Virus record (IMG/VR): IMGVR_UViG_3300027985_001685 | Coordinates: 124,001-188,000 of that record | Source of the DNA: a virus | Reading direction: 5' to 3' (one strand) | Length of the DNA: 64,000 bases | Part shown: positions 1 through 64,000 of the stretch, piece by piece | How positions within the stretch are numbered: the first letter of the stretch is position 1 | Layout: each line of letters opens with the position of its first letter | The notes under the pieces: model-generated | Told to the model about the DNA's origin: nothing | What the model saw: the letters and a program-made list of their open reading frames with translations, nothing else | Databases searched by the model: none | Translations under genes and position numbers: made by a program

Positions 1-1
1 T

Positions 2-130
2 AAGTTTCAGCAACCAAATAAAAGGCCGAGTGAAAATGCGAGAGCGTATCAGAAACCTAGTGAATACTTAAGTCGGGTTAATTTAGAGTGTGAAAAAGAG
101 TTTAATAGGCTTAAGAGAGAAAGGGAATAA
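2..130 (+). CDS. C-terminal end of an unidentified protein (partial)
   Basis: An open frame runs in from the left edge and stops at TAA 128-130, giving the last 42 residues of a protein that starts outside the window. The tail is very polar and basic (many Lys, Arg, Glu, Asn) and its last third looks helical. The stop lies two bases before the ATG of the next gene, whose ribosome binding site (AAAGGG) sits inside this frame, as is usual for tightly packed genes here. No family can be assigned from this fragment. Confidence 0.55.
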   Translation, partial: KFQQPNKRPSENARAYQKPSEYLSRVNLECEKEFNRLKRERE

Positions 131-132
131 CT

Positions 133-411
133 ATGTTAGTCGATAGTGTGGGAAATGAGTATAGGGTTGGTGCTATTGTTAGAATGAAGCACTTTGATAC
201 AAATAGAAAAAAGTACTACATGTATAAACAAGTATTTTCTATAGATAATGAAAAAGGAAGAGTTGGCTTTTCTCATTTGCCTGCAAGTGAAAAAGAGTTT
301 AGGCTTCATTTTTATTTAGGGGACACTGAATTAAGAAGAGATACAGTAATAGTAGAATGCTATTATGAAGATTATAGAGAATTAAAAAGAAATAGAGCAA
401 TGAGGGATTAA
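133..411 (+). CDS. hypothetical protein, 92 aa
   Basis: I do not recognise this protein. It is 92 residues, soluble-looking, rich in Arg, Lys, Tyr and Glu, with alternating hydrophobic and charged residues near the start that suggest a small beta-strand domain (DSVGNEYRVGAIVRM). The ATG follows an AAAGGG ribosome binding site. The gene ends one base before the next ATG and belongs to the same run of genes that includes the radical SAM enzyme. Confidence 0.75.
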   Translation: MLVDSVGNEYRVGAIVRMKHFDTNRKKYYMYKQVFSIDNEKGRVGFSHLPASEKEFRLHFYLGDTELRRDTVIVECYYEDYRELKRNRAMRD

Positions 412-412
412 T

Positions 413-841
413 ATGGACACTAATATGTTTGTATATGAAGAGCTAAAGTCATTAAAACCAAGTGATGACAATCCGGTAGTATTGGAGAGAATAAAAAAAC
501 TTGGTGACCCTAAAGATATAATCATTTTTTACTCTTCAAACATGTCTCAGTTTGGAGATATTGTTGGTTTTGATCTTGATAACTCTTGGATTAACTTAGC
601 AAGAAGTGATTTAAAACTATACAGAGTAAGAAATGACACTACTGTTGAGATGAGAATGTATGGGTGGTTAGCTAGAGATACAGAGTCCCAAACATGGGAA
701 TTTCTTCTTGAGTCTACGGACAATATTAAAGATCTAGAAGATACTTATGGAGACATAAATGATAGATATGTTAGGGTTCCAGAGAAAGACGAAGTCCTTA
801 CTGTCGATATGAATAAACAATATAAAGTTGAGTTTGAATAA
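413..841 (+). CDS. hypothetical protein, 142 aa
   Basis: Unrecognised soluble protein of 142 residues with an acidic C-terminal half (LEDTYGDINDRY). There is no signal peptide, membrane segment or cysteine pair. Its stop codon overlaps the start of the radical SAM gene by one base (TAATG), so the two are probably translationally coupled. That makes it a candidate partner of the enzyme, but the sequence gives no direct evidence for this. Confidence 0.75.
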   Translation: MDTNMFVYEELKSLKPSDDNPVVLERIKKLGDPKDIIIFYSSNMSQFGDIVGFDLDNSWINLARSDLKLYRVRNDTTVEMRMYGWLARDTESQTWEFLLESTDNIKDLEDTYGDINDRYVRVPEKDEVLTVDMNKQYKVEFE

Positions 842-1989
842 TGAATAATGAATCAGTAAATAGTAAATATGGTGTTTATACCATAAAAGAGTCAGATGAT
901 GTAAAAGTTTTTATTTCAGAAAACTATAAGTATCATTTAGATAAAAATAATGGCCATTTTATAAGAACAGGAAAAACTCTAGCAGATGACCCTTCTATGA
1001 GTGTTTTCGGGCCTGAAATTGCAGATATTGAAATTTCAACAATTTGTCATGGGATTCCGCCTGTAGGTATGGATAAACCTGTGCCATGTAAATTTTGTTA
1101 TAAATCAAATAGTGGTCGTGGCGAAAATATGAGCCTCGACACTTTCAAGCAGATTTTTCATAAATTTCCAAGGTCATTGACTCAGATTGCTTTTGGTATT
1201 GGCGATATTGACTCTAATCCTGATCTTTGGAATATTATGCGTTATTGCAGGGATAATAACTATCAGTTTATTGTCCCTAACGTAACTGTAAATGGATATA
1301 ATTTAAAAGATGAATATGTTCAAAACCTAAAAGAGCTGTGTGGCGCGGTAGCTGTGTCTAGATATAAAAACTATGACGTATGCTATGACGCAGTTAAAAA
1401 GCTTACTGATGCGGGAATGGATCAAGTAAATATTCATATGCTTGTATCAGAAGAGACATTTGAAGACTGTTTACAAGTCGTTAAAGATAAAGCGAGTGAC
1501 CCTAGATTAGAAAAGCTTAATGCTATTGTCTTTTTGTCTTTAAAGCCAGTAGGAAAGACTAATACTTATAAGAGCTTAGATTCTAAGAGGTATCGTGAAA
1601 TCATCGATCTTGCTTTGGATTTGAAAGTAGGTATTGGCTTTGATTCTTGTTCTGCACCTAAGTTTTTAAAGGCAGTAGAAGACTGTGAAGCATTTGAAGC
1701 CTATAAAGTCTTAGCTGAGCCTTGTGAATCATTTTCTTTCTCTATCTATGTTAATCAGAGAGGAGAAGTTACTCCCTGTTCATTTTTAGAACACAGTGAC
1801 AAATACAAGCCCATTAATCTGCTAGAGGTTAATGACTTTATGGATGAGGTTTGGCATTCTGATTTAGCCAATACTTTTAGAAGCCATTTGGCCGAAACAG
1901 AGTCAAAGTGCTCTATGGATTGTCGAATGTGTCCAGCATTTGATATTTATGGGCCAGAGCTATATAAGAAGGCTAATGATGTCGAATAA
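841..1989 (+). CDS. radical SAM protein with atypical Cys spacing and SPASM-like C-terminus
   Basis: Probable radical S-adenosylmethionine enzyme of 382 residues. The cluster-binding region near residues 68-88 reads C-x13-C-x2-C (TIC ... PCKFCYK) instead of the usual CxxxCxxC. A GxGDxxxxP-like stretch (GIGDIDSNPD) follows where the SAM-binding strand is expected. The C-terminus carries several more cysteines (TPCSFLEH, then C-x3-C-x2-C in KCSMDCRMC), as in SPASM or twitch domains that hold auxiliary Fe-S clusters. The family suggests modification of a peptide or protein, but the substrate is unknown. It overlaps its neighbours on both sides. The assignment to radical SAM is strong; the reaction cannot be told. 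Confidence 0.85.
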   Translation: MNNESVNSKYGVYTIKESDDVKVFISENYKYHLDKNNGHFIRTGKTLADDPSMSVFGPEIADIEISTICHGIPPVGMDKPVPCKFCYKSNSGRGENMSLDTFKQIFHKFPRSLTQIAFGIGDIDSNPDLWNIMRYCRDNNYQFIVPNVTVNGYNLKDEYVQNLKELCGAVAVSRYKNYDVCYDAVKKLTDAGMDQVNIHMLVSEETFEDCLQVVKDKASDPRLEKLNAIVFLSLKPVGKTNTYKSLDSKRYREIIDLALDLKVGIGFDSCSAPKFLKAVEDCEAFEAYKVLAEPCESFSFSIYVNQRGEVTPCSFLEHSDKYKPINLLEVNDFMDEVWHSDLANTFRSHLAETESKCSMDCRMCPAFDIYGPELYKKANDVE

Positions 1990-2170
1990 AACTCTTGTAG
2001 AAAAATTGACTGAGATTGCATCTGCTGCATTAGTAGAAACGTTGTCTGAAATGGCGAATGAAAGCATAAAACATTTAAAAAATAAAACAAGTAAGGGCCG
2101 TAAAGATGGCTCATCACGTAAAGTGACACCTAGAAGTACGAAGGGTGGAAAAAGTACGAAGACTTCTTGA
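1976..2170 (+). CDS. small basic hypothetical protein, 64 aa
   Basis: Small protein directly downstream of and overlapping the radical SAM gene by 14 bases. The N-terminal half is an amphipathic helix; the C-terminal half is a Lys/Arg/Ser/Thr-rich disordered tail. Two in-frame ATGs (1976 and 1979) follow AAGAAGG, and either could be the start. A basic tail on a small protein next to a modifying enzyme could mark a nucleic-acid-binding protein or a substrate peptide. I do not recognise the family. Confidence 0.65.
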   Translation: MMSNKTLVEKLTEIASAALVETLSEMANESIKHLKNKTSKGRKDGSSRKVTPRSTKGGKSTKTS

Positions 2171-2260
2171 AATCAGAGGTCAAAACAGGATAAAACCGCA
2201 GGACTAGCGGTATATAAGTAGAGCAAAGTTTGCACATTACTAAAATATGTGATTAATCTG

Positions 2261-2289
2261 AAGGGAGAGGCCTATGTCTCTCCCTTTTA
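2261..2289 (+). promoter_or_regulatory. hairpin that buries the ribosome binding site and start of the next gene
   Basis: AAGGGAGAG (2261-2269) pairs perfectly with CTCTCCCTT (2278-2286) around an 8-base loop. The 5' arm is the ribosome binding site of the 2274 gene, and its ATG lies in the loop. The hairpin is followed by TTAATTT, so it could also act as a weak terminator for the upstream operon. Whether it switches translation or ends transcription cannot be decided from sequence. Confidence 0.55.
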
Positions 2290-2510
2290 ATTTAAGAGAG
2301 AGTGGTATGGTTTATAAGGATATGACATTTTGCGGACTTAGAATGTGTACAAAGTTTGATAAATGCGAAAGAGCTTTAACTGAAAAAGTTATTGAAGGTG
2401 CTAACTACTGGTGGATGGACATGCTAGGAGACCCGCCAATATCTATTTTTGCAGAACCACCAGAGTGTTATAGTTTAAATGAAAAAGATATGAATAAGGA
2501 TTTAAAATGA
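2274..2510 (+). CDS. small Cys-containing hypothetical protein, 78 aa
   Basis: Unrecognised 78-residue protein with a cysteine cluster (FCGLRMCTKFDKC) and another Cys near the C-terminus, a possible small metal-binding domain. The first ATG (2274) has a good AGGGAGAG site, but site and start both lie in a strong hairpin. A second ATG at 2307 follows AGAGAGAG and would give 67 residues containing all the cysteines. It overlaps the following gene by 4 bases (ATGA). Confidence 0.65.
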   Translation: MSLPFNLRESGMVYKDMTFCGLRMCTKFDKCERALTEKVIEGANYWWMDMLGDPPISIFAEPPECYSLNEKDMNKDLK

Positions 2511-2893
2511 ATTTAAAAATAGATTTATCAGCAACTGACGTAGGTAAAGAGATTCAAAGATCTATCCTTGAGTTAGTTAGAGATGCTGTTAAAAATGAAG
2601 TAAGAGATCAATTTAATGATATTATAAAAATGACCGTTAAAGAGGTTGTTGATAGAAAACTTGGGGCTGTAGCCGGTTATACTTGGGCAAATCTTTATCA
2701 AAATGTCGCTAGAGAACAAATCAAGCACTCATTATGGCGTACTGATCTTAAAGATATGCTAGTTGCTAAAGTCCAAGATGAGATTAATTCTTCATCAGAT
2801 ATGGTTAAAAAAGAATATAAAGATATTGCTAAAAGACTATTGAGTCAAATTGATCTAGACAAGCTGATTGCTTTAACTAAGGTAAACTCTTAA
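2507..2893 (+). CDS. helical hypothetical protein, 128 aa
   Basis: Unrecognised protein of 128 residues, predicted almost entirely alpha-helical with heptad-like spacing of Ile, Leu and Val between Lys, Asp and Glu. It has no cysteine and no membrane segment. The start overlaps the previous stop (ATGA), so translation is probably coupled. An oligomeric or scaffold-like protein is plausible but not shown. Confidence 0.75.
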   Translation: MNLKIDLSATDVGKEIQRSILELVRDAVKNEVRDQFNDIIKMTVKEVVDRKLGAVAGYTWANLYQNVAREQIKHSLWRTDLKDMLVAKVQDEINSSSDMVKKEYKDIAKRLLSQIDLDKLIALTKVNS

Positions 2894-2899
2894 GGCTAT

Positions 2900-3103
2900 A
2901 GTGCACCACCTTTTTAAAGGAGATTTTTATGGAAAATATTACGGTAAAAAGATATAAAAATCCTAAAAAAGTTGGATGGAAAGGTTTTATTGAACCTAAG
3001 GATGGTTCTTGGATTGCGTTTATTCGGTTAGATGGGGTGCCTGTTTTTTATCTTAAAAGAGATAGCTCAGGTAGGGTTTTAGACTAGATTTGTGTGGTGC
3101 ACT
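2900..3103. repeat. 10-bp inverted repeat flanking a 52-codon gene
   Basis: AGTGCACCAC (2900-2909) and GTGGTGCACT (3094-3103) are perfect reverse complements. They bracket the small gene at 2929-3087 almost exactly, and the right copy abuts a terminator hairpin. In RNA the arms could close a long loop holding the whole reading frame. As DNA they could be protein-binding half sites (GTGCAC core). Confidence 0.6.
2929..3087 (+). CDS. hypothetical protein, 52 aa
   Basis: Short gene with a strong AAAGGAG site seven bases before its ATG. The product has 52 residues, a basic N-terminus (MENITVKRYKNPKKVGWKG) and an aromatic, beta-rich middle (WIAFIRLDGVPVFYL), like a small SH3- or Arc-like fold. 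It sits alone between an inverted repeat and a terminator, like a self-contained mini-cassette. The function is unknown. Confidence 0.65.
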   Translation: MENITVKRYKNPKKVGWKGFIEPKDGSWIAFIRLDGVPVFYLKRDSSGRVLD

Positions 3104-3132
3104 GACTGTGTGGATGGCACAGTCTTTTTTTT
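3104..3132 (+). terminator. rho-independent terminator
   Basis: GACTGTG (3104-3110) pairs with CACAGTC (3118-3124) around a 7-base loop and is followed at once by eight T residues. It is a textbook intrinsic terminator ending the 2.5-3.1 kb transcript, though the next gene's ribosome binding site (AAGGAAAG) starts just after the T-run. Confidence 0.8.
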
Positions 3133-3144
3133 AAGGAAAGCTTT

Positions 3145-3345
3145 ATGATGCGTTCAGAAGATGAAGATTATTATAGATCTATAGAAGAAAGTGACATGTA
3201 TTCTCGTCTTCAAGAAGAGAATCAAAAGCTTCAAGCTGCGATAGATACTATTGAAATTATCATTAAACCTATAATTGATGACCCATATAGCAATAGCGTG
3301 TCTGCAGTGAAAAGAATTAGGAATGTTATTAACTCCATAAAGTAA
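3145..3345 (+). CDS. hypothetical protein, 66 aa
   Basis: Unrecognised 66-residue acidic, helical protein with a likely short coiled coil (residues 18-40, EENQKLQAAIDTIEIIIK). ATG codons at 3145 and 3148 are both in frame behind AAGGAAAG. It is the first gene after a terminator and leads into the run containing the first three VSNSSSSSF proteins. Confidence 0.7.
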   Translation: MMRSEDEDYYRSIEESDMYSRLQEENQKLQAAIDTIEIIIKPIIDDPYSNSVSAVKRIRNVINSIK

Positions 3346-3354
3346 GAGGTCACT

Positions 3355-3720
3355 ATGGATAAAATTGATTATGAAAATAGTGAGCTGTTGGCTATCTTAA
3401 AAAGAGAGTCTCCTAGGCTTTTTGATCGAATTGCTATAATGTATAAAACTAAGAAAAAATATGAAAATTCTTTAGAAAAATTAGTTGGGAAAAAAGTTAG
3501 GACTTTGAGGTCTGGTTTTTGTGGCGGAGAAGGAGCTATTAGACTGATCAAAGAAGTCTCGTGGGCTGATACAGAAAAGACAATTCCCTGCTTTCTATTA
3601 ATTGATCCTGCAGATGTAGAAAATAAGCATGAAAGTTTAAGTATTATTAATTGGACAAATCCACGAACGGGCGACTGTTATGACTGGTATAGAGATTTTA
3701 TAGTTATTGAGGAAGAATAA
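3355..3720 (+). CDS. hypothetical protein, 121 aa
   Basis: Unrecognised soluble protein of 121 residues: a helical N-terminus (about 1-45) followed by a mixed domain with three cysteines spread through it. AGAGGT precedes the ATG. It ends one base before the first VSNSSSSSF gene, whose ribosome binding site (GAGGAAG) lies in its last codons. No function can be inferred. Confidence 0.7.
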   Translation: MDKIDYENSELLAILKRESPRLFDRIAIMYKTKKKYENSLEKLVGKKVRTLRSGFCGGEGAIRLIKEVSWADTEKTIPCFLLIDPADVENKHESLSIINWTNPRTGDCYDWYRDFIVIEEE

Positions 3721-3721
3721 T

Positions 3722-4150
3722 ATGAAAATAAGAAATGGTTTTGTTAGCAATTCGAGTTCAAGTTCTTTTCTTGTTATAGGAGAAGAAAATCTAAGAAAAC
3801 TTGGGGCTGAATATGTTAGGTTAACCCCCAATCAAGCAAAAGTTGCAATAGAGGATTATTTAGAAGGTTATTCTTGGAGAAAAAATGACAAGAACTTCTT
3901 TAATGATTGTAATATTAATGATATTTATTTAACTGAATTTATTAGCGATTGCTCAGACACCTATGACAAGGTTAATGATTTAGATGAAGCTGTTCATTGG
4001 GAAGAAGGTGGTCATGGTTCACCATATGACCATGATGATTATATCTCTTTAAACGGCCTTCCTGTTGATAGCTATGATTGTGTTCACTTTCCTAAATATC
4101 TTCAAGATAAAGTCATTGAAATGGAGTATAAACTGCAAAAGGAAAGTTAA
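3722..4150 (+). CDS. VSNSSSSSF-family protein 1, 142 aa
   Basis: First of nine proteins in this window that share an almost invariant first 16 residues, here MKIRNGFVSNSSSSSF. After the motif the protein diverges: residues 17-142 are acidic with many Tyr and Asp and a GGHGSPYDHDDY stretch. The start is fixed by GAGGAAG upstream and by the conserved motif. The next family member follows with a one-base overlap. I recall this N-terminal motif from uncharacterised phage proteins but know no established function. Confidence 0.8.
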   Translation: MKIRNGFVSNSSSSSFLVIGEENLRKLGAEYVRLTPNQAKVAIEDYLEGYSWRKNDKNFFNDCNINDIYLTEFISDCSDTYDKVNDLDEAVHWEEGGHGSPYDHDDYISLNGLPVDSYDCVHFPKYLQDKVIEMEYKLQKES

Positions 4151-4422
4151 TGAAAATTAGAAATGGTTTTGTTTCAAACTCAAGTAGTTCTAGCTTTATG
4201 ATACCAAGGATTTTTGTTTCTAGATATCAGTTAGAGCAAATAGAGAACCATATTGAAGTAGCTGAAAGCTTAGATATGTATCCAGATATTTCTGATGCTT
4301 GGCATATTGATAGTGACGACTATAAAGTAGAGGGTTGGACATCAATGGACAATTTTGATATGCATAAATTTTTAAACTTAATAGGCGTTCCTGCAGAAGC
4401 AGTTAAATGGGAGTATGAATGA
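4150..4422 (+). CDS. VSNSSSSSF-family protein 2, 90 aa
   Basis: Second family member, beginning MKIRNGFVSNSSSSSF and then a different, acidic 74-residue body containing DSDDYKVEGWTSMDNFD. Its serine codons mix AGT, TCT, AGC and TCA in another order than in its neighbour, so the shared motif is kept at protein level, not as a recent DNA copy. One- and four-base overlaps with its neighbours indicate coupled translation. Confidence 0.8.
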   Translation: MKIRNGFVSNSSSSSFMIPRIFVSRYQLEQIENHIEVAESLDMYPDISDAWHIDSDDYKVEGWTSMDNFDMHKFLNLIGVPAEAVKWEYE

Positions 4423-4907
4423 AAGTAAGAAAAGGCTTTGTAAGCAATAGTAGCAGTTCATCTTTTATTATTGGCATTGGGAAAGTAAAAGATATCCAAA
4501 AATTTAGAGGGTGGATAAAAGATAATTCCATAAAAGAGAATAATTGGAATGGCCTTCAAGTAAAGTCTACAACTGAAGTTTTAGAAACTAACTTTAATTA
4601 TTCTAATGGATATCGTTTAAGAGATATGAAAGAACTTGTAACTGAAGGATGTGTTAATTCTGAGCCAGAAGTCAGCACCCCATTTGATCCGTCTAAAGAA
4701 GAGTATTACTGTATTGTAAATATTGGAAATGATGAAGGTGATTGTGCTTTTGCAGATCCCAATAATGGCTTTTGGGCTGAACCTGACTATGATCAAGTAG
4801 ATGAAAATTGGTTTGAGGGCGAACAAAAAGCTATTTTAGATATGCTTATGGATGGTCAATTATTAGCAAAAGGTAATTGGCAGTTTGGTGCCGATAGGAA
4901 CGGTTAA
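4419..4907 (+). CDS. VSNSSSSSF-family protein 3, 162 aa
   Basis: Third member of the tandem trio, beginning MKVRKGFVSNSSSSSFIIG. The remaining about 145 residues form an unrelated-looking acidic domain with Trp and Asp-rich segments (NIGNDEGDCAFADPNNG). Its ATG overlaps the stop of the preceding member by four bases. No catalytic motif was recognised. Confidence 0.8.
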   Translation: MKVRKGFVSNSSSSSFIIGIGKVKDIQKFRGWIKDNSIKENNWNGLQVKSTTEVLETNFNYSNGYRLRDMKELVTEGCVNSEPEVSTPFDPSKEEYYCIVNIGNDEGDCAFADPNNGFWAEPDYDQVDENWFEGEQKAILDMLMDGQLLAKGNWQFGADRNG

Positions 4908-4908
4908 T

Positions 4909-5088
4909 ATGGAAGATTTAATGTACAAACTTTTATTGGATAGAATAGACGTTTTGGTAGTCGAAAATGCGTTAATGGACTACAGAACGATTGTTAAAAA
5001 TAGCATGACTCTAACTAGAGAAGAAAAAGAAGTTTTATTGTTTAGGTTGAATCGTGTTATTGATAGGCTTAAAGCAGAAAATAATTAA
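4909..5088 (+). CDS. hypothetical protein, 59 aa
   Basis: Short helical protein starting at the ATG one base after the previous stop; an in-frame start eight codons upstream lies inside the previous gene and is less likely. The product is a charged two-helix protein (YKLLLDRIDVLVVENALM ... LFRLNRVIDRLKAE). The function is unknown. Confidence 0.6.
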   Translation: MEDLMYKLLLDRIDVLVVENALMDYRTIVKNSMTLTREEKEVLLFRLNRVIDRLKAENN

Positions 5089-5097
5089 GGAGTAGTT

Positions 5098-5241
5098 ATG
5101 CCCATTTTTATAAAAGCTTTAATTGCCCTATTGTTAGTTCATGTTTTATGCGTTTTTATTATTTCAATTAAAAAATTTGATAAAACGGCAAAAAAAAGGA
5201 CTAAAAAAGGAAACTTTAAAAGATTTCTTTTTGGAGAATAA
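5098..5241 (+). CDS. single-pass membrane peptide, 47 aa
   Basis: The ATG at 5098 follows AAGGAGTAGTT, a strong ribosome binding site. The product has a hydrophobic stretch from about residue 3 to 23 (IFIKALIALLLVHVLCVFII), long enough to cross a membrane once. A very basic tail rich in Lys and Arg should stay in the cytoplasm. Small phage membrane peptides of this kind often act on the host envelope, but nothing here identifies its role. Confidence 0.65.
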   Translation: MPIFIKALIALLLVHVLCVFIISIKKFDKTAKKRTKKGNFKRFLFGE

Positions 5242-5242
5242 G

Positions 5243-5551
5243 ATGAAGATTCGACTAAGTAAGGAGTATTGGAATTTCTGTAAAAGTTCATGGACAATTA
5301 AGTGTCGTAATTGTGAAACAAAACTCTCTTTTACTTCTCATGAAATTGCAGATCTTAATAATAGGTTCTATATCTGTCCTGTCTGTAAAAACTCAGTTCT
5401 TATTCGTTTTGAAGAAACTATTCATAACACTTATCTTAAGCTGATAAAAATGAGAAAAGCGAAGTGGATTAAATGGTATAAAAAGCAAAAAAATAAAAAT
5501 AATTTTTTTATTAACTTAAAGGATGCTTTTATTGACTGGTTAAATAGCTAA
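5243..5551 (+). CDS. zinc-ribbon-like hypothetical protein, 102 aa
   Basis: Starts at ATG 5243 behind TTGGAG. Residues 20-45 contain CRNC and CPVC, two CxxC pairs about 22 residues apart, the spacing of a zinc ribbon. The rest is strongly basic and helical (KAKWIKWYKKQKNKNN), suggesting contact with nucleic acid. An in-frame start 34 codons upstream would overlap the membrane-peptide gene and has no ribosome binding site. The function is unknown. Confidence 0.7.
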   Translation: MKIRLSKEYWNFCKSSWTIKCRNCETKLSFTSHEIADLNNRFYICPVCKNSVLIRFEETIHNTYLKLIKMRKAKWIKWYKKQKNKNNFFINLKDAFIDWLNS

Positions 5552-5560
5552 GAGGTTATT

Positions 5561-6076
5561 ATGTCTAATGTCTTTACAGAGAGGTTTTTAGCTAGAATAA
5601 AAGGGTCTAAATTTGAAGACTTAATTCTTAAATATCCAGAACTATATGGTGATCCAGACCCAGAGGGTGGCTGTAAATATGCTGTTCAAAGATACGGCAT
5701 TCAAACCCCCATAGGATGGAAGAAAGTTATTGAGGATTTTTCTCAAGAACTATCTACTTATATTAAAGAAAACCCTGTCAAAGACTTCTGTGTTCATCAG
5801 GTTAAGAGCAAGTTCGGCTCTTTGTGTATTTATTTAAGTTATTATGATGATGCTATTAGAAGTATGATAGATAAGGCGGAAGATAAAGCTTCTAATCATT
5901 GTCCAGACTGCGGTAGTACAAGAAGGTTTAAAGAAAATCTTGGTGGTGGATACTGGTGTTATGCTTGTGTAGATTGTGCGGAGGAAGAAGATGGAAAAAC
6001 CTTGTGGACTATTGCCCCTGACAGAGATAGAAGTGAAATTAGACCAATGGGCGAGGCACTTAGAGAGTCAAAATAA
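5561..6076 (+). CDS. zinc-binding hypothetical protein, 171 aa
   Basis: Protein of 171 residues with a central HQVKSKFGSLCIYLSY stretch followed by a cysteine-rich metal site (CPDCGSTRRF ... YWCYACVDC). I recall this pattern from a family of uncharacterised phage proteins, but not its function. ATG 5561 follows AGAGGT. The last 86 bases overlap the next gene in another frame. Confidence 0.7.
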   Translation: MSNVFTERFLARIKGSKFEDLILKYPELYGDPDPEGGCKYAVQRYGIQTPIGWKKVIEDFSQELSTYIKENPVKDFCVHQVKSKFGSLCIYLSYYDDAIRSMIDKAEDKASNHCPDCGSTRRFKENLGGGYWCYACVDCAEEEDGKTLWTIAPDRDRSEIRPMGEALRESK

Positions 6077-6230
6077 AATGTTATTAGATGCCATTTATAG
6101 TGCGAGAAAGATTAATGGATGTAAGGATAATGAGTGTAACGATAAATATCACAGAATCTCTGATCCTTGGACAGAGTATGATTGCCCTTTATGCGAAGTG
6201 ACCGCCAAAATAAAAAGGACTACTAAATGA
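5991..6230 (+). CDS. hypothetical protein with CxxC pairs, 79 aa
   Basis: Small protein overlapping the end of the previous gene. ATG 5991 is preceded by GGAGGAAGAAG, a good ribosome binding site; the alternative ATG 6078 has almost none. The N-terminus is helical and the C-terminal half carries Cys and His residues (GCKDNECNDKYH ... YDCPLCE), a probable small zinc site. It overlaps the next gene by four bases. Start choice is uncertain. Confidence 0.55.
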   Translation: MEKPCGLLPLTEIEVKLDQWARHLESQNKMLLDAIYSARKINGCKDNECNDKYHRISDPWTEYDCPLCEVTAKIKRTTK

Positions 6231-6700
6231 AAATTAGAGAAGGATTTGTTTCAAATTCAAGTTCAAGTAGCTTTGTAGTTATAGGAACTTCTGGAGTAAA
6301 ACAAGAGATTAATTTAGAGGAAGATAGTACATGGTATATTATTGGTGAGCAAGGCGAAACAGAGTTTGGCTGGGGTCCTTATAAAATTAAGGACATTCAT
6401 AGCAGAATTAATTTTGCCTATATTCAAGCTACAGCGATAGAGCATCAAGGGTGGCAAGATATGCTAGAAGAAGTTTTAAGAGAGAATCTTAACCTTCGTA
6501 TTGATTGCTGTATCACAAGTGATTGGTCTAAGTCAGCTTCATCTAATTCAAGTAAATATGTTAAAGAGTATGGTTATATTGACCACCAATCTTCTGCCAC
6601 GGAGGGAGAGAATATTGAGATCTTTGATTCAAAAGAAAATTTATATAATTTTATTTTTGATAAAGATTCATATATTCAATTAGATCACGATAATCATTAG
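6227..6700 (+). CDS. VSNSSSSSF-family protein 4, 157 aa
   Basis: Fourth family member (MKIREGFVSNSSSSSFVVI). The body is acidic and aromatic and contains a second serine-rich run (SKSASSNSSKYVK) about two thirds along. The start overlaps the previous stop as ATGA. It is followed eight bases later by another family member, so this is a second local pair in the first cluster. Confidence 0.8.
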   Translation: MKIREGFVSNSSSSSFVVIGTSGVKQEINLEEDSTWYIIGEQGETEFGWGPYKIKDIHSRINFAYIQATAIEHQGWQDMLEEVLRENLNLRIDCCITSDWSKSASSNSSKYVKEYGYIDHQSSATEGENIEIFDSKENLYNFIFDKDSYIQLDHDNH

Positions 6701-6708
6701 GAGATATT

Positions 6709-7290
6709 ATGAAAGTAAGGTCTGGCTTTGTCTCAAATTCAAGTTCAGCAAGTTTTATCGTTGAAGTTAAGACCCCAACCCGGGATGATATGAAAAAGCT
6801 TTGCTATGCTTTATATGACAATATCCCTTGTTTTTCGGATGATGGATGTAAAGATCTACTAGAAAAAAGGCTTAATTTTTACGAGACATATAAGAAGCCA
6901 AAAGATGATGCCCCTGATAATGTAAAAAGGTCCTACCAAAGAGAGATTGATCATATACAAAAGGAGCTAGACTATTTAAGGAACTATGTAAGAGAAGAAT
7001 ACAAGTTTAGTAATGAAAAGTTAGCAATTGAGAATAATAAAATCATCTCTATAAGAGAAAATAAACATAAAGAAAAAGTTGTGGAGATTGCAGTAGATGC
7101 ATTGCACTGGAATTTTTCTTTGGATACAATTAATGGCATTAATTACACTGTGATTGATGCAGGTGGACCTATTATTTATAATGACTGGCATGATGTTAGG
7201 GTTAGAAAAAACTATATGGAGCTAATAGCTTTCTTAAAGTTTTATAATTATGACATAAATATAAGGGTTTCTGGAGATTGGAGTTTATAA
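6709..7290 (+). CDS. VSNSSSSSF-family protein 5, 193 aa
   Basis: Fifth family member with slight divergence in the motif (MKVRSGFVSNSSSASFIVE). It is longer than most, with a helical, charged middle (residues 60-110, probable coiled coil around QREIDHIQKELDYLRNYV) and a mixed C-terminal domain. AGGAGA precedes the ATG. Its stop overlaps the ATG of the next gene by one base. Confidence 0.8.
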   Translation: MKVRSGFVSNSSSASFIVEVKTPTRDDMKKLCYALYDNIPCFSDDGCKDLLEKRLNFYETYKKPKDDAPDNVKRSYQREIDHIQKELDYLRNYVREEYKFSNEKLAIENNKIISIRENKHKEKVVEIAVDALHWNFSLDTINGINYTVIDAGGPIIYNDWHDVRVRKNYMELIAFLKFYNYDINIRVSGDWSL

Positions 7291-7589
7291 TGGTATATGA
7301 AAATGCAATTAATGCTATTAAGGCACTGGATAGTTCTAGTCCAGACTATGAAGATATGATGGGCTGTATTATTAAGAAAACGGTCCATGAAGAGAAGCAT
7401 CATGTTTATCGGAAGATTGCTTATGATTTAAAATATGGGCCAAAAAAAGCAAGAGCCTATAAGAGATATACTCATAGCTTAATTGATACTTTTCTTAAAC
7501 TTAAGATTGAGACTCATAAAAAGTTTTCAAGTAAACCATATGATATGCAGATATATGGAAAGTTCAACTGGAAAAGAAAAAATGTGTAG
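7290..7589 (+). CDS. hypothetical protein, 99 aa
   Basis: Unrecognised basic protein of 99 residues, largely helical with many Lys, Tyr and His residues (EEKHHVYRKIAYDLKYG). ATG 7290 follows GGAGATTGGAG in the preceding gene. It has no cysteine pairs or membrane segment. The last eight bases overlap the next gene. Confidence 0.65.
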   Translation: MVYENAINAIKALDSSSPDYEDMMGCIIKKTVHEEKHHVYRKIAYDLKYGPKKARAYKRYTHSLIDTFLKLKIETHKKFSSKPYDMQIYGKFNWKRKNV

Positions 7590-7827
7590 ATCAAGTTACA
7601 AGGCTCAAGTTGCAGCTATGAGATATCTAGCTATAAAAAAGCCTAAAGAATACTATATGGAGTTTAAAAAAACAGATGCTTTTCTTAAAATGCAGGAGAG
7701 AAGAAATCTTTCTTGTTTTGTTCTTTATGAAAAAAGAAAAGAGTATTATGGGTCAATTATAATTACAGAATATGACCCATTCCATATAGTCTATTTAGCG
7801 GATAAGGAGTACGAAGGTGCAAAATAA
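7582..7827 (+). CDS. hypothetical protein, 81 aa
   Basis: Small basic protein of about 81 residues starting at ATG 7582, which overlaps the previous stop by eight bases (MCRSSYKAQVAAMRYLAIKK). An earlier in-frame ATG at 7555 is possible. The composition suggests a compact alpha/beta fold. It overlaps the DHH phosphoesterase gene by 11 bases. No family was recognised. Confidence 0.6.
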   Translation: MCRSSYKAQVAAMRYLAIKKPKEYYMEFKKTDAFLKMQERRNLSCFVLYEKRKEYYGSIIITEYDPFHIVYLADKEYEGAK

Positions 7828-8710
7828 CATTACTGTTTTTCATCACAATGACCCAGATGGTTATTGTGCAAAGTTTTGGTTTCACTTCTTTCATTTTATG
7901 GAACCTTATTGTGCAAAAGTAGTAAATGTGTCTTATTTTGAGTATGCTTATGGTTCAATTGAAAATATTGAATTAATAAAGGATAATACTGTTTATTTTC
8001 TTGATTGTTCACCTGCCAATATAGCTGATGTGGAGAGTTTGAAAGCGCAAGGAAATAAGATCATTATTATTGACCATCATGCTACAGCTTATGACCGATA
8101 CAAAGAAGATTCAGAGATTGAGCTATACTATGATGTAAAACATTCTGGATGTGAATTAACAAGGCTTTATTTTCAAAACAAATACACTGATGGCGAAGCT
8201 CTTTATCCAACACTTTTTTCTAAGCTCATAGAAGATTGGGATATTTGGAAATTTGAATTAGACAACACAGAAGAATTTATCTTTGGATTACAGTCTCAAG
8301 ACATTAAAGATATGAAAGTGTGGGAAGAGCTACTTTATGAAGGGACAGATGAAATAAGCAAGTATATATCTATCGGAAAGCACTTAATTGCTTTTAGAAA
8401 GAATATGGCTGAAATTATTATTAAAAACACTGGTCAAGAAATTTATTTTCATGGTTTTAGTTGTTATGCGATTAATAATTGTCTTCCTTCATCAAAATGG
8501 TTTCTAGATAAAGCTAAAGAGTATGATTGTATATTGAACTGGGCTATTCAATCTGATGGAAAAGTGAAGATTTCTCTGTACAGTGAATTTCCAGAGAAAG
8601 TTCAGGCTGGCAAGCTTTTAGAAAAATACTATGGTGGCGGTGGTCATGCTGGTGCTGCTGGTGCCATAATTGAAAGAGACAGATTCTTTAAAAATATATT
8701 TGGTTGGTAG
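7817..8710 (+). CDS. DHH/DHHA1-family phosphoesterase
   Basis: Probable DHH-family phosphoesterase of 297 residues, the superfamily that includes nanoRNases, RecJ and c-di-AMP phosphodiesterases. The N-terminal metal motif is FHHNDPDGYCAKFW (residues 8-21), the name-giving DHH lies in IIIIDHHATAYD near residue 86, and the C-terminal substrate-binding motif is GGGGHAGAAGA near residue 275. The start is GTG 7817 behind AAGGAG with seven-base spacing; no ATG fits. It could recycle short RNAs or destroy nucleotide second messengers; sequence alone does not decide. Operon neighbours are small unknown proteins. Confidence 0.88.
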   Translation: MQNNITVFHHNDPDGYCAKFWFHFFHFMEPYCAKVVNVSYFEYAYGSIENIELIKDNTVYFLDCSPANIADVESLKAQGNKIIIIDHHATAYDRYKEDSEIELYYDVKHSGCELTRLYFQNKYTDGEALYPTLFSKLIEDWDIWKFELDNTEEFIFGLQSQDIKDMKVWEELLYEGTDEISKYISIGKHLIAFRKNMAEIIIKNTGQEIYFHGFSCYAINNCLPSSKWFLDKAKEYDCILNWAIQSDGKVKISLYSEFPEKVQAGKLLEKYYGGGGHAGAAGAIIERDRFFKNIFGW

Positions 8711-8713
8711 TTT

Positions 8714-8935
8714 ATGCTTGATAAAATTGTTAGTTTAATTGAGTCTACATCTAGGCTTGTTGATTCATTGAGTGAGTACTCAAAGGAAAGAGAAAGAGAA
8801 AGGCTTGAAGTGCTATATCAAGAGGCTAAGAAAAAAATTCTTAAGAAAAAAGTAATTAATTCTAAAGATTATTTAAAGTGTGAAGAGTTAGATAGCGCTT
8901 TGTTTTTCTTAAAAGAAGGGAAAGATGATGACTGA
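8714..8935 (+). CDS. helical hypothetical protein, 73 aa
   Basis: Small, highly charged, probably coiled-coil protein (SKERERERLEVLYQEAKKK) starting three bases after the phosphoesterase stop. It overlaps the next small gene by 11 bases. No functional motif is visible. Confidence 0.65.
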   Translation: MLDKIVSLIESTSRLVDSLSEYSKERERERLEVLYQEAKKKILKKKVINSKDYLKCEELDSALFFLKEGKDDD

Positions 8936-9104
8936 AGAAAAGATGAAACGATTATTTAGAGAGATATTTCATATGTTAAAATCTTCAGAGTATTCAGATG
9001 ACTTAAATACTATCTTATTTGAAGTAGGGTCGAATAGAAAAGAGCTGGATGAAGCATTAGTCTATTTAAGTTGGACTGGAGAAGAAGATAGAATGGGGCA
9101 ATAA
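8925..9104 (+). CDS. small acidic hypothetical protein, 59 aa
   Basis: Two adjacent ATGs (8925, 8928) follow GAAGGG. The product is a small acidic helical protein (RLFREIFHMLKSSEYSDD) with a short C-terminal tail. It ends just before AAGGAG of the next gene. Overlap with the previous gene and a good ribosome binding site support it, although it is short and unrecognised. Confidence 0.6.
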   Translation: MMTEEKMKRLFREIFHMLKSSEYSDDLNTILFEVGSNRKELDEALVYLSWTGEEDRMGQ

Positions 9105-9113
9105 GGAGATTTT

Positions 9114-9629
9114 ATGATTTTGTCTTATGTAATTTGTTTTATTGCTATGCTGATAGCTCATTATATTGGGGATTATTTTCTTCAATCAAGAGAGGTCGCT
9201 GTAAATAAAAGTACAAGTACCAAACACATGTTTAGTCATTTTACTGATTTGTACTGTTCTTTCACATTGGCTTTTATTATTCTTGTAAGCATTGGTTTTC
9301 TTTTTAATAGTCCTTGCTTTCTTAAAGCAGCAGATATAATGTTTTATATTGATCTTTTGTATTGTATTGTTCATGTTATTCAAGATACTTATATTTGGCG
9401 ATTCTATAAAAAAGTAGTGATTAAAAGAGTTGAAAGAGGTTTAAGGTATGAGCCGGTAATTGGTTTAACAACCTTTGAAAAGAAAAGAACTGAAGCTTTG
9501 TCAGCTTTTTATTCAGATAAGTTGTATGCTGAAGATAAATTATTCTATGATTTTATTGGTCTAGATAATTTACTGCACATATTGACGTTAACTGGTTTAA
9601 TTGGGGGTTTTTATGCATTGTTTAACTGA
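9114..9629 (+). CDS. DUF3307-like integral membrane protein
   Basis: Membrane protein of 171 residues with hydrophobic segments at about 1-20, 45-65, 75-95 and 150-170. The N-terminal signature LIAHYIGDYFLQS and the later histidine (YCIVHVIQDTYI) match what I know of the DUF3307 family of phage and bacterial inner-membrane proteins, whose biochemical role is unclear. AAGGAG precedes ATG 9114. A role at the host membrane is likely, the exact one unknown. Confidence 0.7.
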   Translation: MILSYVICFIAMLIAHYIGDYFLQSREVAVNKSTSTKHMFSHFTDLYCSFTLAFIILVSIGFLFNSPCFLKAADIMFYIDLLYCIVHVIQDTYIWRFYKKVVIKRVERGLRYEPVIGLTTFEKKRTEALSAFYSDKLYAEDKLFYDFIGLDNLLHILTLTGLIGGFYALFN

Positions 9630-9744
9630 GGCTTTTGATGCAATATGTGAATCATTTGTAGGGCCATTTAGGGTGATGCATGACTTTGTAGATAAGTTCT
9701 ATCACATTGTTACCTGTAAAGGGTTGACTTTAATTGAATCGTGA
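9613..9744 (+). CDS. possible small protein, 43 aa
   Basis: Short open frame starting in the last codons of the membrane protein and ending within the promoter of the chaperonin operon. GGGGG lies upstream of the ATG. The product (MHCLTEAFDAICESFVGPF...) is 43 residues with three cysteines. Its overlap with the -35 box of the next promoter makes it less certain. Confidence 0.4.
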   Translation: MHCLTEAFDAICESFVGPFRVMHDFVDKFYHIVTCKGLTLIES

Positions 9745-9751
9745 CTATAAT
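9724..9751 (+). promoter_or_regulatory. sigma70-type promoter of the chaperonin operon
   Basis: TTGACT (9724-9729), a 16-base spacer and a perfect TATAAT (9746-9751) form one of the best promoter matches in the window. It stands 28 bases before the GroES-like start codon, so it should drive the GroES/GroEL pair and possibly the membrane genes after it. Confidence 0.75.
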
Positions 9752-9778
9752 ACCTTTTTAACATAAAGAGGAGAATTA

Positions 9779-10030
9779 ATGGATATTTTAATGAACCATA
9801 ATATAGCATACCCTTGCTATGTTTTAATTAAAGAAGAGGAAAACACTCTTATAGCAAATAGCGATGGTGTTGGTAAAGTTGCCTTACATCATCCAGATTC
9901 CTTTTTAAAGAAGGGGATGAAGGTTTACTTTAATAATTTAAAAAAAAGTTGTGTTGTCATAAATGGTGAATCATTTTTTGTGTTAAAGCAAGAAGACATC
10001 TATTTATACGAAGAGGCTGGACATGAGTAA
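9779..10030 (+). CDS. GroES-like co-chaperonin (divergent)
   Basis: Probable co-chaperonin that caps the GroEL chamber. It is 83 residues, slightly shorter than the usual about 95. The C-terminal half follows the GroES pattern well (LKKGMKVYFNNL, then INGESFFVLKQEDIYLY, matching the known VKVGDKVLF ... GEEYLILREDDIL pattern). The first strand fits YVLIKEEE. The mobile-loop region is short and diverged. AGGAGAATTA precedes the ATG, and a strong promoter lies just upstream. It overlaps groEL by eight bases, the usual groES-groEL order. Context and pattern together make this assignment likely. Confidence 0.75.
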   Translation: MDILMNHNIAYPCYVLIKEEENTLIANSDGVGKVALHHPDSFLKKGMKVYFNNLKKSCVVINGESFFVLKQEDIYLYEEAGHE

Positions 10031-11711
10031 GAAAAATGTAAGAACCGCTGAAACAAAAAGTGTTGTATCTCAGGGGCTATGTCTTCTAGAAGATATTGTC
10101 TGTGGAACAATGGGGCCTGGTGGACGAAATGTTATTCTTGAAAATTCATCTGGCGCACCAGTGATTACAAAAGATGGTGTAACTGTTGCACAATCAGTAC
10201 CTGACCTTGAAGACAATGAGTTGAATTTAATTGTTAGAATCATTAAAGAGTCAGCTGAAAAAACAAATAGAGAAGCTGGTGATGGAACTACTACTAGTAT
10301 TTGTTTAACACATGCAATTTATAATGCTGGTGTGGACATTATTGAGTCAAACAAAATAAAAAATGTTAATAAGCTAAAGAAAGAAATCAAGGATGGTGTT
10401 GATCTAATTATTCAGAGTATTGATAAATACTTTAAAGTCGACATCGCAAACTTGCCTGATGAAGAAAAGAAAAAGTATCTTTATAGCATTGCAAATATCT
10501 CTTTAAACGGAGATAAAAAGTATGCTTCATTAATTTCAGATGTAGTAGCAAAAGCTGGACTAACCTCAATGATTGCAGTTGAGGACGGTAAAGGGTACAC
10601 AGATGAGTTAATTAAGATTGAAGGGATGCAGTTTAATAAAGGTTGGGTTTCACCTTACTTTAAACAGACTGAACAACAAAAAGAGATTTCATTAGATAAT
10701 CCATATATTTTTATGACAACTTTTGATCTCACAAGTACTGGGCAGTTGGGCCTTTTAGAAAAAGCACTTAACCCATTAATTGCTGGTGGCAAACAACTTT
10801 TAATCATTGCTCCAAATGTGAGTGGTGGACTTCTTAATAGTCTGATTGCAAACAATAAACAAAAGAATTTAGTAAACTGTGCTGTATTTGCTCCTTATTA
10901 TGGGAACGTAAGAAAAGAGTTTATGCAAGATTTGGCAATTAGTACAGGTGCTACAATTATTGATCAAGCTGAAGGACACTCTCTTTCTAAGGTTGAAGTT
11001 AGCCATTTTGGTAAATGTGAAAGGGCAATTGTAACTGCTACTGGAACGTCAATTATTGGTGGAGCTGGAGATACTTCAAAGGTTAAAGCTAGAATTAACT
11101 TCTTAAAAGAGGAAGCTAAAAAAGTTAACCCCCATAATGACTTAGATAAGGTTCACGAAAGATTGGCTAAAATTGAAGGTGGAGCTTATGTTATACAGCT
11201 TGCTAATCAATCGTATATTGAAGGGTTAGAGCTTAAGCATAGAATTGAGGATGCTGTAAATGCATGTAAAGGTGCTCTTGAGGGTGGTATTGTTGCAGGT
11301 GGAGGAGCTACTTTGTTCGCCGCAGCTAAAACATCATTAGATTGTTCAATTCCTGGTCACCTTATTTTATCTAAAGCTTGTGAAGCCCCGATGGAAAAGA
11401 TACTCTATAATATTGGTGTTGATTTTTCAGATAGAAATGAGTTGTTACAATTCTTTTTAGATAAGCGCATTAGGTCATGGGAAAAAGAAAAAGAGTCTAA
11501 GCCTTTTTCAAGTACTTATACAATTTCCGAAAAGAACGATAAAGGTGTTAAGTTAAATGATGACTGTTTTGCTACAGGTGTTGTAGATCCAGCAAAAGTA
11601 ACTAAACATGCTCTTTCTAATGCAGCTTCAGTTTCAGCTACTTTATTAACTACTAATGGTATTATTTCCTCTATTCCTGAGGTAAATCCAATGCCATTTT
11701 CAATGTATTAG
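10023..11711 (+). CDS. groEL: GroEL-type chaperonin (Hsp60)
   Basis: ATP-dependent chaperonin that folds proteins inside a ring chamber. It is 562 residues (E. coli GroEL has 548). The nucleotide motif GDGTTT is at residues 86-91, exactly as in E. coli, with TMGPGGRNVI near 29-38 and ITKDGVTVA near 48. The catalytic Asp region appears as RIEDAVNACKGALEGG followed by GIVAGGG. The C-terminus ends PMPFSMY and lacks the Gly-Gly-Met tail. It overlaps the GroES-like gene. Phage chaperonins are known mainly from large phages; this one probably folds phage capsid, tail or replication proteins and may work with or without host GroES. Confidence 0.95.
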   Translation: MSKKNVRTAETKSVVSQGLCLLEDIVCGTMGPGGRNVILENSSGAPVITKDGVTVAQSVPDLEDNELNLIVRIIKESAEKTNREAGDGTTTSICLTHAIYNAGVDIIESNKIKNVNKLKKEIKDGVDLIIQSIDKYFKVDIANLPDEEKKKYLYSIANISLNGDKKYASLISDVVAKAGLTSMIAVEDGKGYTDELIKIEGMQFNKGWVSPYFKQTEQQKEISLDNPYIFMTTFDLTSTGQLGLLEKALNPLIAGGKQLLIIAPNVSGGLLNSLIANNKQKNLVNCAVFAPYYGNVRKEFMQDLAISTGATIIDQAEGHSLSKVEVSHFGKCERAIVTATGTSIIGGAGDTSKVKARINFLKEEAKKVNPHNDLDKVHERLAKIEGGAYVIQLANQSYIEGLELKHRIEDAVNACKGALEGGIVAGGGATLFAAAKTSLDCSIPGHLILSKACEAPMEKILYNIGVDFSDRNELLQFFLDKRIRSWEKEKESKPFSSTYTISEKNDKGVKLNDDCFATGVVDPAKVTKHALSNAASVSATLLTTNGIISSIPEVNPMPFSMY

Positions 11712-11718
11712 GTGATAT

Positions 11719-11949
11719 ATGATGACAGGTATTAGTGGGCTAATTTTATTAATAACTTTATATTCTCTTATTCTTGTTTTATATAAGATGCTTTCTACAA
11801 ATCACTGGACAACTGGAAAGAAAGTTCTTATTTCTTTTGTTGCTTCTGTGCTATGGTTACTACTTTTTCTAGATAGTACTGTAGTTATTGCGATGTCTCC
11901 GTTGTGTGTTACGTCGTTAGGCTTATGTATTCTTACCTTTAGGAGGTAG
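11719..11949 (+). CDS. two-pass membrane protein, 76 aa
   Basis: Small membrane protein with two hydrophobic segments (about 5-25 and 35-65) separated by a short Lys-containing loop (NHWTTGKK). GGTGATAT lies upstream of ATG 11719. It is followed two bases later by another membrane protein, and together they could be a holin/antiholin-like or spanin-like pair, but no family signature confirms this. Confidence 0.65.
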   Translation: MMTGISGLILLITLYSLILVLYKMLSTNHWTTGKKVLISFVASVLWLLLFLDSTVVIAMSPLCVTSLGLCILTFRR

Positions 11950-11951
11950 TA

Positions 11952-12206
11952 ATGGGATCACAAGTTACTGAACTCCTTGGCGTTTACGGTCAAGGAGGAC
12001 TCACTGTTTTGTTAGCAGTTATTATTTATTTATTAGTTCGATTTTTCTGGATTGAATTAAAAAAGATAACTGATAAGCATGAAGAAGCCTATAAGAGTTT
12101 GGTTGGGCAGATGTTTGATGTTGTTAATAAAAACACTCAGTCGTCAACCCATTTAGCATCTACTATAGAGGGCTTGAAATCTTTTATAGAGTACAGGGAG
12201 AAGTAG
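11952..12206 (+). CDS. single-pass membrane protein with coiled-coil tail, 84 aa
   Basis: One hydrophobic segment (residues 16-36, GLTVLLAVIIYLLVRFFW) followed by a charged helical tail likely to be cytoplasmic and oligomeric. AGGAGG precedes the ATG. This architecture resembles small phage holins and membrane anchors. The next gene starts immediately after its stop with GTG. Confidence 0.65.
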   Translation: MGSQVTELLGVYGQGGLTVLLAVIIYLLVRFFWIELKKITDKHEEAYKSLVGQMFDVVNKNTQSSTHLASTIEGLKSFIEYREK

Positions 12207-12452
12207 GTGGTTGAAACATTTCTTCAAAGTGTAGATAAGCGTCTTATAAGAAAGTATGGGAAAAAGTATTTAGAAACAAGCTTTGGCTTCTTTTCAGATA
12301 GTTTTAAAAACAACGATAGCACTACAGAGTTAATCGAAAGTATCGTAGGGTTAGAGTCATGCTTAACGTTGTTTAAAGCAAGAAATAATCTTACTAGTAT
12401 TATTGCTGATAAGATGAAAGTCGAATTAGAGGACTTTAAAAAGATACTTTAA
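12207..12452 (+). CDS. hypothetical protein, 81 aa
   Basis: Starts with GTG directly after the stop of the membrane protein, inside the run GAGAAGTAGGTG. The 81-residue product is helical and charged (MVETFLQSVDKRLIRKYGKK). It has no motif. The back-to-back arrangement suggests translational coupling with the upstream gene. Confidence 0.55.
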   Translation: MVETFLQSVDKRLIRKYGKKYLETSFGFFSDSFKNNDSTTELIESIVGLESCLTLFKARNNLTSIIADKMKVELEDFKKIL

Positions 12453-12465
12453 CAAGGAGAATTTA

Positions 12466-12672
12466 GTGTATAAAATTATTATTCAACATTCAGATGATGA
12501 TATTAAAGAGGTTCAATGGGGAAAGGAAGACTTAAAAACTGCTTCTATCCTAATTAGCTTTTATGGATTGAGAATAGATTATTTATTAACACTAGACTCT
12601 CATAGATTAAAAAAAGAGTTAGAGGACAAGGAGCTTCATCATGTCAAATCAATCTCAGGATTTCATATGTAG
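12466..12672 (+). CDS. hypothetical protein, 68 aa
   Basis: GTG start behind AAGGAG with a normal spacing. The product is 68 residues, mixed alpha/beta (MYKIIIQHSDDDIKEVQWG...). It overlaps the following zinc-finger gene by 32 bases. The function is unknown. Confidence 0.6.
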   Translation: MYKIIIQHSDDDIKEVQWGKEDLKTASILISFYGLRIDYLLTLDSHRLKKELEDKELHHVKSISGFHM

Positions 12673-12859
12673 CTGCTGTAAAAAAGAAGTAGGTGAACTT
12701 TATTCAGCAAGTGAATATAAGGATTTTGAACCTAAAAATACGCCTGAAGAAGAAAAATTAAGACTAAAAAGGAATATTTTTGCTTTAAAAAATGTAGATA
12801 AGTGGTTTTGTCTAACATGTTTTGAAAGTGGAATATCACATACTAGAGTAAAATTTTAG
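12641..12859 (+). CDS. small zinc-finger-like protein, 72 aa
   Basis: 72-residue protein with two widely separated cysteine pairs (CSCCKK at 10-15 and CLTC near 57), as in small treble-clef or zinc-ribbon domains. Its ATG follows GACAAGGAG in the previous gene. It is the last gene before the first structured non-coding block. Confidence 0.65.
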   Translation: MSNQSQDFICSCCKKEVGELYSASEYKDFEPKNTPEEEKLRLKRNIFALKNVDKWFCLTCFESGISHTRVKF

Positions 12860-12873
12860 GATAAATGTAAACA

Positions 12874-12902
12874 TTTAGATATTTTTTACTTTTTAGTATT
12901 AT
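12874..12902 (+). promoter_or_regulatory. possible promoter of the structured RNA block
   Basis: TTTAGA (12874-12879), a 17-base spacer and TATTAT (12897-12902) resemble a sigma70 promoter with a weak -35 box. Transcription would begin near 12909, just inside the outer arm of the structured region. The surrounding sequence is very AT-rich, so chance is possible. Confidence 0.4.
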
Positions 12903-12903
12903 G

Positions 12904-13117
12904 TAAATTACATTCCCCTGAAACAGGGTAAGTGATTCCTTCAGGAATGCTTGTACGGGTATCACTAATCGATCACCCTCCCCAGCATTCCACCAGGAAT
13001 CACATCCCCTCCCGTCTATAGACGGGAAGGTTTCAGGGGATAGTAATTTACCAGGTGGCCAGATCCAAAACCGGTACCCGAGACGGATACCTGCTGGCCG
13101 CCTGACCCTTTTAGGGT
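12904..13117 (+). ncRNA. strongly structured RNA or leader, no recognised family
   Basis: Non-coding stretch that folds into two domains. Domain 1: TAAATTAC (12904-12911) with GTAATTTA (13043-13050); TCCCCTGAAAC (12914-12924) with GTTTCAGGGGA (13030-13040); GTGATTCCT (12932-12940) with AGGAATCAC (12995-13003); GGAATGCT (12944-12951) with AGCATTCC (12984-12991); and a CCCGTC-TATA-GACGGG hairpin (13011-13026). Domain 2: CAGGTGGCCAG (13052-13062) with CTGGCCGCCTG (13094-13104), and an ACCCT-TTT-AGGGT hairpin (13105-13117). The region is much more GC-rich than its surroundings. It may be a separate RNA or the leader of the zinc-finger gene at 13139. Confidence 0.65.
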
Positions 13118-13138
13118 TAATAGAAACTGGAGTTTTTT

Positions 13139-13336
13139 ATGATAAGGATGTTTAATATTCTTCTTGGAAAAGTATTCAATAAGTATTGTGATTCTAACAT
13201 GATAGGGCTATGTCATGAGTGTTTTGCTATACTTAAAGACAACAATGTTGCATATTGTAATTTATGTAAAAAACACGTTTATAAATATCGTCTTATAGTT
13301 AAAACTATTATTAAGGGAATCTTTTATGACAAATAA
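13139..13336 (+). CDS. small zinc-finger-like protein, 65 aa
   Basis: 65-residue basic protein with two Cys pairs (GLCHECFA and YCNLCKKH), a probable treble-clef zinc site, and a Lys-rich C-terminus. CTGGAG precedes the ATG. It is the first gene after the structured block, so its expression may be controlled by that RNA. It overlaps the next gene by 11 bases. Confidence 0.65.
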   Translation: MIRMFNILLGKVFNKYCDSNMIGLCHECFAILKDNNVAYCNLCKKHVYKYRLIVKTIIKGIFYDK

Positions 13337-13577
13337 AATTTCTGTTTGTGCAGATGGGGTAAAAGTAAAATATGAAATAATCGGCGGGAAAGAAGTTCCT
13401 GTTTTTATTATTCCTCCTGGAATGTCTAGTTTGAGTCCAGAGCAATTAAAAGAGATGGAAGAAATAGATAACCGAGTTATTAAGAAAAAAGAAAAAGAAG
13501 AGGAAAGAACTATTCCTGATGAAGATGATTTTGAAGGTTGGCAAGATTATGAGCCAGAGGATTATCAATGGGACTAA
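13326..13577 (+). CDS. hypothetical protein with acidic tail, 83 aa
   Basis: Unrecognised 83-residue protein: a beta-rich N-terminus (KISVCADGVKVKYEIIGG), a charged helix (KKKEKEEERT) and a very acidic C-terminal tail rich in Asp, Glu and Trp. It overlaps both neighbours by about ten bases. The function is unknown. Confidence 0.65.
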   Translation: MTNKISVCADGVKVKYEIIGGKEVPVFIIPPGMSSLSPEQLKEMEEIDNRVIKKKEKEEERTIPDEDDFEGWQDYEPEDYQWD

Positions 13578-14212
13578 AGCATTTAGACATTTTTGTAATT
13601 GGTGATTGTCATTTTGGACATGAAGCCATTATCGATTATGCAAATAGACCCTTTATTAACCTAAAAGAAATGCATGATGTTTTAATTTATCAGTGGAATA
13701 AAAAGGTAAAGAAAGATGATATTGTTTTTATTTTAGGTGATCACGCTTTTTCTTATTTAAAGAAAACGGAAATAAAAGAAATTAATAGCAAATTAAATGG
13801 TAAAAAGATCCTTGTAAAGGGGAATCATGACAAAGTGAGCGGCATAGTTAATGCTATTAATCAAGGATATGATTTAGTGGTAAATGAAGTATGCCTAGCT
13901 TATGGTGGAATTAATTTTAGATTGTCTCACTTCCCTAAAAGGTCGTTTTGGTATCAAATTAAGACTTCCATTAAATCCCTGTTATTTCCTAAAAAATTTA
14001 GAAGAGAGTATTATCTAGCAGATAAATTTCATGATAAAAGACCTCAATATTGGGACGGCAATAAGTGGGTTATTCATGCACATACACATTCTAAAAATAA
14101 AATTAATGTAGACTTAAGATCTGTATGTGTTTCAGTGGAAGCATGGGACTATTCGCCAACTAATATGAATGAAGTTGTTAGTTTAATAAAAGAAAATAGT
14201 AAGTCAAAATAG
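13568..14212 (+). CDS. calcineurin-like metallophosphoesterase
   Basis: Probable metal-dependent phosphoesterase of 214 residues. The five motif blocks are visible: GDCHFGH (residues 12-18), ILGDHAF near 58, KGNHDK near 87, a histidine in RLSHFPKRSF, and AHTHSK near 178. The family hydrolyses phosphomono- or diesters in nucleic acids or nucleotides; short phage and bacterial forms like this one are mostly uncharacterised. It sits between two structured RNA blocks, which is suggestive but not proof of a role in RNA metabolism. Confidence 0.88.
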   Translation: MGLKHLDIFVIGDCHFGHEAIIDYANRPFINLKEMHDVLIYQWNKKVKKDDIVFILGDHAFSYLKKTEIKEINSKLNGKKILVKGNHDKVSGIVNAINQGYDLVVNEVCLAYGGINFRLSHFPKRSFWYQIKTSIKSLLFPKKFRREYYLADKFHDKRPQYWDGNKWVIHAHTHSKNKINVDLRSVCVSVEAWDYSPTNMNEVVSLIKENSKSK

Positions 14213-14250
14213 AGGGTGACTTACTAGTTTTATATATCAAAGGAGAATTT

Positions 14251-14619
14251 ATGGAAAGTAGAAGTAAAATTAAAACAGGCGATGTTTATCAAATTCGCAA
14301 AAGCGGAAGAAACTACATTGCTATCGGTAAAGCAAAAGACAATGCAGGAAATGTTTACATTTGTTCTGTGTTAAATGGAAATGTTAATCCAGATGGAACT
14401 ATGAAAGTTTATACAAACAGAAAGCCATCTATTCATTTTCATAAAGCACGTAATGTGTATCGTGTTCATTCTACACGTGAAGTTGATTACGGGACTTTTG
14501 TAAGTGCAAATCCAAAGATGGTTAAGTTGGTACGTCCTATGGCTCAAAATACTGGCGTAGAGATTGTTTCACCAAACATTCCATATCAATTGAAAAATCT
14601 ATTTAAAATTGTAAGCTAG
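14251..14619 (+). CDS. basic hypothetical protein, 122 aa
   Basis: Unrecognised 122-residue protein behind AAAGGAG. It is basic and beta-rich with many Asn, Lys and Arg residues (KIKTGDVYQIRKSGRNYIAI). It has no cysteine pair or membrane segment. It stands alone, with a possible promoter and a structured RNA immediately downstream. A small nucleic-acid-binding protein is a reasonable guess from composition only. Confidence 0.7.
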   Translation: MESRSKIKTGDVYQIRKSGRNYIAIGKAKDNAGNVYICSVLNGNVNPDGTMKVYTNRKPSIHFHKARNVYRVHSTREVDYGTFVSANPKMVKLVRPMAQNTGVEIVSPNIPYQLKNLFKIVS

Positions 14620-14639
14620 TTGTTTCAACTATCTATAAT
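14609..14639 (+). promoter_or_regulatory. possible promoter of small RNA 14.65-14.81 kb
   Basis: A perfect TATAAT (14634-14639) lies in TCTATAATTAAGTA, the same 14 bases that include the -10 box of the putative small RNA at 47.2 kb. The best -35 match is TTGTAA (14609-14614) with a long 19-base spacer, so the -35 element is weak. The shared extended -10 context is the main argument. Confidence 0.5.
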
Positions 14640-14645
14640 TAAGTA

Positions 14646-14808
14646 GATTTTATTATTTCTTTTACCAGCTAACTTTCAGGGACCAGGAATCCTTTCAGAT
14701 CATGATTGTGAACAATCTCTCCTGAATGAATCCCAGGACCCTTCAGTAGCTGGTAAAAATTGTAAACTTGGTCAGGAGGAGGTAACTCCTCCTGAAAAAG
14801 TTTTTTTC
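14646..14808 (+). ncRNA. putative small RNA with long interrupted stem and terminator
   Basis: From just after the TATAAT box to a terminator, about 160 bases. A closing stem TTTTACCAGCT (14660-14670) pairs with AGCTGGTAAAA (14748-14758). Inside it GGG, CC and GG steps pair across regularly spaced A-A mismatches (14679-14687 with 14733-14741), then TTCAG with CTGAA, and a GATTGT-GA-ACAATC tip hairpin (14704-14717). A terminator hairpin follows. There is no reading frame of note. It is not a family I recognise. Confidence 0.6.
14764..14808 (+). terminator. rho-independent terminator
   Basis: TCAGGAGGAG (14772-14781) and CTCCTCCTGA (14786-14795) form a perfect 10-bp stem with a GTAA tetraloop, extended by AAACTT/AAGTTT and followed by a T-run. 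The 5' arm includes a perfect Shine-Dalgarno-like GGAGGAGG buried in the stem. Confidence 0.75.
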
Positions 14809-14840
14809 TATTTTAAAAAAAATCTGTAGTTATATTTAAT

Positions 14841-15005
14841 GACAGTAAGAAGTATCTTCTTATTTTTAAATACTTACTACTGTCAAACATGTTAACGTAA
14901 ACATCTCATCCTTCACTAATCGTTCGGAAGGAGATGTTAACGTTTACATGTTTGGATCCTTCAGGATGTCTTCAGTCATCCTGGAGGATCACCCCTTGGG
15001 GTGAT
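14841..15005 (+). other. stack of four hairpins upstream of the ubiquitin-like operon
   Basis: Non-coding stretch with four consecutive hairpins: GACAGTA...TACTGTC (14841-14884); a 22-bp helix from CAAACATGT (14884-14892) to ACATGTTTG (14946-14954) with single T-T and A-A mismatches; GATCCTTCAGGATG with CATCCTGGAGGATC (14955-14990); and ATCACCCC-TT-GGGGTGAT (14988-15005). With the small RNA before it this fills the largest gene-free gap of the window (14620-15066). A 7-bp hairpin GACACAA-TG-TTGTGTC (15024-15039) follows just before the ribosome binding site. It may be a leader RNA, a separate RNA or protein-binding sites. Confidence 0.6.
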
Positions 15006-15066
15006 TATAATTAGTTATTTTATGACACAATGTTGTGTCTATATTTGTTGCTATAAGGAGGAAACT

Positions 15067-15240
15067 ATGGCACGTGTACTTTATTTTGAAGGTCAAGAAC
15101 TTCCACTACAAGACGGTATGACTATTGATGAAGCTAAAGAATGGGCTCAGGTAGTATTTCCAGGTCTTGAATCTGCTGAAGGCTATGAAGATGAAGACGG
15201 AAACTACGTCTTCACAAAGAAAGCCGGAACTAAAGGGTAG
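15067..15240 (+). CDS. ubiquitin-like protein (PRTRC protein C / Prok_Ub type)
   Basis: 57-residue protein matching my knowledge of PRTRC system protein C, the prokaryotic ubiquitin-like (beta-grasp) family. It has an N-terminal hairpin MARVLYFEGQELPL, a central helix (TIDEAKEWAQVVFP), an acidic strand and a C-terminus ending GTKG, the typical end for this family. AAGGAGG six bases upstream fixes ATG 15067. It lies at the head of an operon that also encodes E2-like, JAB and E1-like proteins, the set expected to attach it to and remove it from targets. Targets are unknown. Confidence 0.82.
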   Translation: MARVLYFEGQELPLQDGMTIDEAKEWAQVVFPGLESAEGYEDEDGNYVFTKKAGTKG

Positions 15241-15315
15241 TTAATACCCTTAGACATTTATTTACTTTATAGCCTTTTGTATTAAAGGATTTTAAATTAT
15301 TAATTAGGAGGGACT

Positions 15316-15591
15316 ATGTCATTAGGTCTAACTTTATTTAATTCATTAAAAGAGAGTAAGGAGCTAGAAAACATTATCCCTCTAGAGTACTCAAAAGTAG
15401 TGGCAGATCTGGCCGATGTGTCAGACTGCCAACAACTAGAAAAATTAATGGGTGAAATAACCCTATTCGATATAATCGATAAATATAAAGATAGTGAATC
15501 ATCTCTAGTCTTTCAAAAGAAAAGAATGAGAGACATCTATCATAGGCTGCTAAGGCTTGAAGCCGTTCCAGGAATCTGTAATTTTATATAA
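15316..15591 (+). CDS. hypothetical protein in conjugation operon, 91 aa
   Basis: Unrecognised 91-residue helical protein behind TTAGGAGG. It is acidic with one or two helical hairpins and two Cys residues that are not paired as a metal site. It is conserved in position between the ubiquitin-like and the E2-like genes only as far as this window shows. It could be an accessory factor or a target of the system; nothing in the sequence says which. Confidence 0.7.
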   Translation: MSLGLTLFNSLKESKELENIIPLEYSKVVADLADVSDCQQLEKLMGEITLFDIIDKYKDSESSLVFQKKRMRDIYHRLLRLEAVPGICNFI

Positions 15592-15603
15592 TAGGAGAAT
15601 AAT

Positions 15604-16386
15604 ATGTTAAATAACGTTTTGAGTAAAGATGTACAAAATAAATTGTTAATCTCTTATTATTATTCATTTGGAAGATCGCTAGGTTTGTTATCTGCAAAAA
15701 GAGGAATAAAAAGCGATGCTTTATGGAAAATCATTAAAGCTTTAATGAATAAAGCTTTGCCCTTTATTCCTGTATCTAAAGAAAGAAACTCTGATTGTAT
15801 GTTAATATCCATACAGAAAGGTCTAACTGGATACATGGTCTCATTAAGAGCTATGATAAGAAATTTAATTTCACAAAGAGATCCTACTTATTGGAGGAGT
15901 GAGGATAGAACTCTACCAAATAAAAGCCACATGATTACTGGCCCAGATAAGCTTCATGTATTAAGTAAAAAACTTCTTAAGTTCATGTATGGTGATGATT
16001 ACAAGAAACATTTTCCAACTCTTATCATCCCTAACTTTTTAACTCAGACGGAGACATGGACTTCTGCTCTTCGAGCTGATTTTGTAAATGTATATAAGGT
16101 TCTTAATGAACCATGCATTAAGGGCTTACAAAAGATAAATACAGATGAAATGAAACAAAATCTGAATGTAGGAATAAAAAAAGCCTATATTTCAATGATT
16201 CGGCATTCGTTACTTCAAGCATTAAGGCATGATACTCATGCAGTAATAAAGGATGCTAATAATAATTTTAAAAATGTTACTGAAACTACAGCTGAATTAG
16301 CAGAGGATGGTGAAGGAAAGGTTAGTGCTTTTCCCAATCAACTAAGATCTAGCTATTACCTATATACAGACAGGAGTACAACATGA
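15604..16386 (+). CDS. hypothetical protein in conjugation operon, 260 aa
   Basis: Unrecognised 260-residue protein, mostly helical and basic. AGGAGAATAAT precedes the ATG. It overlaps the E2-like gene by four bases (ATGA), so it is translated with the cassette. Bacterial PRTRC cassettes carry further proteins (named D, E, F and a ParB), and this could be a diverged counterpart, but I see no diagnostic motif. The middle contains a segment rich in Trp, Arg and Asp (RDPTYWRSEDRTLPNK). Confidence 0.7.
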   Translation: MLNNVLSKDVQNKLLISYYYSFGRSLGLLSAKRGIKSDALWKIIKALMNKALPFIPVSKERNSDCMLISIQKGLTGYMVSLRAMIRNLISQRDPTYWRSEDRTLPNKSHMITGPDKLHVLSKKLLKFMYGDDYKKHFPTLIIPNFLTQTETWTSALRADFVNVYKVLNEPCIKGLQKINTDEMKQNLNVGIKKAYISMIRHSLLQALRHDTHAVIKDANNNFKNVTETTAELAEDGEGKVSAFPNQLRSSYYLYTDRSTT

Positions 16387-17117
16387 GTTTATGCAATATT
16401 GAAATAAATGAAAGCTCAGCAATCTTAACATATAAAGAGCACCATAGAATGGCTGCTGTAACTTCTAAGTCAATTGACATTGCTGATTTAGGTAAGGTTC
16501 TGGCGGCTAATGTTGAGATGGATAGTGGACTTATTTATACTCCTCCAACCATGCAAATTAAGAGGTATATGAAGAAAGGTTCTTCAGAAATGGTTTTAAT
16601 TGAAGAAGCTCCAAGAAAACGAAAAATAAAGCATTACGACTGTGGCGAGCTTGAAATTATGCTTCCTAGACTAGTCTATGGAATCCTACATAACTCTCAA
16701 TTGTCTGGAAGATCTGCCTTGAACATGAGAATTGGAACGGTTAAGGGTCCTATAATAACTGGTAAAGAGCCAATTTACCGGTTCTTTTTTCCAAATGTAT
16801 ATGATACTGGAACTATTTGTTGGGGTTATTCAAGAGATAGAAATGAGGATTCCTTAAATTCTATTACTTATGCTTTAGCTTTGATTGAATCTTTTTGGGG
16901 TGGGGTATCTAATAATGATTTATATAGATCTCCATTGGCAGATACAGATAGAATAAAAAGTGACAAGTTAGGTCTTGATTATTGTGACAAGTATTTAAAA
17001 TATATTGCGACACTAGATCAGTATCCAGAGGAGTTTATTCATTCTCCTCTAAGTTCAAAAGTTGGATTTTCAGTAAACAATTTCTGTAGCCTAGTGTTAG
17101 GAAACTCGGGAGAATAG
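16383..17117 (+). CDS. E2-like protein (PRTRC protein B / Prok-E2_D type)
   Basis: 244-residue protein matching PRTRC protein B. The region FFPNVYDTGTICWG (residues 135-148) reads like the active-site stretch of ubiquitin-conjugating enzymes (HPN...GxICL), with Cys146 in the place of the thioester cysteine. The N-terminal part is beta-rich, including a YTPPTMQIKRYM segment typical of the family. It would receive the ubiquitin-like protein from the E1 and pass it to a target. It overlaps the gene before it and is two bases from the JAB gene. Confidence 0.8.
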   Translation: MSLCNIEINESSAILTYKEHHRMAAVTSKSIDIADLGKVLAANVEMDSGLIYTPPTMQIKRYMKKGSSEMVLIEEAPRKRKIKHYDCGELEIMLPRLVYGILHNSQLSGRSALNMRIGTVKGPIITGKEPIYRFFFPNVYDTGTICWGYSRDRNEDSLNSITYALALIESFWGGVSNNDLYRSPLADTDRIKSDKLGLDYCDKYLKYIATLDQYPEEFIHSPLSSKVGFSVNNFCSLVLGNSGE

Positions 17118-17119
17118 TC

Positions 17120-18172
17120 ATGGGAAAAAAAGAAGATTTTTTAAAGTCAGTTATAAACTACCATTGTGGTGAATCAAAAGATACAGTTATTAATCCATTC
17201 TTTAATTATATAGTTCAATCTGACGGTGACTACTATGTAGAAAAGAATTCAATTGGAACTTTTGTTGCGAAAGTTCTTGAAGTAAAAGATGGTGAAAAAT
17301 TACGCCCAGGCCTTCCTGTAGAATACAAGGGGTCCTTTGTAGATTTTTCTCTTCCTAAAATTCCTGAAGATATTTTTTATCAAATTTTAGGCTTTTTTCA
17401 AGCTATTGCTCACGATATGGGTGATTCAGAAGCCTTTATACAAATTTATTATGACAAAACTAATAATGAATATCAGGTTGTAGTACCCAAGCAAACAGTA
17501 TCTAAAGCTTCTGTAAACTATGATAGAGACAAGGATTTACATATTTTATATCCTTCTCGATATATTCTAGTTATGGATATCCACAGCCATAATAGTATGC
17601 CTGCTTTCTTTTCTGGAACTGATAATAGAGATGAAAAGTGTACAAGGTTTTATGGTGTTTTAGGTAAGGTTTGCAGTGATCAAATTGAAGAAAAATATAG
17701 ATTTGTTTTAAAAGGAAGAGAAGTTCTTTTAAATAGATCTGACATTTTTGATGTTAAAGAAAAAACTGCTGTATTTCCCACTAATTGGAAAGATTCAATA
17801 AGTAAGTATACCCAGCCCGCTGTGACAGCTGGTCCAACTCGTTATCCAGGAACATACAACTTTCCTACTACAGGAAGAGAAACATTTGACGACCTTAATG
17901 ATTATTGGCCAAATGACAGTCTAGTTAACCCTAATACTGGGGAGCTAAGTTCGTATGATGGATATAATGATAGTTATGATTCATCGAATATGAAGTATTA
18001 TGAAGGTAGTGATCAAATTGTAGACATGATCAAATATACAAATAACGATAATTGGACAGATCGTGATTATAGAAAAGTAATTTCAAATATCTTCTCATAT
18101 TATTATGAGGAAGCCCCTGATGTTTTTCACGAATATATGGAAGTTTATTGTGAAGAACCTGACGGAGAATAG
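17120..18172 (+). CDS. JAB/MPN metallopeptidase (PRTRC protein A type)
   Basis: 350-residue protein with a complete JAMM motif, HxHx7SxxD: His155, His157, Ser165 and Asp168 in HSHNSMPAFFSGTD. A candidate catalytic Glu lies in SEAFIQIYYD (near 104). JAB peptidases remove or mature ubiquitin-like proteins using zinc. The C-terminal 120 residues (about 215-350) are an acidic, Tyr/Asn/Asp-rich extension without known fold. The position between E2-like and E1-like genes is the standard order. Activity is likely because all metal ligands are present. Confidence 0.88.
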   Translation: MGKKEDFLKSVINYHCGESKDTVINPFFNYIVQSDGDYYVEKNSIGTFVAKVLEVKDGEKLRPGLPVEYKGSFVDFSLPKIPEDIFYQILGFFQAIAHDMGDSEAFIQIYYDKTNNEYQVVVPKQTVSKASVNYDRDKDLHILYPSRYILVMDIHSHNSMPAFFSGTDNRDEKCTRFYGVLGKVCSDQIEEKYRFVLKGREVLLNRSDIFDVKEKTAVFPTNWKDSISKYTQPAVTAGPTRYPGTYNFPTTGRETFDDLNDYWPNDSLVNPNTGELSSYDGYNDSYDSSNMKYYEGSDQIVDMIKYTNNDNWTDRDYRKVISNIFSYYYEEAPDVFHEYMEVYCEEPDGE

Positions 18173-18184
18173 AAAGAGGTAAAA

Positions 18185-19051
18185 ATGCAAGAGTTAAGTT
18201 CAAAAATAGAGGTAACTGTGGCTAGACCCGTTGCTCCTGAAGTTAAAATACCTGTTAAACCTTCTACTTCTACTGTTGCTGTGGCTCCTATAAGAACAAA
18301 ACTAGGAGAGTCTTTAGGCTATGATAGAGAAGAAGATGGGATGCCTGCTCTAACAGTTTTTGTTGTTGGTTTAGGCGGGACAGGGGGATATGTTTTACGA
18401 GATCTGGCTCGATATGCTTACTATCTTAGAGTAAGTAAGAAAGCCGAACTCAATATCGTTCTTTATGATGGTGATACAGTAGAAGAAAAGAATCTTTTAA
18501 GACAGAACTTTATCACTAGCGATCAAGGCAAGTATAAGGCTGAGGTTTTAGCAAAAAGATATTCTGCAGCTTTTGGTGTAGATATAAAGTTTGTAAATGA
18601 ATACTTGTCTACTAAAAATATGGTTTCTCTTAATTATGGTAGATCCATTATAATTTCTTGTACTGACAGTAATGATGCTAGAAGGTTAATTCATAATGAA
18701 ATTCTCCGCTCTAGAGTTGGACTTGTCTCTTGGATAGATTCTGGAAATGAAAAACGTAGTGGTCAAGTTATTCTTGGGGAAAAGAATAGAGGTTATTCTG
18801 GCTTCCAGACATTTAAGTCTTGTATCGAGCTCTTTCCTGAACTAGCTGATCCTGCTAACGATCCGGTAGATACTCGTTCTTGTGCAGATGTTGGAATTGA
18901 TGAATCACAGAATTTATTTATCAATTCTATGGCAGCCATGATGGTAATGAATTTTGTTAGAGTTTTAGTTGAGAATGAATGGACCAATTTAAATGGTGTT
19001 TCTTTTGGGATTAATGGTGTTTCAACGCCAATTTTTATAGATAATAAGTAA
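18185..19051 (+). CDS. ThiF/E1-like adenylyltransferase (PRTRC ThiF type)
   Basis: 288-residue E1-like enzyme expected to adenylate the C-terminus of the ubiquitin-like protein. The Rossmann motif VVGLGGTGGYVL is at residues 60-71, an acidic YDGD near 94-97, the family motif NLLRQNFITSDQGKYKAE at 103-120 and the strand SWIDSGNEKRSGQVILGE at 182-199. Cys233 in VDTRSCADVG is the best candidate for the thioester cysteine. The pattern agrees closely with PRTRC ThiF proteins. AGAGGTAAAA precedes the ATG. A Pro/Val-rich N-terminal linker of about 50 residues is extra. Confidence 0.92.
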   Translation: MQELSSKIEVTVARPVAPEVKIPVKPSTSTVAVAPIRTKLGESLGYDREEDGMPALTVFVVGLGGTGGYVLRDLARYAYYLRVSKKAELNIVLYDGDTVEEKNLLRQNFITSDQGKYKAEVLAKRYSAAFGVDIKFVNEYLSTKNMVSLNYGRSIIISCTDSNDARRLIHNEILRSRVGLVSWIDSGNEKRSGQVILGEKNRGYSGFQTFKSCIELFPELADPANDPVDTRSCADVGIDESQNLFINSMAAMMVMNFVRVLVENEWTNLNGVSFGINGVSTPIFIDNK

Positions 19052-19064
19052 GGTGGAGTTTCGT

Positions 19065-19643
19065 ATGTCATATATAAGGCCTTTAGTTTTTGAAGACCCT
19101 TTAGAGTCTGAGACAAGAAATGATATTTCTATCCTAGAAAATCTTGGTGATGAATCATTTCTTTATGATATTTTTTATGACAGTAGGATTGGCGGGGTAT
19201 GTCATCACTATGCCTTTAATGGATTTAATGTTGGAATCTATTTTAGATCTAATGGAGTTATATGGACAAATGCAGTTTGTTTTTTTGATAGAAATTATTA
19301 TTATCTAGGAATGAATGCGGATGGGACACTGAATACTTCACCAGTTAGTCGTTATGGAATACCATCAAGATTACATCTGACTTTACTTGTAGATGGAGAT
19401 CCAGTAGAGTTTTTTCAAAATCAAAACTGTACTGTTCACTTCTTGCCTGGATCCTATAATTTAGATTTTTTAAAAAATTATACAGAAGAAACTGACCTAG
19501 ACCTTGAAGAAGAGGATAGAGTTTCAGCAGAAAAGAAACTTCAATCATCTCTCTTGGCTTATTTTTTAAATATAGCTGAATATTTTGGTGGAGTTATCGA
19601 TGGGCAAGATGTATCGGATTCAGACAACCTCACAGAGTTTTAA
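19065..19643 (+). CDS. hypothetical protein between E1 and reverse transcriptase, 192 aa
   Basis: Unrecognised 192-residue protein starting at ATG 19065 behind GGTGGAG, the same ribosome binding site that precedes the reverse transcriptase. It is acidic, rich in aromatic residues (FFDRNYYYLGMNADG) and ends with a helical, very acidic segment (TEETDLDLEEEDRVSAEKK). Its last 44 bases overlap the reverse transcriptase gene, linking it tightly to both systems. It is an obvious candidate for an effector, adaptor or target. Confidence 0.72.
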   Translation: MSYIRPLVFEDPLESETRNDISILENLGDESFLYDIFYDSRIGGVCHHYAFNGFNVGIYFRSNGVIWTNAVCFFDRNYYYLGMNADGTLNTSPVSRYGIPSRLHLTLLVDGDPVEFFQNQNCTVHFLPGSYNLDFLKNYTEETDLDLEEEDRVSAEKKLQSSLLAYFLNIAEYFGGVIDGQDVSDSDNLTEF

Positions 19644-20475
19644 TAATTGTTTTTATATTAAAAGTACTGTTTTAAAAAAGAATGGTAAAAATAGAGTTAT
19701 CTATGCCCCTTCTGATAAATTAAAAGAGTATCAAAAAGAAATTTCTAACATTCTTGAAAGTGGTTTTTCTGACATCTTAAATAGTAGTCATATAATGGGA
19801 TTTGTTAAACAAAAATCTATTGTCGATAATGCAACTAAGCATTTAGGTAAAGATTGGGTCATTAATATCGATATTAAAGATTTTTTTCCTAATATAAAAG
19901 GTCAGTATGTTTATGATCTTATCTCTAAGAGGTCTATTATCTTTTCAGACTTTATATCTAAGTATAATAGCAGCTTGATAGATGTAGTAAGACTTTTAAC
20001 ATTAAAGGACAAATTAATTCAGGGAAGCCCAGCTAGTCCTATAGTGGCAAATTTAATCGGTGCTGCGATGATTGACAATAAGGTTAAAGACTTTTTAGAT
20101 TGCTATGCGCTTGATGATTTAGATTATACTCGTTATGCGGATGATCTTACAATCTCTTTCAATTCTGAGTTGAAAAAGCATGAACTAAAAGATATAATAC
20201 ACTCTTTAAAAAAAAGTTTAGACCCTTTTCAGTTCACAAAGAAAAAGACGATTATAAGTTCTAGATACGATAGACAAGAGGTGACTGGTATTACAGTAAA
20301 TAATACTAGATGCAATCTTGGAAGAGAAAAAAGAAATTCTTTAAGAGGTTGGATTCATTCGGTTATTCAGAGTGGTAGATCAATTAAAGATGATCAAAGA
20401 TTAATGGGACACTTGTCTTATTTAAGATATGTTAATCCCGAAAGTTATAATAGATTAATAAAGAAATACAGTTAA
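19600..20475 (+). CDS. retron-type reverse transcriptase
   Basis: 291-residue RNA-directed DNA polymerase. Motifs in order: fingers GFVKQKSIVDNATKH (67-81), which contains the retron NAxxH signature; catalytic block A INIDIKDFFPNI with Asp91; QGSPASPIVANL (141-152); catalytic RYADDLTISF with YADD at 179-182; and the retron VTG triplet in RQEVTGITVN (228-230). The C-terminal LSYLRYVNPE thumb segment is also typical. It is a stand-alone RT without fused domain. ATG 19600 is chosen because GGTGGAG lies six bases before it; an in-frame TTG at 19585 is less likely. Retron RTs make multicopy single-stranded DNA from a partner RNA; the partner is not obvious here. Confidence 0.9.
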   Translation: MGKMYRIQTTSQSFNNCFYIKSTVLKKNGKNRVIYAPSDKLKEYQKEISNILESGFSDILNSSHIMGFVKQKSIVDNATKHLGKDWVINIDIKDFFPNIKGQYVYDLISKRSIIFSDFISKYNSSLIDVVRLLTLKDKLIQGSPASPIVANLIGAAMIDNKVKDFLDCYALDDLDYTRYADDLTISFNSELKKHELKDIIHSLKKSLDPFQFTKKKTIISSRYDRQEVTGITVNNTRCNLGREKRNSLRGWIHSVIQSGRSIKDDQRLMGHLSYLRYVNPESYNRLIKKYS

Positions 20476-20485
20476 GGAGTATTTT

Positions 20486-20812
20486 ATGCAAGTTACAGAT
20501 GCAAGTTTTTTTCCAGTTAATAATGGCCCAACAGTTGCTTTGGGGCAAGTTATTTTAGATAAAGTCTTGAAGCTTAATGTAAAGATCATGAATGGTAAAA
20601 ATGGTCTCTGGGTTGCTTTCCCTTCAAAATTAAGTCAAAAAGATAATAAATATTATTCGGATTTTAATTTTATTGATAAAGATGCACATGCTGATTTTTC
20701 TACAGCTGTTCTATCTGCTTATCATACAACTAATTCTCAAGGAAATGGTAGTCCTTTAAGTAGAAACAGTAACTCTGAAGCAGAGATTATGCAGGATGAC
20801 TTACCATTTTAA
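20486..20812 (+). CDS. SpoVG-like nucleic-acid-binding protein with SSB-like tail
   Basis: 108-residue protein. Residues 1-85 follow the SpoVG pattern (VTDASFFPV, LDKVLKLNVKIMNGKNGLW, VAFPSK, then FSTAVLSAY), a small domain known to bind DNA and RNA in bacteria. The C-terminus is a flexible Ser/Asn-rich linker ending QDDLPF, like the acidic tip of single-strand-binding proteins that recruits partners. TAAGGAG precedes the ATG. Lying 10 bases after the reverse transcriptase and followed by a structured RNA, it may bind the RT's RNA or DNA product. Confidence 0.78.
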   Translation: MQVTDASFFPVNNGPTVALGQVILDKVLKLNVKIMNGKNGLWVAFPSKLSQKDNKYYSDFNFIDKDAHADFSTAVLSAYHTTNSQGNGSPLSRNSNSEAEIMQDDLPF

Positions 20813-20830
20813 GCTTCACTTTTTAGAGAC

Positions 20831-20967
20831 CTAGTAGAACATTATAAAAACTACTAGATGTTCGCTTTAATGTAACCGCCAAAACCGAAAGGCTTTGGCG
20901 TTCCGTTTGATCTGAAGGCATTACAGTCAAAGCAGGATTCCTGCCTACTCTATTTTGGGTAGGCAGG
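20831..20967 (+). ncRNA. structured RNA downstream of the reverse transcriptase
   Basis: Non-coding stretch with nested structures. CTAGTAG (20831-20837) pairs with CTACTAG (20851-20857) while GAACAT (20837-20842) can pair with ATGTTC (20858-20863), the order of an H-type pseudoknot. CGCCAAA-x-CC-GAAA-GG-x-TTTGGCG (20877-20900) is a GNRA hairpin enclosed by GCTTT/AAAGC and TGTAA/TTACA. CCTGCCTAC (20940-20948) pairs with GTAGGCAGG (20959-20967), an 11-bp stem that competes with GCAGG-ATT-CCTGC (20932-20944). It could be the RT template, a leader or a terminator/antiterminator for the next genes. Confidence 0.6.
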
Positions 20968-20995
20968 ACAAATGGAAGAATGAAGGGGTGATAAG

Positions 20996-21172
20996 ATGAC
21001 AATAGAAAAAAAGTTTAAAGAACCTGAACAATTAGTTTTATGGGACTTTAAAAATAACGATGATAAAGATAGAATTAGAGGTCTTAATACTAATGGCATT
21101 CTTTATGATGACCAATGGTTAGGAACTAATGATGACAAAGAAAAAGACAGGGCCGAAGAAGTTTACAGTTAA
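20996..21172 (+). CDS. hypothetical protein, 58 aa
   Basis: Short charged protein with ATG 20996 behind GAAGGGG. Composition is rich in Asp, Lys and Asn (MTIEKKFKEPEQLVLWDFK...). It overlaps the next gene by 44 bases in a different frame. A good ribosome binding site and normal codon use support it, but it is unrecognised. Confidence 0.55.
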   Translation: MTIEKKFKEPEQLVLWDFKNNDDKDRIRGLNTNGILYDDQWLGTNDDKEKDRAEEVYS

Positions 21173-21449
21173 TGATAAGCGTTTAAGGCATGGGGCAGAG
21201 ATTAAGGATATGCTTTATTACTGCTCAAATTATAAGTGTGTTGCAGAATTAATTAAATGGGATCCTGTCTCTGAGTTTTTTACTTTAAGACCAATTCCTT
21301 TAAGTATGGAAGAAGAAAAGTCTTTACCTAAGTTAATAAAGACTAGAGATGAATTTACATTTAGGCCTTGGTGTATAAAAAATAAAGAAAGAAAAAGATA
21401 TAAAGAGTTTATACGTCTAAGAAATATTCTGAAGAGATGCGTCGCTTAG
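21129..21449 (+). CDS. basic hypothetical protein, 106 aa
   Basis: Unrecognised basic protein of 106 residues (MMTKKKTGPKKFTVNDKRLR...) with two cysteines near the middle. Two adjacent ATGs (21129, 21132) follow TTAGGAA. Its 3' end overlaps the minus-strand protease gene tail-to-tail by 41 bases. DNA or RNA binding is possible from its charge; nothing more can be said. Confidence 0.6.
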   Translation: MMTKKKTGPKKFTVNDKRLRHGAEIKDMLYYCSNYKCVAELIKWDPVSEFFTLRPIPLSMEEEKSLPKLIKTRDEFTFRPWCIKNKERKRYKEFIRLRNILKRCVA

Positions 21450-21978
21450 CTTCAGCCTTTATATCCTTTGCTCCACTTTTAGTAATTCTACCATGATCTA
21501 GAATATGTCTGAGAGATAATCTCATTAACTCTATGTCATAGTAAAAAGATTTCAGTGGTAAGCTTAGACCAAGATAGTCTGCTAATTCAATAGAGTATTT
21601 TATGGCCTGTTCTTCTACATAGATAATAACGTCTTTACATACAGAAGGACATGGTTCACTTAAATTATCTTCGGGATAGTACTCATAAGCAGCCGTTTCT
21701 ATTTCTGGCTCGCCCCGTTTAATAAAGTCTATATGATGTCCAAGCTCATGTAGTAGGGCAAAAATTGTTTTTAATGTAGAAAGGTTTTTAGCCACTCTGA
21801 TAATAGGACTTGATACGACGTTTTTACTTAGATAGTATGCTTCAAAATTATCTTCAGGAGTAACATTAATAAACTGAATATCAATGTTGAGAATTTCTTC
21901 TCCATATTTAATAATTTTTAGTAATTGATTGAGTTGTTTCTTAGGGTATCTTTCAAGGTCCTTTTTTGTTAAATTCAT
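21409..21978 (-). CDS. HExxH zinc metallopeptidase, ImmA/IrrE-like
   Basis: 189-residue protein with a zinc-protease motif in FALLHELGHHIDFIKRG (HELGH near residues 77-81) and a downstream Glu-rich helix (YVEEQAIKYS) that could give the third ligand. Short HExxH proteins of the M78 (ImmA/IrrE) family cut phage or stress repressors; here no repressor gene is adjacent. It is the only minus-strand gene in this part, with GGAGGGAGG before its ATG. A role in cleaving a host or phage regulator is plausible but inferred. Confidence 0.72.
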   Translation of the reverse strand: MNLTKKDLERYPKKQLNQLLKIIKYGEEILNIDIQFINVTPEDNFEAYYLSKNVVSSPIIRVAKNLSTLKTIFALLHELGHHIDFIKRGEPEIETAAYEYYPEDNLSEPCPSVCKDVIIYVEEQAIKYSIELADYLGLSLPLKSFYYDIELMRLSLRHILDHGRITKSGAKDIKAEAKRRISSEYFLDV

Positions 21979-22082
21979 TATATCCTCCCTCCTCTGACAC
22001 CTATATAATATCCTATTTTTTAGAAAATAAGTACTATGCTTTTCAGTAAAAGATTGATAATATAGTTCGATTAAAAGGGGAG

Positions 22083-22472
22083 TTGTCTATGTTGCACACA
22101 TCTCAAATGTCTGAAATTATTAAAGAATCAGTTTCTGCTATTATGACAAATAGCCGAAATAACTTTGATGCTATCTTGATGTTAAGTCAGCTTCTAATGA
22201 AGGTTGGACAACGCATAAGTAAGATAAAAATAGATTTAGACACAGCAGATTATAAAGAATTAAATAAAATATATTATTTAGGTGATGGTTCTGATGCCGG
22301 ACTTGGACTTATTCTTAATGGAGTAAGTTTAATGTCTGCCTTACCAGATACCTATTTAGATTCAATAGAAGGAGAACAAAATGCTTTATCCATGTCCAGT
22401 AAGATTTCACAAGAGAACAGTACAGCTTCAGTTGTCACTAAGTCTTCCAAGGCTAGAAGACGGAAGAACTAA
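22083..22472 (+). CDS. hypothetical protein, 129 aa
   Basis: Unrecognised 129-residue protein behind AAGGGGAG: mainly helical for residues 1-60, then Gly- and Leu-rich (YLGDGSDAGLGLILNG) and a Ser/Lys/Arg-rich tail ending KARRRKN. The 3' 92 bases overlap the Whirly-like gene in another frame. The 104-base gap before it (21979-22082) separates it from the divergent protease gene and must hold both promoters, though none is clear. Confidence 0.65.
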   Translation: MSMLHTSQMSEIIKESVSAIMTNSRNNFDAILMLSQLLMKVGQRISKIKIDLDTADYKELNKIYYLGDGSDAGLGLILNGVSLMSALPDTYLDSIEGEQNALSMSSKISQENSTASVVTKSSKARRRKN

Positions 22473-22833
22473 AGAAGGCTGCGTCTTTCTTGAAATCGCA
22501 AAAGCCCTTGACGAAGAAGGGAAAAGAATGGATTGGGACAATAAACTAGTTATGAAGCTAGGTTTGCCTGATCTAGTAGAGATTTTAGTTAAATTAAAAA
22601 CTAAAGCTTTTCCAGCTAAGCTATTTCACAAAATTGATAATGGCCCATCCTCTACGTTGGAAGTTTCTGAAGGAAACAAAGCTGGAACTTATAGATGGTT
22701 CGTATCAAAAGACGGATCTTCTATGCCAATTTTCTTAGATGCAAAAGATATGTATCTAATTAGTGTATTACTTGAAAATGCTATTTCAGTAACTCAAGCT
22801 TGGGTTCCGGTAGCAAAGCCAAGGAATGCATAA
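22381..22833 (+). CDS. Whirly/PC4-like single-strand-binding protein (putative)
   Basis: 150-residue protein whose residues 32-145 follow the Whirly-domain layout I know from plants: GCVFLEIAKAL, then RMDWDNKLVMKLGLPDLVEIL (the YDW...K...LS...L block), KLFHK, a strand-turn-strand STLEVSEGNKAGTYRWFV, and a last PIFLDAKDMYLI ... AWVP. Such domains bind single-stranded DNA. AGAAGGAGAACAAA fixes ATG 22381, which means a real 92-base out-of-frame overlap with the previous gene. No other SSB was found, so it may be the phage SSB. Assignment is by pattern only. Confidence 0.62.
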   Translation: MLYPCPVRFHKRTVQLQLSLSLPRLEDGRTKEGCVFLEIAKALDEEGKRMDWDNKLVMKLGLPDLVEILVKLKTKAFPAKLFHKIDNGPSSTLEVSEGNKAGTYRWFVSKDGSSMPIFLDAKDMYLISVLLENAISVTQAWVPVAKPRNA

Positions 22834-22849
22834 AATGAAAGGAGAACAA

Positions 22850-23464
22850 ATGGAAGAGATTGCTGCGGCTGCGGAAGGAATGTTGCCTGCAAACTACCTA
22901 CAAGGGTTTGACTTGTTTGGTGGTGGAACAGAGACAAAAACACGAAGCCTTATTGTTACTGGTGAGGTTGGAGAGTCTTTGGTGTCTAGCATAACTAAGA
23001 ATTTATTATCTCTTAGTGCTGAAGACCCTGAGATTCCAATTACTATGTACATCAACACCTATGGTGGATCTGCTTATGACATGTTTGCGATTTATGATGT
23101 AATGAATTTTGTAGAAACTCCAATTTATACAGTTGGATATGGTAAGGTAATGTCTGCCGGAGTTCTCCTTTTAGCTGCTGGAGAGCCAGGCCATAGATTT
23201 TTAACCCCCAATGCTAGTGTAATGATACACAGAATGAAGGGTGGAGTTTATGGTGGTGTCGCAGATTGGGAGTCAGAAAAAGAACATTTTGCTGACTTAG
23301 AAAAAAGAATGGCCGCTCTCTTAAAAAGTCATTCTAAGCTTACTCAAGCGCAACTTAAAAGCTATTTAGATAATCAAAACATTTATTTAAATGCTAAAGA
23401 TGCTAAAAAGTATGGTATTGTTGACCACGTTAAAGGTACAATGCCAAAGATCCTTAAAGGATAA
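22850..23464 (+). CDS. ClpP-like serine protease
   Basis: 204-residue member of the ClpP family. Ser102 in YGKVMSAGVLLLAAG and His127 in SVMIHRMKGG match the catalytic Ser and His. At the expected Asp position (aligned with the DRFLSA block of E. coli ClpP) there is Asn177 in QNIYLNAKDA, with Asp174 close by, so the triad may be altered. ATG 22850 follows AAAGGAGAACAA; an upstream ATG at 22826 overlaps the previous gene. Phages use ClpP-like enzymes for head maturation or protein turnover. No Clp ATPase is in the window. Confidence 0.88.
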   Translation: MEEIAAAAEGMLPANYLQGFDLFGGGTETKTRSLIVTGEVGESLVSSITKNLLSLSAEDPEIPITMYINTYGGSAYDMFAIYDVMNFVETPIYTVGYGKVMSAGVLLLAAGEPGHRFLTPNASVMIHRMKGGVYGGVADWESEKEHFADLEKRMAALLKSHSKLTQAQLKSYLDNQNIYLNAKDAKKYGIVDHVKGTMPKILKG

Positions 23465-23488
23465 TTAATATAAGATGTTGAGGGACAG

Positions 23489-23977
23489 ATGAATAATAAA
23501 GAAAAACAGATGTTATCTATTTTAGATGAAGTAAAAATGAAGCTTAAAGAAATTGAAAAACTTGTTTCTACTTCTTTTGTTGAAGATTTATCTATCCCTC
23601 ACATTTTGTATTATGAATTTAATAAAGACGGTGATACCCATATTTATTGCTCATACTTTGTCTATGGTGAAGAAGTCGTAATTCTTAATACTCCTTTATT
23701 TTTAAAAGAGGCAAAAAGTAGTGATGATAAAGAGCTTGTAGTTCATAGTGCTAATAGTATCATTAGGCGTGGACTAAGGAGGCTTCCTTTAAATTTTGAA
23801 GTTGAAGGGTATCTTGGTAGGGCTGTATTGATAACAAACACAGATGAGGCTATACCGATAGACCTACCAGAAGCTATTTCTGAATTATCTAAAACATATC
23901 AAACTACAATCTATTATGCTGATTCTGATTTATCTAAAAAAGCTTACTCTTATGTGAGCGGAAATATTTCATCTTAA
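23489..23977 (+). CDS. hypothetical protein, 162 aa
   Basis: Unrecognised 162-residue protein: N-terminal helix (1-30, MKLKEIEKLVS), then a mixed alpha/beta domain with a YSYVS C-terminal segment. It has no cysteine pair, signal or catalytic signature. TGAGGGACAG lies before the ATG. It follows the ClpP-like gene and leads a run of small genes before recA. Confidence 0.7.
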   Translation: MNNKEKQMLSILDEVKMKLKEIEKLVSTSFVEDLSIPHILYYEFNKDGDTHIYCSYFVYGEEVVILNTPLFLKEAKSSDDKELVVHSANSIIRRGLRRLPLNFEVEGYLGRAVLITNTDEAIPIDLPEAISELSKTYQTTIYYADSDLSKKAYSYVSGNISS

Positions 23978-23994
23978 TTTTTTTGGAGATAAAC

Positions 23995-24525
23995 ATGTTA
24001 ACTTTTATCGTAAATGACTCAGGTGAGGCATCTGAAATCATACGCAAATGTTGCTCTTCTTTAGGGTTTAGTTCTTATACAATTCTTGATCCAAAAAGTA
24101 ACACTATTCCTAAGAAAATTTATTATGTTTTAGAGGTTGGTGAGACCGGATTAAAGCCCGCGTCTTACTTTGCTAAAATTAAAGGGCAGGTAATTTCTCC
24201 AACATTATCTATGACACCTGAAAATAAAAGAACCTTCTTTGATCAATTAAAAGAAAATGTTGATCGCTATAGGATGATGGCAGAAAATGACACAGTAAAA
24301 AAGGGTGACCTTCCGCCATTAAAAACGCTAAAAGAGATGCTGAACGAAATGTATGGTCAGGTAGTAGAGGTTAGACTTCCTGATAGAAGAAAAGTTGGTA
24401 TTTATCCAGACTCTGAAAAAAAGAAGGGTCTTTATGATTTAGAATATCATGCTTCATATGTTTATAATATGGCTTTAATTTCAGAGTTATTTGGTGCAAA
24501 TGAACTGATTATTAAAGACTTATAG
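23995..24525 (+). CDS. hypothetical protein, 176 aa
   Basis: Unrecognised 176-residue soluble protein starting at ATG 23995 behind TTTGGAG; an in-frame TTG 12 bases upstream overlaps that site and is unlikely. It has an alpha/beta N-terminal half and a basic helical centre (FDQLKENVDRYRMMAEN). The function is unknown. Confidence 0.7.
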   Translation: MLTFIVNDSGEASEIIRKCCSSLGFSSYTILDPKSNTIPKKIYYVLEVGETGLKPASYFAKIKGQVISPTLSMTPENKRTFFDQLKENVDRYRMMAENDTVKKGDLPPLKTLKEMLNEMYGQVVEVRLPDRRKVGIYPDSEKKKGLYDLEYHASYVYNMALISELFGANELIIKDL

Positions 24526-24534
24526 GAGATAATT

Positions 24535-24783
24535 ATGAGTAAGAGTAATAGCGGATTTTATAAAAAATACCATGTATCTAAAATATCTAATCCAGATAAA
24601 AAGATAGATGCTCTTGTTTTAGAATTTGATGATCCTGTCGGCGTGGCGATTGCTTCTATCTGGGCAACCTTAATGTTAAAGCTAGGTTATACTGAGGCTT
24701 ATGAAGGAATTAGTAGAAAGATGAGCTCTCTTGAGCCTGAAGTTATTGCTAAGGCTACTACGATTTTATCTAAATATTTTTAA
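24535..24783 (+). CDS. hypothetical protein, 82 aa
   Basis: Small protein behind TAGGAG. The basic N-terminus (SKSNSGFYKKYHVSKIS) is followed by a compact alpha/beta segment with a helical end. It has no motif. It sits in the same closely spaced run as its neighbours (10- and 13-base gaps). Confidence 0.65.
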   Translation: MSKSNSGFYKKYHVSKISNPDKKIDALVLEFDDPVGVAIASIWATLMLKLGYTEAYEGISRKMSSLEPEVIAKATTILSKYF

Positions 24784-24795
24784 TAGGGAAACAAA

Positions 24796-25182
24796 ATGAA
24801 TAATGAATTTGAATTTCAGGTTGGTGATATTGTAGAATGTTACCTTTTAAATGGTGAACATATTTTGCAAAAGAGTGAGAATTGTTTTTATCCACTTTGT
24901 ATTAAAAGAGATTCATTTAGTAAAACTTTTACTAAAGATGGAAAGCTTTGTACTAGTCATGACAAGCCTATACTTAAACTATTAAGAAGACCAAAGGAAG
25001 TCAGAAAAGTTAAATTATGGCAATTTGTTGATACATATTGTGTTGCAATAAAACAATTTCATACAGAAGACAAGAATGAAATTTTGATAGATGGAAAATT
25101 GCGTAATACTTCTTATCTAAAAACCTCTAGAGATACATGGATTAAAACAAATTGTTTTATTGAGGCAGAGGTTGAAGAATAG
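24796..25182 (+). CDS. hypothetical protein, 128 aa
   Basis: Unrecognised 128-residue protein with a beta-rich start (FQVGDIVECYLLNGEHILQ), suggestive of an SH3-like barrel, and five scattered cysteines. It has no recognised domain. The gene after it starts three bases downstream. Confidence 0.65.
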   Translation: MNNEFEFQVGDIVECYLLNGEHILQKSENCFYPLCIKRDSFSKTFTKDGKLCTSHDKPILKLLRRPKEVRKVKLWQFVDTYCVAIKQFHTEDKNEILIDGKLRNTSYLKTSRDTWIKTNCFIEAEVEE

Positions 25183-25185
25183 TTT

Positions 25186-25559
25186 ATGAAAAGAGTAATG
25201 CAAGACAAATTTGGGTATCCTGATGGAAATTGTTTTCAGGCATGTTTAGCTACTTTTTTAATAAAAATCTTTGTGATGTCCCAGACTTTAAAGGGAATGA
25301 GTGGTTTGAGAATTTTCAAAAATGGCTAGGACCCATGGGGTTTTATGCTTTATTTTATGAATGTCCTAATGGTTTGCCTGATTGGTTTGTTGAGACTGGT
25401 ATAACTGCTATCTGTGGTATTGACTCTCCAAGAGGAGATTTTATGCATGCTGTTATTGCACAAGGAAAAGAGGTCTTGCATGATCCTCATCCAGACCAAG
25501 ATGGATATGATAAATTAATTAAAGACTTTATTATTATTGCTAGAAAAATATGCTTTTAA
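25186..25559 (+). CDS. papain-like cysteine-peptidase-type protein read through a -1 frameshift
   Basis: Two frames join to one coherent protein. Frame 0 starts at ATG 25186 (MKRVMQDKFGYPDGNCFQACLATFL) and stops at 25327. At T TTT TTA (25254-25260), a canonical -1 slippery heptamer, slipping back one base gives ...TFLNKNLCDVPDFKGNEW... to a stop at 25559, about 124 residues. The joined product has Cys in GNCFQAC, His in FMHAVIAQG and Asp in HDPHPD, the order seen in papain-fold (C39-like) domains. Neither half makes sense alone. It is either programmed frameshifting or a one-base mutation. Confidence 0.62.
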
Positions 25560-25574
25560 TTTAAGCGGGTGATT

Positions 25575-25862
25575 ATGGGTGGATTATTAGGTTCTTTTAC
25601 AAAAGCTTTTATGAATTATGTTGTTTTTCATTATTCAAAGAAGTTAGCTAACTCCATAATATATTATGGCCATAATACCCATAGAAAATATATGCTACAT
25701 AGATGCTGTACATGTTTCTCTTTATATTCTGGCTATACTGAGTATTGTCCAAAGTGCTGTGGATCTGTAATTCAGAGACTCTACTTGGATTTAGATTCAG
25801 AAGAAAATGAAAATAATTTTATTGAGACCTATGAAAAAGGTCTTGGTATATTTAGAACCTAG
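25575..25862 (+). CDS. zinc-ribbon hypothetical protein, 95 aa
   Basis: Starts at ATG 25575 behind AAGCGGGTGA. Residues 45-65 contain CCTCFSLYSGYTEYCPKCCG, two CxxC pairs forming a zinc ribbon; the N-terminus is basic and the C-terminus acidic. It is followed by another small zinc-ribbon gene. A nucleic-acid or ribosome-related role is possible but unproven. Confidence 0.65.
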   Translation: MGGLLGSFTKAFMNYVVFHYSKKLANSIIYYGHNTHRKYMLHRCCTCFSLYSGYTEYCPKCCGSVIQRLYLDLDSEENENNFIETYEKGLGIFRT

Positions 25863-25872
25863 GAGGTTTTTT

Positions 25873-26022
25873 ATGTATATTTGCCCTAGATGTTCGAGTA
25901 CCAATACTAAAACAGAAAGAAGGCCTGATGGCTTTACTGAATGTCTAGATTGTGGATATGTCGAACTAAGCTCTAAATTTCCTCATGAAGATAAGAAGGT
26001 AGAAGATGACTCAGAACAGTAA
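25873..26022 (+). CDS. zinc-ribbon hypothetical protein, 49 aa
   Basis: ATG 25873 follows CTAGGAGG, a strong site. The 49-residue product is a compact zinc ribbon (YICPRC, then ECLDCGYVEL) with an acidic tail. The same frame is open further upstream, but that part lacks a start signal. It resembles the TFIIB/TFIIS-like zinc ribbons in shape only. Confidence 0.65.
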   Translation: MYICPRCSSTNTKTERRPDGFTECLDCGYVELSSKFPHEDKKVEDDSEQ

Positions 26023-26548
26023 TCCTCAAGCTACAATGGTTCAAGAAGAAGCTAGACAACTAATTGAGTCTGCAGATCAAATTAGAACCTCTTTAACAAA
26101 TGTTGTTAGAGCCTATACTTCTTTTGAGAAGACATATGATGATTGGCACAAAGAGTTGGTTGTAAAAATTGATCCAGCTGCAGATCCTGCTAGAGTTGTT
26201 AGGTATTGTAGTGACCTATCCAATAGTGTCAACATAGCATATCGATTATTATCTAGATCAAAACTGCTTTTAACCTCATATATTATGACTCATGATAAAT
26301 CTGTTAATGATAAAATTCAATTTATGGCAAATAATAGTACAAGAAAAGTCTTGCCTTCGGCCGATACATTGGATAAAATAGCTAATAGTTCAATGGGTGA
26401 TAGAGTTGCAGCAAAAGCATTGCTTGAAGCTCAAGTTACTTTTTGGACAGATATGGTCTTTAAAATTAAAGAGCAGATCAGACTTGTGAATATGATAGCG
26501 ATGTCAAATGGAACGTTATATAAGATTGGTGAACCAACAAATTTATAG
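26006..26548 (+). CDS. helical hypothetical protein, 180 aa
   Basis: Unrecognised 180-residue protein, almost all alpha-helical, starting inside the end of the zinc-ribbon gene (17-base overlap). Features include EEARQLIESADQIRTSL and a conserved-looking LLEAQVTFWTDMVFKIKEQ helix. It lies three genes before recA. A recombination-mediator-type role could be imagined from position only; there is no sequence proof. Confidence 0.68.
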   Translation: MTQNSNPQATMVQEEARQLIESADQIRTSLTNVVRAYTSFEKTYDDWHKELVVKIDPAADPARVVRYCSDLSNSVNIAYRLLSRSKLLLTSYIMTHDKSVNDKIQFMANNSTRKVLPSADTLDKIANSSMGDRVAAKALLEAQVTFWTDMVFKIKEQIRLVNMIAMSNGTLYKIGEPTNL

Positions 26549-26559
26549 GAGTTACAATA

Positions 26560-26973
26560 ATGGAAAATCAAGAAATTAAAAATATTTTGAAAAGCAGACG
26601 TGATGGGATTCAAAATGTTAAAAAAGTGGATGAGGATGCTGTATTTGAAGGTACAGAACAAAAAAGAATTTCTAAGAAAAAAGCTGTGACTAAAAAGAAA
26701 ACTATCTCTCAGCCAATTGCTAGTGAGCCTGCTCCTGCTCCAGTTCAAGAAACTAAAGATGAGCAACAAAAAATTGACATTAATTTGGTAAAAGGTATTA
26801 CTGTAGGGATTGACGATAAAGGATCTGTTTATTTCTCTAATTTTGGAAATCCAAACTATATGGAAATGGCAGGTTTTAGTCAGTTCTTAAAATTGAAAAT
26901 TGATGAAATTTTAAACGTGGTAGGAAATACTATCGTTTATAAAACTTTCACAAAATTGAATAAAGAATCTTAA
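26560..26973 (+). CDS. hypothetical protein, 137 aa
   Basis: Unrecognised 137-residue protein in two parts: a basic, disordered N-terminal half (KKAVTKKKTISQPIASEPAP) and a folded C-terminal half (ITVGIDDKGSVYFSNFGNP). AGGAGTTACAAT precedes the ATG. It is probably co-transcribed with the helical gene before and the short gene after. Confidence 0.68.
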   Translation: MENQEIKNILKSRRDGIQNVKKVDEDAVFEGTEQKRISKKKAVTKKKTISQPIASEPAPAPVQETKDEQQKIDINLVKGITVGIDDKGSVYFSNFGNPNYMEMAGFSQFLKLKIDEILNVVGNTIVYKTFTKLNKES

Positions 26974-26974
26974 T

Positions 26975-27244
26975 ATGATCTCGCCAGAACAAGAACTGCT
27001 ATTAGCGATTTTAAGACAAGCAATTAAAGATTACTTAAACTTGGATCCTGATTCAGATACTTGTGCGGCAGATTATTATATAAGTGAAGGGGAAGACTAT
27101 AAGACTGCGGAAGACTTTCTTTATAATAGTGTCCCGATTCCATATGGCACCCTTTCACTTACATTTCAAGACTTATGTTTTCTTTTAAAAATTAATAAAA
27201 GAAAAATTTATAAGTACATCTCAGAAAATTTCAAAGAATTTTAA
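26975..27244 (+). CDS. hypothetical protein, 89 aa
   Basis: Unrecognised acidic 89-residue protein with a helical start (ISPEQELLLAILRQAIKDYL), an Asp/Tyr-rich middle and a helix-turn-helix-like end (LTFQDLCFLLKINKRKIYK). Its ATG is one base after the previous stop. It ends four bases before the tRNA-like element. Confidence 0.6.
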   Translation: MISPEQELLLAILRQAIKDYLNLDPDSDTCAADYYISEGEDYKTAEDFLYNSVPIPYGTLSLTFQDLCFLLKINKRKIYKYISENFKEF

Positions 27245-27248
27245 AAAT

Positions 27249-27320
27249 GGGAGCTATGCTCGTAGCAGCTAGTAGTTGATCGGATTAGTGTAGGAGGTTC
27301 GACTCCTTCGGCTCCCGCCA
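27249..27320 (+). tRNA. tRNA-like element, anticodon not assignable
   Basis: The 3' half is a convincing tRNA: T-arm GGAGG-TTCGACT-CCTTC (27293-27309), acceptor strand GGCTCCC pairing with GGGAGCT at the 5' end (27249-27255), discriminator G and an encoded CCA (27318-27320). The total is 72 bases, short by about four. The D-arm and anticodon arm do not fold in the normal way; the best middle stem CTAGT/ATTAG leaves a 10-base loop. It may be a degenerate tRNA, an unusual one, or a tRNA mimic. I would not name an amino acid. Confidence 0.5.
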
Positions 27321-27336
27321 TTTATAAGGAGGCCTT

Positions 27337-28398
27337 ATGGCTAAAAAGAAATCTAAACCTGATTTAACTGAAGGTGGAGATAAAGCATTGGATATTGCTC
27401 TTGCTGCTATTGAAAAGCAGTTTGGTAAAGGTTCAGTAATGCGTATGAGTGCAGAAGACTGCTATGAAGATGTAGAATGTTGGGGTACAGGAATCTTAGG
27501 TATTGACCTAGAGGCTGGAAAAGCTATCCCTAAAGGACGTATTATCGAAATTTTTGGGCCTGAATCTTCAGGTAAGACAACTCTAACTCTTCATATTGCG
27601 TCTAATGTTCAACAACAAGGTGGGAAAGTTGCCTTTGTTGATGCAGAACATGCTTTGGACGTTACTTATGCTACAAAGCTAGGAGTTGATGTTCCTAGTA
27701 TGATTATTTCTCAGCCTGATTGTGGTGAACAAGCACTTGAAATTACTGATATGTTGGTACGTTCTGGAGCTGTGGATCTTCTTATTGTCGACTCTGTTGC
27801 AGCCCTTACTCCTCGTGCAGAGCTTGAAGGAGATATGGGGGATTCGCATATGGGACTTCAGGCTCGTCTTATGAGTCAGGCTTTGCGTAAATTGACCGGT
27901 TCTATTTCTCGTTCCAATTGTACTGTTATTTTCATCAATCAATTGCGTATGAAAATTGGTGTGATGTTTGGAAATCCTGAAACGACAACAGGTGGAAATG
28001 CTCTTAAATTTTATGCATCACAAAGATATGATGTAAGGCCAGCTGGATGGATTAAAGATGGAGAGCAGATTATAGGCGCAAAGTCTAAGGTTAAAATTAT
28101 TAAGAATAAGGTTGCCCCTCCTTTTGGAACAGTAGAGTTAGACGTAGATTTTGGTTACGGTTTCTCTAAAACATCTGATCTTCTTAATCTTGGGCTTAAG
28201 TATGAGATAATAAATAAAGCTGGTGCTTGGATCTCTTATAATGGCTCAAATATAGGTCAAGGAAGTGAAAAAGCTAAGCAGTATTTAGCTGAAAACCCTG
28301 ATGTTTATAATGAGATAAAAGAGAAGATTATCCGTGCTAAAAGTGGTCTTCCACCAGAGAATGTAGATGAAGAAACAGGGGAAATAATAGATGTATAA
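27337..28398 (+). CDS. recA: RecA recombinase
   Basis: Bacterial-type RecA, 353 residues, the same length as E. coli RecA. The Walker A motif GPESSGKTT is at 74-82, the N-terminal oligomerisation part [18 protein letters not shown] at 16-33, [15 protein letters not shown] near 145, and L2-region [15 protein letters not shown] near 210. It drives strand exchange in recombination-dependent replication or repair. AAGGAGG precedes the ATG. It overlaps the HU-like gene by eight bases. Phage RecA of bacterial type, rather than UvsX, is less common. Confidence 0.97.
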
Positions 28399-28714
28399 TT
28401 TAGTAGATATTGTCCATCTTAAAACAGGTAAGCATCGTGAAGATATCACTGATATATTAACTTCTGCTATGGAAGTGACTAAAGAATATATGAATGAAGG
28501 TCACGATGTGCTTTGGGCAAATTTCTGCTTATTTACTCAAAAGAAAAAGGCTAAAACCAAGAAAGAAGCTAAGGAGTGGACAGAATTTCCTTATTTAGCT
28601 CTTGGTGATAAAGCTAGATGTATTTTTACTGACTATCAAACTGACAGTGAAGGTAAGGTTTTATTTGACTTTACTTCTGCTGCAGCGCAATCAAAAGATA
28701 CGCTTGATCAATAA
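28391..28714 (+). CDS. HU/IHF-like DNA-binding protein (putative)
   Basis: 107-residue protein whose first 55 residues follow the HU layout: two N-terminal helices ([21 protein letters not shown], split here at a turn) and a beta entry [17 protein letters not shown] that matches the GxxVxLxGFGxF strand of HU. The basic arm ([13 protein letters not shown]) and C-terminal part are unusual. Such proteins bend DNA. It overlaps recA, suggesting shared translation and a role in recombination or packaging. Confidence 0.5.
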
Positions 28715-28755
28715 TTGGCTTTGGAATATACTTATGGTGACAAGTGAGGTTCATT

Positions 28756-28980
28756 ATGAGCATATTAAATGCCAATAAAGCTATTAGGACTGGACTTGGA
28801 GCAGCCTCTAAGGCGCTAGCTAAAGAGGGGCGAAGAGCTCAGTCATTATCAGGTGTAGTAGATAAAGCAGATCCATTAAAAAAAAGCTGGCAAGCTTTTG
28901 GATCTGAAGTCACAAATAAAAGTACTGGCGTAAATTATCTTAAAGAAATGCGTAGACAGTTAAAAGCTGAGGGTAAATAA
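28756..28980 (+). CDS. small basic hypothetical protein, 74 aa
   Basis: Starts at ATG 28756 behind GTGAGG; a GTG 12 bases earlier overlaps this site. The 74-residue product is basic and Ala/Lys-rich (GLGAASKALAKEGRRAQS), a soluble helical protein. It lies between the HU-like gene and the papain-like enzyme with a one-base gap to the latter. Confidence 0.6.
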   Translation: MSILNANKAIRTGLGAASKALAKEGRRAQSLSGVVDKADPLKKSWQAFGSEVTNKSTGVNYLKEMRRQLKAEGK

Positions 28981-28981
28981 G

Positions 28982-29608
28982 ATGGATATTTTAAAGCGTT
29001 TTTATTTTAATTCTATTACTTCATGTATTAGGGGTGCGTCTAAAGTTATCAGTAAAGTAAGATCTCCTAACTCAGTAAAAGAAACATTTTATAGTGATGT
29101 TGAGAGGGTGTCGGCAGAATTACTTCCTGGTGATATTATTCTTACAAGAACAGAAGGTGAATTATCTACTGGATTAATACCTGGCTACTGGAAGCATTGT
29201 GCTATGGCGATTAATGATAAAGAAGTAATTGAAGCCTCTACTCATGGTGTAAGAATTAATCATCTTGCTAATTTAATTATGAAAACAGATAATTATGCTG
29301 TTCTTCGTATTAATTTTGAGTACTTAAAAGCTAAAGGTTATGACTGTTCTGGTGCTGAGAAAAAGGCAGACATTATTAACATGATTAATTTTTTAATTGA
29401 TAAAATGGGACTACCTTATAACTACTCAATGGATATTTCTAGTAATGACAAGGAGTTCTGCTCTGGGCTATTATTTAAAGCGATTAGTTCTGTTTGGCCT
29501 TGTAACTATTTAGAATTAAGGTATCGACTAGGATTTCCTACTTTTACCCCAAATGACTTTTATGAAGCTAAAAATAAGTTTGATTTAATTTTAGAAAAAA
29601 GAGATTGA
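28982..29608 (+). CDS. permuted papain-like (YiiX/NlpC-P60 type) amidase or peptidase
   Basis: 208-residue protein with the circularly permuted papain-like order: LLPGDIILTRTEGELS (residues 47-62), His in GYWKHCAMAINDKEVIEAS (66-84, His73), then Cys in KEFCSGLLFKAISS (Cys162). This fold includes YiiX and related NlpC/P60-like hydrolases of peptides, lipids or murein links. There is no signal peptide. In large phages such enzymes may act on host lipoproteins or virion proteins; the substrate is unknown. Confidence 0.75.
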   Translation: MDILKRFYFNSITSCIRGASKVISKVRSPNSVKETFYSDVERVSAELLPGDIILTRTEGELSTGLIPGYWKHCAMAINDKEVIEASTHGVRINHLANLIMKTDNYAVLRINFEYLKAKGYDCSGAEKKADIINMINFLIDKMGLPYNYSMDISSNDKEFCSGLLFKAISSVWPCNYLELRYRLGFPTFTPNDFYEAKNKFDLILEKRD

Positions 29609-29632
29609 TTAATAATCTTTTTTATATATAAT
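29605..29632 (+). promoter_or_regulatory. sigma70-type promoter
   Basis: TTGATT (29605-29610), a 16-base spacer and TATAAT (29627-29632). It starts in the stop codon of the previous gene and would direct transcription into the gene at 29681. Its start point would fall inside the terminator stem just downstream, so new transcripts would not form that hairpin while upstream ones would. Confidence 0.6.
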
Positions 29633-29636
29633 ATTG

Positions 29637-29663
29637 GGCTCAGGTTTATCCTGGGCCTTTTTT
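29637..29663 (+). terminator. rho-independent terminator
   Basis: GGCTCAGG (29637-29644) pairs with CCTGGGCC (29650-29657), one G-T pair included, and runs into seven T residues. It should end the recA-containing transcript. Confidence 0.8.
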
Positions 29664-29680
29664 TATTTTAAGGAGTTCTT

Positions 29681-29947
29681 ATGGCAAAACAGTCAAAAGC
29701 AGCTGAAGAATATCAGGTAATGGAGAATATCTATGATGGATACACAGAAGCTACGTTAAAAGAAGAAGTATTAAGACTATTTGATATGATTCAAGACACT
29801 AAAGAGAATAAGTCAGCTCAAGTGAAATCGTACAATGAGTCTTTAAAAGATTTTAAAGCAAGACTAAAATACTGTGCTGAAAAGATTCATTATTTGAAAT
29901 CAGCAGCAGCAACAGAAGCAGTACTTAGCGGTACTAATCAAGATTAA
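29681..29947 (+). CDS. coiled-coil hypothetical protein, 88 aa
   Basis: 88-residue helical protein behind TAAGGAG with a likely coiled coil over residues 22-70 (LKEEVLRLFDMIQDTKENK ... LKDFKARLKYCAEKIHYL). It is transcribed from its own promoter after a terminator. It ends tail-to-tail with the minus-strand nuclease gene, overlapping by 14 bases. Confidence 0.7.
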   Translation: MAKQSKAAEEYQVMENIYDGYTEATLKEEVLRLFDMIQDTKENKSAQVKSYNESLKDFKARLKYCAEKIHYLKSAAATEAVLSGTNQD

Positions 29948-30356
29948 ATTTATATCTGAGCATGGTATTAATTGCCTCGCTCTGATAAATTCTGCCCTCT
30001 CTCAACTCAGTAAATAATTCATATTCTACTGGGTTAAGTCTGTCTCGAATACTATAGTGTTCGGGCCATAAATTTTCCTTGGAGTTTGAACCTCCGATAG
30101 ATAGGGGGATTATATGATCAATTATATAGTCCCCTCTATCTTCCTTAGGAATATTATAGAGGTTATAGATTTGAGTTTTAGTCTGCTTTGATACATTCCT
30201 ACGACAGTAAACTATTCTTTCAGGATACCTATATTCTTTGAAGTCAGGATCAGACATAGTGCATATGTCACCTGGAGAATAGTTCTGCATAGGGACACGT
30301 GGGTAATCAAAGGAAACTAATAAAAATAAAAAGAATAAAATAATTAGGTTTTTCAT
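29934..30356 (-). CDS. HNH endonuclease with N-terminal export signal
   Basis: 140-residue protein. The N-terminus (MKNLIILFFLFLLVSF) looks like a signal peptide or membrane anchor. The nuclease part has the HNH/beta-beta-alpha-metal signature IIDHIIPLSIGG followed by SNSKENLWPEH, with Cys pairs missing. If exported it would act in the periplasm or outside the cell, where it could attack incoming DNA of rival phages or free DNA. It is the only minus-strand gene of this region, between two plus-strand operons. The domain call is good; the location is inferred. Confidence 0.78.
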   Translation of the reverse strand: MKNLIILFFLFLLVSFDYPRVPMQNYSPGDICTMSDPDFKEYRYPERIVYCRRNVSKQTKTQIYNLYNIPKEDRGDYIIDHIIPLSIGGSNSKENLWPEHYSIRDRLNPVEYELFTELREGRIYQSEAINTMLRYKFNLD

Positions 30357-30393
30357 ATAAAAAATATAACATTGATGTAAGAAAGGTGCAACT

Positions 30394-30591
30394 ATGAAAA
30401 AAGAAAAATGTAAAAATTGTGCACATTGGATAGGACATAAAGAGGCTGGTTATCCAATCTCTGGAAGTGCTAAACTTGGGTTTTGTAAGCAAGTTGTTGA
30501 AAGTAATATTGCCATGACAGAGGCCGGATATAGCTGTAGTAACTACTTAGAGTCTAAATTAAAAAAGGATAAAAAAGATGGAATCAATTAA
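30394..30591 (+). CDS. small Cys-rich hypothetical protein, 65 aa
   Basis: 65-residue protein with a four-cysteine layout: CKNC near the start, GFCK in the middle and SCSNYL near the end, framing a likely small metal site. The same layout (CxxC, GxC, CxxF) occurs in the protein at 43370. GAAAGGTGC precedes the ATG. It overlaps the next gene by 14 bases. Confidence 0.65.
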   Translation: MKKEKCKNCAHWIGHKEAGYPISGSAKLGFCKQVVESNIAMTEAGYSCSNYLESKLKKDKKDGIN

Positions 30592-30886
30592 TTCTGGAAC
30601 TTCCATTCATTTATATGGAGATAGTGCTGTAAACTACTCAGAGTCTATTAATTTAGAAGCTAGCTATACATTAGAAATTAAAGACAAGGTAAAAGTAACT
30701 CTATCTTATTTAGAGGCAAAAGCTCTATATGATAAGTTAAACTCTTATTTTGGATGCCAAATCACTACCTATCCTCCTAATATCTACCCTTATTATGGGA
30801 CTCAGATAGCCATAAATAACACAGAAAATATTCCTGATAATCTAAAAGTTTATTGTAGTACAGATACAGAAAGGACAGAGAAATGA
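30578..30886 (+). CDS. hypothetical protein, 102 aa
   Basis: Unrecognised 102-residue protein, beta-rich in the first half (INLEASYTLEIKDKVKVTL) with a helix (YLEAKALYDKLNSY) and a Tyr/Pro/Asn-rich end. It overlaps the first VSNSSSSSF gene of the second cluster by four bases, so the cluster is translated after it. Confidence 0.65.
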   Translation: MESINSGTSIHLYGDSAVNYSESINLEASYTLEIKDKVKVTLSYLEAKALYDKLNSYFGCQITTYPPNIYPYYGTQIAINNTENIPDNLKVYCSTDTERTEK

Positions 30887-31200
30887 AAATAAGAAATGGT
30901 TTTGTTAGCAATAGTAGTTCAAGTTCTTTTTGCATTTTTGGCGTTGAAATTAAAAGTGATGAACTAAATAAGTTAAGAGAAAAATATGGTGAACCTAGAT
31001 ACTCCGATGGCATTTCTGCTCTAGGGCTAGATGTAGAAACAGGAGAATGGGATGATAAATTTATCGGTATCTGCCCTCAAAATTTTGACAGAAACAAGAC
31101 TATAAAAGAAATTGAAAATGGTATTGTTGAAACTCTAAAAAAAGAGGGTCTTGATATAGAAAAATGTTACTTTGAGACTCAAGGATGGTATGAAGGATGA
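30883..31200 (+). CDS. VSNSSSSSF-family protein 6, 105 aa
   Basis: First of four family members in the second cluster, about 26 kb from the first. It begins MKIRNGFVSNSSSSSF, the same 16 residues as members 1 and 2. The body (residues 17-105) has a possible alpha/beta fold with an acidic centre and no catalytic motif. Four-base overlaps connect it to the genes on both sides. Confidence 0.8.
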   Translation: MKIRNGFVSNSSSSSFCIFGVEIKSDELNKLREKYGEPRYSDGISALGLDVETGEWDDKFIGICPQNFDRNKTIKEIENGIVETLKKEGLDIEKCYFETQGWYEG

Positions 31201-31541
31201 AAATAAGAAGTGGATTTGTTTCAAATAGTAGCTCAAGTAGTTTTTGTATGGTTGGTGCTTTTCTAGATACCTATAATGACGCAAAAAAAATCATAAACGA
31301 ATATGATATTGATACTGGAGATGTAGATGTAGAAGACAGCTATTATATTCGTGAAGTTATCGCAGAGCACTTTAGAAAGTTAGGTTTTGATGCTATAGAA
31401 GGCGAAGACGTGGTTATCGTTGGGTATGATGTTGAATTAGACACCTCAATTAATGACCAGATTAAAGCCCTTAAAAAAAGATTTGAAGAACTTGGAATTA
31501 AAGAAAAAGTTCTTTTTGATTATGGTGAGATTAGCTATTAA
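31197..31541 (+). CDS. VSNSSSSSF-family protein 7, 114 aa
   Basis: Second member of the distal cluster (MKIRSGFVSNSSSSSF), then an acidic alpha/beta body with repeated Asp-containing turns (IDTGDVDVEDSYYIREV). It has no recognised domain. It overlaps the preceding member by four bases (ATGA). Confidence 0.8.
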   Translation: MKIRSGFVSNSSSSSFCMVGAFLDTYNDAKKIINEYDIDTGDVDVEDSYYIREVIAEHFRKLGFDAIEGEDVVIVGYDVELDTSINDQIKALKKRFEELGIKEKVLFDYGEISY

Positions 31542-31552
31542 AGAGGTTTTAA

Positions 31553-31807
31553 ATGAAAGTAAGAAATGGGTTCGTAAGTAATAGTTCAAGTTCATCTTTT
31601 GTTATAGCTAAAGCATATATGACAGAAGATCAAATAACAGAGTTTAAAGAATTTATTAGAGAAAACAATGATGACGATAGTGAATTCTATATTAGAGAAT
31701 CAAAGTATTATTTTTCTGGTTCAGGCGAAATGTATGATGGAGAGAAATACGAAAATAAAATATTTAATATGGGATTAAACCCAATGACTATTAAGGAGTG
31801 TTCATGA
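31553..31807 (+). CDS. VSNSSSSSF-family protein 8, 84 aa
   Basis: Shortest family member, 84 residues, MKVRNGFVSNSSSSSFVI followed by a helix with acidic residues (EDQITEFKEFIREN) and a short beta segment. AAGAGGT precedes the ATG. The stop overlaps the ATG of the ninth member by four bases. Confidence 0.78.
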   Translation: MKVRNGFVSNSSSSSFVIAKAYMTEDQITEFKEFIRENNDDDSEFYIRESKYYFSGSGEMYDGEKYENKIFNMGLNPMTIKECS

Positions 31808-32475
31808 AAAAACGATTAGGGTTTGTAAGTAATTCAAGCAGCTCTAGTTTTGTTTGTGATATTTGCGGTAGAATTGAGACTGGATGGGATGACTCATATG
31901 CTGACTTAGGCTTTGTTGAATGTCAAGCTGGTCATGTTTTTTGTGATACAGAAAAACTTGATATCGATAATATTACTGCAAGTAACTATCTTCTTGGCTA
32001 TTATGAAGAGCAAATAAAAAGATACGAAGAATATGTTAAAGAAGGTGAAAGCGATAAGGATGGCTATTACGGAAGAAACATTGAGCGTTATAGTAAATAT
32101 ATTGCTGAATTTAAAGGGTATATAGATACTATTAATGCTGAGGGGTTGGATATAGATAGGTCTGATATTTTATCTCAACTTGATTATATTCCTTCATGTC
32201 AATGTCCTATCTGCACTTATTCTGAGCCAAGTATGTCGGATATGTCTCGTTTTCTTAAGGCAAAGTTAAACTATGAGAATATGGAAGTATTAAACGAAAT
32301 CAAAAAGGTTAATAAGAGACGTAAGGTGGTTCGTGATCATGAAGTTATGGAGTATGGCCTTAAAAAGATAGGAAAGAGTGCTGATGAGCTTCTTGCAGAG
32401 ATTAAAGAAGAGTTTCCGCTGTATGATGACTTTTTAAAACATACTATTGACTTAATTAGTAAGAAGAAAAAGTAA
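31804..32475 (+). CDS. VSNSSSSSF-family protein 9 with zinc-binding body, 223 aa
   Basis: Longest family member. The motif is slightly different (MKKRLGFVSNSSSSSFV) and is followed directly by Cys and His residues: CDICGR, CQAGHVFC and later QCPICTY, a probable RING- or zinc-ribbon-like metal centre. The C-terminal 70 residues are helical and charged. ATG 31804 follows AAGGAG. It lies 18 bases before the DNA polymerase start. Confidence 0.78.
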   Translation: MKKRLGFVSNSSSSSFVCDICGRIETGWDDSYADLGFVECQAGHVFCDTEKLDIDNITASNYLLGYYEEQIKRYEEYVKEGESDKDGYYGRNIERYSKYIAEFKGYIDTINAEGLDIDRSDILSQLDYIPSCQCPICTYSEPSMSDMSRFLKAKLNYENMEVLNEIKKVNKRRKVVRDHEVMEYGLKKIGKSADELLAEIKEEFPLYDDFLKHTIDLISKKKK

Positions 32476-32493
32476 AGATAAGCGAGGTTTATT

Positions 32494-35172
32494 TTGAGTG
32501 ATTTTATTCATATTCATACACATACTGACCTATCTCTTTTAGATGGTCAGATGAAGACAAAAGATCTTATAGCGAGATGTAAAGAGCTTGGAATGAGTAA
32601 GATCGCTGTGACAAATCATGGGAACATGATTAATATGCCAAAAATAATTAATGAAGCCGCAGCAGAAGGGATACAGGTTATTCCTGGCTGCGAGTTTTAT
32701 ATTACATGGGACTATGCTTGTACATTAAAGGATACTGACCATGATCAAAGATATCATTTTATAGCATTAGCGACTAATACAACTGGTTATAAAAATCTTT
32801 CAGCACTATGCTCTATAGGTCATGTTGTAGGTAAATATAATAGACCAAGAGTAGATAAAGAGCTTATTGAAAAATATAAAGAAGGACTGATTTTTACTAC
32901 GGCATGTATCAGCGGTGTTATTGGTAGAAGACTTAAAGAAGGTATCTCGGAAGATCAAATCCTTGAAGAGCTATCTTGGTTAAAGGAAGTTCTTGATGGT
33001 CAAATATATTTTGAACTTCAAAGACATCCAGATGTTGAGTTTGAAAAAGAAGCTAATGATCTTACGATTAAAGCCTCAAAACTTTATAATATTCCTTTAA
33101 TTGTGGGTGGAGATGCCCACTATGCATCACCTAATGACCATGAGGCTTGGTCTATTATGATGAAACTAGCTACTGGTGGTAAGATGGGAGTTTCAATCCC
33201 AAATGACTACTATTTAAAAAGTGAAGAAGAGATGAGAAAGCTCTTCTCAGATGTCCCTGAAGCCATAGAAAATGCTATTGCTCTAGGGAAACGATGTGAA
33301 CCAGTTGAGTTTAATAGAAAGTATATCTTACCTCAATATTCTGAAAATGATCCTTCGATAGATTTAAGAAATCTTATGGAAGAAGGGTTTCAGTATAGAG
33401 TTTCAAAGGGCGAGATTCCAGAAGAGAAGATGCAAGAATATAAAGATAGAATGGAAATGGAATACAAAGTAATTTGTGATATGGGGTTTCCAGGATATTT
33501 TTTAATCGTCGCAGACTTTTTGGTATGGTGTAAGAAGAATAAGATTCGAGTTGGTGAAGGCAGAGGCTCAGCTGCTGGCAGTTTAGTCTGCTGGTTAATG
33601 AGAATTACTGAAGTAGATTCAATTAAGTATGGCTTAATGTTCGAGAGATTTTTAAATCCATTTCGAGTTACAATGCCAGATATTGATTGTGATATCCAAG
33701 ATGATAAAAGAGACTTTGTAAAGAAGTATTTAGAAGAAAGGTATGGAGAAGACAAGGTTGCTTCTATTATGACCTTGGGTACAATGGCTGCAAAAGGAGC
33801 CATTAGAGATGTCTGCAGAATGTTAGGAATTGATATTCAAGCAGCTAATACTTTAGCTAAAGCAATACCAGACGGGAAACGTGGAAAGAATGTTTTTCTT
33901 AATACTATTGGTGATCCAAAAAGTGATAGCTATTCTGCTGATTTTATGGCTGTAGTAAATTCTAAGCCAGAATTTAAAAAGGCTTTTGAGATTGCCAGAA
34001 AGTTAGAAAAGACAACAAGGTCATTCGGTGTACATGCTTCTGGGTATGTGATTTCAGATGACAAGCCTTTAATGTATCATTGCCCTTTAATGTTAGATAA
34101 ATTTAAGAATCCTACAACACAATATACTATGGATATTTGTGAATTAGTTGGATTAATTAAGTTTGACCTTTTGGGTCTTTCTACTGAGAGGATTATAAGT
34201 GATACAGAATCCTTTATTCATAAGCATACGCCTAATTTCAATATTGATGAAGTTCCTCTAGACGATGAAGAGACTTATAAATTAATGGCTACTGGTAATT
34301 CTGCTGGATTATTTCAACTAGGTGGAACCTCTGGCTTTATTTCTGTTACTACGAAGTTAAGCCCTAGTAATATCGAAGAAATGGCTGACGTTTTAAGCCT
34401 TTATCGACCCGGGCCTCTTGATAATGGATTCATAGAGTATTACTATGAATCTAAAACATCAGGTAAGATCAAATATATGATTGAAGTTGAAGAAGAGTCA
34501 ATGATGGAAAAAGTCATTAATATTCTTAAACCAACTTATGGTGTTATTATCTATCAAGAACAGCTCATGGCTTTAACTCAGGTTCTAGCTGGCTTCAGTC
34601 TTGCCGATGCTGACTTAATGAGAAGGGCTATGGGTAAAAAAGATTTAGAAAAGATGAAAAAAGAAGAGTCTTCTTTTATTTCTGGATGTTTGAAGAATGG
34701 TTTATCAGAAAAATCTGCCAAAGAAGTTTGGGCTATGTTCTTAAAGTTTAGTGATTATGGTTTTAATAAATCACATGCTGTAGCTTATGCTTTAAAGGCT
34801 TATAAGACGGCCTATCTAAAAGCTCACTATCCTGTTGAATTCATGTCAGCTCTATTGACAGAAAGGCAGGGTAAAAGAGATGACACTATTAAGTACTTGA
34901 ATGACTGTAGACATAATGGTTTAACTATTCTGCCTCCTTGTGTTAATGAGAGTGGGCTAGAATATACTCCTGTTACTGAGAGTAAGTCTATTCGTTTTGG
35001 TCTAGGTGCCATAAAAGAATTAGGTGACGTTGCGGTAAGAGTTATTCAAAAAGAAAGAGCTAAAGGTGTCTTTAAAAGCTTCTTTGATTTTATTAAAAGG
35101 ATTAATCTAACTAAAGTCAATTCTGGTAAGTTAAATGCACTTATTAGAGCTGGTGCACTAGATTCATTATAG
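32494..35172 (+). CDS. dnaE: DNA polymerase III alpha subunit, N-terminal portion (split)
   Basis: Replicative polymerase of the DnaE type, 892 residues, lacking the usual C-terminal part, which is encoded by the next gene. The PHP domain starts with HIHTHTDLSLLDG (residues 5-17). Catalytic Asp residues are in MPDIDCDIQDD near 395 and KFDLLGLSTERII near 555. Other C-family blocks are GEGRGSAAGSLVCW and GFNKSHAVAYA. The start is TTG behind GCGAGG; no ATG fits. The frame stops after NALIRAGALDSL, exactly at the end of the helix-hairpin-helix block. Confidence 0.95.
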   Translation: MSDFIHIHTHTDLSLLDGQMKTKDLIARCKELGMSKIAVTNHGNMINMPKIINEAAAEGIQVIPGCEFYITWDYACTLKDTDHDQRYHFIALATNTTGYKNLSALCSIGHVVGKYNRPRVDKELIEKYKEGLIFTTACISGVIGRRLKEGISEDQILEELSWLKEVLDGQIYFELQRHPDVEFEKEANDLTIKASKLYNIPLIVGGDAHYASPNDHEAWSIMMKLATGGKMGVSIPNDYYLKSEEEMRKLFSDVPEAIENAIALGKRCEPVEFNRKYILPQYSENDPSIDLRNLMEEGFQYRVSKGEIPEEKMQEYKDRMEMEYKVICDMGFPGYFLIVADFLVWCKKNKIRVGEGRGSAAGSLVCWLMRITEVDSIKYGLMFERFLNPFRVTMPDIDCDIQDDKRDFVKKYLEERYGEDKVASIMTLGTMAAKGAIRDVCRMLGIDIQAANTLAKAIPDGKRGKNVFLNTIGDPKSDSYSADFMAVVNSKPEFKKAFEIARKLEKTTRSFGVHASGYVISDDKPLMYHCPLMLDKFKNPTTQYTMDICELVGLIKFDLLGLSTERIISDTESFIHKHTPNFNIDEVPLDDEETYKLMATGNSAGLFQLGGTSGFISVTTKLSPSNIEEMADVLSLYRPGPLDNGFIEYYYESKTSGKIKYMIEVEEESMMEKVINILKPTYGVIIYQEQLMALTQVLAGFSLADADLMRRAMGKKDLEKMKKEESSFISGCLKNGLSEKSAKEVWAMFLKFSDYGFNKSHAVAYALKAYKTAYLKAHYPVEFMSALLTERQGKRDDTIKYLNDCRHNGLTILPPCVNESGLEYTPVTESKSIRFGLGAIKELGDVAVRVIQKERAKGVFKSFFDFIKRINLTKVNSGKLNALIRAGALDSL

Positions 35173-35180
35173 GAGTAAAT

Positions 35181-35900
35181 ATGGCTATGAATAGAGGGGA
35201 GATGCTAGCAAGCATCCAACCTATACTTTCACTAAATAATAGTGATAAAGCACCGGTTATATTTCTTCCTAAAACTGAGAACTTATCCCAAAGAGAGATG
35301 GCTAATGATGAGCTTTCTTTCTTGGGATTCTATGTTTCTCATCATCCGCTCGATAATTACAGAACTAGACTGTTAGAACTTACACCTCTTAATGAATTGG
35401 GAGGCGTTCAACTTCCTAGAGTTGGAGGTGTTCCAGTCGAGTTAAAAGTAATTAAAACTAAGAAAGGTCAAGATATGGCATTCTTTAGTTTTCAGGATTT
35501 AACTGGACAGTGTGAGGTTGTTATCTTTCCAAATCTTTATCCAAAAGTTAAAGATTTAATTAAAGTTGGTGAGCCTATAGAGATTGTTGGAAAAGTTGAA
35601 GAAGTTGATGATTTTAATAAAGAAGAAACAGAGGATGATCAAAAAAAATATAAAATACTTTTGTATGAGGCTTTTCCAATGGAAAAACAAAAACCAATTA
35701 AAGAGGTTCATCTTTTTTTAAAAGAGTGTGATGATAACGCGAAAAAAGTATTTAATGTTATAAAAGAGTGTACAGATCAACAAATTGTTGTTAGAATTTT
35801 TGTTGATTTACACCTAGAGTTAAATAAGAAGTTTTATACGTCTTATAACTCATTAAAAGAACTAGAGCGTTTAGCTCACTTAACAAAGGTAACCGAATGA
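35181..35900 (+). CDS. DNA polymerase III alpha subunit, C-terminal portion (OB fold)
   Basis: 239-residue protein that continues DnaE where the previous gene stops. It starts NRGEMLASIQPIL (matching the NRAQLLASL region of intact DnaE), then has ELSFLGFYVSHHPLD and an OB-fold stretch (VIKTKKGQDMAFFSFQDLTG). AGGAGTAAAT gives it its own ATG eight bases after the polymerase stop, in another frame. The two chains presumably assemble into one polymerase. It could carry the single-strand DNA and partner contacts. It overlaps the next gene by four bases. Confidence 0.88.
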   Translation: MAMNRGEMLASIQPILSLNNSDKAPVIFLPKTENLSQREMANDELSFLGFYVSHHPLDNYRTRLLELTPLNELGGVQLPRVGGVPVELKVIKTKKGQDMAFFSFQDLTGQCEVVIFPNLYPKVKDLIKVGEPIEIVGKVEEVDDFNKEETEDDQKKYKILLYEAFPMEKQKPIKEVHLFLKECDDNAKKVFNVIKECTDQQIVVRIFVDLHLELNKKFYTSYNSLKELERLAHLTKVTE

Positions 35901-37006
35901 GTAAAAAGCTAGAAAATATCATGGAGAGATTGATTGAGTTTACTGATCTTGACGTTGATACTGCAGAAGAATTTTTAGATGAGTTTGAAGAAGAGCTAGA
36001 CGGGTTAGATGAACTAGAAGAAATGGTTGATATTGAAAGTAACATTAAGCCTTCAGTAGCATCAAAGAGTCAAGCCAGAAAAGACACAAGAACATTAATA
36101 ACAGACATGTTGAGTCTGTTTTCTATTTTAAAAAAAGAGCTTCCAGAGGCAGTAGCAGAAACTGATCCTATTGTTTATACGCCAGGAAAAAGAGATCTTT
36201 CACTAGTCTTTTCTGATTGGCATATTGGAAAAGTAATTAAAGACCCTGAAGGAAAATACCTTTATAACTCAGAAATAGGAATAAAGAGAATTCAAGAAGA
36301 AATCCCAGAACAAATAAACAATTTTGTTAAATCTCTTTCATGTCTTAAAGATATTGAAAATGTTAACTTGTTGTTTATTGGTGATATTATTGATAATGAT
36401 ATTGTATATTCAACTCAACGTCTTCATATTGACTCTCCAGTAGCAGTTCAATTTAAGATGGTTATCTTTGCTATTATGACACTTGTTCGTAAAATAAAAA
36501 AGATTTTTAGAGACAATGAAAGTGATGTGAAGATTAATATTAAGTATGTTCCTGGCAATCATGGTAGGTCATCAGAGTTTTCTGAAGATCCTGGTTGCTC
36601 TTGGGATAGTGCAATAGGAATGGCTGTTGATTTGGCTGTTCAAAACTCTGATTTAAAAGATGATGTTAAGGTTGATATTTCTACAGAAAAATATTCAGTT
36701 GTAAATGTTCGTGGATTTAAAGGTTTAATTAGGCATACCGCACCACCACAGGCAGAAACACCTTCCGCTAAGTCTAAATTTGGAGGGTGGAATGACATTT
36801 TTAACTATGATTTTGTTGCTTTTGGCCACTATCACCATTGGGGAATTAATACGTGGAATAGCAAACCATTATTTCGTAATGGTTCCTTATGTGGAACTGA
36901 TGGATTGGCTGTCGAATTAGCGGCAAGAGATGCTGCTTCACAAATAGCATTTATATCTAGTGATAATAGAGTTGATGAAATAGTAAAAGTTTTACGTTTT
37001 AATTAA
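35897..37006 (+). CDS. calcineurin-like metallophosphoesterase, possible nuclease
   Basis: 369-residue protein with a phosphoesterase core: FSDWHIGK (near 101), FIGDIIDN (near 159), VPGNHGR (near 222) and FGHYHHWG (near 315). The N-terminal about 60 residues are very acidic and helical (EEFLDEFEEELDGLDELEE). The position in the replication operon and the long core suggest a DNA exonuclease/repair enzyme of the Mre11/SbcD superfamily, but no SbcC partner is seen. It overlaps dnaE's C-terminal gene by four bases. Confidence 0.85.
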   Translation: MSKKLENIMERLIEFTDLDVDTAEEFLDEFEEELDGLDELEEMVDIESNIKPSVASKSQARKDTRTLITDMLSLFSILKKELPEAVAETDPIVYTPGKRDLSLVFSDWHIGKVIKDPEGKYLYNSEIGIKRIQEEIPEQINNFVKSLSCLKDIENVNLLFIGDIIDNDIVYSTQRLHIDSPVAVQFKMVIFAIMTLVRKIKKIFRDNESDVKINIKYVPGNHGRSSEFSEDPGCSWDSAIGMAVDLAVQNSDLKDDVKVDISTEKYSVVNVRGFKGLIRHTAPPQAETPSAKSKFGGWNDIFNYDFVAFGHYHHWGINTWNSKPLFRNGSLCGTDGLAVELAARDAASQIAFISSDNRVDEIVKVLRFN

Positions 37007-37015
37007 GGATTTTTT

Positions 37016-37201
37016 ATGATGATTAAAGAAATGGGTGTTTATAGCACCATGTTAGATTTAGAAGATGAGTATTTTTATGGGCCAGCTACAGGTGTAATTA
37101 AAATTGAACATGCAGCAAAAGAGTTTGAAGTCTGTGTGTCACCAAAAGTTATCCATGATATCTTTGATAATGTGGATAAAATTGAGAGAGGAGAACAATA
37201 A
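37016..37201 (+). CDS. hypothetical protein, 61 aa
   Basis: Small acidic protein behind AAGGATTTTTT. It has 61 residues with a beta-strand start and a helical end (SPKVIHDIFDNVDKIERGEQ). It overlaps the next gene's ATG by one base. The function is unknown. Confidence 0.65.
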   Translation: MMIKEMGVYSTMLDLEDEYFYGPATGVIKIEHAAKEFEVCVSPKVIHDIFDNVDKIERGEQ

Positions 37202-37536
37202 TGAGTACTGAGAATATGGATACTAATAAAGTGACTGAAATTGATATTACAGATCTCATTAAAGAAATAACAGATGGTGTCCAATTAAATTTGAAGAAAG
37301 AACTGGAAGCATATGATGTTGAGATTGGTAAAGCTATTACTACACTCTACCATATGAGTCAGACTATGGGCATTAAAGTTGCGGCTTTAGAAAGAGTTCT
37401 TATGAATAAAAACTTGGTATCTGGAGAAGAAATTCTTGAAGAAAATGAAGTTGTTATTAAGGACTATCAAGAAGCTATGAGCGGTCTTGGAGTTCATCAC
37501 TCTGATGAAAACGCTTCACAAAGCCTAGGTGATTAA
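37201..37536 (+). CDS. hypothetical protein, 111 aa
   Basis: Unrecognised acidic helical protein of 111 residues (ITDLIKEITDGVQLNLKKE). GAGAGGAG lies before ATG 37201. It is the last gene of the polymerase operon and overlaps the minus-strand gene tail-to-tail by 62 bases, with its stop inside the loop of a strong hairpin. Confidence 0.65.
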   Translation: MSTENMDTNKVTEIDITDLIKEITDGVQLNLKKELEAYDVEIGKAITTLYHMSQTMGIKVAALERVLMNKNLVSGEEILEENEVVIKDYQEAMSGLGVHHSDENASQSLGD

Positions 37537-38140
37537 TATACCTAGGCTTTCCTTGCCATCTTAATATCTCACTGATATTTAATTCTTCAGTTCTTATCCT
37601 TTCAAATAATTCATCTAGAACGCTGCCGTCTATTCTTGAACTTAGACTAGAAAAAGTATCTATTTCTTCTGTATCTGCAATATCTAATAGTTCTTCTTCA
37701 CTATAGATTTGATTTAAAAGTTTTGAATCATCTGCTAGATACTGTAAAATTAAATATGAAAATATTGAATTAATATTTATAAAACCTCTTTGAGAGTTGT
37801 TAATCGGATTGTTCTTAACAGCGGTGATTAGCTCTAAATGGTTATTGGATAAAATCTGAATGAAGTCTATAAAGTTGTCTCTTTCCTCATCTGGTAGATC
37901 TTCGAGGTGAGAGGCAACTAATTTATCTAGCCTTTCTGGTAGTAATGGCCAGTTAGGATAGAAGAACTCTTTATATATGTGCTTGAGGGTTGGTCTTTTA
38001 AAAATAACTTGAAGTTTTTCCTCAAAAGGTAGGCTCTTGAAGTTTATAGATGATAAGCTTTGAGCCGGGCTGGTCTTTTCTAAAATGTTTTTCAATCGTG
38101 ACTTTTTGTATAAGCGAGTCATCTGTATATACCTTTTCAT
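37475..38140 (-). CDS. hypothetical protein, about 200-221 aa
   Basis: Unrecognised helical protein of the minus-strand recombination operon. From ATG 38140 it has 221 residues but would overlap the RusA-like gene by 119 bases; a TTG at 38095 shortens the overlap to 74. Features include a proline-rich FYPNWPLLPERLDKL segment and acidic helices. Its position after RusA and a nuclease suggests a DNA-processing role, without motif support. Confidence 0.6.
   Translation of the reverse strand: MKRYIQMTRLYKKSRLKNILEKTSPAQSLSSINFKSLPFEEKLQVIFKRPTLKHIYKEFFYPNWPLLPERLDKLVASHLEDLPDEERDNFIDFIQILSNNHLELITAVKNNPINNSQRGFININSIFSYLILQYLADDSKLLNQIYSEEELLDIADTEEIDTFSSLSSRIDGSVLDELFERIRTEELNISEILRWQGKPRYINHLGFVKRFHQSDELQDRS
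37520..37550. terminator. hairpin between convergent operons
   Basis: AAAGCCTAGGT (37520-37530) and ACCTAGGCTTT (37540-37550) form a perfect 11-bp stem with a 9-base loop. It lies in the overlap of two convergent genes and could end transcription from either side, although the T-runs are short. The stem also contains CCTAGG palindromes. Confidence 0.55.
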
Positions 38141-38447
38141 TTAAAATATCTAATTCTAATTTTCCCATATTTTGAATATCTTTTCTGCGTTTAGTACCAA
38201 AATAGCATATTAGCTTTACTTCCAAAGGAAAATCGTAAGGATCCTTAGTGTTAATTTGAGATTCAATTTGCTCAAGGTATTCTTTTTGGTAGTTTTTAAA
38301 TTTAGCAGGAAGATAAACCATTGCGGTTAATTTACCACTTTTTGTCTTCATTGCTCTAGCTGCATAACCATTTATTGGACTAATCGGTTCCAGATTGCTT
38401 TCTAGACTTTCTAAGGGCTTTTGCTCGTTCTCTAACTTGTTTTGCAT
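38022..38447 (-). CDS. RusA-like Holliday-junction resolvase
   Basis: 141-residue protein with the RusA signature: KRRKDIQNMGKLELDILN (catalytic Asp in KDIQN) followed by KVYTDDSLIQKVTIEKH, matching the PDxxNxxK...D...DD block of the family. The N-terminal PISPINGYAARAMKT fits the family's first strand, which supports the long start at ATG 38447 despite a 68-base overlap with the upstream nuclease gene. It would cut four-way junctions made during recombination or before packaging. Confidence 0.82.
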   Translation of the reverse strand: MQNKLENEQKPLESLESNLEPISPINGYAARAMKTKSGKLTAMVYLPAKFKNYQKEYLEQIESQINTKDPYDFPLEVKLICYFGTKRRKDIQNMGKLELDILNEKVYTDDSLIQKVTIEKHFRKDQPGSKLIIYKLQEPTF

Positions 38448-39102
38448 ATTCTTTTTGCCTTTCTTTAAGATCTTGATATTGTTTAGTTTCTTTAAACTCT
38501 TTTTGTTTCTGTCTTTTTAATTGAGAGAATCTTTTACGCTCTTCTCTTCGCTTTTCTTTTGAAGTTTTATAGCCATCTTTAATTTTACCTGAGCCTTGGC
38601 CAACTTCATTTATTTTTTGTTTCAATAAATCTATAGTTAGATCTTCTTTATATGATATTCTGACTAGGTTAATTCCTCTGCCTGCACAAAGCTCTTCTTT
38701 TAATTTATCCTTCTGTTTAGCGTCAGCAAAATCCTGAAAGCTATTGTGAAATCCAGGTGTATATTCAGAATGTTGTTTCCCATCAAATTCAAACCCTATA
38801 TTTAAGGGTTCACCAATATATAAGTCTAATCTCAATCGCTGACCCACTGAAAACTCTTCTTCAATTTTATATTGAGGAAAAATTTCTTTTAGAAGCTTTT
38901 TCATAATTGAATTGCCTCTTGAGTTTTCTTTTCTTATTTTTTTCTTAATGCTATCAGGTTGCTTCTTTATAAAGTTAGAAACCTGATTTAATGAGTATTT
39001 ATTATTAAAGTGATTGACTAACTCCTGACGAGAGTATAAAGTCGTCATGATTAAAGTCTTAATTTTTTCTGAATCAGTTTCGTTTATTTTTGTTCTTCTC
39101 AT
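38380..39102 (-). CDS. PD-(D/E)XK nuclease-like protein (Vsr/DUF559 type)
   Basis: 240-residue protein. The middle holds a nuclease core: RLRLDLYIGEP, then IGFEFDGKQHSEY (the E-x-D-G-x-x-H block), a helix QKDKLKEELCAGRGINLVRIS. It resembles Vsr- or homing-type restriction-fold enzymes. The N-terminus (1-65) is helical with a possible helix-turn-helix; the C-terminal 80 residues are extremely basic (KEKRREERKRFSQLKRQKQK). It heads a three-gene minus-strand operon with RusA. The role may be DNA degradation or branch processing. Confidence 0.78.
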   Translation of the reverse strand: MRRTKINETDSEKIKTLIMTTLYSRQELVNHFNNKYSLNQVSNFIKKQPDSIKKKIRKENSRGNSIMKKLLKEIFPQYKIEEEFSVGQRLRLDLYIGEPLNIGFEFDGKQHSEYTPGFHNSFQDFADAKQKDKLKEELCAGRGINLVRISYKEDLTIDLLKQKINEVGQGSGKIKDGYKTSKEKRREERKRFSQLKRQKQKEFKETKQYQDLKERQKEYAKQVRERAKALRKSRKQSGTD

Positions 39103-39147
39103 AATAAAATTATATTTTTTTTGGGATCATATTACAAGGAGTTTTTT

Positions 39148-40104
39148 ATGGCTGAACGCGGTAGTTTTATAAATAGCATCAATTTAAAAGATGCAACATT
39201 GAAGTGGATGGGACGTTCACAATTTAGATCTAAAAGTAAGGGTACATTTTGGCCCTCTGAGGCTAGTGCTGAGTATATTAATGAATATGGTGAACAGTGT
39301 ATTATGGGAAAATGCCATAGAGCAGTTTACTATAGGCATAAAGGTTATGAAGTAACAGATCCACCTTCACCTAAGTCTCAAATTATTTTTGAACTAGGTC
39401 GCCAGATAGAGAATGCAATGGTTGAAATCTGGAAACAGATGGGGATTTGGGAGAATAATTCGCTTAAATGGGAAAATAAAGAAAGGAACATTTCAGGTGA
39501 ATACGATGTTATTCTGAAAGTAAATGGAAGCCCAATAGGTGTTGAATTAAAGTCTTTTTATGGATACTATGCTAACAAGCAAATTGCTGGTCATTCTTCT
39601 GGTAGAGGGGCCAATAAAATTTGGATTCCTGGTAGACCAAAAGATGAAAATTTAATGCAGGCCGCATTGTATTGCTGGAACGAGTTTGATAGAATTGACG
39701 GATTCAAACTATATTATGTCTCTAGAGATAAAAGTGATATGTATGAATTTAATATTCATGTGAATGAAGATGGGTCTATCTTTATTAATAACTTAAAAGA
39801 TTCTCGTATTACAATGCATAGCATATTAAACAGATATATTAGAATGGCTTCATATATTGATAATGATATTAAGCCTCCTCGAGAATTTACACTCTACCCA
39901 TCTGATGAAAGAGTAGAGGTATTAAAAAATCGTGGAGATATATCAGACTCAGCTTATAAGGCTCATATAACTGGTAAATGTAAAATTACAGATTTTCACT
40001 GTAGTTATTGTGACTATAAAAGATTGTGCTGGAACATAGATACTGATGATCTAGAAGAAATTCCAGTGATAACGGAAGGGGATGAGGAGAATGAGCAGGG
40101 TTAA
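39148..40104 (+). CDS. Cas4/RecB-like PD-(D/E)XK exonuclease
   Basis: 318-residue protein starting at ATG 39148 behind AAGGAG. The nuclease core is ISGEYDVILKVNGSP ... IGVELKSFYG (Asp and ExK). A probable Fe-S cluster is built from an N-terminal Cys pair (EQCIMGKCHRAVYYR) and a C-terminal group (GKCKITDFHCSYCDYKRLC), as in Cas4 and AddB-type nucleases. It directly precedes the primase-helicase gene, overlapping its start by 14 bases. A single-strand exonuclease in replication or recombination is likely. Confidence 0.82.
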   Translation: MAERGSFINSINLKDATLKWMGRSQFRSKSKGTFWPSEASAEYINEYGEQCIMGKCHRAVYYRHKGYEVTDPPSPKSQIIFELGRQIENAMVEIWKQMGIWENNSLKWENKERNISGEYDVILKVNGSPIGVELKSFYGYYANKQIAGHSSGRGANKIWIPGRPKDENLMQAALYCWNEFDRIDGFKLYYVSRDKSDMYEFNIHVNEDGSIFINNLKDSRITMHSILNRYIRMASYIDNDIKPPREFTLYPSDERVEVLKNRGDISDSAYKAHITGKCKITDFHCSYCDYKRLCWNIDTDDLEEIPVITEGDEENEQG

Positions 40105-42562
40105 AAATTTTGACGATGTAGTTGAGCAATTAAAGCTTAAACTTGTTGATTATCTTGAAATGTCTGGAATTAATACACGACAGAACTTTAGTTGTATTCA
40201 TCCAGATCATGATGATGAGAAGCCATCTTGTAGTGTTAACCCTCATAGCAGGTTTACACAATGGAGATGTTTTAGTTGTAATGCTACCGGTGATATTTTT
40301 GATGCTTGTGCCTTCTTAGAAGGAAAGCCTTCATCTGGTCCTGATTTTATTAAGGACACTGTTCTTTATTTGGCTGATAAATTTGGTATTGATGTCCAGA
40401 TGGAAGAGCCTACTGAAGAAGAAAAATATAGGCAAGAAATGTTTAATGCCTATAAACATGCTGCGGGATATGTTTCTACCCATACTAGTCCTGCGGCACA
40501 CGAAGAAATGGTGAATCGTGGATGGTCTGTAGAAGGCTCAAATTCAAGGCTTATTGGAAGTGTTGATTCTTTTGATAAGTATAAGGCTTTTATGAAAAGT
40601 AAAGGCTACTCAGTATCATTTCTCGAAAGTATAGACCTGTTGCGTCCAGCTTTATTTAGTGAAAATAATTTAATTTTTACTGTATGCGATGAATATGGTC
40701 GTCCTTGTGGTTTTAGTGCTAGAAACCTTTTATGGTCGAAAGATAATAAAGATGTTGCTAAGTATCAAAATACAGCAACTAAGTGTCCTATTTATGAAAA
40801 GTCTAAAAGACTTTATAATATCCATAATGCAAAAAAAGGTGCTGGACCTGTTTATATTATGGAAGGTTGCGGTGATGTTGAGGCCAGTGTTCAAAATGGC
40901 CTTGAAAACGCAGCTTGTGTATGTGGTATTGCTTTTACAGAATACCATGTAATTGAGCTTCTTAAGCTTGGAAAAACAGACATTTGTCTTTGTATGGATG
41001 GAGATGCTAAGGGAGTTGAAAGTATTGATAAGATACTTTCTAAATTTGCGCAGCATCGTGAGTTCAATGTTCATATTATCTTGCTTCCTGAAGGTAAAGA
41101 TCCTGATGAATATCTAAGAACTTATGGAGCTCAAGCATTTAGTACATTAAGAAGGTGGACTCCTTTTGAATGGAAACTAAATAAGTATGACGATGAAGTA
41201 GATGTAGAGCTAATTAGAAAAGAAGTAGTTCCACATATTGCTACAGAGATTTCACCAATTATTAGAGAAGAAATGTGTAAAATTCTTTCTAATAAAATTG
41301 GTATTTCAGTTAATGCAATTAAGGATGAAGTTAGTCAAATTCTTGATCAAGCTGATGCTAAAAAAGCTCAAGATCAACAAGTTGTAATTTCTTCATTGAT
41401 TGCAGACCTAAGGACATCTCCGACTGAATGGAGAGCCTCTATTACAAAGGCCGAAAAAGAGTTGGATGGCCTAGCTAAAAGTTATAATGATGAATGTTTT
41501 AGCGCTGCCTCTTACTTAAAAGATATTGATGTTATTGAAAGAGAGGAAGAGGAAGGCGATTCTAATACTCATTACTATAACTTTTCTGGTTGGAATGAAT
41601 TCACTAATGCTGTAAAAGGTGATTGGAGATCAACTCTTTTAGTTATTGGTGGTCGTGCCAACGTTGGAAAGACAGCCATTATGGCAAACTTAGCTGAAAG
41701 ATTAGCTTCTGATGATGAGAACGATAAGGTAACTGTACTTTTTCATACCATAGACGATACTGTTAAACAATTTACTAATAGAATCGTATGTATTAAGGCA
41801 CAAGAAATTATGCCTGATATAACCTTGAATATGATAAAACAACCTCATGATTATTCTAATTCAAAGCAGATTATGGAAGCCCGTAAATATGCTTATGGAA
41901 AATTAAGAGAACTTGTGTCTTCAAATAGACTTATCATTAAAGGTGGAGAAGGTGAAGGTGCTCCTACCTTAGACTATCTAAGAAGCCTTATTAAGTACTA
42001 TAAAACGAACTACCCCGATAGGGACATAGTCGGCTTTCTTGACAACTTTCATAGACTTAGAGATTTTGCAAATAAAGAGGAAAGAATTAGATTTAAACTT
42101 CTTTCTAATGGAATTAAAGATATCTCTAAAGAATTTGAAATGCCAATAGTTTGTACTATGGAATACACTAAAGGCTCAGCTCTTGGTGGTAAACCAGATA
42201 ATGGTTCTATCTCTGAATCTGCCGCTATGGAATATGATGCCAATTTAATTTGCCATCTATACAATGAGCTGCATGAAAAAAGAGATATGGCCGAAGTCTT
42301 CTTTAATAGAACAGATAAATTTGGTAGAGCCTATAAGGCTCCAAGAATTGAAATGATTTTTGGTAAGAATAAAATTAATGAGTTTAAAGGTGAATTATAT
42401 TTTGATTTCTACACTGAACAATCAAGGTTTGTTCCTGTCCCATTCTCTGTCGTTAAAGATGATATTGAAAAGATAAGAAGTCTTAGACAAGAGGATAAGA
42501 AGGCCAAAACAAATAACAATTCTTATACTTTAAATAACAGTAATCGTCAGCAGAGGAGTTAG
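40091..42562 (+). CDS. DNA primase-helicase fusion (T7 gp4-like)
   Basis: 823-residue protein joining a DnaG-type primase with a DnaB-type helicase. The CHC2-like zinc finger has CIHPDHDDEKPSC and RCFSCNATGD (residues 35-75). A TOPRIM block follows: YIMEGCGDVEAS near 255 and CLCMDGDAKG near 302. The RecA-like helicase part has Walker A GGRANVGKTA near 521 and VLFHTIDDTVKQ. The start is ATG 40091, behind GAGGAGA; an ATG nine bases upstream overlaps that site. It unwinds the fork and lays down primers, so it should work with the split DnaE here. Confidence 0.93.
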   Translation: MSRVKNFDDVVEQLKLKLVDYLEMSGINTRQNFSCIHPDHDDEKPSCSVNPHSRFTQWRCFSCNATGDIFDACAFLEGKPSSGPDFIKDTVLYLADKFGIDVQMEEPTEEEKYRQEMFNAYKHAAGYVSTHTSPAAHEEMVNRGWSVEGSNSRLIGSVDSFDKYKAFMKSKGYSVSFLESIDLLRPALFSENNLIFTVCDEYGRPCGFSARNLLWSKDNKDVAKYQNTATKCPIYEKSKRLYNIHNAKKGAGPVYIMEGCGDVEASVQNGLENAACVCGIAFTEYHVIELLKLGKTDICLCMDGDAKGVESIDKILSKFAQHREFNVHIILLPEGKDPDEYLRTYGAQAFSTLRRWTPFEWKLNKYDDEVDVELIRKEVVPHIATEISPIIREEMCKILSNKIGISVNAIKDEVSQILDQADAKKAQDQQVVISSLIADLRTSPTEWRASITKAEKELDGLAKSYNDECFSAASYLKDIDVIEREEEEGDSNTHYYNFSGWNEFTNAVKGDWRSTLLVIGGRANVGKTAIMANLAERLASDDENDKVTVLFHTIDDTVKQFTNRIVCIKAQEIMPDITLNMIKQPHDYSNSKQIMEARKYAYGKLRELVSSNRLIIKGGEGEGAPTLDYLRSLIKYYKTNYPDRDIVGFLDNFHRLRDFANKEERIRFKLLSNGIKDISKEFEMPIVCTMEYTKGSALGGKPDNGSISESAAMEYDANLICHLYNELHEKRDMAEVFFNRTDKFGRAYKAPRIEMIFGKNKINEFKGELYFDFYTEQSRFVPVPFSVVKDDIEKIRSLRQEDKKAKTNNNSYTLNNSNRQQRS

Positions 42563-42564
42563 TT

Positions 42565-43266
42565 ATGGTTTTTTCTGCATCAGAACTAGAACGCAAACAA
42601 TTGTGTGAAGTTTTATACAGAAATAAGCTAGACTATAACCATCTTGACGATGAACACTATGACGCTATTTCAAAATCTATTGAAGGACTAGCTCTGTGGA
42701 CCAAAAACAGAGGTGGACCAATTAAACAAGAGGTTTTGAATGGCGTCTTTAATAACTCTATTAAACCTAAATTAAAACGTGGTTCTAAAGGTATAGCGTA
42801 TTTAGCCGCTAAATCATTGCTAATGCATGACACTTATAAGAACTCTATGACTGCAACGTCGTTTTTACCTATAGATATCCAAACGTCATCTGGTATAACT
42901 TTTACAGATACAATTCCGGCTATTTTTACTGAATATGATGGTACGAGAAATTTTTTCTTCATAAGAAATGATGTAGACGATAAGGATGATTTTCTTTTAT
43001 TATTTTCTTCCTTTATTTCTACTGTCTGGTCTTTCTACAATCTAAATAGTATTCCAGTCCTACATAATATTTCTTATAATAAAAATGATGGAATAAACAT
43101 ATTAACTGCTAAAATTAGTGGGGACTATATAATGCAATCTAGAAGGATACTTATTGACATAGCAAAAAAGCTAAGACATAATATCCCTACATTGCAATCA
43201 TCTCAAATCTGTAAATACTGTGATAATAAAACAGATTGCAAAAGAAGGAAATTTACAAAAGGGTAA
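42565..43266 (+). CDS. hypothetical protein with Cas4-like Cys tail, 233 aa
   Basis: 233-residue protein two bases after the helicase gene. The C-terminus ICKYCDNKTDCKRRKF has the cysteine layout of Fe-S-containing RecB/Cas4-like nucleases, and an early Cys (ERKQLCEVLYRN) could be the fourth ligand. The catalytic ExK block is not clear, so it may be an inactive partner. The middle is beta-rich (ITFTDTIPAIFTEYDG). A role in the replisome is suggested by position only. Confidence 0.65.
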   Translation: MVFSASELERKQLCEVLYRNKLDYNHLDDEHYDAISKSIEGLALWTKNRGGPIKQEVLNGVFNNSIKPKLKRGSKGIAYLAAKSLLMHDTYKNSMTATSFLPIDIQTSSGITFTDTIPAIFTEYDGTRNFFFIRNDVDDKDDFLLLFSSFISTVWSFYNLNSIPVLHNISYNKNDGINILTAKISGDYIMQSRRILIDIAKKLRHNIPTLQSSQICKYCDNKTDCKRRKFTKG

Positions 43267-43269
43267 CCT

Positions 43270-43410
43270 ATGATGAAGTTTAAGGATAGTAAAAACAATA
43301 AAGAACTTGTTATTGATGATGAAGGAAATCAGTCTTCTCTTAATATCAAAGATAAAAAGGATGAAAAAAATGATCAAGTGGATAAAGAGCCTATTCAAGA
43401 AGAAAAGTAA
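43270..43410 (+). CDS. small charged hypothetical protein, 46 aa
   Basis: 46-residue very polar protein (KDSKNNKELVIDDEGNQ...) with two ATGs (43270, 43273) three bases after the previous stop. It has no strong ribosome binding site and may be translated by coupling. It overlaps the next gene by 41 bases. It is short and unrecognised. Confidence 0.45.
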   Translation: MMKFKDSKNNKELVIDDEGNQSSLNIKDKKDEKNDQVDKEPIQEEK

Positions 43411-43768
43411 GCTCATCTTAATTGATGATGATAATGTAAGACCTGCAGACTTTTTCAATATGGTTGAAAATGAAAATGTAGGGCTAACACTATGTAGCTT
43501 TTGTAAGTCATATAGTCATGACTTAGATCTAATTGGTGACGCAAAAGATAATCAAGGCTATTGTCTAATAAAAAAAGAGATAGTTAATTTTTCAGACAGT
43601 TGTAGATCCTTTTCTCCAAAATTTAAAGGATTAAAACTTATGAAATCATCTAATACTTTTTATACTTATGATACATCTGTCAATCCATATACTGCTGGAG
43701 CAAATGAAAGTGGAGTAATTGATGGTAAATCTATTAAGACTGTTGGAGAACAAGAATGGTCAGACTAA
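43370..43768 (+). CDS. small Cys-motif hypothetical protein, 132 aa
   Basis: ATG 43370 follows AAAGG with six-base spacing. The N-terminus is basic (IKWIKSLFKKKSKLILID). A cysteine layout LCSFCKSY, GYCLIK and SCRSF matches that of the protein at 30394, so both may share a small metal-binding domain. The C-terminal third is Ser/Thr/Asn-rich. It overlaps the next gene by 13 bases. Confidence 0.6.
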   Translation: MIKWIKSLFKKKSKLILIDDDNVRPADFFNMVENENVGLTLCSFCKSYSHDLDLIGDAKDNQGYCLIKKEIVNFSDSCRSFSPKFKGLKLMKSSNTFYTYDTSVNPYTAGANESGVIDGKSIKTVGEQEWSD

Positions 43769-44013
43769 ATACGTGTTGTGCAAAAGATTGTGAGTGCACT
43801 CTTTTTGAAGAAGTTAATGTTTCAAAATATAATGGAAGAACTATGTCTATCCACACTCAACTGAAGGGTGTTGTCGAAAAAATAGTTTTATATAGATGTC
43901 TTTCATGTGGCCAACTTCATTTTGCTGGTGGTGGATCAGTTATGTCTACCTCAGAAGAAAGAGAACTTGTAGCAGAACTAGAAAAATTTAATGTAAAGAC
44001 GTTTAATGCTTAA
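43756..44013 (+). CDS. zinc-finger-like hypothetical protein, 85 aa
   Basis: 85-residue protein with an N-terminal cysteine cluster (TCCAKDCEC) and a CLSCGQLHF pair in the middle, a possible zinc ribbon. GGAGAACAAG precedes the ATG. It overlaps the next gene by eight bases. The function is unknown. Confidence 0.65.
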   Translation: MVRLNTCCAKDCECTLFEEVNVSKYNGRTMSIHTQLKGVVEKIVLYRCLSCGQLHFAGGGSVMSTSEERELVAELEKFNVKTFNA

Positions 44014-44320
44014 CTATAAGATCTCCTATAGAAGCCCAATAGCCAATGTCAGAGAGTTGCCTGATAAGTACGGCAACTCTACTGGCTATTATTTGTTAGC
44101 CATAATTGATGGTGGGAACAAATTTAACCCAGACAGATATATCGTCTTTATAAACAACGAATTTAATTCTATCTGGATTGAAAAACATGCTAATCCATTA
44201 TCTAGCTTTCTCAATATGAACGATCTAATAAAGATCGAAAGCGATGATGAATGGCAAAGTGTTTTTAACTATGCAGTTCAAGAAAAAATATTAGAAAGTA
44301 AAGTCTCTATTAATACTTAG
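44006..44320 (+). CDS. hypothetical protein, 104 aa
   Basis: Unrecognised 104-residue alpha/beta protein (YLLAIIDGGNKFNPDRYIVF). Its first codons run into an unusually strong two-tier stem at 44038-44090, which might slow or stage translation. It starts inside the previous gene. Confidence 0.65.
   Translation: MLNYKISYRSPIANVRELPDKYGNSTGYYLLAIIDGGNKFNPDRYIVFINNEFNSIWIEKHANPLSSFLNMNDLIKIESDDEWQSVFNYAVQEKILESKVSINT
44038..44090 (+). promoter_or_regulatory. strong intragenic stem-loop near a gene start
   Basis: AATAGCCA (44038-44045) pairs with TGGCTATT (44083-44090), and inside it AGAGTTGCC (44053-44061) pairs with GGCAACTCT (44072-44080), both perfect. This is 17 bp of stem within coding sequence, 32 bases after the start codon of the 44006 gene. 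It could be an RNase III site, a translation brake or a protein-binding site. Confidence 0.5.
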
Positions 44321-44334
44321 TTAAAGGTGTCTTA

Positions 44335-44763
44335 ATGAATATCTCCATCGATTTTCTTTATGAAAGAGTTAAGATTATATCTGTAGTTTACTCTAGTAGA
44401 CAAAAGATAGATGGTGGTATTTGCAAACCTCTTGCACATGGAACAGAAGATACATCAAGACATTTCCTTACTTTACTATCAAAACATTATAAAAAAAACC
44501 AAATACCTAATTTTACTGTAGATATATCAGAAGATGGAACAATAGAATTTAGTTTACTTAAAATAAAAAGTGCCAATGATCAGTTCCTTACAGATACTTA
44601 TAAAAAAGAATGGTTTGCTGACGTTCTTTTTCTTACATTGATGCCAGATAATTTAGTCAAAGCAGATGTATTTTTTTCTACAATAGACCTTGCAAAGTCT
44701 TACACTTTTAGGTTAAAATCTGATCTCCAAAGTGAGTTATTAGATCTAATTAACCATTTCTAA
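44335..44763 (+). CDS. hypothetical protein, 142 aa
   Basis: Unrecognised 142-residue protein with mixed alpha/beta pattern (FLYERVKIISVVYSSRQKI; LKADVFFSTIDLAK-like end). AAGGTG precedes the ATG. It stands between the replication block and the dUTPase gene. No motif is visible. Confidence 0.65.
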   Translation: MNISIDFLYERVKIISVVYSSRQKIDGGICKPLAHGTEDTSRHFLTLLSKHYKKNQIPNFTVDISEDGTIEFSLLKIKSANDQFLTDTYKKEWFADVLFLTLMPDNLVKADVFFSTIDLAKSYTFRLKSDLQSELLDLINHF

Positions 44764-44805
44764 TTTCTTTTTTATTTTTCTATTTTTACATAAGGAGCTT
44801 TCAAC

Positions 44806-45294
44806 ATGAATTCATTAGCTGGTATTGCTATGCATTTAGACGACAAACTCAAAAAGATTTTGTCAGAGAATAACGTCGAAACCTATGGTCCTGCATATAA
44901 TGGAGAGTCAGTAGGTCTTGATCTCTATTATACAGGCGACACTGCCGTCACTCTAGTTAAAGAAGTATGGGAGAAAAAACTTCTATCTACTGGCGTTAGA
45001 GTCGTTCTTCCACCAAATACTGTAGGTCTTTTAATGGAAAGAGGTAGTATTGTAAAGACTCCCTTGAAACTTAGAGCAGGCGTTATTGATCCCGGATATA
45101 CAGGAGAAATTTTCGTTAACTTAATTAATCCATATAATGAGCCATATACTATCTCTCCTGGAGATAAACTTCCTGTTCAGCTAGTTAGTATTGCTAATGT
45201 AGTGACTACTTATAATGAAGTCAGTACTGATGACTTTAATGTTTTAACTTCTCTTTCTAATCGTAAGGAAGGCAAAATTGGGAGTTCAAACTAA
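44806..45294 (+). CDS. dut: dUTP diphosphatase
   Basis: 162-residue trimeric-type dUTPase, which turns dUTP into dUMP and so keeps uracil out of phage DNA. All five family motifs are visible: SVGLDLYYTG (1), LLMERGSI (2, with Ser-Ile instead of Ser-Gly), GVIDPGYTGEI (3), GDKLPVQLVSI (4) and RKEGKIGSS (5). ATG 44806 follows AAGGAG. It overlaps the ribonucleotide reductase gene by one base, so dNTP supply is organised as a unit. Confidence 0.93.
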   Translation: MNSLAGIAMHLDDKLKKILSENNVETYGPAYNGESVGLDLYYTGDTAVTLVKEVWEKKLLSTGVRVVLPPNTVGLLMERGSIVKTPLKLRAGVIDPGYTGEIFVNLINPYNEPYTISPGDKLPVQLVSIANVVTTYNEVSTDDFNVLTSLSNRKEGKIGSSN

Positions 45295-47180
45295 TGGAAG
45301 AACAAGATTTAAGTAAAATCGGAAGAGACTTATTAAGTAAGATTATTATTTTTACAAAATATTCTAGATATATGCCTCATGAAAAAAGAAGAGAAATCTA
45401 CGATGAGATTATTGATAGAAATCTTAAGATGATGATCGCTAAATATAGAAATAAGCCCGAAGTAATTAAGTACATCAATCAAGCCTATTCAATGGTTTAT
45501 TCAATGAAGGGGCTTCCTAGTATGAGGGCATTGCAGTTTTCTGGAGCCGCTATTGAAACATGTCCTTCAAGAATATTCAATTGTGCTGCTCTACCTATGG
45601 ACCACTATAAAGCCTTTTCAGAAATTATGTTTCTGCTTTTAGGTGGAACTGGAGTCGGCTTTAGTGTCCAGAAACGACATGTAGAAAAACTTCCTCCAAT
45701 TAATAAACCAACTAAAAATCGTAGATTTTTAATCAACGACACTATTGAAGGTTGGTCAGATGCAGTTAAAGCTCTAATTGAAGCCTATCTTAATGGAAAA
45801 TCTAAACCTATTTTTGATTTTAGATCTATTAGGGCAAAAGGAACTCCACTAAAAACATCTGGGGGTAAAGCTCCAGGGCCAGAGCCATTAAAACATTGTC
45901 TTCATGTTATTGAGCTTATGCTTGAGAGAAAAGAGAATGGTGAACAGCTTCGTCCTATTGAAGTACATGACATCAACTGTCATATTGCGAACGCAGTAAG
46001 GGCAGGTGGTATTAGACGTGCTGCTACTATATCCTTATTCGATATGGATGACAACGAGATGCTTGCTGCTAAATCTGGTGACTGGTATATCTCAAATCCT
46101 CAAAGACAACTAGCGAATAACTCTGCAGTTATTCTTCGACACAAGATTAAAGAAGATGAATTTAAAGCTTTTATGGAGCGTGTAAGAGCTAGTGGATGTG
46201 GTGAGCCTGGCTTTCTACTTTCAAATGATCCAGAAATGCTTGTAAATCCGTGTGCTGAAGCCTCTCTTCGCCCTTTTACATTCTGTAATTTAGTTGAAGG
46301 AAATGCTGCATCAATTGAATCCCAAGAGGATTATAATGAGATGTGTAGATCGTTGTCTGTTATCTCTACTCTTCAATCTACTTTTACTGACTTTCACTAT
46401 CTCAGAGATGTATGGAAAAGAAACACAGAAAGAGACGGGCTTATTGGTGTCTCCATGACAGGGATTGGCTCAAATAATCTAGAACTTAAAGGTATAGATG
46501 TAGCTCAAGGCGCAAAGATAGCTAATGAGACTAATGCCGAACTCGCAGAACTCATTGGTGTAAATCCAGCCGCTAGATGCACTGTTTTAAAACCAGCAGG
46601 AACTACATCAGCAGTTCTTGGAACTTCTTCTGGTATCGGATCCTGGTTTGCAGAATACTTTTTAAGACGTATTCGTATTGGCAAAGATGAGCCTATCCAT
46701 GATTATTTACTTAAAAAGGTACCTAATCTAATTGAAGATGACTTTTTTGATCCAGAGAGACAAAGTGTTCTAGCTGTTCCAATGAAAGCACCAGATGGAG
46801 CAATTCTTTCTACTACAGAAGGCCCCATTGATTACCTAGAGAGAATTAAAAGATATTACTTATCCTGGATTCTACCCGGTCACAACCGAGGAAGTAACAC
46901 TAATAATATATCAGCTACGGTATATATCGGTGAGGATGAATGGGATAAGGTGACATCTTGGATGTGGGAAAATAAAGACTATTACACTGGCCTTAGTGTT
47001 CTCCCTAAAGACAACAAGGTTTATAAGCAAATGCCTTTTGAAGAGATTTCAAAAGAAGATTATGAAAGATTCTTAACATATCTTAACCCAATTGATCTTA
47101 CTGAGGTTATTGAGATTGATGATATGACTGACCTAACAGGTGAAGCTGCTTGTTCGGGTGGAAAATGTGAAATCTTATAA
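45294..47180 (+). CDS. ribonucleoside-triphosphate reductase, class II (B12-dependent) type
   Basis: 628-residue reductase that makes deoxynucleotides. It resembles the monomeric adenosylcobalamin-dependent class. Substrate-site Cys lie in ETCPSRIFNCAALPMD (near 90-103), the thiyl-radical Cys in VNPCAEASLRP near 321, and a C-terminal redox pair in CSGGKCEIL at the very end. There is a GGTGVGFSVQKR loop near 119. No small (beta) subunit or activase gene is nearby, which fits the class. It may depend on host B12. A promoter for a small RNA follows the stop. Confidence 0.9.
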   Translation: MEEQDLSKIGRDLLSKIIIFTKYSRYMPHEKRREIYDEIIDRNLKMMIAKYRNKPEVIKYINQAYSMVYSMKGLPSMRALQFSGAAIETCPSRIFNCAALPMDHYKAFSEIMFLLLGGTGVGFSVQKRHVEKLPPINKPTKNRRFLINDTIEGWSDAVKALIEAYLNGKSKPIFDFRSIRAKGTPLKTSGGKAPGPEPLKHCLHVIELMLERKENGEQLRPIEVHDINCHIANAVRAGGIRRAATISLFDMDDNEMLAAKSGDWYISNPQRQLANNSAVILRHKIKEDEFKAFMERVRASGCGEPGFLLSNDPEMLVNPCAEASLRPFTFCNLVEGNAASIESQEDYNEMCRSLSVISTLQSTFTDFHYLRDVWKRNTERDGLIGVSMTGIGSNNLELKGIDVAQGAKIANETNAELAELIGVNPAARCTVLKPAGTTSAVLGTSSGIGSWFAEYFLRRIRIGKDEPIHDYLLKKVPNLIEDDFFDPERQSVLAVPMKAPDGAILSTTEGPIDYLERIKRYYLSWILPGHNRGSNTNNISATVYIGEDEWDKVTSWMWENKDYYTGLSVLPKDNKVYKQMPFEEISKEDYERFLTYLNPIDLTEVIEIDDMTDLTGEAACSGGKCEIL

Positions 47181-47187
47181 AAAAGTA

Positions 47188-47216
47188 TTTACATCTTAAA
47201 ATTATCTTTCTATAAT
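47188..47216 (+). promoter_or_regulatory. sigma70-type promoter of a putative small RNA
   Basis: TTTACA (47188-47193), a 17-base spacer and TATAAT (47211-47216) form a good promoter, with the -10 box inside TCTATAATTAAGTA, shared with 14.63 kb. Transcription should start near 47223 and meet a terminator about 110 bases later. Confidence 0.7.
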
Positions 47217-47222
47217 TAAGTA

Positions 47223-47335
47223 AATTAGCTCCCCACCTCAGTATCCAAAATACTGTATGCGTTCAAGTGGTATATGTTGGAGTTGGTTTCCTCCTTTGTT
47301 ACGCAGGCCCCATATTCTTTGGGGTCTGCTTTTTT
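47223..47335 (+). ncRNA. putative small RNA, about 110 nt
   Basis: Short transcription unit with its own promoter and terminator and no good reading frame. The RNA folds as AGCTCC (47227-47232) with GGAGTT (47279-47284), CCAC with GTGG inside it, and a hairpin CAGTAT-CCAAA-ATACTG (47239-47255). The last part is a terminator stem. It could alternatively be an attenuated leader of the amidase gene 15 bases downstream. It is not a family I recognise. Confidence 0.6.
47303..47335 (+). terminator. rho-independent terminator
   Basis: GCAGGCCCCA (47303-47312) pairs with TGGGGTCTGC (47320-47329), with one G-T pair, around a 7-base loop, followed by six T residues. It is strong and ends the putative small RNA; read-through would be needed to express the amidase gene. 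Confidence 0.85.
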
Positions 47336-47349
47336 ATTTGGAATATAAT

Positions 47350-48132
47350 ATGAATTGTTTAAAAAAACTTTTTGGATTAGATAAAAAGAAAGAAAAAGAT
47401 ACATCTCCTATTTCAAGTTCTGCTTTAGAAGAACGAAGAACGGATCCTGGAATTGTTCCTCCTCCAAACTATATTCCAGGTGAATCTGATACACTAGAAC
47501 AACCTAAGGTGACAGTTAACTACTATCCTCCAGCTGTCCATAAGGGTAGAGGTATGGTCTATCAAGGCACATACAAAAAGGGGTATCCAGAAGGGGCTGT
47601 AGTTCATTACACAGCTAGCGGGAACAGCGTAAGTGGTCTCATGGATCATGCACGTAATTCCCGCTTTCTTTATTTCTTGATTGATAGAAAAGGTGAAGTC
47701 TATCAGGATTTTGTTTTAAGTAACTGGGGCTATCATGCCGGTAGAAGTACTTGGATTGACTATGAAAATGTCAAAACATTAAATGATAAATTCATTGGGA
47801 TAGAAGTAGTTTCTGCGGGCAAGGTTGAAGCTGTTGATAGCGAAGCAAATCCTCCCCTCTACTATAAGACTTGGTTTGGAAAAACACTAAATAAAGAAGA
47901 GGTTAGAGAGATTAATGGTGAGTACTTTCATAAGTTTACAAAAGAACAAGAGAAGTCTCTTATTGATCTTCTAGTCTGGCTGTATAAACAAAACCCAGAA
48001 GTATTTAAGATTGAAAACATTGTCGGACACTGTGAGGTTTCTCCAGGAAGAAAGGTTGATCCTGGTGGATCCTTGTCACTTTCTATGAATGAACTTAGAA
48101 AAGTTGTAGAAAATTTGTCACAAGACTCTTGA
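47350..48132 (+). CDS. N-acetylmuramoyl-L-alanine amidase (Amidase_2 type), likely endolysin
   Basis: 260-residue protein with an Amidase_2 (PGRP-like) domain: GAVVHYTASGNS (zinc His near 83), SRFLYFLIDRKGEVYQDF, WGYHAGRSTW (second-shell His), FIGIEVVSAG and a C-terminal IVGHCEVSPGRKVDPGG with zinc His and Cys. It cuts the amide bond between sugar and peptide in peptidoglycan. The N-terminal about 60 residues are basic then Pro-rich without a clear signal. ATG 47350 is chosen since further upstream sequence is terminator. It needs a holin to reach its target. Confidence 0.88.
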   Translation: MNCLKKLFGLDKKKEKDTSPISSSALEERRTDPGIVPPPNYIPGESDTLEQPKVTVNYYPPAVHKGRGMVYQGTYKKGYPEGAVVHYTASGNSVSGLMDHARNSRFLYFLIDRKGEVYQDFVLSNWGYHAGRSTWIDYENVKTLNDKFIGIEVVSAGKVEAVDSEANPPLYYKTWFGKTLNKEEVREINGEYFHKFTKEQEKSLIDLLVWLYKQNPEVFKIENIVGHCEVSPGRKVDPGGSLSLSMNELRKVVENLSQDS

Positions 48133-48158
48133 CATTTCTTTTTCTAGACACATATTAC
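48129..48158 (+). promoter_or_regulatory. possible promoter of the small heat-shock gene
   Basis: A perfect TTGACA (48129-48134) is followed 18 bases later by TATTAC (48153-48158), a four-of-six -10 match. It overlaps the end of the amidase gene and lies about 35 bases before the next start codon. Confidence 0.5.
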
Positions 48159-48193
48159 ATCTATAAGAAAAAAAATATAACAAGGAGAAAGTA

Positions 48194-48592
48194 ATGAAAA
48201 GCTTATTTAATGATCTACAAAAACTTGCTGTCATCGGTGGTGATTCATGGAAATGGGATAAGAAAAGTCCTTCTGTTTTTGATGACCCCTTCACTGGACT
48301 CTCATCTTTATTAGCTCAGAATAAAGGGTATCGATTTAAGGGTGACTATTTATTTATTGACATCCCTGGTCATGCAAAAAAAGATGTCTCAGTAACTCTT
48401 GATGGCCACACTATTGAAGTAACATCAAAAGGTGAAGATGAATTTATAGAAAATGTTCACTATATTATTGACCTCAATAGAAAGTTGAATCATACTATTT
48501 CTATTGAGGATGCAAAAGTAGAGAACGGACTTCTATCTATGAAGATCGTTTATAAAGAAAACTCAACACGTGTAAGCGTTGAGATTCAGTAA
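48194..48592 (+). CDS. Hsp20/alpha-crystallin-like small heat-shock protein
   Basis: 132-residue protein. The alpha-crystallin core is recognisable: YLFIDIPGHAKKDVSVTLDG, then TIEVTSKGEDE, YIIDLNRKLNHTIS and ENGLLSMKIVYKE. Small Hsps hold unfolded proteins in a soluble state without ATP, and large phages sometimes carry them beside structural genes. ACAAGGAG precedes the ATG. With GroEL, GroES and ClpP-like genes it forms the phage's own protein-quality set. Confidence 0.85.
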   Translation: MKSLFNDLQKLAVIGGDSWKWDKKSPSVFDDPFTGLSSLLAQNKGYRFKGDYLFIDIPGHAKKDVSVTLDGHTIEVTSKGEDEFIENVHYIIDLNRKLNHTISIEDAKVENGLLSMKIVYKENSTRVSVEIQ

Positions 48593-48606
48593 TAATGGGG
48601 CTCTTC

Positions 48607-48635
48607 TTGATTGAAGAGAAAAAATATACTATAAT
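48607..48635 (+). promoter_or_regulatory. sigma70-type promoter
   Basis: TTGATT (48607-48612), a 17-base spacer and a perfect TATAAT (48630-48635), about 50 bases before the gene at 48683. It lies right after a hairpin CTCTTC-TTGATT-GAAGAG (48601-48618), whose loop holds the -35 box. Confidence 0.65.
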
Positions 48636-48682
48636 AACTATGACGAAAGTCGGAAACTAACAAAATTTTAAAGGAGCTTATC

Positions 48683-48976
48683 ATGGCTGAAACAACTGGA
48701 ATGAAAGAATTTATCGAACTACTCGATGCTGTTGAACTACTTGCACAATCTGCTGTAAACATGTCAAAAAACTTTGAAACATCTACAGTAATTGCTGAAC
48801 TTGTTAATCTTGGTATGAAATTTGAAACTATCAAAAATGGCTTTGCCAATATGAATCAAATTCCTTCTGAGTTCAAGAACTTCTCTGAAGAAGATGCACA
48901 AATGATTCTTGCTCGCATTTTTGCTTTGGTAAAAATCATTAAAGCAGCTTTTGAAAAAGAACAAGCTGCTGCTTAA
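48683..48976 (+). CDS. helical hypothetical protein, 97 aa
   Basis: Unrecognised 97-residue protein, nearly all helix, mildly acidic, Ala-rich end (KAAFEKEQAAA). It has its own promoter, AAGGAGCTTATC before the ATG and a strong terminator after it, so it is a single-gene unit. Codon use and signals suggest high expression. It might be a structural or decorating protein, but this is not shown. Confidence 0.72.
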   Translation: MAETTGMKEFIELLDAVELLAQSAVNMSKNFETSTVIAELVNLGMKFETIKNGFANMNQIPSEFKNFSEEDAQMILARIFALVKIIKAAFEKEQAAA

Positions 48977-49007
48977 TTTTCTGAAAAGTAAATTAAACTA
49001 ATTAAGG

Positions 49008-49033
49008 GGGAGGTCGAAAGATCTCCCTTTTTT
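49008..49033 (+). terminator. rho-independent terminator
   Basis: GGGAGGTC (49008-49015) pairs with GATCTCCC (49020-49027), one G-T pair, around a GAAA tetraloop and is followed by six T residues. It is an ideal intrinsic terminator for the 48683 gene. Confidence 0.88.
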
Positions 49034-49044
49034 ATGGAGTTATT

Positions 49045-49308
49045 ATGGCAGACTATATGATAAGACACAAAGAAGAGGTTTTTAATAGAATAGCTAGGCG
49101 CTATGGCTATAAGAATTATGGCCCGTCAAATAGCAGCAGTATAGACTTTAAGCCTTTTCTAGCATCGTTACTAGGACTAAAAGAAGAGCAGATTAATTTA
49201 AGCAATATGGCTTTCAAAAAAAAGTGTGAAAAATTAAAGGCCCTTCTATCTCTGGAGGAGGAGACTAATCCACCAGTGGAAAAAGATCCTAAGCCAGGGT
49301 ATTTTTAG
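49045..49308 (+). CDS. hypothetical protein, 87 aa
   Basis: Unrecognised 87-residue protein behind TATGGAG. It is basic, mainly helical, with NSSSIDFKPFLASLLG in the middle and a Pro/Glu/Lys tail. It lies between a terminator and the promoter of the radical SAM cluster. Confidence 0.65.
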   Translation: MADYMIRHKEEVFNRIARRYGYKNYGPSNSSSIDFKPFLASLLGLKEEQINLSNMAFKKKCEKLKALLSLEEETNPPVEKDPKPGYF

Positions 49309-49310
49309 CT

Positions 49311-49339
49311 TAGACATTCTATCCTAGGTAAAATATAAT
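49311..49339 (+). promoter_or_regulatory. sigma70-type promoter of the radical SAM cluster
   Basis: TAGACA (49311-49316, five of six), a 17-base spacer and a perfect TATAAT (49334-49339), 30 bases before the first gene of the cluster. Good in every element. Confidence 0.72.
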
Positions 49340-49369
49340 ACACTTATCACTGATAAAAAGGATAATATA

Positions 49370-49789
49370 ATGATCACTAAACATGCAATTAACATCTCTG
49401 CTCCTGCCAATGTTCTTTTAACAATGAAGACATCTAACTCCAAAATTATCTCTATTGTAAATAGTAACGGAGATGAAAAATACAATACTGTTGACATTTC
49501 ATATTTAAATAATAACGCTGAGTTATCATTCTCAGAGGCTTTTTCAGGATATGCATATGAGTATTACGCTGAGAGTACTTCTGAGCTTGAAGGCCGAATT
49601 AAAGACCTAGAAAATGCATTACTCCATGTTGCAGATATTCAGAATAAAATGCTGACACTCAATCAAGTAAAAGCATTGTTTGAAGAAAATGCTCTAGCTA
49701 TTTCTGTTTTAGAAACAAAGGTTGAAACTTTATCTACAACCCTAGACGAACTTAAGGTGCAAGTAGAAAAACAAACTCAATGGAACTAG
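49370..49789 (+). CDS. hypothetical protein with coiled-coil end, 139 aa
   Basis: First gene behind the cluster promoter. The N-terminal half is beta-rich (ISAPANVLLTMKTSNSKI), the C-terminal half a likely trimeric-type coiled coil (LETKVETLSTTLDELKVQVE). This layout resembles virion fibre or adaptor proteins. Its stop is one base before the first radical SAM gene, so it may be linked to the modification system or to the tail genes. Confidence 0.68.
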   Translation: MITKHAINISAPANVLLTMKTSNSKIISIVNSNGDEKYNTVDISYLNNNAELSFSEAFSGYAYEYYAESTSELEGRIKDLENALLHVADIQNKMLTLNQVKALFEENALAISVLETKVETLSTTLDELKVQVEKQTQWN

Positions 49790-49790
49790 T

Positions 49791-50861
49791 ATGTGTAATC
49801 TGTCTCTCTGTAAAAAAGAATTAATGATATATCTGAAAACTACAGAGTTTTGCAACCTTAACTGTCATCACTGTTATAACGGTGAAGAAGGTGTCAAATT
49901 AAGCAACTTTTTAAATACATTTAATAAAGATAAAACGGTTGAGTTTATCAAACAAATGGATGGTAAATTTGACCTAATAGACATCTCTTTTCATGGTGGA
50001 GAGCCACTTTTGGCAGATCCATTGGATATGTTTTATACCTATACGGCTATTAATGAAATGGAAACAGACATTAGATGGGGTATTCAAAGTAACCTATCAA
50101 TGCAACTAGATGATGACAGAAAACAGCTGCTGACTATTCTTGCTAAAAATGGTGGCATGGGAACATCTTGGGACTATGATTTAAGATTTCATACACGAGA
50201 AATATATGATACATGGCGTGAAAATGTTGATTTTATTAATGATATCGAAGGGGCAAGTAATACCTTAATTGTCTCTATGTCTAAACGTCTTGTGACAGAG
50301 ACAAAAGCTATAGATATTATTAAGTTCGCCAAATCAATAGGGTTTGATGCAATTCTATTTGAAAGAATTACAAAGTCAGGAAACGCTTTGAATTTTAATA
50401 GAATAATTCCCACAAGTGCTGAAGTGGATAAATACACATTAGATATGTATAATGACACTGTGGAAACAGGAATATATACTGATATAAAGAATAATTATCT
50501 ATCTTCTATCCTCTATCCTTATGTGTTTGGTTCTTTTACAGGCTGTAGAAGTCGAGAATGCGCCCAGAGAGTAATGACAATTAATGCTAATGGATCTATC
50601 TCTGGATGCCCTAACTCTGCTCATAAGGTTATTTTTGGCTCAATTAATAACTCGTTTGAAGATGTCCTAAAAGCTCCTCTTAGAAAAAATGAGATTATAA
50701 AAGAGCAAGTAAGTAAGTGTATGCAGTGTGAATATCTAGACCGCTGTAATGGTGACTGCTATCAACTTACTTATGACGATGAGTGTTATTCTCCAAAGTC
50801 TCTATATAAACTGTTAGAGAAATTACCAAGTCCAGCACTTTTAAAAAAGATAGTATTATAG
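49791..50861 (+). CDS. radical SAM/SPASM protein 1 of the cluster
   Basis: 356-residue radical SAM enzyme. The cluster motif CNLNCHHCYN (CxxxCxxC) is at residues 21-30, followed by DISFHGGEPLLA. The C-terminal SPASM domain has CRSRECAQRVMTINANG, GCPNSAHK and KCMQCEYLDRCNGDC, giving auxiliary Fe-S sites. SPASM proteins mostly modify peptides or proteins (thioether links, oxidations, epimerisation). The Cys-His-tailed gene follows 12 bases downstream, making it the nearest candidate substrate. Confidence 0.9.
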   Translation: MCNLSLCKKELMIYLKTTEFCNLNCHHCYNGEEGVKLSNFLNTFNKDKTVEFIKQMDGKFDLIDISFHGGEPLLADPLDMFYTYTAINEMETDIRWGIQSNLSMQLDDDRKQLLTILAKNGGMGTSWDYDLRFHTREIYDTWRENVDFINDIEGASNTLIVSMSKRLVTETKAIDIIKFAKSIGFDAILFERITKSGNALNFNRIIPTSAEVDKYTLDMYNDTVETGIYTDIKNNYLSSILYPYVFGSFTGCRSRECAQRVMTINANGSISGCPNSAHKVIFGSINNSFEDVLKAPLRKNEIIKEQVSKCMQCEYLDRCNGDCYQLTYDDECYSPKSLYKLLEKLPSPALLKKIVL

Positions 50862-50873
50862 CGGAGTAAGATC

Positions 50874-51554
50874 ATGACTATTTCTAGAGAAAAAATTTCA
50901 AAAGCAAGAACGGTACAAGAGTTCTTAAATAATGTCACAAACTATGTAAAGACTCACTATTTATGGCACAGACAGTCCTATCCTACAGGTGTTTACTTTC
51001 CTTACCAATGGTTAGACTATTCATCTAATGTGCTAGGCCCAACTACATCAGAACTAGATACTGAAGCTGTTTCTGCTCAGGACTTTGCTCAAAGCTTTGA
51101 GTCATGGTGCAAGACATATACAAGAGCCAGAAAATTAAGACATGTTCTCTATAAAAGACAGTCAGGGAAGTACTATGTAGATACTCCACTTTTAGTAGAA
51201 TATGATAGTACAAACTATGCTCTATTTAGTCCAAGTGCTAATATTGTCAATGAAGGAACAGCCTATGCTGTAGGAACTACAGGGTGGAGTTCTAGTGCAC
51301 AATGGAGAGTTGTGTCTGGATTAAAAACAGGACTTAATACTGCTGCCTACGCAGGAATAGAAGCAATCAATGAGGCTGCCGGAGTAGATGAAGATATTCC
51401 AGCCTATATATCTAGCTTCAATACTTTAATTTCAAACCTTAAAAGTAACTGGGTAACAAATCGCGAGACCTTAACAACAAGTGTATACTATTACTGCCAT
51501 ACTAATTGTTATAGTAAATGTCATAGTAACTGTCACTCTAGGAGTAGAAGATGA
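50874..51554 (+). CDS. protein with C-terminal Cys-His tetrapeptide repeat, 226 aa
   Basis: 226-residue protein with a soluble Tyr/Ser-rich body and a striking end: after SVYYY come four repeats of four residues each starting with Cys, CHTNCYSKCHSNCHSRSRR (residues 208-226), with His after three of the Cys. Nothing else in the body binds metal. Sitting between radical SAM genes, the repeat looks like a core peptide to be modified or a metal-binding tip. GCGGAGTAAGATC precedes the ATG. It overlaps the next gene by four bases. Confidence 0.78.
   Translation: MTISREKISKARTVQEFLNNVTNYVKTHYLWHRQSYPTGVYFPYQWLDYSSNVLGPTTSELDTEAVSAQDFAQSFESWCKTYTRARKLRHVLYKRQSGKYYVDTPLLVEYDSTNYALFSPSANIVNEGTAYAVGTTGWSSSAQWRVVSGLKTGLNTAAYAGIEAINEAAGVDEDIPAYISSFNTLISNLKSNWVTNRETLTTSVYYYCHTNCYSKCHSNCHSRSRR
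51495..51539 (+). repeat. 12-base tandem repeat encoding the Cys-His motif
   Basis: Three consecutive 12-base units plus a 9-base partial unit, consensus TGYYATAGTAAN, encode the C-x-x-x repeats of the Cys-His protein. The units differ at several positions, so the repeat is not a recent slippage product. Confidence 0.7.
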
Positions 51555-52198
51555 TCCTTCCTTTAGAAGTAGATGAACTCTTAAAACTCATGGATAGTGA
51601 AGATAGTAAAAATGAAACTCTCGCTATAGATTATGAAAACTCTGAATTAAAAAGTAGAGATTTCATGAACTATGTCACTAATCTTGGATTAAAAATTAAG
51701 TTAGAGAACTATGATAATGTTTCAAAAGAAGAGATGGCGGAGCTCATTCATGCCTACATGGGAACTAAATGCCTAATAGAACCTATTGCTGAGCTTGATG
51801 ACATCATTGCTACAGCACTGGTAGCTAACCATTTAGATGACAATATCAACTATGTCTATGAGTTCAACAAGACTAGAATCGATGCTTTAGGCCAATTGAT
51901 TAGAGAAATACCACTGGCTATTGCCCTAATGGAAAGTGACATTGCAGAGTCCTTAGATCTAACAGGAGTTACAGTTTATGAAGAATTGGATGAAAAAGAT
52001 ACGCTTATATATAATGGTATCGGCGTTTTGTTACTCGATGATTTTGTTGAGCTATATATATCGATTAAAGGTATTTCTAAAGAAGTAAATAAAGAAAAAT
52101 TTCTAACTCCAATCTATAAAAATAATTCTTTATATAACTTTCTCACTGCTAATGACTTTTCATTATTCCAGGTTTATACTGGCTTAATGAGTATGTAG
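51551..52198 (+). CDS. hypothetical protein in radical SAM cluster, 215 aa
   Basis: Unrecognised acidic 215-residue protein, mostly helical (EIPLAIALMESDIAESLDL). It overlaps the Cys-His gene by four bases and is eight bases from the next gene. It has only one cysteine. It could be an adaptor or chaperone for the modified protein; no motif supports a firm role. Confidence 0.7.
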   Translation: MILPLEVDELLKLMDSEDSKNETLAIDYENSELKSRDFMNYVTNLGLKIKLENYDNVSKEEMAELIHAYMGTKCLIEPIAELDDIIATALVANHLDDNINYVYEFNKTRIDALGQLIREIPLAIALMESDIAESLDLTGVTVYEELDEKDTLIYNGIGVLLLDDFVELYISIKGISKEVNKEKFLTPIYKNNSLYNFLTANDFSLFQVYTGLMSM

Positions 52199-52206
52199 GA
52201 GCAAAC

Positions 52207-53094
52207 ATGATACAGATTGACAATATAAGATACCTCTGTTGGACAGAGGCCTTCCCCTCTATACCTCATAATGAGTCTTATATTCTTATTGATGAGCGTT
52301 ACACAGAAGAGCAAAAGAAAAGCAACCTGAAGGTTAGACCTTTTGGCGAGTTAGAGCCTTGTTATATTTTTTCTAACACTCAAGAAATGTTCGACTATCA
52401 AAAGGTAAATGACGTAGACTTTTGGGCTGAATGGATAGTTGCAGACACTAAGTCATTCTGTAAAATCCTTCACTCTATTGTCGATAAAACATATTATCTA
52501 TGCGATCAAGATCTTAGCTATAGAGATCTTTTAAATGCCTATTTTTTAGATTTTTATAGAAAAAACTATAGGGGGATGAATAGAGAAGACGCTATATCTC
52601 TATATAATGAATTACTTTATGGCGAAGAGCTTTTAGAGGAAAGTCTTAACCCTTATACTTTTGAGCATCAATTGCTGTGCGATCCTCCTGATATCTCTGA
52701 AGACATCCAGGATTGTTTTAATAGATGGAGGGAACAACAGCTAGGCTCTATTTATTACGATCTTATAAAACACTACAATGGTCCATATGGAAGTTTGGGA
52801 TTATTTAATGGTGAAGTTAAAGACTTAATTAACTACGAACTTAATGATGTAAATCTTACAAAGGTCGGAGTTTTTCTTTCATGGGTTACAGGTATGAGTC
52901 ACAGTGAGATTCCAATAGAAGCACTGAAGCTAGACATAGAAAAAGCTGACTTCCACTCACTCCTTAAATGTGACCATGGAACTACATCACATTTAGCCTA
53001 TTTTGACTATATGGATGCCAGTAGGCTTTGTTCTTTAAATGTTATACGTTTCCTTTATGGTGTTGGAGAATTTGACAATGAAATCAATGGCTAG
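52207..53094 (+). CDS. hypothetical protein in radical SAM cluster, 295 aa
   Basis: Unrecognised acidic 295-residue protein with scattered cysteines (EPCYIF, SFCKIL, YYLCDQDL, LLCDPP, QDCFNRW, LKCDHG). It has no classical Fe-S motif. AGGAGCAAAC precedes the ATG. It overlaps the second radical SAM gene by 17 bases. A partner or substrate-recognition role is possible. Confidence 0.7.
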   Translation: MIQIDNIRYLCWTEAFPSIPHNESYILIDERYTEEQKKSNLKVRPFGELEPCYIFSNTQEMFDYQKVNDVDFWAEWIVADTKSFCKILHSIVDKTYYLCDQDLSYRDLLNAYFLDFYRKNYRGMNREDAISLYNELLYGEELLEESLNPYTFEHQLLCDPPDISEDIQDCFNRWREQQLGSIYYDLIKHYNGPYGSLGLFNGEVKDLINYELNDVNLTKVGVFLSWVTGMSHSEIPIEALKLDIEKADFHSLLKCDHGTTSHLAYFDYMDASRLCSLNVIRFLYGVGEFDNEING

Positions 53095-54112
53095 ACAATT
53101 ACTTGGAATGAAAATAAAAAATGATTATGAGATAGAAGTTTGCCTTACACAGTATTGCACTAAAGGGTGCCACTTCTGTTATCAAGGTCGTGACTCATCT
53201 AGCGAAATTGAAACACAAACAATACTTAATTCAATCAATAGAACCATTGAAAAAGCACCAAAAGAAATAAACAGGTTTAAAATTAGTCTACTGGGTGGAG
53301 AGCTCTTTGACCCTTCTTTTGAGAGCTTTCAAGAGCGTTTAGATGTTTATGGGAATATTATTGAAAGTATAATAAACAAAAACCCAGGAAAACTAATCGA
53401 CTTTGTTGTTGTAACAAACCTAGAAAGAAATGATTCTGAGTCAGTAAAAATGATTACAGAGTTTCTAGATAATTTAAATAAAGAAAGTTCTAGAGTTAAA
53501 CTGTCTACATCGTATTATCCAAATGAGACCTCTGAGTTAAATAAGGACTTTATAGGAACACTTCTAGCTTATGACAAAAGGATTGATGGAGTCACTGTAG
53601 TTATGACCTCAGAAACCATAGGTCATATTATTAAAGGTGATGAAACATTTAAATGGTTATATGACTCTAACTACAACATACAATTAGATTATTATACACC
53701 TAATTCAGCTTCTGAAATGCTAATGCCATCTGACCTAGACCTGTATAATTTCTTTACCTACCTAAAGGTGACTGCCCCTAAAATAGAACTTATAGACGCA
53801 CTATCAAATGGAAATGTAAGTCATACATCATGTGCAAGTCCGAATAAATCTACGGTCCTCCCGAATGGAGAAGTTATTGCGTGTAAATATGATATTTCTG
53901 ATAATGATCGATACTTAGTTCCTATTTGCCAAAGATCAAATGAAAATATAATTCTATCTTTTATGAATCAAAATAGCTGTCTTAGTTGTGAATTCTATAA
54001 ACGGTGCCCACTTGGATGCTTTGTTATGTTTAACCATAAAGACTATTTAAAAAAGAAAACACTTAGCGGTTGCATTTTTAAAAACTTTTTTAATAAATAT
54101 AAGGCGGAATAA
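53078..54112 (+). CDS. radical SAM/SPASM protein 2 of the cluster
   Basis: 344-residue radical SAM protein starting at ATG 53078 behind TTGGAG; in-frame upstream starts lie inside the previous gene. The cluster motif is CTKGCHFCYQG (CxxxCxxC) at residues 25-35, with SLLGGELFDP following. The SPASM end has SCASPNKSTVLPNGEV, ACKYDI, SCLSCEFYKRCPLGC and SGCIF. It is followed directly by the third radical SAM gene. Confidence 0.9.
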   Translation: MKSMARQLLGMKIKNDYEIEVCLTQYCTKGCHFCYQGRDSSSEIETQTILNSINRTIEKAPKEINRFKISLLGGELFDPSFESFQERLDVYGNIIESIINKNPGKLIDFVVVTNLERNDSESVKMITEFLDNLNKESSRVKLSTSYYPNETSELNKDFIGTLLAYDKRIDGVTVVMTSETIGHIIKGDETFKWLYDSNYNIQLDYYTPNSASEMLMPSDLDLYNFFTYLKVTAPKIELIDALSNGNVSHTSCASPNKSTVLPNGEVIACKYDISDNDRYLVPICQRSNENIILSFMNQNSCLSCEFYKRCPLGCFVMFNHKDYLKKKTLSGCIFKNFFNKYKAE

Positions 54113-55165
54113 ATGTATAATTTAACAGAGCTAGTAGAGATTGTTAAATATAGTCTCTTTAATATTCCTAAAAAACAAGAAGGGTCTATTGACCTAATAA
54201 TCAAACCCACTGGTAAATGTAATTTTGCATGTACTTTTTGCTCTTCTCATCTTTATTCTTTAGGGAACGATAAACTTCCTGTCTCCACTATTAGAAAATA
54301 CCTACTAGACTATAATGTTAATTCTATTATAGTCAATGGAGGTGAACCATTAATGATGGATCCGAAGTATTACTTTGATATACTCAAAGACATTCGGAGA
54401 TTTTCTCCTAATACCCAGATATCTATAACGACTAATCTCTGGGACTATTGTGAGAACCCTCAAAAATGGAAGGAATTATTTATGCAGAAAGAGGTGGGAG
54501 TTATTACCTCTTTTCAGCCTGATGGAACGAGAATCATTAAGGATAGAGGTGAACCCTTTACTAAAGAAATGTTTTCATTCTGGCTTCAAGAGTTTAAGCA
54601 AGAAATTGGTTATATGCCACACTTTATAACAGTAGCTTCTAGAGATAACTTAGATGGCTGTATAGATGCAATTAAATTAGCAAAAGATCTTGGAACTATC
54701 TGTAAAGTTATTCCGCTTGATAATGCAGGTAGAAGTAGAGATCTTCTAACAACTGGTGAGCTTTTTAAATTCTATGAAAGAGTTTATGAAGAGGGGCTTT
54801 CAAAGTATGAGGAAAATACTTCCTTAATTGTTGGTGGTAGACTGCTAGGAGCATGTCCATTCTTGCATGGAAAATGCTACAAACACATCATTGCCTTGGA
54901 TCCAGATGGTGAAGAGTATAAGTGCGGGGCTATGGCTGATAAAATGCGTCAATTAACAAAGGACGCATATGTTGTTCCTCTAAAACAGGAATGTACAACT
55001 TGTAGGTATTTCAATTATTGTAATGGTTGTGCTAATACAGTTTTTAGTATGGCAACTAAATATACTATAATAGATTCAGAAGATAAAACAATCTCTTTCT
55101 CTAATCATACCAATCTTAATTGTAAGTCAATGAAGTCTCTAACGACTCTTAATCAATTTCTTTAA
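54113..55165 (+). CDS. radical SAM/SPASM protein 3 of the cluster
   Basis: 350-residue radical SAM protein whose ATG directly follows the stop of protein 2. The cluster motif is CNFACTFCSSH (residues 34-44), then IIVNGGEPLMM. SPASM cysteines are in LLGACPFLHGKCYKH, EYKCGAMA and ECTTCRYFNYCNGC. It differs enough from proteins 1 and 2 to be a separate activity. Its 3' end meets the fourth protein's gene tail-to-tail with a 17-base overlap. Confidence 0.9.
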   Translation: MYNLTELVEIVKYSLFNIPKKQEGSIDLIIKPTGKCNFACTFCSSHLYSLGNDKLPVSTIRKYLLDYNVNSIIVNGGEPLMMDPKYYFDILKDIRRFSPNTQISITTNLWDYCENPQKWKELFMQKEVGVITSFQPDGTRIIKDRGEPFTKEMFSFWLQEFKQEIGYMPHFITVASRDNLDGCIDAIKLAKDLGTICKVIPLDNAGRSRDLLTTGELFKFYERVYEEGLSKYEENTSLIVGGRLLGACPFLHGKCYKHIIALDPDGEEYKCGAMADKMRQLTKDAYVVPLKQECTTCRYFNYCNGCANTVFSMATKYTIIDSEDKTISFSNHTNLNCKSMKSLTTLNQFL

Positions 55166-56174
55166 GAATATCGTATATTTGTCTATAGGAACACTCTTCT
55201 TCTTTTGAGTGTTCCTTTAAGGCACAGTCTACAGAGCAATGCTTTAAGTACTCACAACTAAGACATTGTTTTTTACAGGCTAAATCAAATAACATCTCAT
55301 CTGGCCTACATACTCTAGATTCAGTACAAGACATAATGTCATTCTCTGGAGTTACAACTAGGCTTTCTTTTCCACACTCCATTCTTGCTGATACTTCTTT
55401 ATTAGCTCTTCCCTTCCACTCTTTTATTACACTAAATTTTGAAAATTTTGGATGATCTTTTACTAGTCTTACAAAGGATAGTAGTTGGCCTGTACTAGGA
55501 ATAAGTTTCTTAAAATCGCTTCCACCAAACACACCTAAATTATTCTTTACTATACTGAAATTAACAGGATATTTTTCTAGTAGGTAGTAAAAATAAGCCG
55601 GGATGTCGCCATCTAAAAACCGGGTTATCGTATTATTAGTTAAAACGAAATTAACTCCGTCAATTAAACTCTCTAAATTCTTTTCATTTTCCTTAAATAT
55701 TTCTTCCTGCTCTTCGGTTAAATTCCTGTCTGCTAAATCATATGACACAACAAGTTTCATAGGTGCACACAAACGTATAGCCTCAATAAAATACTTTACT
55801 CTTTTCCAATTTTTAAATATCAGATTAGATGCCATATCAAAAGATACATTCTTTCCTAAAAGCTTTCCGTAATCCGCCGAGTTAACAACGAGATCCAATA
55901 CGCCAAGAAGAAATTCATTTGAAATTGAGTCATCAAAAGTCTCCCCACCAAGTATAGTCGTCAGTACGTTTTCTGCCTTGATGTTTCTATAAAAATCCAT
56001 TAATATTTCTTTCTTTTTAGCTAGCGATTCAAATGTTAGTCCTACATCTGACTTATGTGGTTGCTTACAGAAAGCACAATTCAATGAGCATTTGTAAAAT
56101 AAAAACACCTCCGCATCTGCAAAGTTCTCATCTTTTAATGCTGGTAAAACTAATCCCACTTGCCCTCCGAGCAT
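55149..56174 (-). CDS. radical SAM/SPASM protein 4, opposite strand
   Basis: 341-residue radical SAM protein on the minus strand. The cluster motif is CSLNCAFCKQPH (CxxxCxxC) near residues 29-40, then ILGGETFDDS. SPASM cysteines are in RMECGKESL, MSCTESRVC and QCLSCEYLKHCSVDC. It belongs to the lysis/tail-fibre operon by orientation, and overlaps the zinc-ribbon gene before it by 25 bases. Convergence with protein 3 places the fourth enzyme beside the other three. Confidence 0.88.
   Translation of the reverse strand: MLGGQVGLVLPALKDENFADAEVFLFYKCSLNCAFCKQPHKSDVGLTFESLAKKKEILMDFYRNIKAENVLTTILGGETFDDSISNEFLLGVLDLVVNSADYGKLLGKNVSFDMASNLIFKNWKRVKYFIEAIRLCAPMKLVVSYDLADRNLTEEQEEIFKENEKNLESLIDGVNFVLTNNTITRFLDGDIPAYFYYLLEKYPVNFSIVKNNLGVFGGSDFKKLIPSTGQLLSFVRLVKDHPKFSKFSVIKEWKGRANKEVSARMECGKESLVVTPENDIMSCTESRVCRPDEMLFDLACKKQCLSCEYLKHCSVDCALKEHSKEEECSYRQIYDILKEID
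55187..55218 (+). terminator. probable terminator for the radical SAM operon
   Basis: AGGAACACTC (55187-55196) pairs perfectly with GAGTGTTCCT (55207-55216) around a 10-base loop and is followed by TT AAGG, a weak T-run. It lies within the minus-strand gene's coding region, just beyond the end of protein 3. Confidence 0.5.
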
Positions 56175-56398
56175 CTAGCTGCCAACAATGGCACCTTTAG
56201 ATTCATAAAACATCCACATGACCTACATCTATTAGATGTCTCTATTAAGTAGTCACAATCAAAACAAATAGCCCATCTTTTCTCTTGAACATCTGGTGGA
56301 GCTATAGTCTTTCCTTCAGATGCCATCTTCCGAATAACAGACCCTGCGGTAAGCAAGGCCTGCTTCATCTTAAATCCTAACCCTTTATCGTCTTCCAT
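56150..56398 (-). CDS. zinc-ribbon protein, 82 aa
   Basis: 82-residue protein with a cysteine pattern ICFDCDYL, RCRSCGCFM and a final Cys before EGKW. I recall this pattern from small uncharacterised phage structural-region proteins. The N-terminal part is basic and helical. It overlaps the holin-like gene upstream (22 bases) and the radical SAM gene downstream (25 bases). Confidence 0.7.
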   Translation of the reverse strand: MEDDKGLGFKMKQALLTAGSVIRKMASEGKTIAPPDVQEKRWAICFDCDYLIETSNRCRSCGCFMNLKVPLLAARCSEGKWD

Positions 56399-56679
56399 AA
56401 ATCATCAAAGTCCTTCTCTGTCTGTTTATTTCTGTCCTGATTGTCTTGGGTGTCTTTTTCTTTCTGCTTAGCTTCTTCCTTCTTTGCGTCCTCTTCCCTT
56501 TTCTTTTCACTCTGCCCTTTTAGAATAAGCATACCAACGACACCAAAGATTGCAACTAAAGCAATACCAATAATTTTTATAATAAGCATTGGGCCTGTAG
56601 ATCCAGCAATGCCTTGAATAGCATCAACAATTCCACTAATTCCACTAACTGATTCTGTTAGAATATCCTCGGACGCCAT
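56377..56679 (-). CDS. holin-like membrane protein, 100 aa
   Basis: 100-residue protein with one hydrophobic segment (residues 31-53, MLIIKIIGIALVAIFGVVGM) after a Gly/Ser/Ile-rich, helical N-terminus, and a long very charged cytoplasmic tail (KKREEDAKKEEAKQKEK). One membrane helix and a charged tail suit a holin or anchor. It lies with a lipoprotein gene upstream, as in many lysis cassettes, but the amidase is 8 kb away. Confidence 0.6.
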   Translation of the reverse strand: MASEDILTESVSGISGIVDAIQGIAGSTGPMLIIKIIGIALVAIFGVVGMLILKGQSEKKREEDAKKEEAKQKEKDTQDNQDRNKQTEKDFDDLWKTIKG

Positions 56680-57620
56680 ACTTCCTCTCCTTTATCAACA
56701 ATTGAAAAATAGATTCTACCTGAAGCTGTAGATGTAAAGACTGATACATAGTCACTGTCTACACATAGCTTGTGGGTTCGTAATCCTTTATTTAGCTTAT
56801 ACTTATCATTTAATACAGCAATCGCCACTGGATCATCATATTTAATACAAGTTCTTCCTTTCTTATATTTTATAGTTGGAGCACCTAGCTGAATATAATC
56901 ATTACTATAAACGCCAAGAGAAATTAGATATGCATCAATCATCTTCTCTTTACTTACAAAGAACATTGAATAATTACACTCGTCTTCTTTTCCTATTTCG
57001 TCTTTTCCTGTAAGTTCTTTAAGGGTAATAGTCGACTGACCTTGTGGTATTTCTTTTTCTAAATAGTAACTGCATCCTTTAATATAAAGAGTCGAGTCTT
57101 CTACAGTATTAACAACAAGATCAAAGTTGTTTGGCGCACCCTCTTTTATTTGGATAGGTAGAACTTTTCCTTGGACCTTTTGGTTAAAAAAGAAAGATGA
57201 TTCAACGATAGACTTTTCTGACTTATCTTTAAATAAAATAAAATCGCCATTGATTGTATTGTCAAACTTACTTGGTCTTAGCTTAACATTAAAGGTACAT
57301 GTTGAAACATCTGATGGCATTAACTCCGTCAACTTTGCTATTGGGAATGAAAGATTTTTCACATTCTCATAATAAAAGGTTGAATCATAGTTACAGTTTG
57401 CAGATATTAAAGATACAGTGCCACTGTACGGTGTTTTGATTACAAGGTCCTCTGACGATTCATTGAAGGCACATCCACCCTTACCAACATACTGTTTACC
57501 GCAGATAGTATATGGTAACAGCTTAATTCCAGCATCCCACGGCGCAGTTCCTGTATCCACAGGTAGTTGACCACAAGACAATAAAAACATTAACATAAAT
57601 AAATAGAAAATTTTTCTCAT
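56658..57620 (-). CDS. lipoprotein, 320 aa
   Basis: 320-residue protein with a bacterial lipoprotein signal: MRKIFYLFMLMFLLSCGQ, lipobox LLSC at residues 13-16. The mature part is beta-rich with regularly spaced cysteines that may form disulfides (ICGKQYVGKGGCAF). It would sit in the host envelope. Phage lipoproteins often exclude other phages or form the outer half of a spanin; this one is larger than typical examples, so its role is open. GGAGAAA precedes the ATG. Confidence 0.75.
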   Translation of the reverse strand: MRKIFYLFMLMFLLSCGQLPVDTGTAPWDAGIKLLPYTICGKQYVGKGGCAFNESSEDLVIKTPYSGTVSLISANCNYDSTFYYENVKNLSFPIAKLTELMPSDVSTCTFNVKLRPSKFDNTINGDFILFKDKSEKSIVESSFFFNQKVQGKVLPIQIKEGAPNNFDLVVNTVEDSTLYIKGCSYYLEKEIPQGQSTITLKELTGKDEIGKEDECNYSMFFVSKEKMIDAYLISLGVYSNDYIQLGAPTIKYKKGRTCIKYDDPVAIAVLNDKYKLNKGLRTHKLCVDSDYVSVFTSTASGRIYFSIVDKGEEVWRPRIF

Positions 57621-57654
57621 GTTTTCTCCTTTTTTCCTGCGATTATTGTAGCAT

Positions 57655-57682
57655 TAAAAAAGCCGCTATAGAAGCGGCTTTT
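57655..57682 (-). terminator. rho-independent terminator (minus strand)
   Basis: On the minus strand AAAAGCCGCT and AGCGGCTTTTT form a stem around a 5-base loop, followed by T residues. It ends the tail-fibre transcript before the lipoprotein gene. The stem is nearly symmetrical, so it could also work on the other strand. Confidence 0.75.
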
Positions 57683-57711
57683 GTATAATTCTTTAAATGT
57701 AAGACTTTTTC

Positions 57712-58329
57712 TTATGCAGCAAGAATAGCAGCACGATCAGTTCTAAATTGTTCAATGCGCTTCATTCTCCAGAGAGCATAGTTGGCAGCAGCTTCTAATC
57801 TAGTAGCAACATAGGCAGCAACCGAGGCTGTTGTTTGAAGTTCATTTCCATCATCATCAACAATACCTTGAAAGATAAAAAGATTTGGATTCTCTTGCAT
57901 TTCTTTCCATGTTTGATGGAAGGCAGTAGCTGACTCTGCATTACTAGTGCCAAAAACATTTTTCATTTCAGCATATACCTCAGTATTCATTGTGTCATAC
58001 AGAGCTTGAACTTGAGCTGTCTTAGCCAACTCTGAATCTTGAACAATATTATATTCTAAAACCATATCTCCTTGAACATAAGTATATGTTTCATCTGATG
58101 GATCTTCGTAAACAGTAGTCATACCATCTTCTGATATCCAGCTTTCATTGGGGTAGGTTTCAGATGTAGTAACAGTATCTGACGGATAAGTTACTTCTTC
58201 AGGTATCATTACATGTACATGGGTCTGACTGTTTCCCCATGGACCACCGTAATTATATTGTTCTGGCTCATCTCCAACATACTTGTGTACAATTTTTAAA
58301 CTTTCTTTATTAATAATAGCAACATTCAT
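57712..58329 (-). CDS. tail-fibre-associated hypothetical protein, 205 aa
   Basis: 205-residue acidic protein, last in the tail-fibre run. It has a Tyr/Thr/Ser-rich N-terminal half (YPSDTVTTSETYPNES) and a helical C-terminal half (AAYVATRLEAAANYALWRMK). AGGAGA precedes the ATG. Such proteins are often fibre-assembly factors or fibre tips. No specific domain was recognised. Confidence 0.65.
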   Translation of the reverse strand: MNVAIINKESLKIVHKYVGDEPEQYNYGGPWGNSQTHVHVMIPEEVTYPSDTVTTSETYPNESWISEDGMTTVYEDPSDETYTYVQGDMVLEYNIVQDSELAKTAQVQALYDTMNTEVYAEMKNVFGTSNAESATAFHQTWKEMQENPNLFIFQGIVDDDGNELQTTASVAAYVATRLEAAANYALWRMKRIEQFRTDRAAILAA

Positions 58330-58396
58330 ATTTATCTCTCCTTATTTGTATAACTAATTATATATCTAAATCTTCTAAAATCAAATTAAAAAAATA

Positions 58397-59371
58397 CTAC
58401 CAATCTGCATCACATAAAAGTGTACCATAAGTTGCACCATAGTTCGTTATTGCAACAATTGTAACTGAAGTTTTTAAGGAGCTTTCGACGTTTAATATTC
58501 CATATGTTGAGGTTGTATCAATACTTGGTATTGCTCTCATTGGGGTTTGATAATACGCCGTAGTCTTCAATGTGCTAGATGATGGAGCAGCACGGATACT
58601 AAAATAATTGCTTTGATAGTATCTTAAACACGCCATTTCTTCACCAATAAGACTTCCATGTGAATAATTGTATATTTTCATAGACTCTGCCGTATGTTCT
58701 CCTTTACGAAGTTGAATCTCACCAAAAGCAACATAGTTTGAAGCTGTTGTATGCCATTGTGTGCAAGATGCATGAGAAATAGCTGAAACAGAAGAATTCC
58801 AAGTATTAAGTTCAAGATCTGTTGCATGGTAGTCAGACCCAGCAGAAGTTCCAATATATGCATACATTCTAAAGCCAGACGCATAAGCGAGGTACCCATC
58901 TGGTAGAGTGTCTATGACTTTTGATATAAACTGTAATCCACTTACAACGTCAAATGTTGTTGTATATGTCATATAGTTTGTACCATTAAAAAGTTGTAGT
59001 GTCAGGGGCAGAGTTCCTGAGAAATTAGTTTCTAACCAAAACCCAGCTGTTGCTTTTGATCCTTCCATATCCCAGACATAAGCACCCTCAAAAGCTTGTG
59101 TCATTGGTTCAACCCAATCACCAGAAGCAATACTAACAGATGCAGTAGATGTTAATTTTGCAAAATAGTTCGGAAATCCAGACACTGCATAACTGCTAGA
59201 GGTAATAGTTTTCGATGTCGTGCCACCTATTGCAAATCTATTTCTATCTCCTGAGTAACCAGTTACTGTTCCAGTTCCAGACACACTTGAGGTCCAAGCC
59301 CTTTTTAAAACATCTAGACGACCATTCATCCATCTATTTCTTATTTGATCTAAATCACCTGTTATTCTCAT
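58397..59371 (-). CDS. tail fibre / receptor-binding protein, 324 aa
   Basis: 324-residue beta-rich protein, Ser/Thr/Gly/Tyr-rich, with a short N-terminal helix (ITGDLDQIRNRWMNGRL) and a C-terminal CLRYYQSNYFSIRAAP ... TPMRAIPSID block, a pattern recurring in the next two fibre proteins. The body contains DWVEPMTQAFEGAYVWDMEG. The pattern is common in receptor-binding proteins that carry a carbohydrate-binding beta-sandwich. AGGAGAAGATAT precedes the ATG. Confidence 0.75.
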   Translation of the reverse strand: MRITGDLDQIRNRWMNGRLDVLKRAWTSSVSGTGTVTGYSGDRNRFAIGGTTSKTITSSSYAVSGFPNYFAKLTSTASVSIASGDWVEPMTQAFEGAYVWDMEGSKATAGFWLETNFSGTLPLTLQLFNGTNYMTYTTTFDVVSGLQFISKVIDTLPDGYLAYASGFRMYAYIGTSAGSDYHATDLELNTWNSSVSAISHASCTQWHTTASNYVAFGEIQLRKGEHTAESMKIYNYSHGSLIGEEMACLRYYQSNYFSIRAAPSSSTLKTTAYYQTPMRAIPSIDTTSTYGILNVESSLKTSVTIVAITNYGATYGTLLCDADW

Positions 59372-59386
59372 ATATCTTCTCCTAAA

Positions 59387-60364
59387 TTAAATAGTACCAT
59401 CTGCTTCCCAGACAAATCTACAATACTGTCCAGCCGTTAATGCTCCAGCCAATGTAAATCCACCTGCACTAATATAAGCATAATACCCAAGCACTGATGT
59501 TCCTGCAGAACTTAAAAAGTATCCAGATGCACCTGTTCCTGGATTATAGACTAGTGGTGTTGGAGCCTTATACATTCTTTTTGGGAATGAAATACTGGTC
59601 ATAATACTTCCAGCAGATGTTGTTACGGTAGCCCAATACATTGTATTTCCACTTGTAGTTACTGATGCCGGAGCAACATCTAAATCACAACTTTTTTGAT
59701 AAAACAACTGACATAAGTCATACTCTTTTTCATATGAATCATATTCTACAAAACGAGCATTAGGTGTTGGATTAAGCATACAAGTCGAGAAGTAAAAATA
59801 ATTGGTAGTAGATGTACTCCCGTTAGTGGCCAGTACCCTTACAATATAGCCGTCACTCACATCTGGAAAGTCAATTGCAACTTCTTCCCTTGCCCATGTT
59901 CCATCTCCAGCAATAGTAATATCTTGACTAAAGAACGAGGTGATGTCACTTAGATCATCCTTTGCATTTGCTTTATATACAGTAATGTTTAAGGTTGTAC
60001 AATTATATGTCGCATGATAAAGGCTATAATACATTCTTCGATTGGATACATTCTTCGCTAGTATACTCGGAACACGGTGCTGATATTGTAGTGAGTATGA
60101 AGAGTCAGTAGGTAAACCTTGAAGTACTCCCGTATATCTTTTTTTTACAAATCCATTTTCATATTCAGTATCTTCACTATAATCAACTCTATTAAAAAGA
60201 GGACTAGTATAAGTTCCACCCCTAGCACATCTTCCAAAATCCATCCCAACAAATGAAGTATAATTAGTTGGAATAGCAACTGATGTATTCACATATTTTT
60301 GAGAGAATCTAAACCCACCATTAGGAAGATAGTTCTTGTTCTCTACAGCTTGTTTAGTCTTCAT
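59387..60364 (-). CDS. tail fibre / receptor-binding protein, 325 aa
   Basis: 325-residue paralogue of its neighbours. The start includes NYLPNGGFRFSQKYVNTS, like the N-terminus of phage fibre proteins; the C-terminal third has YDLCQLFYQKSCDL and ISFPKRMYKAPTPLVY in the same order as in the protein at 58397. It is beta-rich, with Ser, Thr and Tyr. GCAGGAGATATAA precedes the ATG. It probably binds a host surface sugar. Confidence 0.75.
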   Translation of the reverse strand: MKTKQAVENKNYLPNGGFRFSQKYVNTSVAIPTNYTSFVGMDFGRCARGGTYTSPLFNRVDYSEDTEYENGFVKKRYTGVLQGLPTDSSYSLQYQHRVPSILAKNVSNRRMYYSLYHATYNCTTLNITVYKANAKDDLSDITSFFSQDITIAGDGTWAREEVAIDFPDVSDGYIVRVLATNGSTSTTNYFYFSTCMLNPTPNARFVEYDSYEKEYDLCQLFYQKSCDLDVAPASVTTSGNTMYWATVTTSAGSIMTSISFPKRMYKAPTPLVYNPGTGASGYFLSSAGTSVLGYYAYISAGGFTLAGALTAGQYCRFVWEADGTI

Positions 60365-60379
60365 TTATATCTCCTGCTA

Positions 60380-60880
60380 TTAAAATTGAGACAACGCTTT
60401 CTGTATTCTTAATTCATGCCTTAAAGCACCAGATGTTATCCTTGTAATGGTTCCTGCGGTTCCACCCATGTAAATAATCCAAGGCCTCAACATTTCTCCA
60501 GCTTCAACCCCTTCATTAATCCAGTCTCCAACTAAAAATTCATTAGCTAAATTAGGAGTAATTTGCTCTCCCCATCTCTTAGCTCCCCAAGTTGTCCCAC
60601 CGTCTAAGCTACTATAAATACACAGCGACCAATATCCACCAGTAAATGATGGCTGAATTTTGGTGTAAATATTCAGCCTGGTTTTAATTGGGCATGTGTA
60701 AATTCCAGTAGTTTCATCATACAGCAACTCTGGGTTATGAACTGGAGTAGAAAATGTAATCGGACCACTTGCGCTTGTGTACGAAAATGTATTCACATCC
60801 GTAACAAGGCATCCGATATCTTTATTGTTTTCCTGATCTTCATATCTTTGAGCCAATAAACTTTTAGCTTGAAGTAACAT
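60380..60880 (-). CDS. tail-fibre-associated protein, 166 aa
   Basis: 166-residue beta-rich protein (PITFSTPVHNPELLYDETTG; GYWSLCIYSSLDGGTTWG) resembling the C1q-like head domains that end some phage fibres. It begins with a short helical segment and ends in a basic helix. AAGGAGATATAG precedes the ATG. It may be a fibre tip or a chaperone released from one. Confidence 0.65.
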   Translation of the reverse strand: MLLQAKSLLAQRYEDQENNKDIGCLVTDVNTFSYTSASGPITFSTPVHNPELLYDETTGIYTCPIKTRLNIYTKIQPSFTGGYWSLCIYSSLDGGTTWGAKRWGEQITPNLANEFLVGDWINEGVEAGEMLRPWIIYMGGTAGTITRITSGALRHELRIQKALSQF

Positions 60881-60890
60881 CTATATCTCC

Positions 60891-61802
60891 TTAGTAAATT
60901 TCGGCATCCAATAAAGCATTCTGATACCCTGCTGTAGTAGCTGCAGTTGTGGATTGAACTAACGCCCTGTTTCCACCAGTTGCCGCCACAGTAAGAAACG
61001 TCGCCACAGTAATTCCGCTAATAGTGGGCGTAGCTCTCATATATGAAGGGATGGGTTGCATAAAATGATAGTATCCACCGCCCAAAGCATATCCAGAGGT
61101 AGCAGCGAAAACCTTCATGTAGGTTGTATATCTCCTACACATAATCCATTCAAACTCCTCTAACAATTCAGTCCATGGCAAAGCCTTCTCTCCAAAGTTA
61201 ATCATTAGGTCTTTAAAGTCTACAGTACCACCATCATCAGTTACGGAGTCAAGGGTTCCTGCCCATAAATCCAAACCTAAACCATTCGCAAAAGCTTCTG
61301 TTACTTCAATATTTTCTATCTTGTACTCATACCAAACATTTGGAGTAACCACTGATGACATATCCAGATTATCTTCTCTAACAACATCAACGGTTGTAGT
61401 GTAATCATCTTCAGCCGTTGGATTGATTAATCCGACGACCATCCTACTCGTTATGTCCGGGGCAGAGAATCTACACTTAAAACTTAGGCTTACCTTTTGT
61501 CCAATTCTATTTTTAAATCTTCCACCCTCTATATATTGTCTATGACTTATTCCTGCAACTCCGCCCGTCCATGTGAACGAAAACCTGTGAAAATAATTGC
61601 CTTCGTAAGTTGATCTAGGGGAGTACGTTACAGTTAATCCTGAGCTCGACCCTGTTTTTCTTGTTATCCATCTATCACAATAGTAATCATAGGATGTAGT
61701 CAAAGTTACTGGATATGAAGATCCACCAGATGTTCTTTGGTTTATTCTACCACTGCTATTTATAAGTAAATTAGATGTTAACTCATCAATTCTATTAAAC
61801 AT
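60891..61802 (-). CDS. tail fibre / receptor-binding protein, 303 aa
   Basis: 303-residue protein with NLLINSSGRINQRTSGGSSY and SYDYYCDRWITRK, the N-Q-R ... DRW pattern seen in many phage fibre and carbohydrate-binding proteins. The C-terminal MCRRYTTYMKVFAATSG and MRATPTISG blocks match those of the two downstream fibre genes. The protein is beta-rich. It overlaps the next fibre gene by one base. Confidence 0.75.
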   Translation of the reverse strand: MFNRIDELTSNLLINSSGRINQRTSGGSSYPVTLTTSYDYYCDRWITRKTGSSSGLTVTYSPRSTYEGNYFHRFSFTWTGGVAGISHRQYIEGGRFKNRIGQKVSLSFKCRFSAPDITSRMVVGLINPTAEDDYTTTVDVVREDNLDMSSVVTPNVWYEYKIENIEVTEAFANGLGLDLWAGTLDSVTDDGGTVDFKDLMINFGEKALPWTELLEEFEWIMCRRYTTYMKVFAATSGYALGGGYYHFMQPIPSYMRATPTISGITVATFLTVAATGGNRALVQSTTAATTAGYQNALLDAEIY

Positions 61803-63157
61803 TAGTACCCCTCTATTACTTTATTAGGTGTTACAGTTAAGGCGAATCTATTGTAAGAAGAAGATCCTGCATACAATGTTTTGGCTTGACCAAGATAAAC
61901 CTCTAACTTAATCACATCATCTTTATTAACTGCCAAATTACCCATATCTGCCTTCATTGGAAAGTAGTAATTTGTGGCTGAAGTGGCTCCATAGTGCCTA
62001 TCATACATAATTTGTATTCTATTATATAAAGTTCCACCTCTATAAATGGCCAGATAGGTATGCTTCGCTTCATTGTATGCCCAAGCTCCTAACATTAAAG
62101 TGTACATGTTTACATGTAAATATCCATCAAAAGCTATCTTTAGACCATCATTACCATTAAATGCATTGTAGTTATCAACTGTAGCCCCCATATCAACAAT
62201 TGTTTCCTGGGTATTAGCTGCTATAGACTGGTTTGACAATTTATATCCTAAGAATCTTTGGATTCTATTGTCTAGAATAACTTGAGATAGTTTAGTTTCA
62301 ATACTTTTTAACAAATCCCCAAATCCTCTTCTTTCAATTTCCTGAGGAGAAGCATCTAGGATATTACTAATATCATCGCTACCATAAAAATTGTAGGCTT
62401 GTTCTTGCGCAAGTTTAATTATGGCTCCAGTTAATTTTTCAATACCACCCCATACTTGAACATCTGCACTTCCTAGCATCTTACCACCTTCTATAACGAA
62501 AGCAGTATCTTCACTTAAAGGCTGATTTAATTTAATTTGAGTCCCATATCCATTTCCAGAATCAAGCTCTTCATAGTTTCCATCAGCGAAATCATCAGCA
62601 GTAGCATTATTCACATTTCTAAGAAGGAGTACTCCATCAGAATAAACCTTAATAGCACCAACTTGATTGCTTGGATTTTCATTCACCTTGAAAGGCATTC
62701 CAATATTTAGGACCTGTTCTCCTGCTAAACCCTCTACAGTAACCTTAAAATCTCTTGAGTCAACAAAAACAGAGTTTGCGGCCGGCGCTGTTCGTACTGT
62801 CCCAAAAAAGATCTCACCTTCAAGAGCACCAAACTCTTTTAAAGCACCTTCAAACTGTATATAATTACCAACTATCTTCCAGTCTTTATATGGAATTAAA
62901 GTCCTGGCCGTACTACTTAAAGTAAGGTTTTTATGAAAAACAGAAAGCTTTGCTCCTAGGATTTGTTCATTTGTAGCCTGAACAAAACCATTTGAAGAAA
63001 GAATTTCTGGGGTTACAAGATTTAAAAGATCAATACTCTTGTCACCCTCAGATGCCATATGTGCAAATCTAATATCTACAGATGGAGCTAAAGGTTTTTT
63101 AGTATTGGGAAGTAAATCTTTTTTTACAAAACTAATCCCATTTTTAACTAAACTCAT
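61802..63157 (-). CDS. tail fibre protein, 451 aa
   Basis: Largest gene of the run. The N-terminal 60 residues (MSLVKNGISFVKKDLLPNTK) look like an attachment region; the middle contains beta-strands and a helical segment (residues 230-290), and the C-terminal about 150 residues form another beta-rich head (AFDGYLHVNMYTLMLGAWAY). It may be the connector that holds the smaller receptor-binding proteins. It is followed by the receptor-binding gene with a one-base overlap. Confidence 0.75.
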   Translation of the reverse strand: MSLVKNGISFVKKDLLPNTKKPLAPSVDIRFAHMASEGDKSIDLLNLVTPEILSSNGFVQATNEQILGAKLSVFHKNLTLSSTARTLIPYKDWKIVGNYIQFEGALKEFGALEGEIFFGTVRTAPAANSVFVDSRDFKVTVEGLAGEQVLNIGMPFKVNENPSNQVGAIKVYSDGVLLLRNVNNATADDFADGNYEELDSGNGYGTQIKLNQPLSEDTAFVIEGGKMLGSADVQVWGGIEKLTGAIIKLAQEQAYNFYGSDDISNILDASPQEIERRGFGDLLKSIETKLSQVILDNRIQRFLGYKLSNQSIAANTQETIVDMGATVDNYNAFNGNDGLKIAFDGYLHVNMYTLMLGAWAYNEAKHTYLAIYRGGTLYNRIQIMYDRHYGATSATNYYFPMKADMGNLAVNKDDVIKLEVYLGQAKTLYAGSSSYNRFALTVTPNKVIEGY

Positions 63158-63168
63158 ATTCTATTTCC

Positions 63169-63957
63169 TTATGAAATTAATATAGATCTCTCTAATTGTT
63201 GGTTTCCACCATAGTTTACTTTTGTTAATGAGAAGGATGAGTACACTCTTCCTGTATAGAATGCTAAGCTTCCACCACTACTCTGATAGGCGTTAATTTT
63301 TATAGTATCTCCGGCATCAAACTTAACAGCTTCAAAATGGGTCTGTGATGCCATACTTGATGAATAGCTCATTGGAGAAGTTCTTGCATTATGTAATGTG
63401 CTTGCGCCTCCAATAGTTATATCGTAAGTTATTAGTCTTATTCCAGTAGTATTAGCATACCAGTATACTTGTGCAGAACTAGCGTATTCACCAGCATCTT
63501 TAATTGTAGCAATTCCAGTCGTTTTATCTAATACACATAGGTCATCCTGATAAGCATAATTCCATACAATAGTTTGATAACTTCCACTACTAGTATGAAA
63601 GTAAGATCCTGTAAAAGAGGCCATTAAAACACTTGGCCTTCCAGAAAATTCATCACATATAGCGCCAGACATAATTCCTGCATTGGAATCATTGGTTCTA
63701 AAATACCCAATAATCCTTTTCATTTTATAGGCAGCTAACTCAGTTCCTGCTTCATCAGATGAAACTCCTAAGCTAAAAGCACCATTGCTATAATAGACCC
63801 ATAGAAAATATGGAGTAAAGCTAGTTAATGAGCTTGTATCAAAAGACAAAGTTGGAGTAACTAATTGAACTCCGCCCAATGTAACAACGGATGGTTGAAC
63901 TGTTAAAAGTCCAGAAGATGAAACAAAGGAAGCACTTCCTATTTTATCTTTAAACAT
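63169..63957 (-). CDS. tail fibre protein, 262 aa
   Basis: 262-residue, Ser/Thr/Gly/Tyr-rich, beta-dominated protein. The N-terminal part (SGLLTVQPSVVTLGGVQLVT) and ELAAYKMKRIIGYFRTND block suggest a fibre shaft or base; the C-terminal part resembles a C1q-like head (SYQTIVWNYAYQDDL ... INAYQSSGGSLAFY). It is the first complete gene of the tail-fibre run, which starts beyond the right edge. Confidence 0.72.
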   Translation of the reverse strand: MFKDKIGSASFVSSSGLLTVQPSVVTLGGVQLVTPTLSFDTSSLTSFTPYFLWVYYSNGAFSLGVSSDEAGTELAAYKMKRIIGYFRTNDSNAGIMSGAICDEFSGRPSVLMASFTGSYFHTSSGSYQTIVWNYAYQDDLCVLDKTTGIATIKDAGEYASSAQVYWYANTTGIRLITYDITIGGASTLHNARTSPMSYSSSMASQTHFEAVKFDAGDTIKINAYQSSGGSLAFYTGRVYSSFSLTKVNYGGNQQLERSILIS

Positions 63958-63958
63958 G

Positions 63959-64000
63959 TTATCCTACCTTTTCCGTATTAAGAGATCCGTCATTAAGAAC
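63959..64000 (-). CDS. C-terminal end of a tail protein (partial)
   Basis: On the minus strand an open frame runs in from the right edge and ends with TAA at 63959-63961, one base before the ATG of the next fibre gene. The 13 visible residues are VLNDGSLNTEKVG. DGSL-type ends occur in phage fibre proteins, but the fragment is too short for a firm call. Confidence 0.4.
   Translation of the reverse strand, partial: VLNDGSLNTEKVG

Follow-up and report, generated by a model that had tools for sequence, protein, structure and literature searches.

A 215-base non-coding element at positions 12903-13117 of the window, the 64,000-nucleotide stretch of phage DNA analysed here, forms a fold that is real, rare and an orphan. 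Several comparable blocks, this one among them, occur close to a PRTRC cassette and a gene for a retron-type reverse transcriptase (RT), a setting that was absent from a sequence-only reading in which the element had been described as a GC-rich, two-domain structured RNA region without a known family. We tentatively propose that the element is a structured 5' leader, carried on a + strand transcript, of the downstream genes at 13139-14619.

Genomic context of the element

The window corresponds to bases 124001-188000 of a virus record totalling 188,132 bases. The phage is AT-rich, with a GC content of about 33%, and Pfam identifies a chaperonin and DNA polymerase III alpha in the window, while RecA, ribonucleotide reductase (RNR) and radical-SAM-like proteins are probably encoded as well, judging from their sequences. 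The source virus resembles a large tailed phage, and no close relative turned up in the collections searched: scans with GroEL, phosphoesterase, ThiF and RNR returned either no close phage relatives or matches of at most 57% identity (RNR). Within the same record the phage encodes a tmRNA (L006:16800-17320) and eight tRNA genes (L005:3440-9501). Elsewhere in the window, a tRNA-like sequence upstream of recA (27249-27320) has good acceptor and T arms, an encoded CCA and an abnormal middle, and was not called by ARAGORN; it contains GATTAGTG, which is complementary, possibly by chance, to the CACTAATC apical loop of the element. Several radical-SAM-like genes at 49791-56174 surround a protein (50874-51554) ending in CHTNCYSKCHSNCHSRSRR, an arrangement that by analogy may be like a peptide-maturation cluster, and a family of small proteins with starts like MKIRNGFVSNSSSSSF is repeated at least six times (3722, 4419, 6227, 6709, 30883, 31197, 31798).

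The element is present once in the record, contains no credible reading frame, and is flanked by co-directional small genes, one ending at 12859 and the next starting at 13139. Its GC content is as high as 54% in a 150-nt window, whereas the phage averages about 33%, which bears out the description as GC-rich relative to the genome. A ribosome-binding-site-like ACTGGAG is found soon 3' of its last hairpin. The gene that follows had been taken for a zinc-finger gene, a fair label for the small ORF with two CxxC motifs that lies downstream; this ORF has no match among Pfam or PHROG families.

The genes further downstream include relatives of the PRTRC C-like, A and ThiF proteins (NCBIfam TIGR03738, 0.018; TIGR03735, 4.7e-14; TIGR03736, 7.6e-41), the first of these calls being backed by Bacillus phage KLEB27-3, which has a homologue, then the RT and, 3' of it, a SpoVG-like gene (NCBIfam, 1.6e-8). 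The PRTRC, SpoVG and RT scores lie below the NCBIfam curated cut-offs, so that these proteins are to be regarded as relatives and not as certified members. The coordinates of all features are collected in Table 1.

Table 1 Features of the element and of the surrounding locus, in window coordinates.
Feature	Coordinates	Strand	Remarks
Promoter-like TTTAGA-17-TATTAT	12874-12902	+	9/12 consensus matches; putative start near 12909
P1 closing helix, 5' arm	12903-12924	+	9 bp, 2x2 internal loop, 11 bp
P2 long hairpin	12925-13006	+	9 bp, 3x3 internal loop, 8 bp, apical stem, loop ACUAAUC
Apical-loop decamer TCACTAATCG	12962-12971	+	Recurs in apical loop of hairpin 14882-14956
P3 short hairpin	13007-13030	+	7 bp; CCCGTCT-ATAG-AGACGGG region
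P1 closing helix, 3' arm	13030-13051	+	22-nt arms, 91% complementary to 12903-12924
Second domain	13052-13103	+	GGTGGCCAG...CTGGCCGCC hairpin, inner stem
Small hairpin	13104-13117	+	ACCCTTTTAGGGT
65-aa ORF	13139-13336	+	Two CxxC motifs; directly downstream of element
Phosphoesterase	13568-14212	+	phrog_547, E 6.9e-40; same gene run
Second block	14633-14836	+	Layout like element: closing helix, long hairpin D, short hairpin E
Third block	14838-15042	+	Hairpins F, G, H, I, J; directly 5' of PRTRC C-like gene
PRTRC cassette	15061-19051	+	C-like (15061), A (17120), ThiF (18185)
Retron-type RT	19585-20475	+	NCBIfam retron_St85_RT 1.8e-55; PADLOC retron RT 2.6e-53
Separate structured region	20805-21000	+	Downstream of RT; closing helix, two short hairpins, long hairpin

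Fold, base pairing and family searches

Folded as RNA, positions 12904-13117 (214 bases) reach -106.5 kcal/mol, against -59.5 +/- 4.6 kcal/mol for dinucleotide shuffles (z = -10.2), and none of 200 shuffles attained this energy. The minus strand gives a z of -8.5 as RNA, and the main domain folded as DNA one of -11.8. Folding is about equally strong on the two strands, and thus the fold alone picks no strand. In a GC-corrected 150-nt window scan of all 188 kb the element ranks first on both strands, and among 557 kb of further viral DNA a single window came close, with a residual of -33.5 against -37.2 for the element. Most of our comparisons are built on folding energies and on units chosen by hand.

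The predicted structure is a three-way junction, in which a closing helix (P1) encloses a long (P2) and a short (P3) hairpin; 3' of the junction come a second hairpin domain and then a small hairpin. The predicted helices measure 9 bp (GTAAATTAC/GTAATTTAC), 11, 9, 8 and 7 bp, and the second domain has an 11-bp stem. This agrees with the two-domain architecture described earlier, and the stems of 11, 9, 8 and 8 bp were recovered in place, except that the first 8-bp stem is in fact the 9-bp GTAAATTAC/GTAATTTAC helix, clipped by a start at 12904. The arms of P2 are short palindromes in their own right (ATTCC-TTCA-GGAAT and ATTCC-ACCA-GGAAT). The terminal small hairpin is not an obvious terminator, because no T-run follows it directly.

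The junction is almost purely Watson-Crick, with no G-U among its 55 pairs on the + strand. Among the strongest other structures of this phage, three regions picked by eye contain 28 G-U in 145 pairs; the p values for the element (7e-5) and for all blocks of the locus taken together (5 of 193 pairs; 3e-7) are for this reason indicative only. Within the blocks the asymmetry between strands, at 5 G-U versus 10 A-C, is not significant (p = 0.30). The deficit fits a DNA-level role, a role as a template copied by an RT, an inverted duplication that is still young, or stability under strong selection, and leaves room for an RNA role. Of the earlier description as structured RNA, the structure stands; the RNA part does not follow, given the similar folding of the strands and the lack of G-U pairs. 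A further three-way junction of this phage, at L007:16688-16835 (80688-80835 of the record), contains 14 G-U pairs when read as the + strand but none when read as the - strand, and has no Rfam match; with 14 G-U versus 0 A-C, this region at 80.7 kb looks clearly like a + strand RNA.

A search of Rfam 15 gave no match to the element at gathering score and only chance-level matches at relaxed E-values, which supports the statement that it is structured and of no known family. No homologues were found by DNA-pattern scans of viral contigs and genome contigs or by distant blastn against phages and plasmids. We rejected a MITE- or REP-like mobile repeat, the element being single copy in the record and without copies in the other genomes searched, as well as an integron attC site, the core motif of which is absent. 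The phage-carried non-coding RNAs GOLLD and ROOL are likewise structured regions, but the element has no Rfam match. GOLLD and ROOL are far larger than the element.

Sister blocks and the proposed 5' leader

A second region of very strong folding (14620-15040, z = -11.9) follows after the four genes downstream of the element and comprises two blocks. In the second block, hairpin D spans 14660-14758 and hairpin E spans 14764-14803, the latter followed by a T-run and therefore terminator-like. In the third block, hairpin G has the same apical loop as the element, and hairpin H has TCCTTCAGGA in common with it. Altogether three decamers (ACCAGGAATC, TCACTAATCG and TCCTTCAGGA) are shared between the element and 14620-15040, all in direct and none in reverse orientation, compared with a mean of 0.2 and a 99th percentile of 2 in shuffles; local alignments between the blocks are weaker (p = 0.02 to 0.1). 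These sequence resemblances suggest that the blocks may be of common descent. CAGGA occurs six times on the + strand of the blocks, where about 0.5 are expected, yet a CsrB-like sponge was rejected, since the predicted fold places the GGA in base pairs.

As a leader, the nascent RNA would fold into the closed P1-P2-P3 junction and then into the second and the small hairpin, ending just 5' of the ribosome-binding site. The block at 14633-14836, with its terminator-like stem, would close the same transcript at the 3' end. The paired blocks would insulate the phage mRNA and stabilise it against ribonucleases that attack the 5' or the 3' end, and a protein might bind the ACUAAUC apical loop. The proposal builds on the observed fold and how rare it is, on the location of the element, and on the sister blocks with the loop they have in common with it; to these we add by inference transcription, the strand, a function at the RNA level and the protective role.

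Several observations argue for a leader: the fold is the most extreme of the genome, the element occupies a non-coding gap between co-directional genes with ACTGGAG shortly after its last hairpin, and the sister blocks bracket four genes, share direct decamers with the element, one of them the apical loop, and supply a stem with a T-run. The GC content, far above the genome average, points the same way, as high GC is typical of structured RNA in AT-rich genomes. Promoter-like hexamers lie directly upstream, although such sites are no more numerous in the region than in shuffles, or than chance, and the first hairpin arm may start slightly 5' of the putative start site. The complete lack of G-U pairs and the near-equal folding of both strands would be unusual for a structure acting only as RNA, and no homologue was found, hence no covariation. 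Known mRNA-stabilising stem-loops of phages and bacteria, in 5' leaders or at 3' ends, resemble the element in preceding a gene and the blocks in surrounding one gene run; the element differs from them in being much longer, junction-shaped and with hardly any G-U.

Comparison with reverse transcriptase loci

Alternatively, and in our judgement somewhat unlikely, the element and its sister blocks may serve the retron-type RT encoded 6.5 kb downstream, as templates or cofactors of which at least a part is copied into hairpin single-stranded DNA. They would then correspond, in dispersed form, to the multi-unit arrays found beside RT genes in other large phages. This explanation has the best comparative support, yet it fails the retron layout and position. 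The element shares with retron ncRNAs (msr-msd) a closing helix of complementary a1/a2 ends around hairpins, a very strong foldback and the retron-type RT in the same locus. A retron ncRNA, however, has a short 5' and a long 3' hairpin on the RT strand, whereas the + strand of the element runs from long to short and the order is reversed only on the - strand; moreover, about ten genes separate it from the RT and no repeated msr-like hairpin is present. On these grounds of layout and position, we rejected the identification of the element itself as a retron ncRNA. There is no gap for an ncRNA directly 5' of the RT in the window, which favours a link to the blocks, but a better fit to a retron ncRNA is the region at 20805-21000 near the RT, which, with its predicted retron-like hairpin order, is the best candidate for the RT's own ncRNA.

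Viral contigs were scanned with an RT alignment, and 80 loci (1.09 Mb) were kept. The seven strongest foldback windows, which belong to five loci, are without exception upstream of the RT; the ones inspected resemble classical retron ncRNAs, their long hairpin being nearly perfect. The foldback of the element is as extreme as in these windows, a class with one comparable window in the 557 kb of control viral DNA, but its layout differs. Five of the 80 loci (L107, L131, L161, L168 and L172) also have homologues of PRTRC A and/or ThiF. The best-scoring match to the RT of the window, at 37% identity, is in L107, where the RT and two structured blocks lie between phosphoesterase and PRTRC genes, that is, at the site of the second and third blocks of the window.

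In Listeria phage LPJP1 and in Staphylococcus jumbo phages, a non-coding stretch of about 0.7-1.3 kb precedes the RT gene and contains several structured units. Every unit combines a conserved hairpin with a variable, GC-rich one, and the whole looks like a multi-unit msr-msd array. Such arrays were observed directly upstream of jumbo-phage retron-type RTs at L098:4299-5517, L099:4265-5290, L105:1340-2230 and L106:1215-2280, with conserved hairpins such as ATTATATGAATACGTATAAT in the Staphylococcus phages and TGATTAATATGTGATGTAATCGTCACTAATCA in LPJP1. The window blocks are similar to these arrays in their closing helices round GC-rich imperfect hairpins, their number and their low G-U content (21 of 430 pairs in the arrays of LPJP1 and Staphylococcus phage Madawaska). 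They differ in being dispersed and in having only short motifs in common, whereas the array units repeat a conserved hairpin and adjoin the RT. No sequence similarity between the element and the structured regions of L107, L131, LPJP1 or Madawaska survived multiple testing. A Staphylococcus jumbo phage paper reports the RT, and the word 'noncoding' is absent from it (PMC10638138); a narrow phrase search of the literature for jumbo-phage RT arrays gave no match. Our impression is that the arrays are undescribed, without any claim of novelty. That the element and its sister blocks are the dispersed templates or cofactors of a PRTRC-associated phage RT, a multi-template retron of the phage's own, appears unlikely.

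A possible site acting at the DNA level

It is also rather improbable that the palindrome acts as DNA, extruded or single-stranded, and is bound by a phage protein during replication, partition or packaging. The purely Watson-Crick arms, the strand symmetry, the palindromes nested within palindromes, the strong fold as DNA and the single copy would all suit such a site, as would the nearby PRTRC cassette with its ParB-related and ThiF-related proteins. No recognised initiator or partition protein is tied to the element, though, the GC skew does not change sign there, and the recurrence of the apical loop and two other decamers in direct orientation only would rather suit a strand-specific signal. 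What probability remains after these three explanations falls to a non-functional inverted duplication and to options not listed here: a functionless by-product of template switching or a decayed mobile element would account for the perfect arms lacking G-U and for the missing homologues, but is very unlikely in view of the high GC content, the three blocks in this one locus with a common loop motif, the lack of a second copy and the lack of an obvious target-site duplication.

Implications

If the element is a 5' leader, it would add to the cases in which large phages use elaborate RNA to insulate their transcripts, in this instance RNA that belongs to no known family. A link to the RT, if true, would join phage retron-type RTs, the hairpin arrays of jumbo phages and the PRTRC cassette, all of them poorly understood. 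The seven papers found on PRTRC together with phage all appear to concern bacterial genomes, and the linkage of RT and PRTRC genes makes the RT connection testable.

Follow-up and report, generated by a model that had tools for sequence, protein, structure and literature searches.

Most bacterial ubiquitin-like systems studied to date tag proteins in defense against phages; in the Bil system, bacteria tag phage tails with ubiquitin-like proteins (Ubls). A further bacterial operon, type 6d (Iyer, Burroughs and Aravind, 2006; PMC1779556), combines a small Ubl with a C-terminal Gly, a Prok-E2_D-type E2, a JAB peptidase with an extra N-terminal domain, a stand-alone E1, and a second conserved protein that is alpha-helical with conserved charged/polar residues. 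It forms the core of PRTRC (NCBIfam TIGR03734-03742). BilABCD likewise places a Ubl, an E1, an E2, and a JAMM peptidase that processes the precursor in one operon; BilD has two adenylation domains, one inactive and one active, and BilB has a CEHH motif (PMC11354881). Among phages, lambda gpK/gpI is a known case of a JAB peptidase and a Ubl acting in tail assembly (PMC12908700, PMC1779556). In the literature searched, we found no function given to PRTRC, nor, for type 6d systems, any observed conjugate, thioester, or cleavage. Open-access papers yielded none on phage-encoded E1/E2/Ubl cassettes, and a 2021 jumbo-phage survey held no ThiF or JAB entry.

We analyzed a 64,000-nucleotide stretch of the virus record IMGVR_UViG_3300027985_001685 (hereafter the window), in which a sequence-only reading had placed a Ubl ending in GTKG, an E2 with Cys146, a JAMM peptidase, and an E1 with Cys233 within 4 kb of a phage genome. 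We confirmed this four-part set at 15067-19051, where all four genes lie on the + strand in one operon of a myovirus genome (Table 1). The replicon is a phage, since it encodes a terminase, portal, major head protein, tail sheath, and baseplate. Several points needed revision. Two operon proteins that had been called unrecognized are both conserved components of such cassettes, and the operon continues past the E1, first with a 196-aa protein and then with a retron-like reverse transcriptase (RT) that had been missed and a SpoVG/SSB-like protein. Related cassettes keep the order Ubl, two partners, E2, JAB, E1.

Table 1. Features of the cassette operon and its leader in the window
Feature	Position	Strand	Remarks
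Hairpin-rich leader	14620..15066	+	upstream of Ubl gene; several long hairpins
Ubl modifier	15067..15240	+	57 aa; C-terminus GTKG, already the mature form
91-aa small cassette protein (tail protein)	15316..15591	+	hydrophobic C-terminal tail ...GICNFI
260-aa protein	15604..16386	+	occupies the position of the type 6d alpha-helical protein (PRTRC_F slot), judging from where it lies in related cassettes and from their gene order
E2-like conjugating enzyme	16383..17117	+	Prok-E2_D/PRTRC_B-like; Cys146
JAB/JAMM metallopeptidase	17120..18172	+	PRTRC_A-like; Tyr/Asn/Asp-rich C-terminal extension
E1-like ThiF-fold activating enzyme	18185..19051	+	single ThiF module, 288 aa; Cys233
196-aa protein	19053..19643	+	no relatives found; HNH nuclease gene in the same position in two related phages
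Retron-like reverse transcriptase	19600..20475	+	overlaps the preceding 196-aa gene; YADD, NAxxH, and VTG motifs
SpoVG-like protein	20486..20812	+	SSB-like acidic tail (DDLPF); PF04026, 1e-9

The E1 matched PF00899 (E=8e-21) and PRTRC_ThiF TIGR03736 (E=8e-41), the latter at 140 bits against a curated cut-off of 144.75, and the best solved relatives of its profile were eukaryotic ubiquitin E1s (Uba1, 7e-13). Its residues C233, G62/G64/G65/G67, D95, D97, N103, R106, Q107, K118, and D161 are invariant in 24 of 24 phage cassettes, as are the JAMM residues E104, H155, H157, S165, and D168 of the peptidase (24/24), which matched PRTRC_A TIGR03735 at E=5e-14. For the E2, the match to Prok-E2_D PF14460 (E=2e-4) fell slightly under the curated cut-off, and C146 is invariant in all 23 phage cassette sequences. 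A profile search of solved structures by sequence gave nothing convincing for the E2 or the Ubl. When the predicted E2 structure (pLDDT 75) was compared by Foldseek, nearly all matches were eukaryotic ubiquitin-conjugating enzymes (best E a weak 0.02, probability 0.80), supporting a predicted E2 fold for the 244-aa protein, as the sequence-only reading had proposed. These catalytic residues are kept on deep branches, where neutral drift would otherwise have erased them.

The Ubl start ATG at 15067 is preceded by a ribosome-binding site. As a single query, the 57-aa protein reached only E=0.04 against PRTRC_C, below significance; in its family, 18 of 41 aligned members matched Prok_Ub PF14454 (best 9e-28) and PRTRC_C (best 2e-32), and the last Gly (G57) is invariant in all 41 sequences. 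The structure model (pLDDT 88) predicts a beta-beta-alpha-beta-beta beta-grasp, the fold that had been expected, with TM scores of about 0.57-0.63 to protein G-type and ubiquitin structures, and with weak Foldseek values (E>0.3) because the protein is so short.

Several phages instead encode polyubiquitin-like precursors of 2-6 tandem Ubl repeats beside the JAMM peptidase. Every repeat closes with GxKG, after which comes either another repeat or a short tail. There are four repeats and the tail MPRIVVK in KLEB27-3, six and the tail ARFTKLVIKLA in L024-L027, five in L079, three in D69, and two each in L021, L039, L072, and L090. Like eukaryotic polyubiquitin genes, they are arranged head to tail with each repeat ending in Gly, carry a short C-terminal tail, and, in KLEB27-3, begin the next repeat with Met. 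However, the phage expansion is unrelated to the eukaryotic one, and the window itself holds a single mature copy.

The two accessory proteins are standing parts of the cassettes. The tail protein (80-180 aa) ends in an aromatic residue plus I/V in 24 of 26 cassettes, compared with about 0.7% of background ORFs, and its partner (200-570 aa) is very divergent. By hhalign, the 260-aa family, its other phage counterparts, and bacterial PRTRC_F showed no convincing homology to one another; the PRTRC_F model was negative on the 260-aa protein, and phmmer found no relatives of the 91-, 260-, or 196-aa proteins among the loci fetched. For the 196-aa protein, a tblastn search of phages likewise gave no match.

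By lineage, the cassette falls with what is known in bacteria as type 6d: it shares the four components and the gene order, and has a protein in the slot of the second conserved protein. It differs in being carried by lytic-type large phages, in adding the tail protein, in a partner protein without detectable homology, in the RT downstream in about a third of phage cassettes, and in the poly-Ubl precursors, which were ascribed to type 6e, with an inactive E2 (PMC1779556). The proposed kinship to PRTRC held for homologues of A (JAB), B (E2), C (Ubl), and ThiF, which occur in the same order, although the window's B and C scores are under cut-off. The set is nevertheless not PRTRC proper because models for ParB, protein E, and protein F found nothing: ParB TIGR03734 was absent from the window genome and 23 other records, though the contigs may be partial, and E and F (TIGR03741, TIGR03742) occurred in three plasmid-like records only, with the window genome and all large phages tested negative. 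PRTRC homologues were also seen in smaller plasmid-like/prophage records, e.g., Burkholderia phage BgVeeders33. Unlike host-encoded Bil, the window set is phage-encoded, with one ThiF module in place of the two adenylation domains of BilD, and PADLOC Bil/CBASS models matched it by ThiF fold only.

Scanning IMG/VR with the single E1 protein gave no relatives, whereas the profile scan did. We found about 24 diverged cassettes on phage or viral contigs, mostly of large phages. Cultured carriers are Salmonella phage Arash, Vibrio phages D69/D148/D181, Bacillus phage KLEB27-3, and Acinetobacter phage ME3. A cassette common to about two dozen diverged phages constitutes a phage-borne class rather than a single capture.

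Which genes the cassette holds, how the operon is laid out, which catalytic residues never vary, the folds, the architecture of the precursors, and the wide conservation among phages are observations; activity, the order of steps, targets, and the role of the two accessory proteins are inferred. The cassette probably encodes a working, reversible Ubl protein-conjugation system that acts inside the cell during infection. In this model, the E1 would use ATP to adenylate the modifier at its C-terminal Gly (GTKG) and then carry it as a thioester on C233; the modifier would pass to C146 of the E2, which would attach it to target proteins at their amino groups. Trimming of Ubl precursors and later removal of the tag would fall to the JAMM peptidase, trimming being required where the Ubl gene is extended or a poly-Ubl but not for the mature 57-aa form. 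We recognized no E3-like protein. Neither the tail protein nor the 260-aa protein is likely to be catalytic; in our view, these partners most likely choose or dock targets, with the conserved hydrophobic C-terminus of the tail protein plugging into another cassette protein. Such tagging would let a large replicon take over or protect itself. If the system is active, no virus infecting bacteria had, to our knowledge, been found before with a complete ubiquitin-like cascade. Full cascades, some with polyubiquitin-like genes, are here borne by phages, and their active sites have been preserved despite deep divergence; given activity, the cultured carriers would offer a tractable setting for the uncharacterized type 6d/PRTRC family, in which viral protein tagging is testable.

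Tagging of host or phage proteins inside the cell is the most likely role, rather than virion building. E1, JAB, and E2 homologues are reported in purified Arash particles (PMC10585845), so they are made during infection. It appears unlikely that the phage tags proteins of its own virion, or packages and injects the conjugating enzymes, with the modification mattering for particle assembly or in the opening minutes of infection. Virion proteomics of Arash points weakly in this direction, with 2-5 unique peptides each for Gp246-249 and Gp251 (PMC10585845); the Arash GenBank record calls the E1 (gp246c) and E2 (gp248c) homologues "structural protein", and lambda gpK/gpI provides a precedent for a phage-encoded JAB and Ubl, albeit without E1 or E2 and with the Ubl as a domain of a tail protein. 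However, the Arash list runs to 116 proteins, with primase, DNA ligase, and ribonucleotide reductase among them, and the authors concede that abundant infection proteins may co-purify (PMC10585845). The table numbering is also probably one off from the GenBank record, and the window cassette sits in a + strand replication/metabolism block, far from the structural genes on the - strand.

The recurrent adjoining RT is a second, independent puzzle. The window RT, with the motifs NATKH, VTG, and YADD in its translation, matched PF00078 (9e-19), PADLOC RT_XIII (3e-53), and the retron St85 RT model (2e-55), the last yet under the model cut-off (188 vs. 235 bits). L019 and L022 likewise have a SpoVG-like gene after the RT. 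We considered ClpP, which the window carries 3-4 kb downstream, as a fixed partner and rejected it as a rule, since only 5 of 20 cassette phages carry it, two of them far away. A composite system, in which the retron-like RT, together with an ncRNA, would act as sensor or template and conjugation as the effector against host defenses or rival phages, seems to us improbable. It would fit the overlapping genes of one operon, the placement of the sole RT in all ten RT-bearing cassette genomes, on the strand of E1 and 0-9 kb downstream of it, the scatter of RT-bearing E1s over the E1 tree (at least three changes forced), and an msr/msd-like structured region between E1 and RT in L023 (z = -12.7). 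However, a strong msr/msd-like fold was found there only, and in the window, coding sequence lies directly upstream of the RT. Rfam gave only sub-threshold matches in the window, with no retron ncRNA assigned. Since 20 of 30 cassette records have no RT, the cascade does not need one; the RT is 5-9 kb away in L039, L052, and L072, and shared genome layout could account for part of the linkage. Similarly improbable is the farther-reaching idea that the ubiquitin system of large phages, complete with polyubiquitin-type precursors and subunits dedicated to targeting, is wired to a retron-like RT, an RT/ncRNA (msDNA) element controlling tagging in a composite weapon or takeover device.

It is very improbable that the set strips tags to counter host antiphage systems such as CBASS Cap2 and Bil, JAB being the enzyme that matters and the other parts decoys. 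A JAMM enzyme encoded by a phage could remove Bil-type tags from tails, but a stripper needs no modifier, E1, or E2 of its own with invariant catalytic residues, nor multi-repeat precursors. A sulfur-carrier pathway (ThiS/MoaD-like thiocarboxylate), which ThiF-fold E1s also serve, is scarcely credible given the E2-like enzyme with its invariant Cys, the JAMM peptidase, the poly-Ubl genes, the kinship of the E1 to ubiquitin E1s, and a neighborhood in which we noticed no rhodanese, cysteine desulfurase, or thiazole/molybdopterin gene.

Upstream of the predicted conjugation genes, the leader folds far more strongly than its dinucleotide shuffles (z = -11.4) and contains a terminator-like hairpin at 14772-14795.

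The virus record is 188,132 bases long, with the window at its positions 124001-188000, and its terminase, portal, major head protein, tail sheath and baseplate genes, all outside the window, show the replicon to be a myovirus. The nearest relatives of the terminase (~30% identity) are those of Moorella phage MTATph1, Acinetobacter phage ME3 and Bacillus phage KLEB27-3. We confirmed the coordinates and residues that the sequence-only reading had given for the four conjugation genes, encoding a ubiquitin-like modifier (Ubl), an E2, a JAB/JAMM peptidase and an E1, which lie in a single tight gene run (see table). The phage also encodes a chaperonin, ClpP, a RecA-like protein (identified by reading its sequence) and a polymerase. 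Two runs of radical-SAM/SPASM-like proteins, one near the genome end, look like a peptide-modification locus.

Features of the window and of related phage loci
Locus	Coordinates	Strand	Feature	Details
Window	841-1989		Radical-SAM/SPASM-like run	second run
Window	10023-11711		GroEL-like chaperonin	
Window	12860-13138		Intergenic, strongly folded RNA	z about -9 to -15; long branched hairpin and second GC-rich hairpin
Window	14620-15066		Hairpin-rich stretch upstream of Ubl	z -11.4
Window	15067-19051	+	Conjugation genes	
Window	15067-20812	+	Gene run	gaps <=75 bases; overlaps 16383-16386 and 19600-19643
Window	19600-20475	+	Retron-like reverse transcriptase (RT)	retron model 2e-55; YADD, NAxxH, VTG motifs
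Window	22826-23464		ClpP	
Window	27337-28398		RecA-like protein	
Window	32494-35172		DNA polymerase III alpha-type polymerase	PHP domain
Window	49791-56174		Radical-SAM/SPASM-like run	Cys-rich C-termini
Vibrio phage D69 (L003)	7890-8870		E1	annotated start 8115
Salmonella phage Arash (L006)	1277-1522		Small cassette protein, gp249c	annotated 60 aa; open frame 81 aa, ending RSFV
Phage ME3 (L178)	8992-12102		JAB	split by ~2 kb holding a tRNA and small ORFs
L019	12409-12814		tmRNA	
L022	12273-12726		tmRNA	

The E1 matched ThiF PF00899 (8e-21) and PRTRC_ThiF (8e-41), and a profile built from five E1 relatives retrieved yeast Uba1 as the top solved structure (7e-13). The JAB matched PRTRC_A (5e-14) and the E2 matched Prok-E2_D (2e-4). 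As a lone query the Ubl was weak (E=0.04); its family is Prok_Ub/PRTRC_C: of 41 members, 18 gave matches, the strongest at 9e-28 and 2e-32, respectively. The E2 and beta-grasp folds proposed earlier were both borne out by models: that of the E2 (AlphaFold, pLDDT 75) resembled mostly eukaryotic E2s (top Foldseek E 0.02), and that of the Ubl (pLDDT 88) was a beta-grasp. Foldseek E-values for both were weak in themselves; the identification of the two proteins draws jointly on fold, family and residue conservation.

A profile scan of IMG/VR yielded 80 loci; with cultured phages added, 82 loci carried the E2 profile, 78 the JAB profile and 88 the E1 profile. About two dozen distinct cassettes lie on phage or viral contigs, most of 100-340 kb and a few shorter, and others in cultured phages Arash, D69/D148/D181, KLEB27-3 and ME3. 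The cassette is a phage-borne class rather than a single capture. Among phage cassettes no variation was seen in the E1 cysteine, the E1 nucleotide-binding residues or any JAMM residue (24/24 each), nor in the E2 cysteine (23/23). On the E1 tree, phage sequences occupy several deep branches, separate from the proteobacterial PRTRC group. The annotated D69 E1 is too short: its nucleotide-binding GCGGTG is encoded in frame but ahead of the annotated start, where no ATG is available, so a non-standard start is likely. The ME3 JAB is interrupted exactly at the HxH of its JAMM motif, in a manner resembling homing-intron insertion.

Judged by core parts and order, the cassette is the operon type 6d of bacteria, whose Ubl, E2, JAB and E1 genes make up the core of PRTRC. 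We rejected PRTRC proper, as its ParB, E and F models had no match in the window's genome or the other large phages tested; E and F occurred, among the records tested, only in three plasmid-like ones. Bil (compared with PMC11354881) and CBASS were also rejected. We found no description of phage-encoded E1-E2-Ubl cassettes in the open-access literature, most subscription papers and preprints being outside its scope.

Two operon proteins had been called unrecognised. The small protein (about 80-180 aa) between Ubl and E2 ends in an aromatic residue plus I/V in 24 of 26 cassettes (some close relatives, not all independent) and in YW or YL in the other two, against a background of 0.7% of 1,900 ORFs, each >=150 aa. 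Bacterial relatives have similarly placed small proteins, some with hydrophobic ends (GYI in L098, TSDFI in L134, MPVLP in the proteobacterial group), the MPVLP form being at times fused behind the GTKG of the Ubl. The adjoining protein (200-570 aa) showed no detectable homology between distant cassettes, and sits where operon type 6d has an alpha-helical protein (PMC1779556).

Tandem Ubl repeats were found in eight lineages. L024-L027 carry six, L079 carries five, KLEB27-3 four and D69 three; L021, L039, L072 and L090 have two each. The KLEB27-3 junctions (...AGVKG|MARTVKYG...) are much like those of eukaryotic polyubiquitin. Some single Ubls extend one to several residues past the last Gly; that of the window ends at the Gly itself. 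Every cassette with a tandem or extended precursor has the JAMM peptidase, which would be the natural processing enzyme. The ME3 Ubl ends GNKAA in place of GxKG, and in bacterial relatives L099, L100, L103 and L105 (Alicyclobacillus, Rubrobacteraceae) a single ORF matches both Ubl and JAB profiles, an apparent fusion.

Reversible protein conjugation is the best reading of this anatomy, most likely with an intracellular role. A virion role ranks second. The proteome of Arash particles (PMC10585845) lists homologues of E1, JAB and E2, each by 2-5 unique peptides, which shows that they are made during infection; however, the 116 proteins listed there include replication enzymes, so it does not show a place in the virion. 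The table's numbering is seemingly one off from the GenBank record, and all three are covered either way.

A composite system of cassette and RT ranks third. Of 30 cassette records searched with RVT_1, 10 contained an RT, one apiece; by locus coordinates it always lay on the strand of E1 and downstream of that gene. The distance from E1 was ~0.6 kb in the window, 6 bases in L029, 0.3 kb in L023/L028, 0.8 kb in L022, 1 kb in L019, 4.6-4.7 kb in L039/L087 and L072, and 9 kb in L052; the E1 tree forces at least three separate changes in RT presence. In L023 the stretch immediately before the RT folds strongly and is msr/msd-like. Neither folded stretch of the window could be assigned to an ncRNA, and Rfam at gathering threshold gave no family for the intergenic one. 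The gene after the window RT encodes a SpoVG-like protein whose tail is SSB-like. In L019 and L022 an HNH gene sits between E1 and RT, and phage-encoded tmRNA genes lie shortly downstream of the cassette, RT and SpoVG-like gene. L019 also has ClpP ~2 kb upstream of its Ubl.
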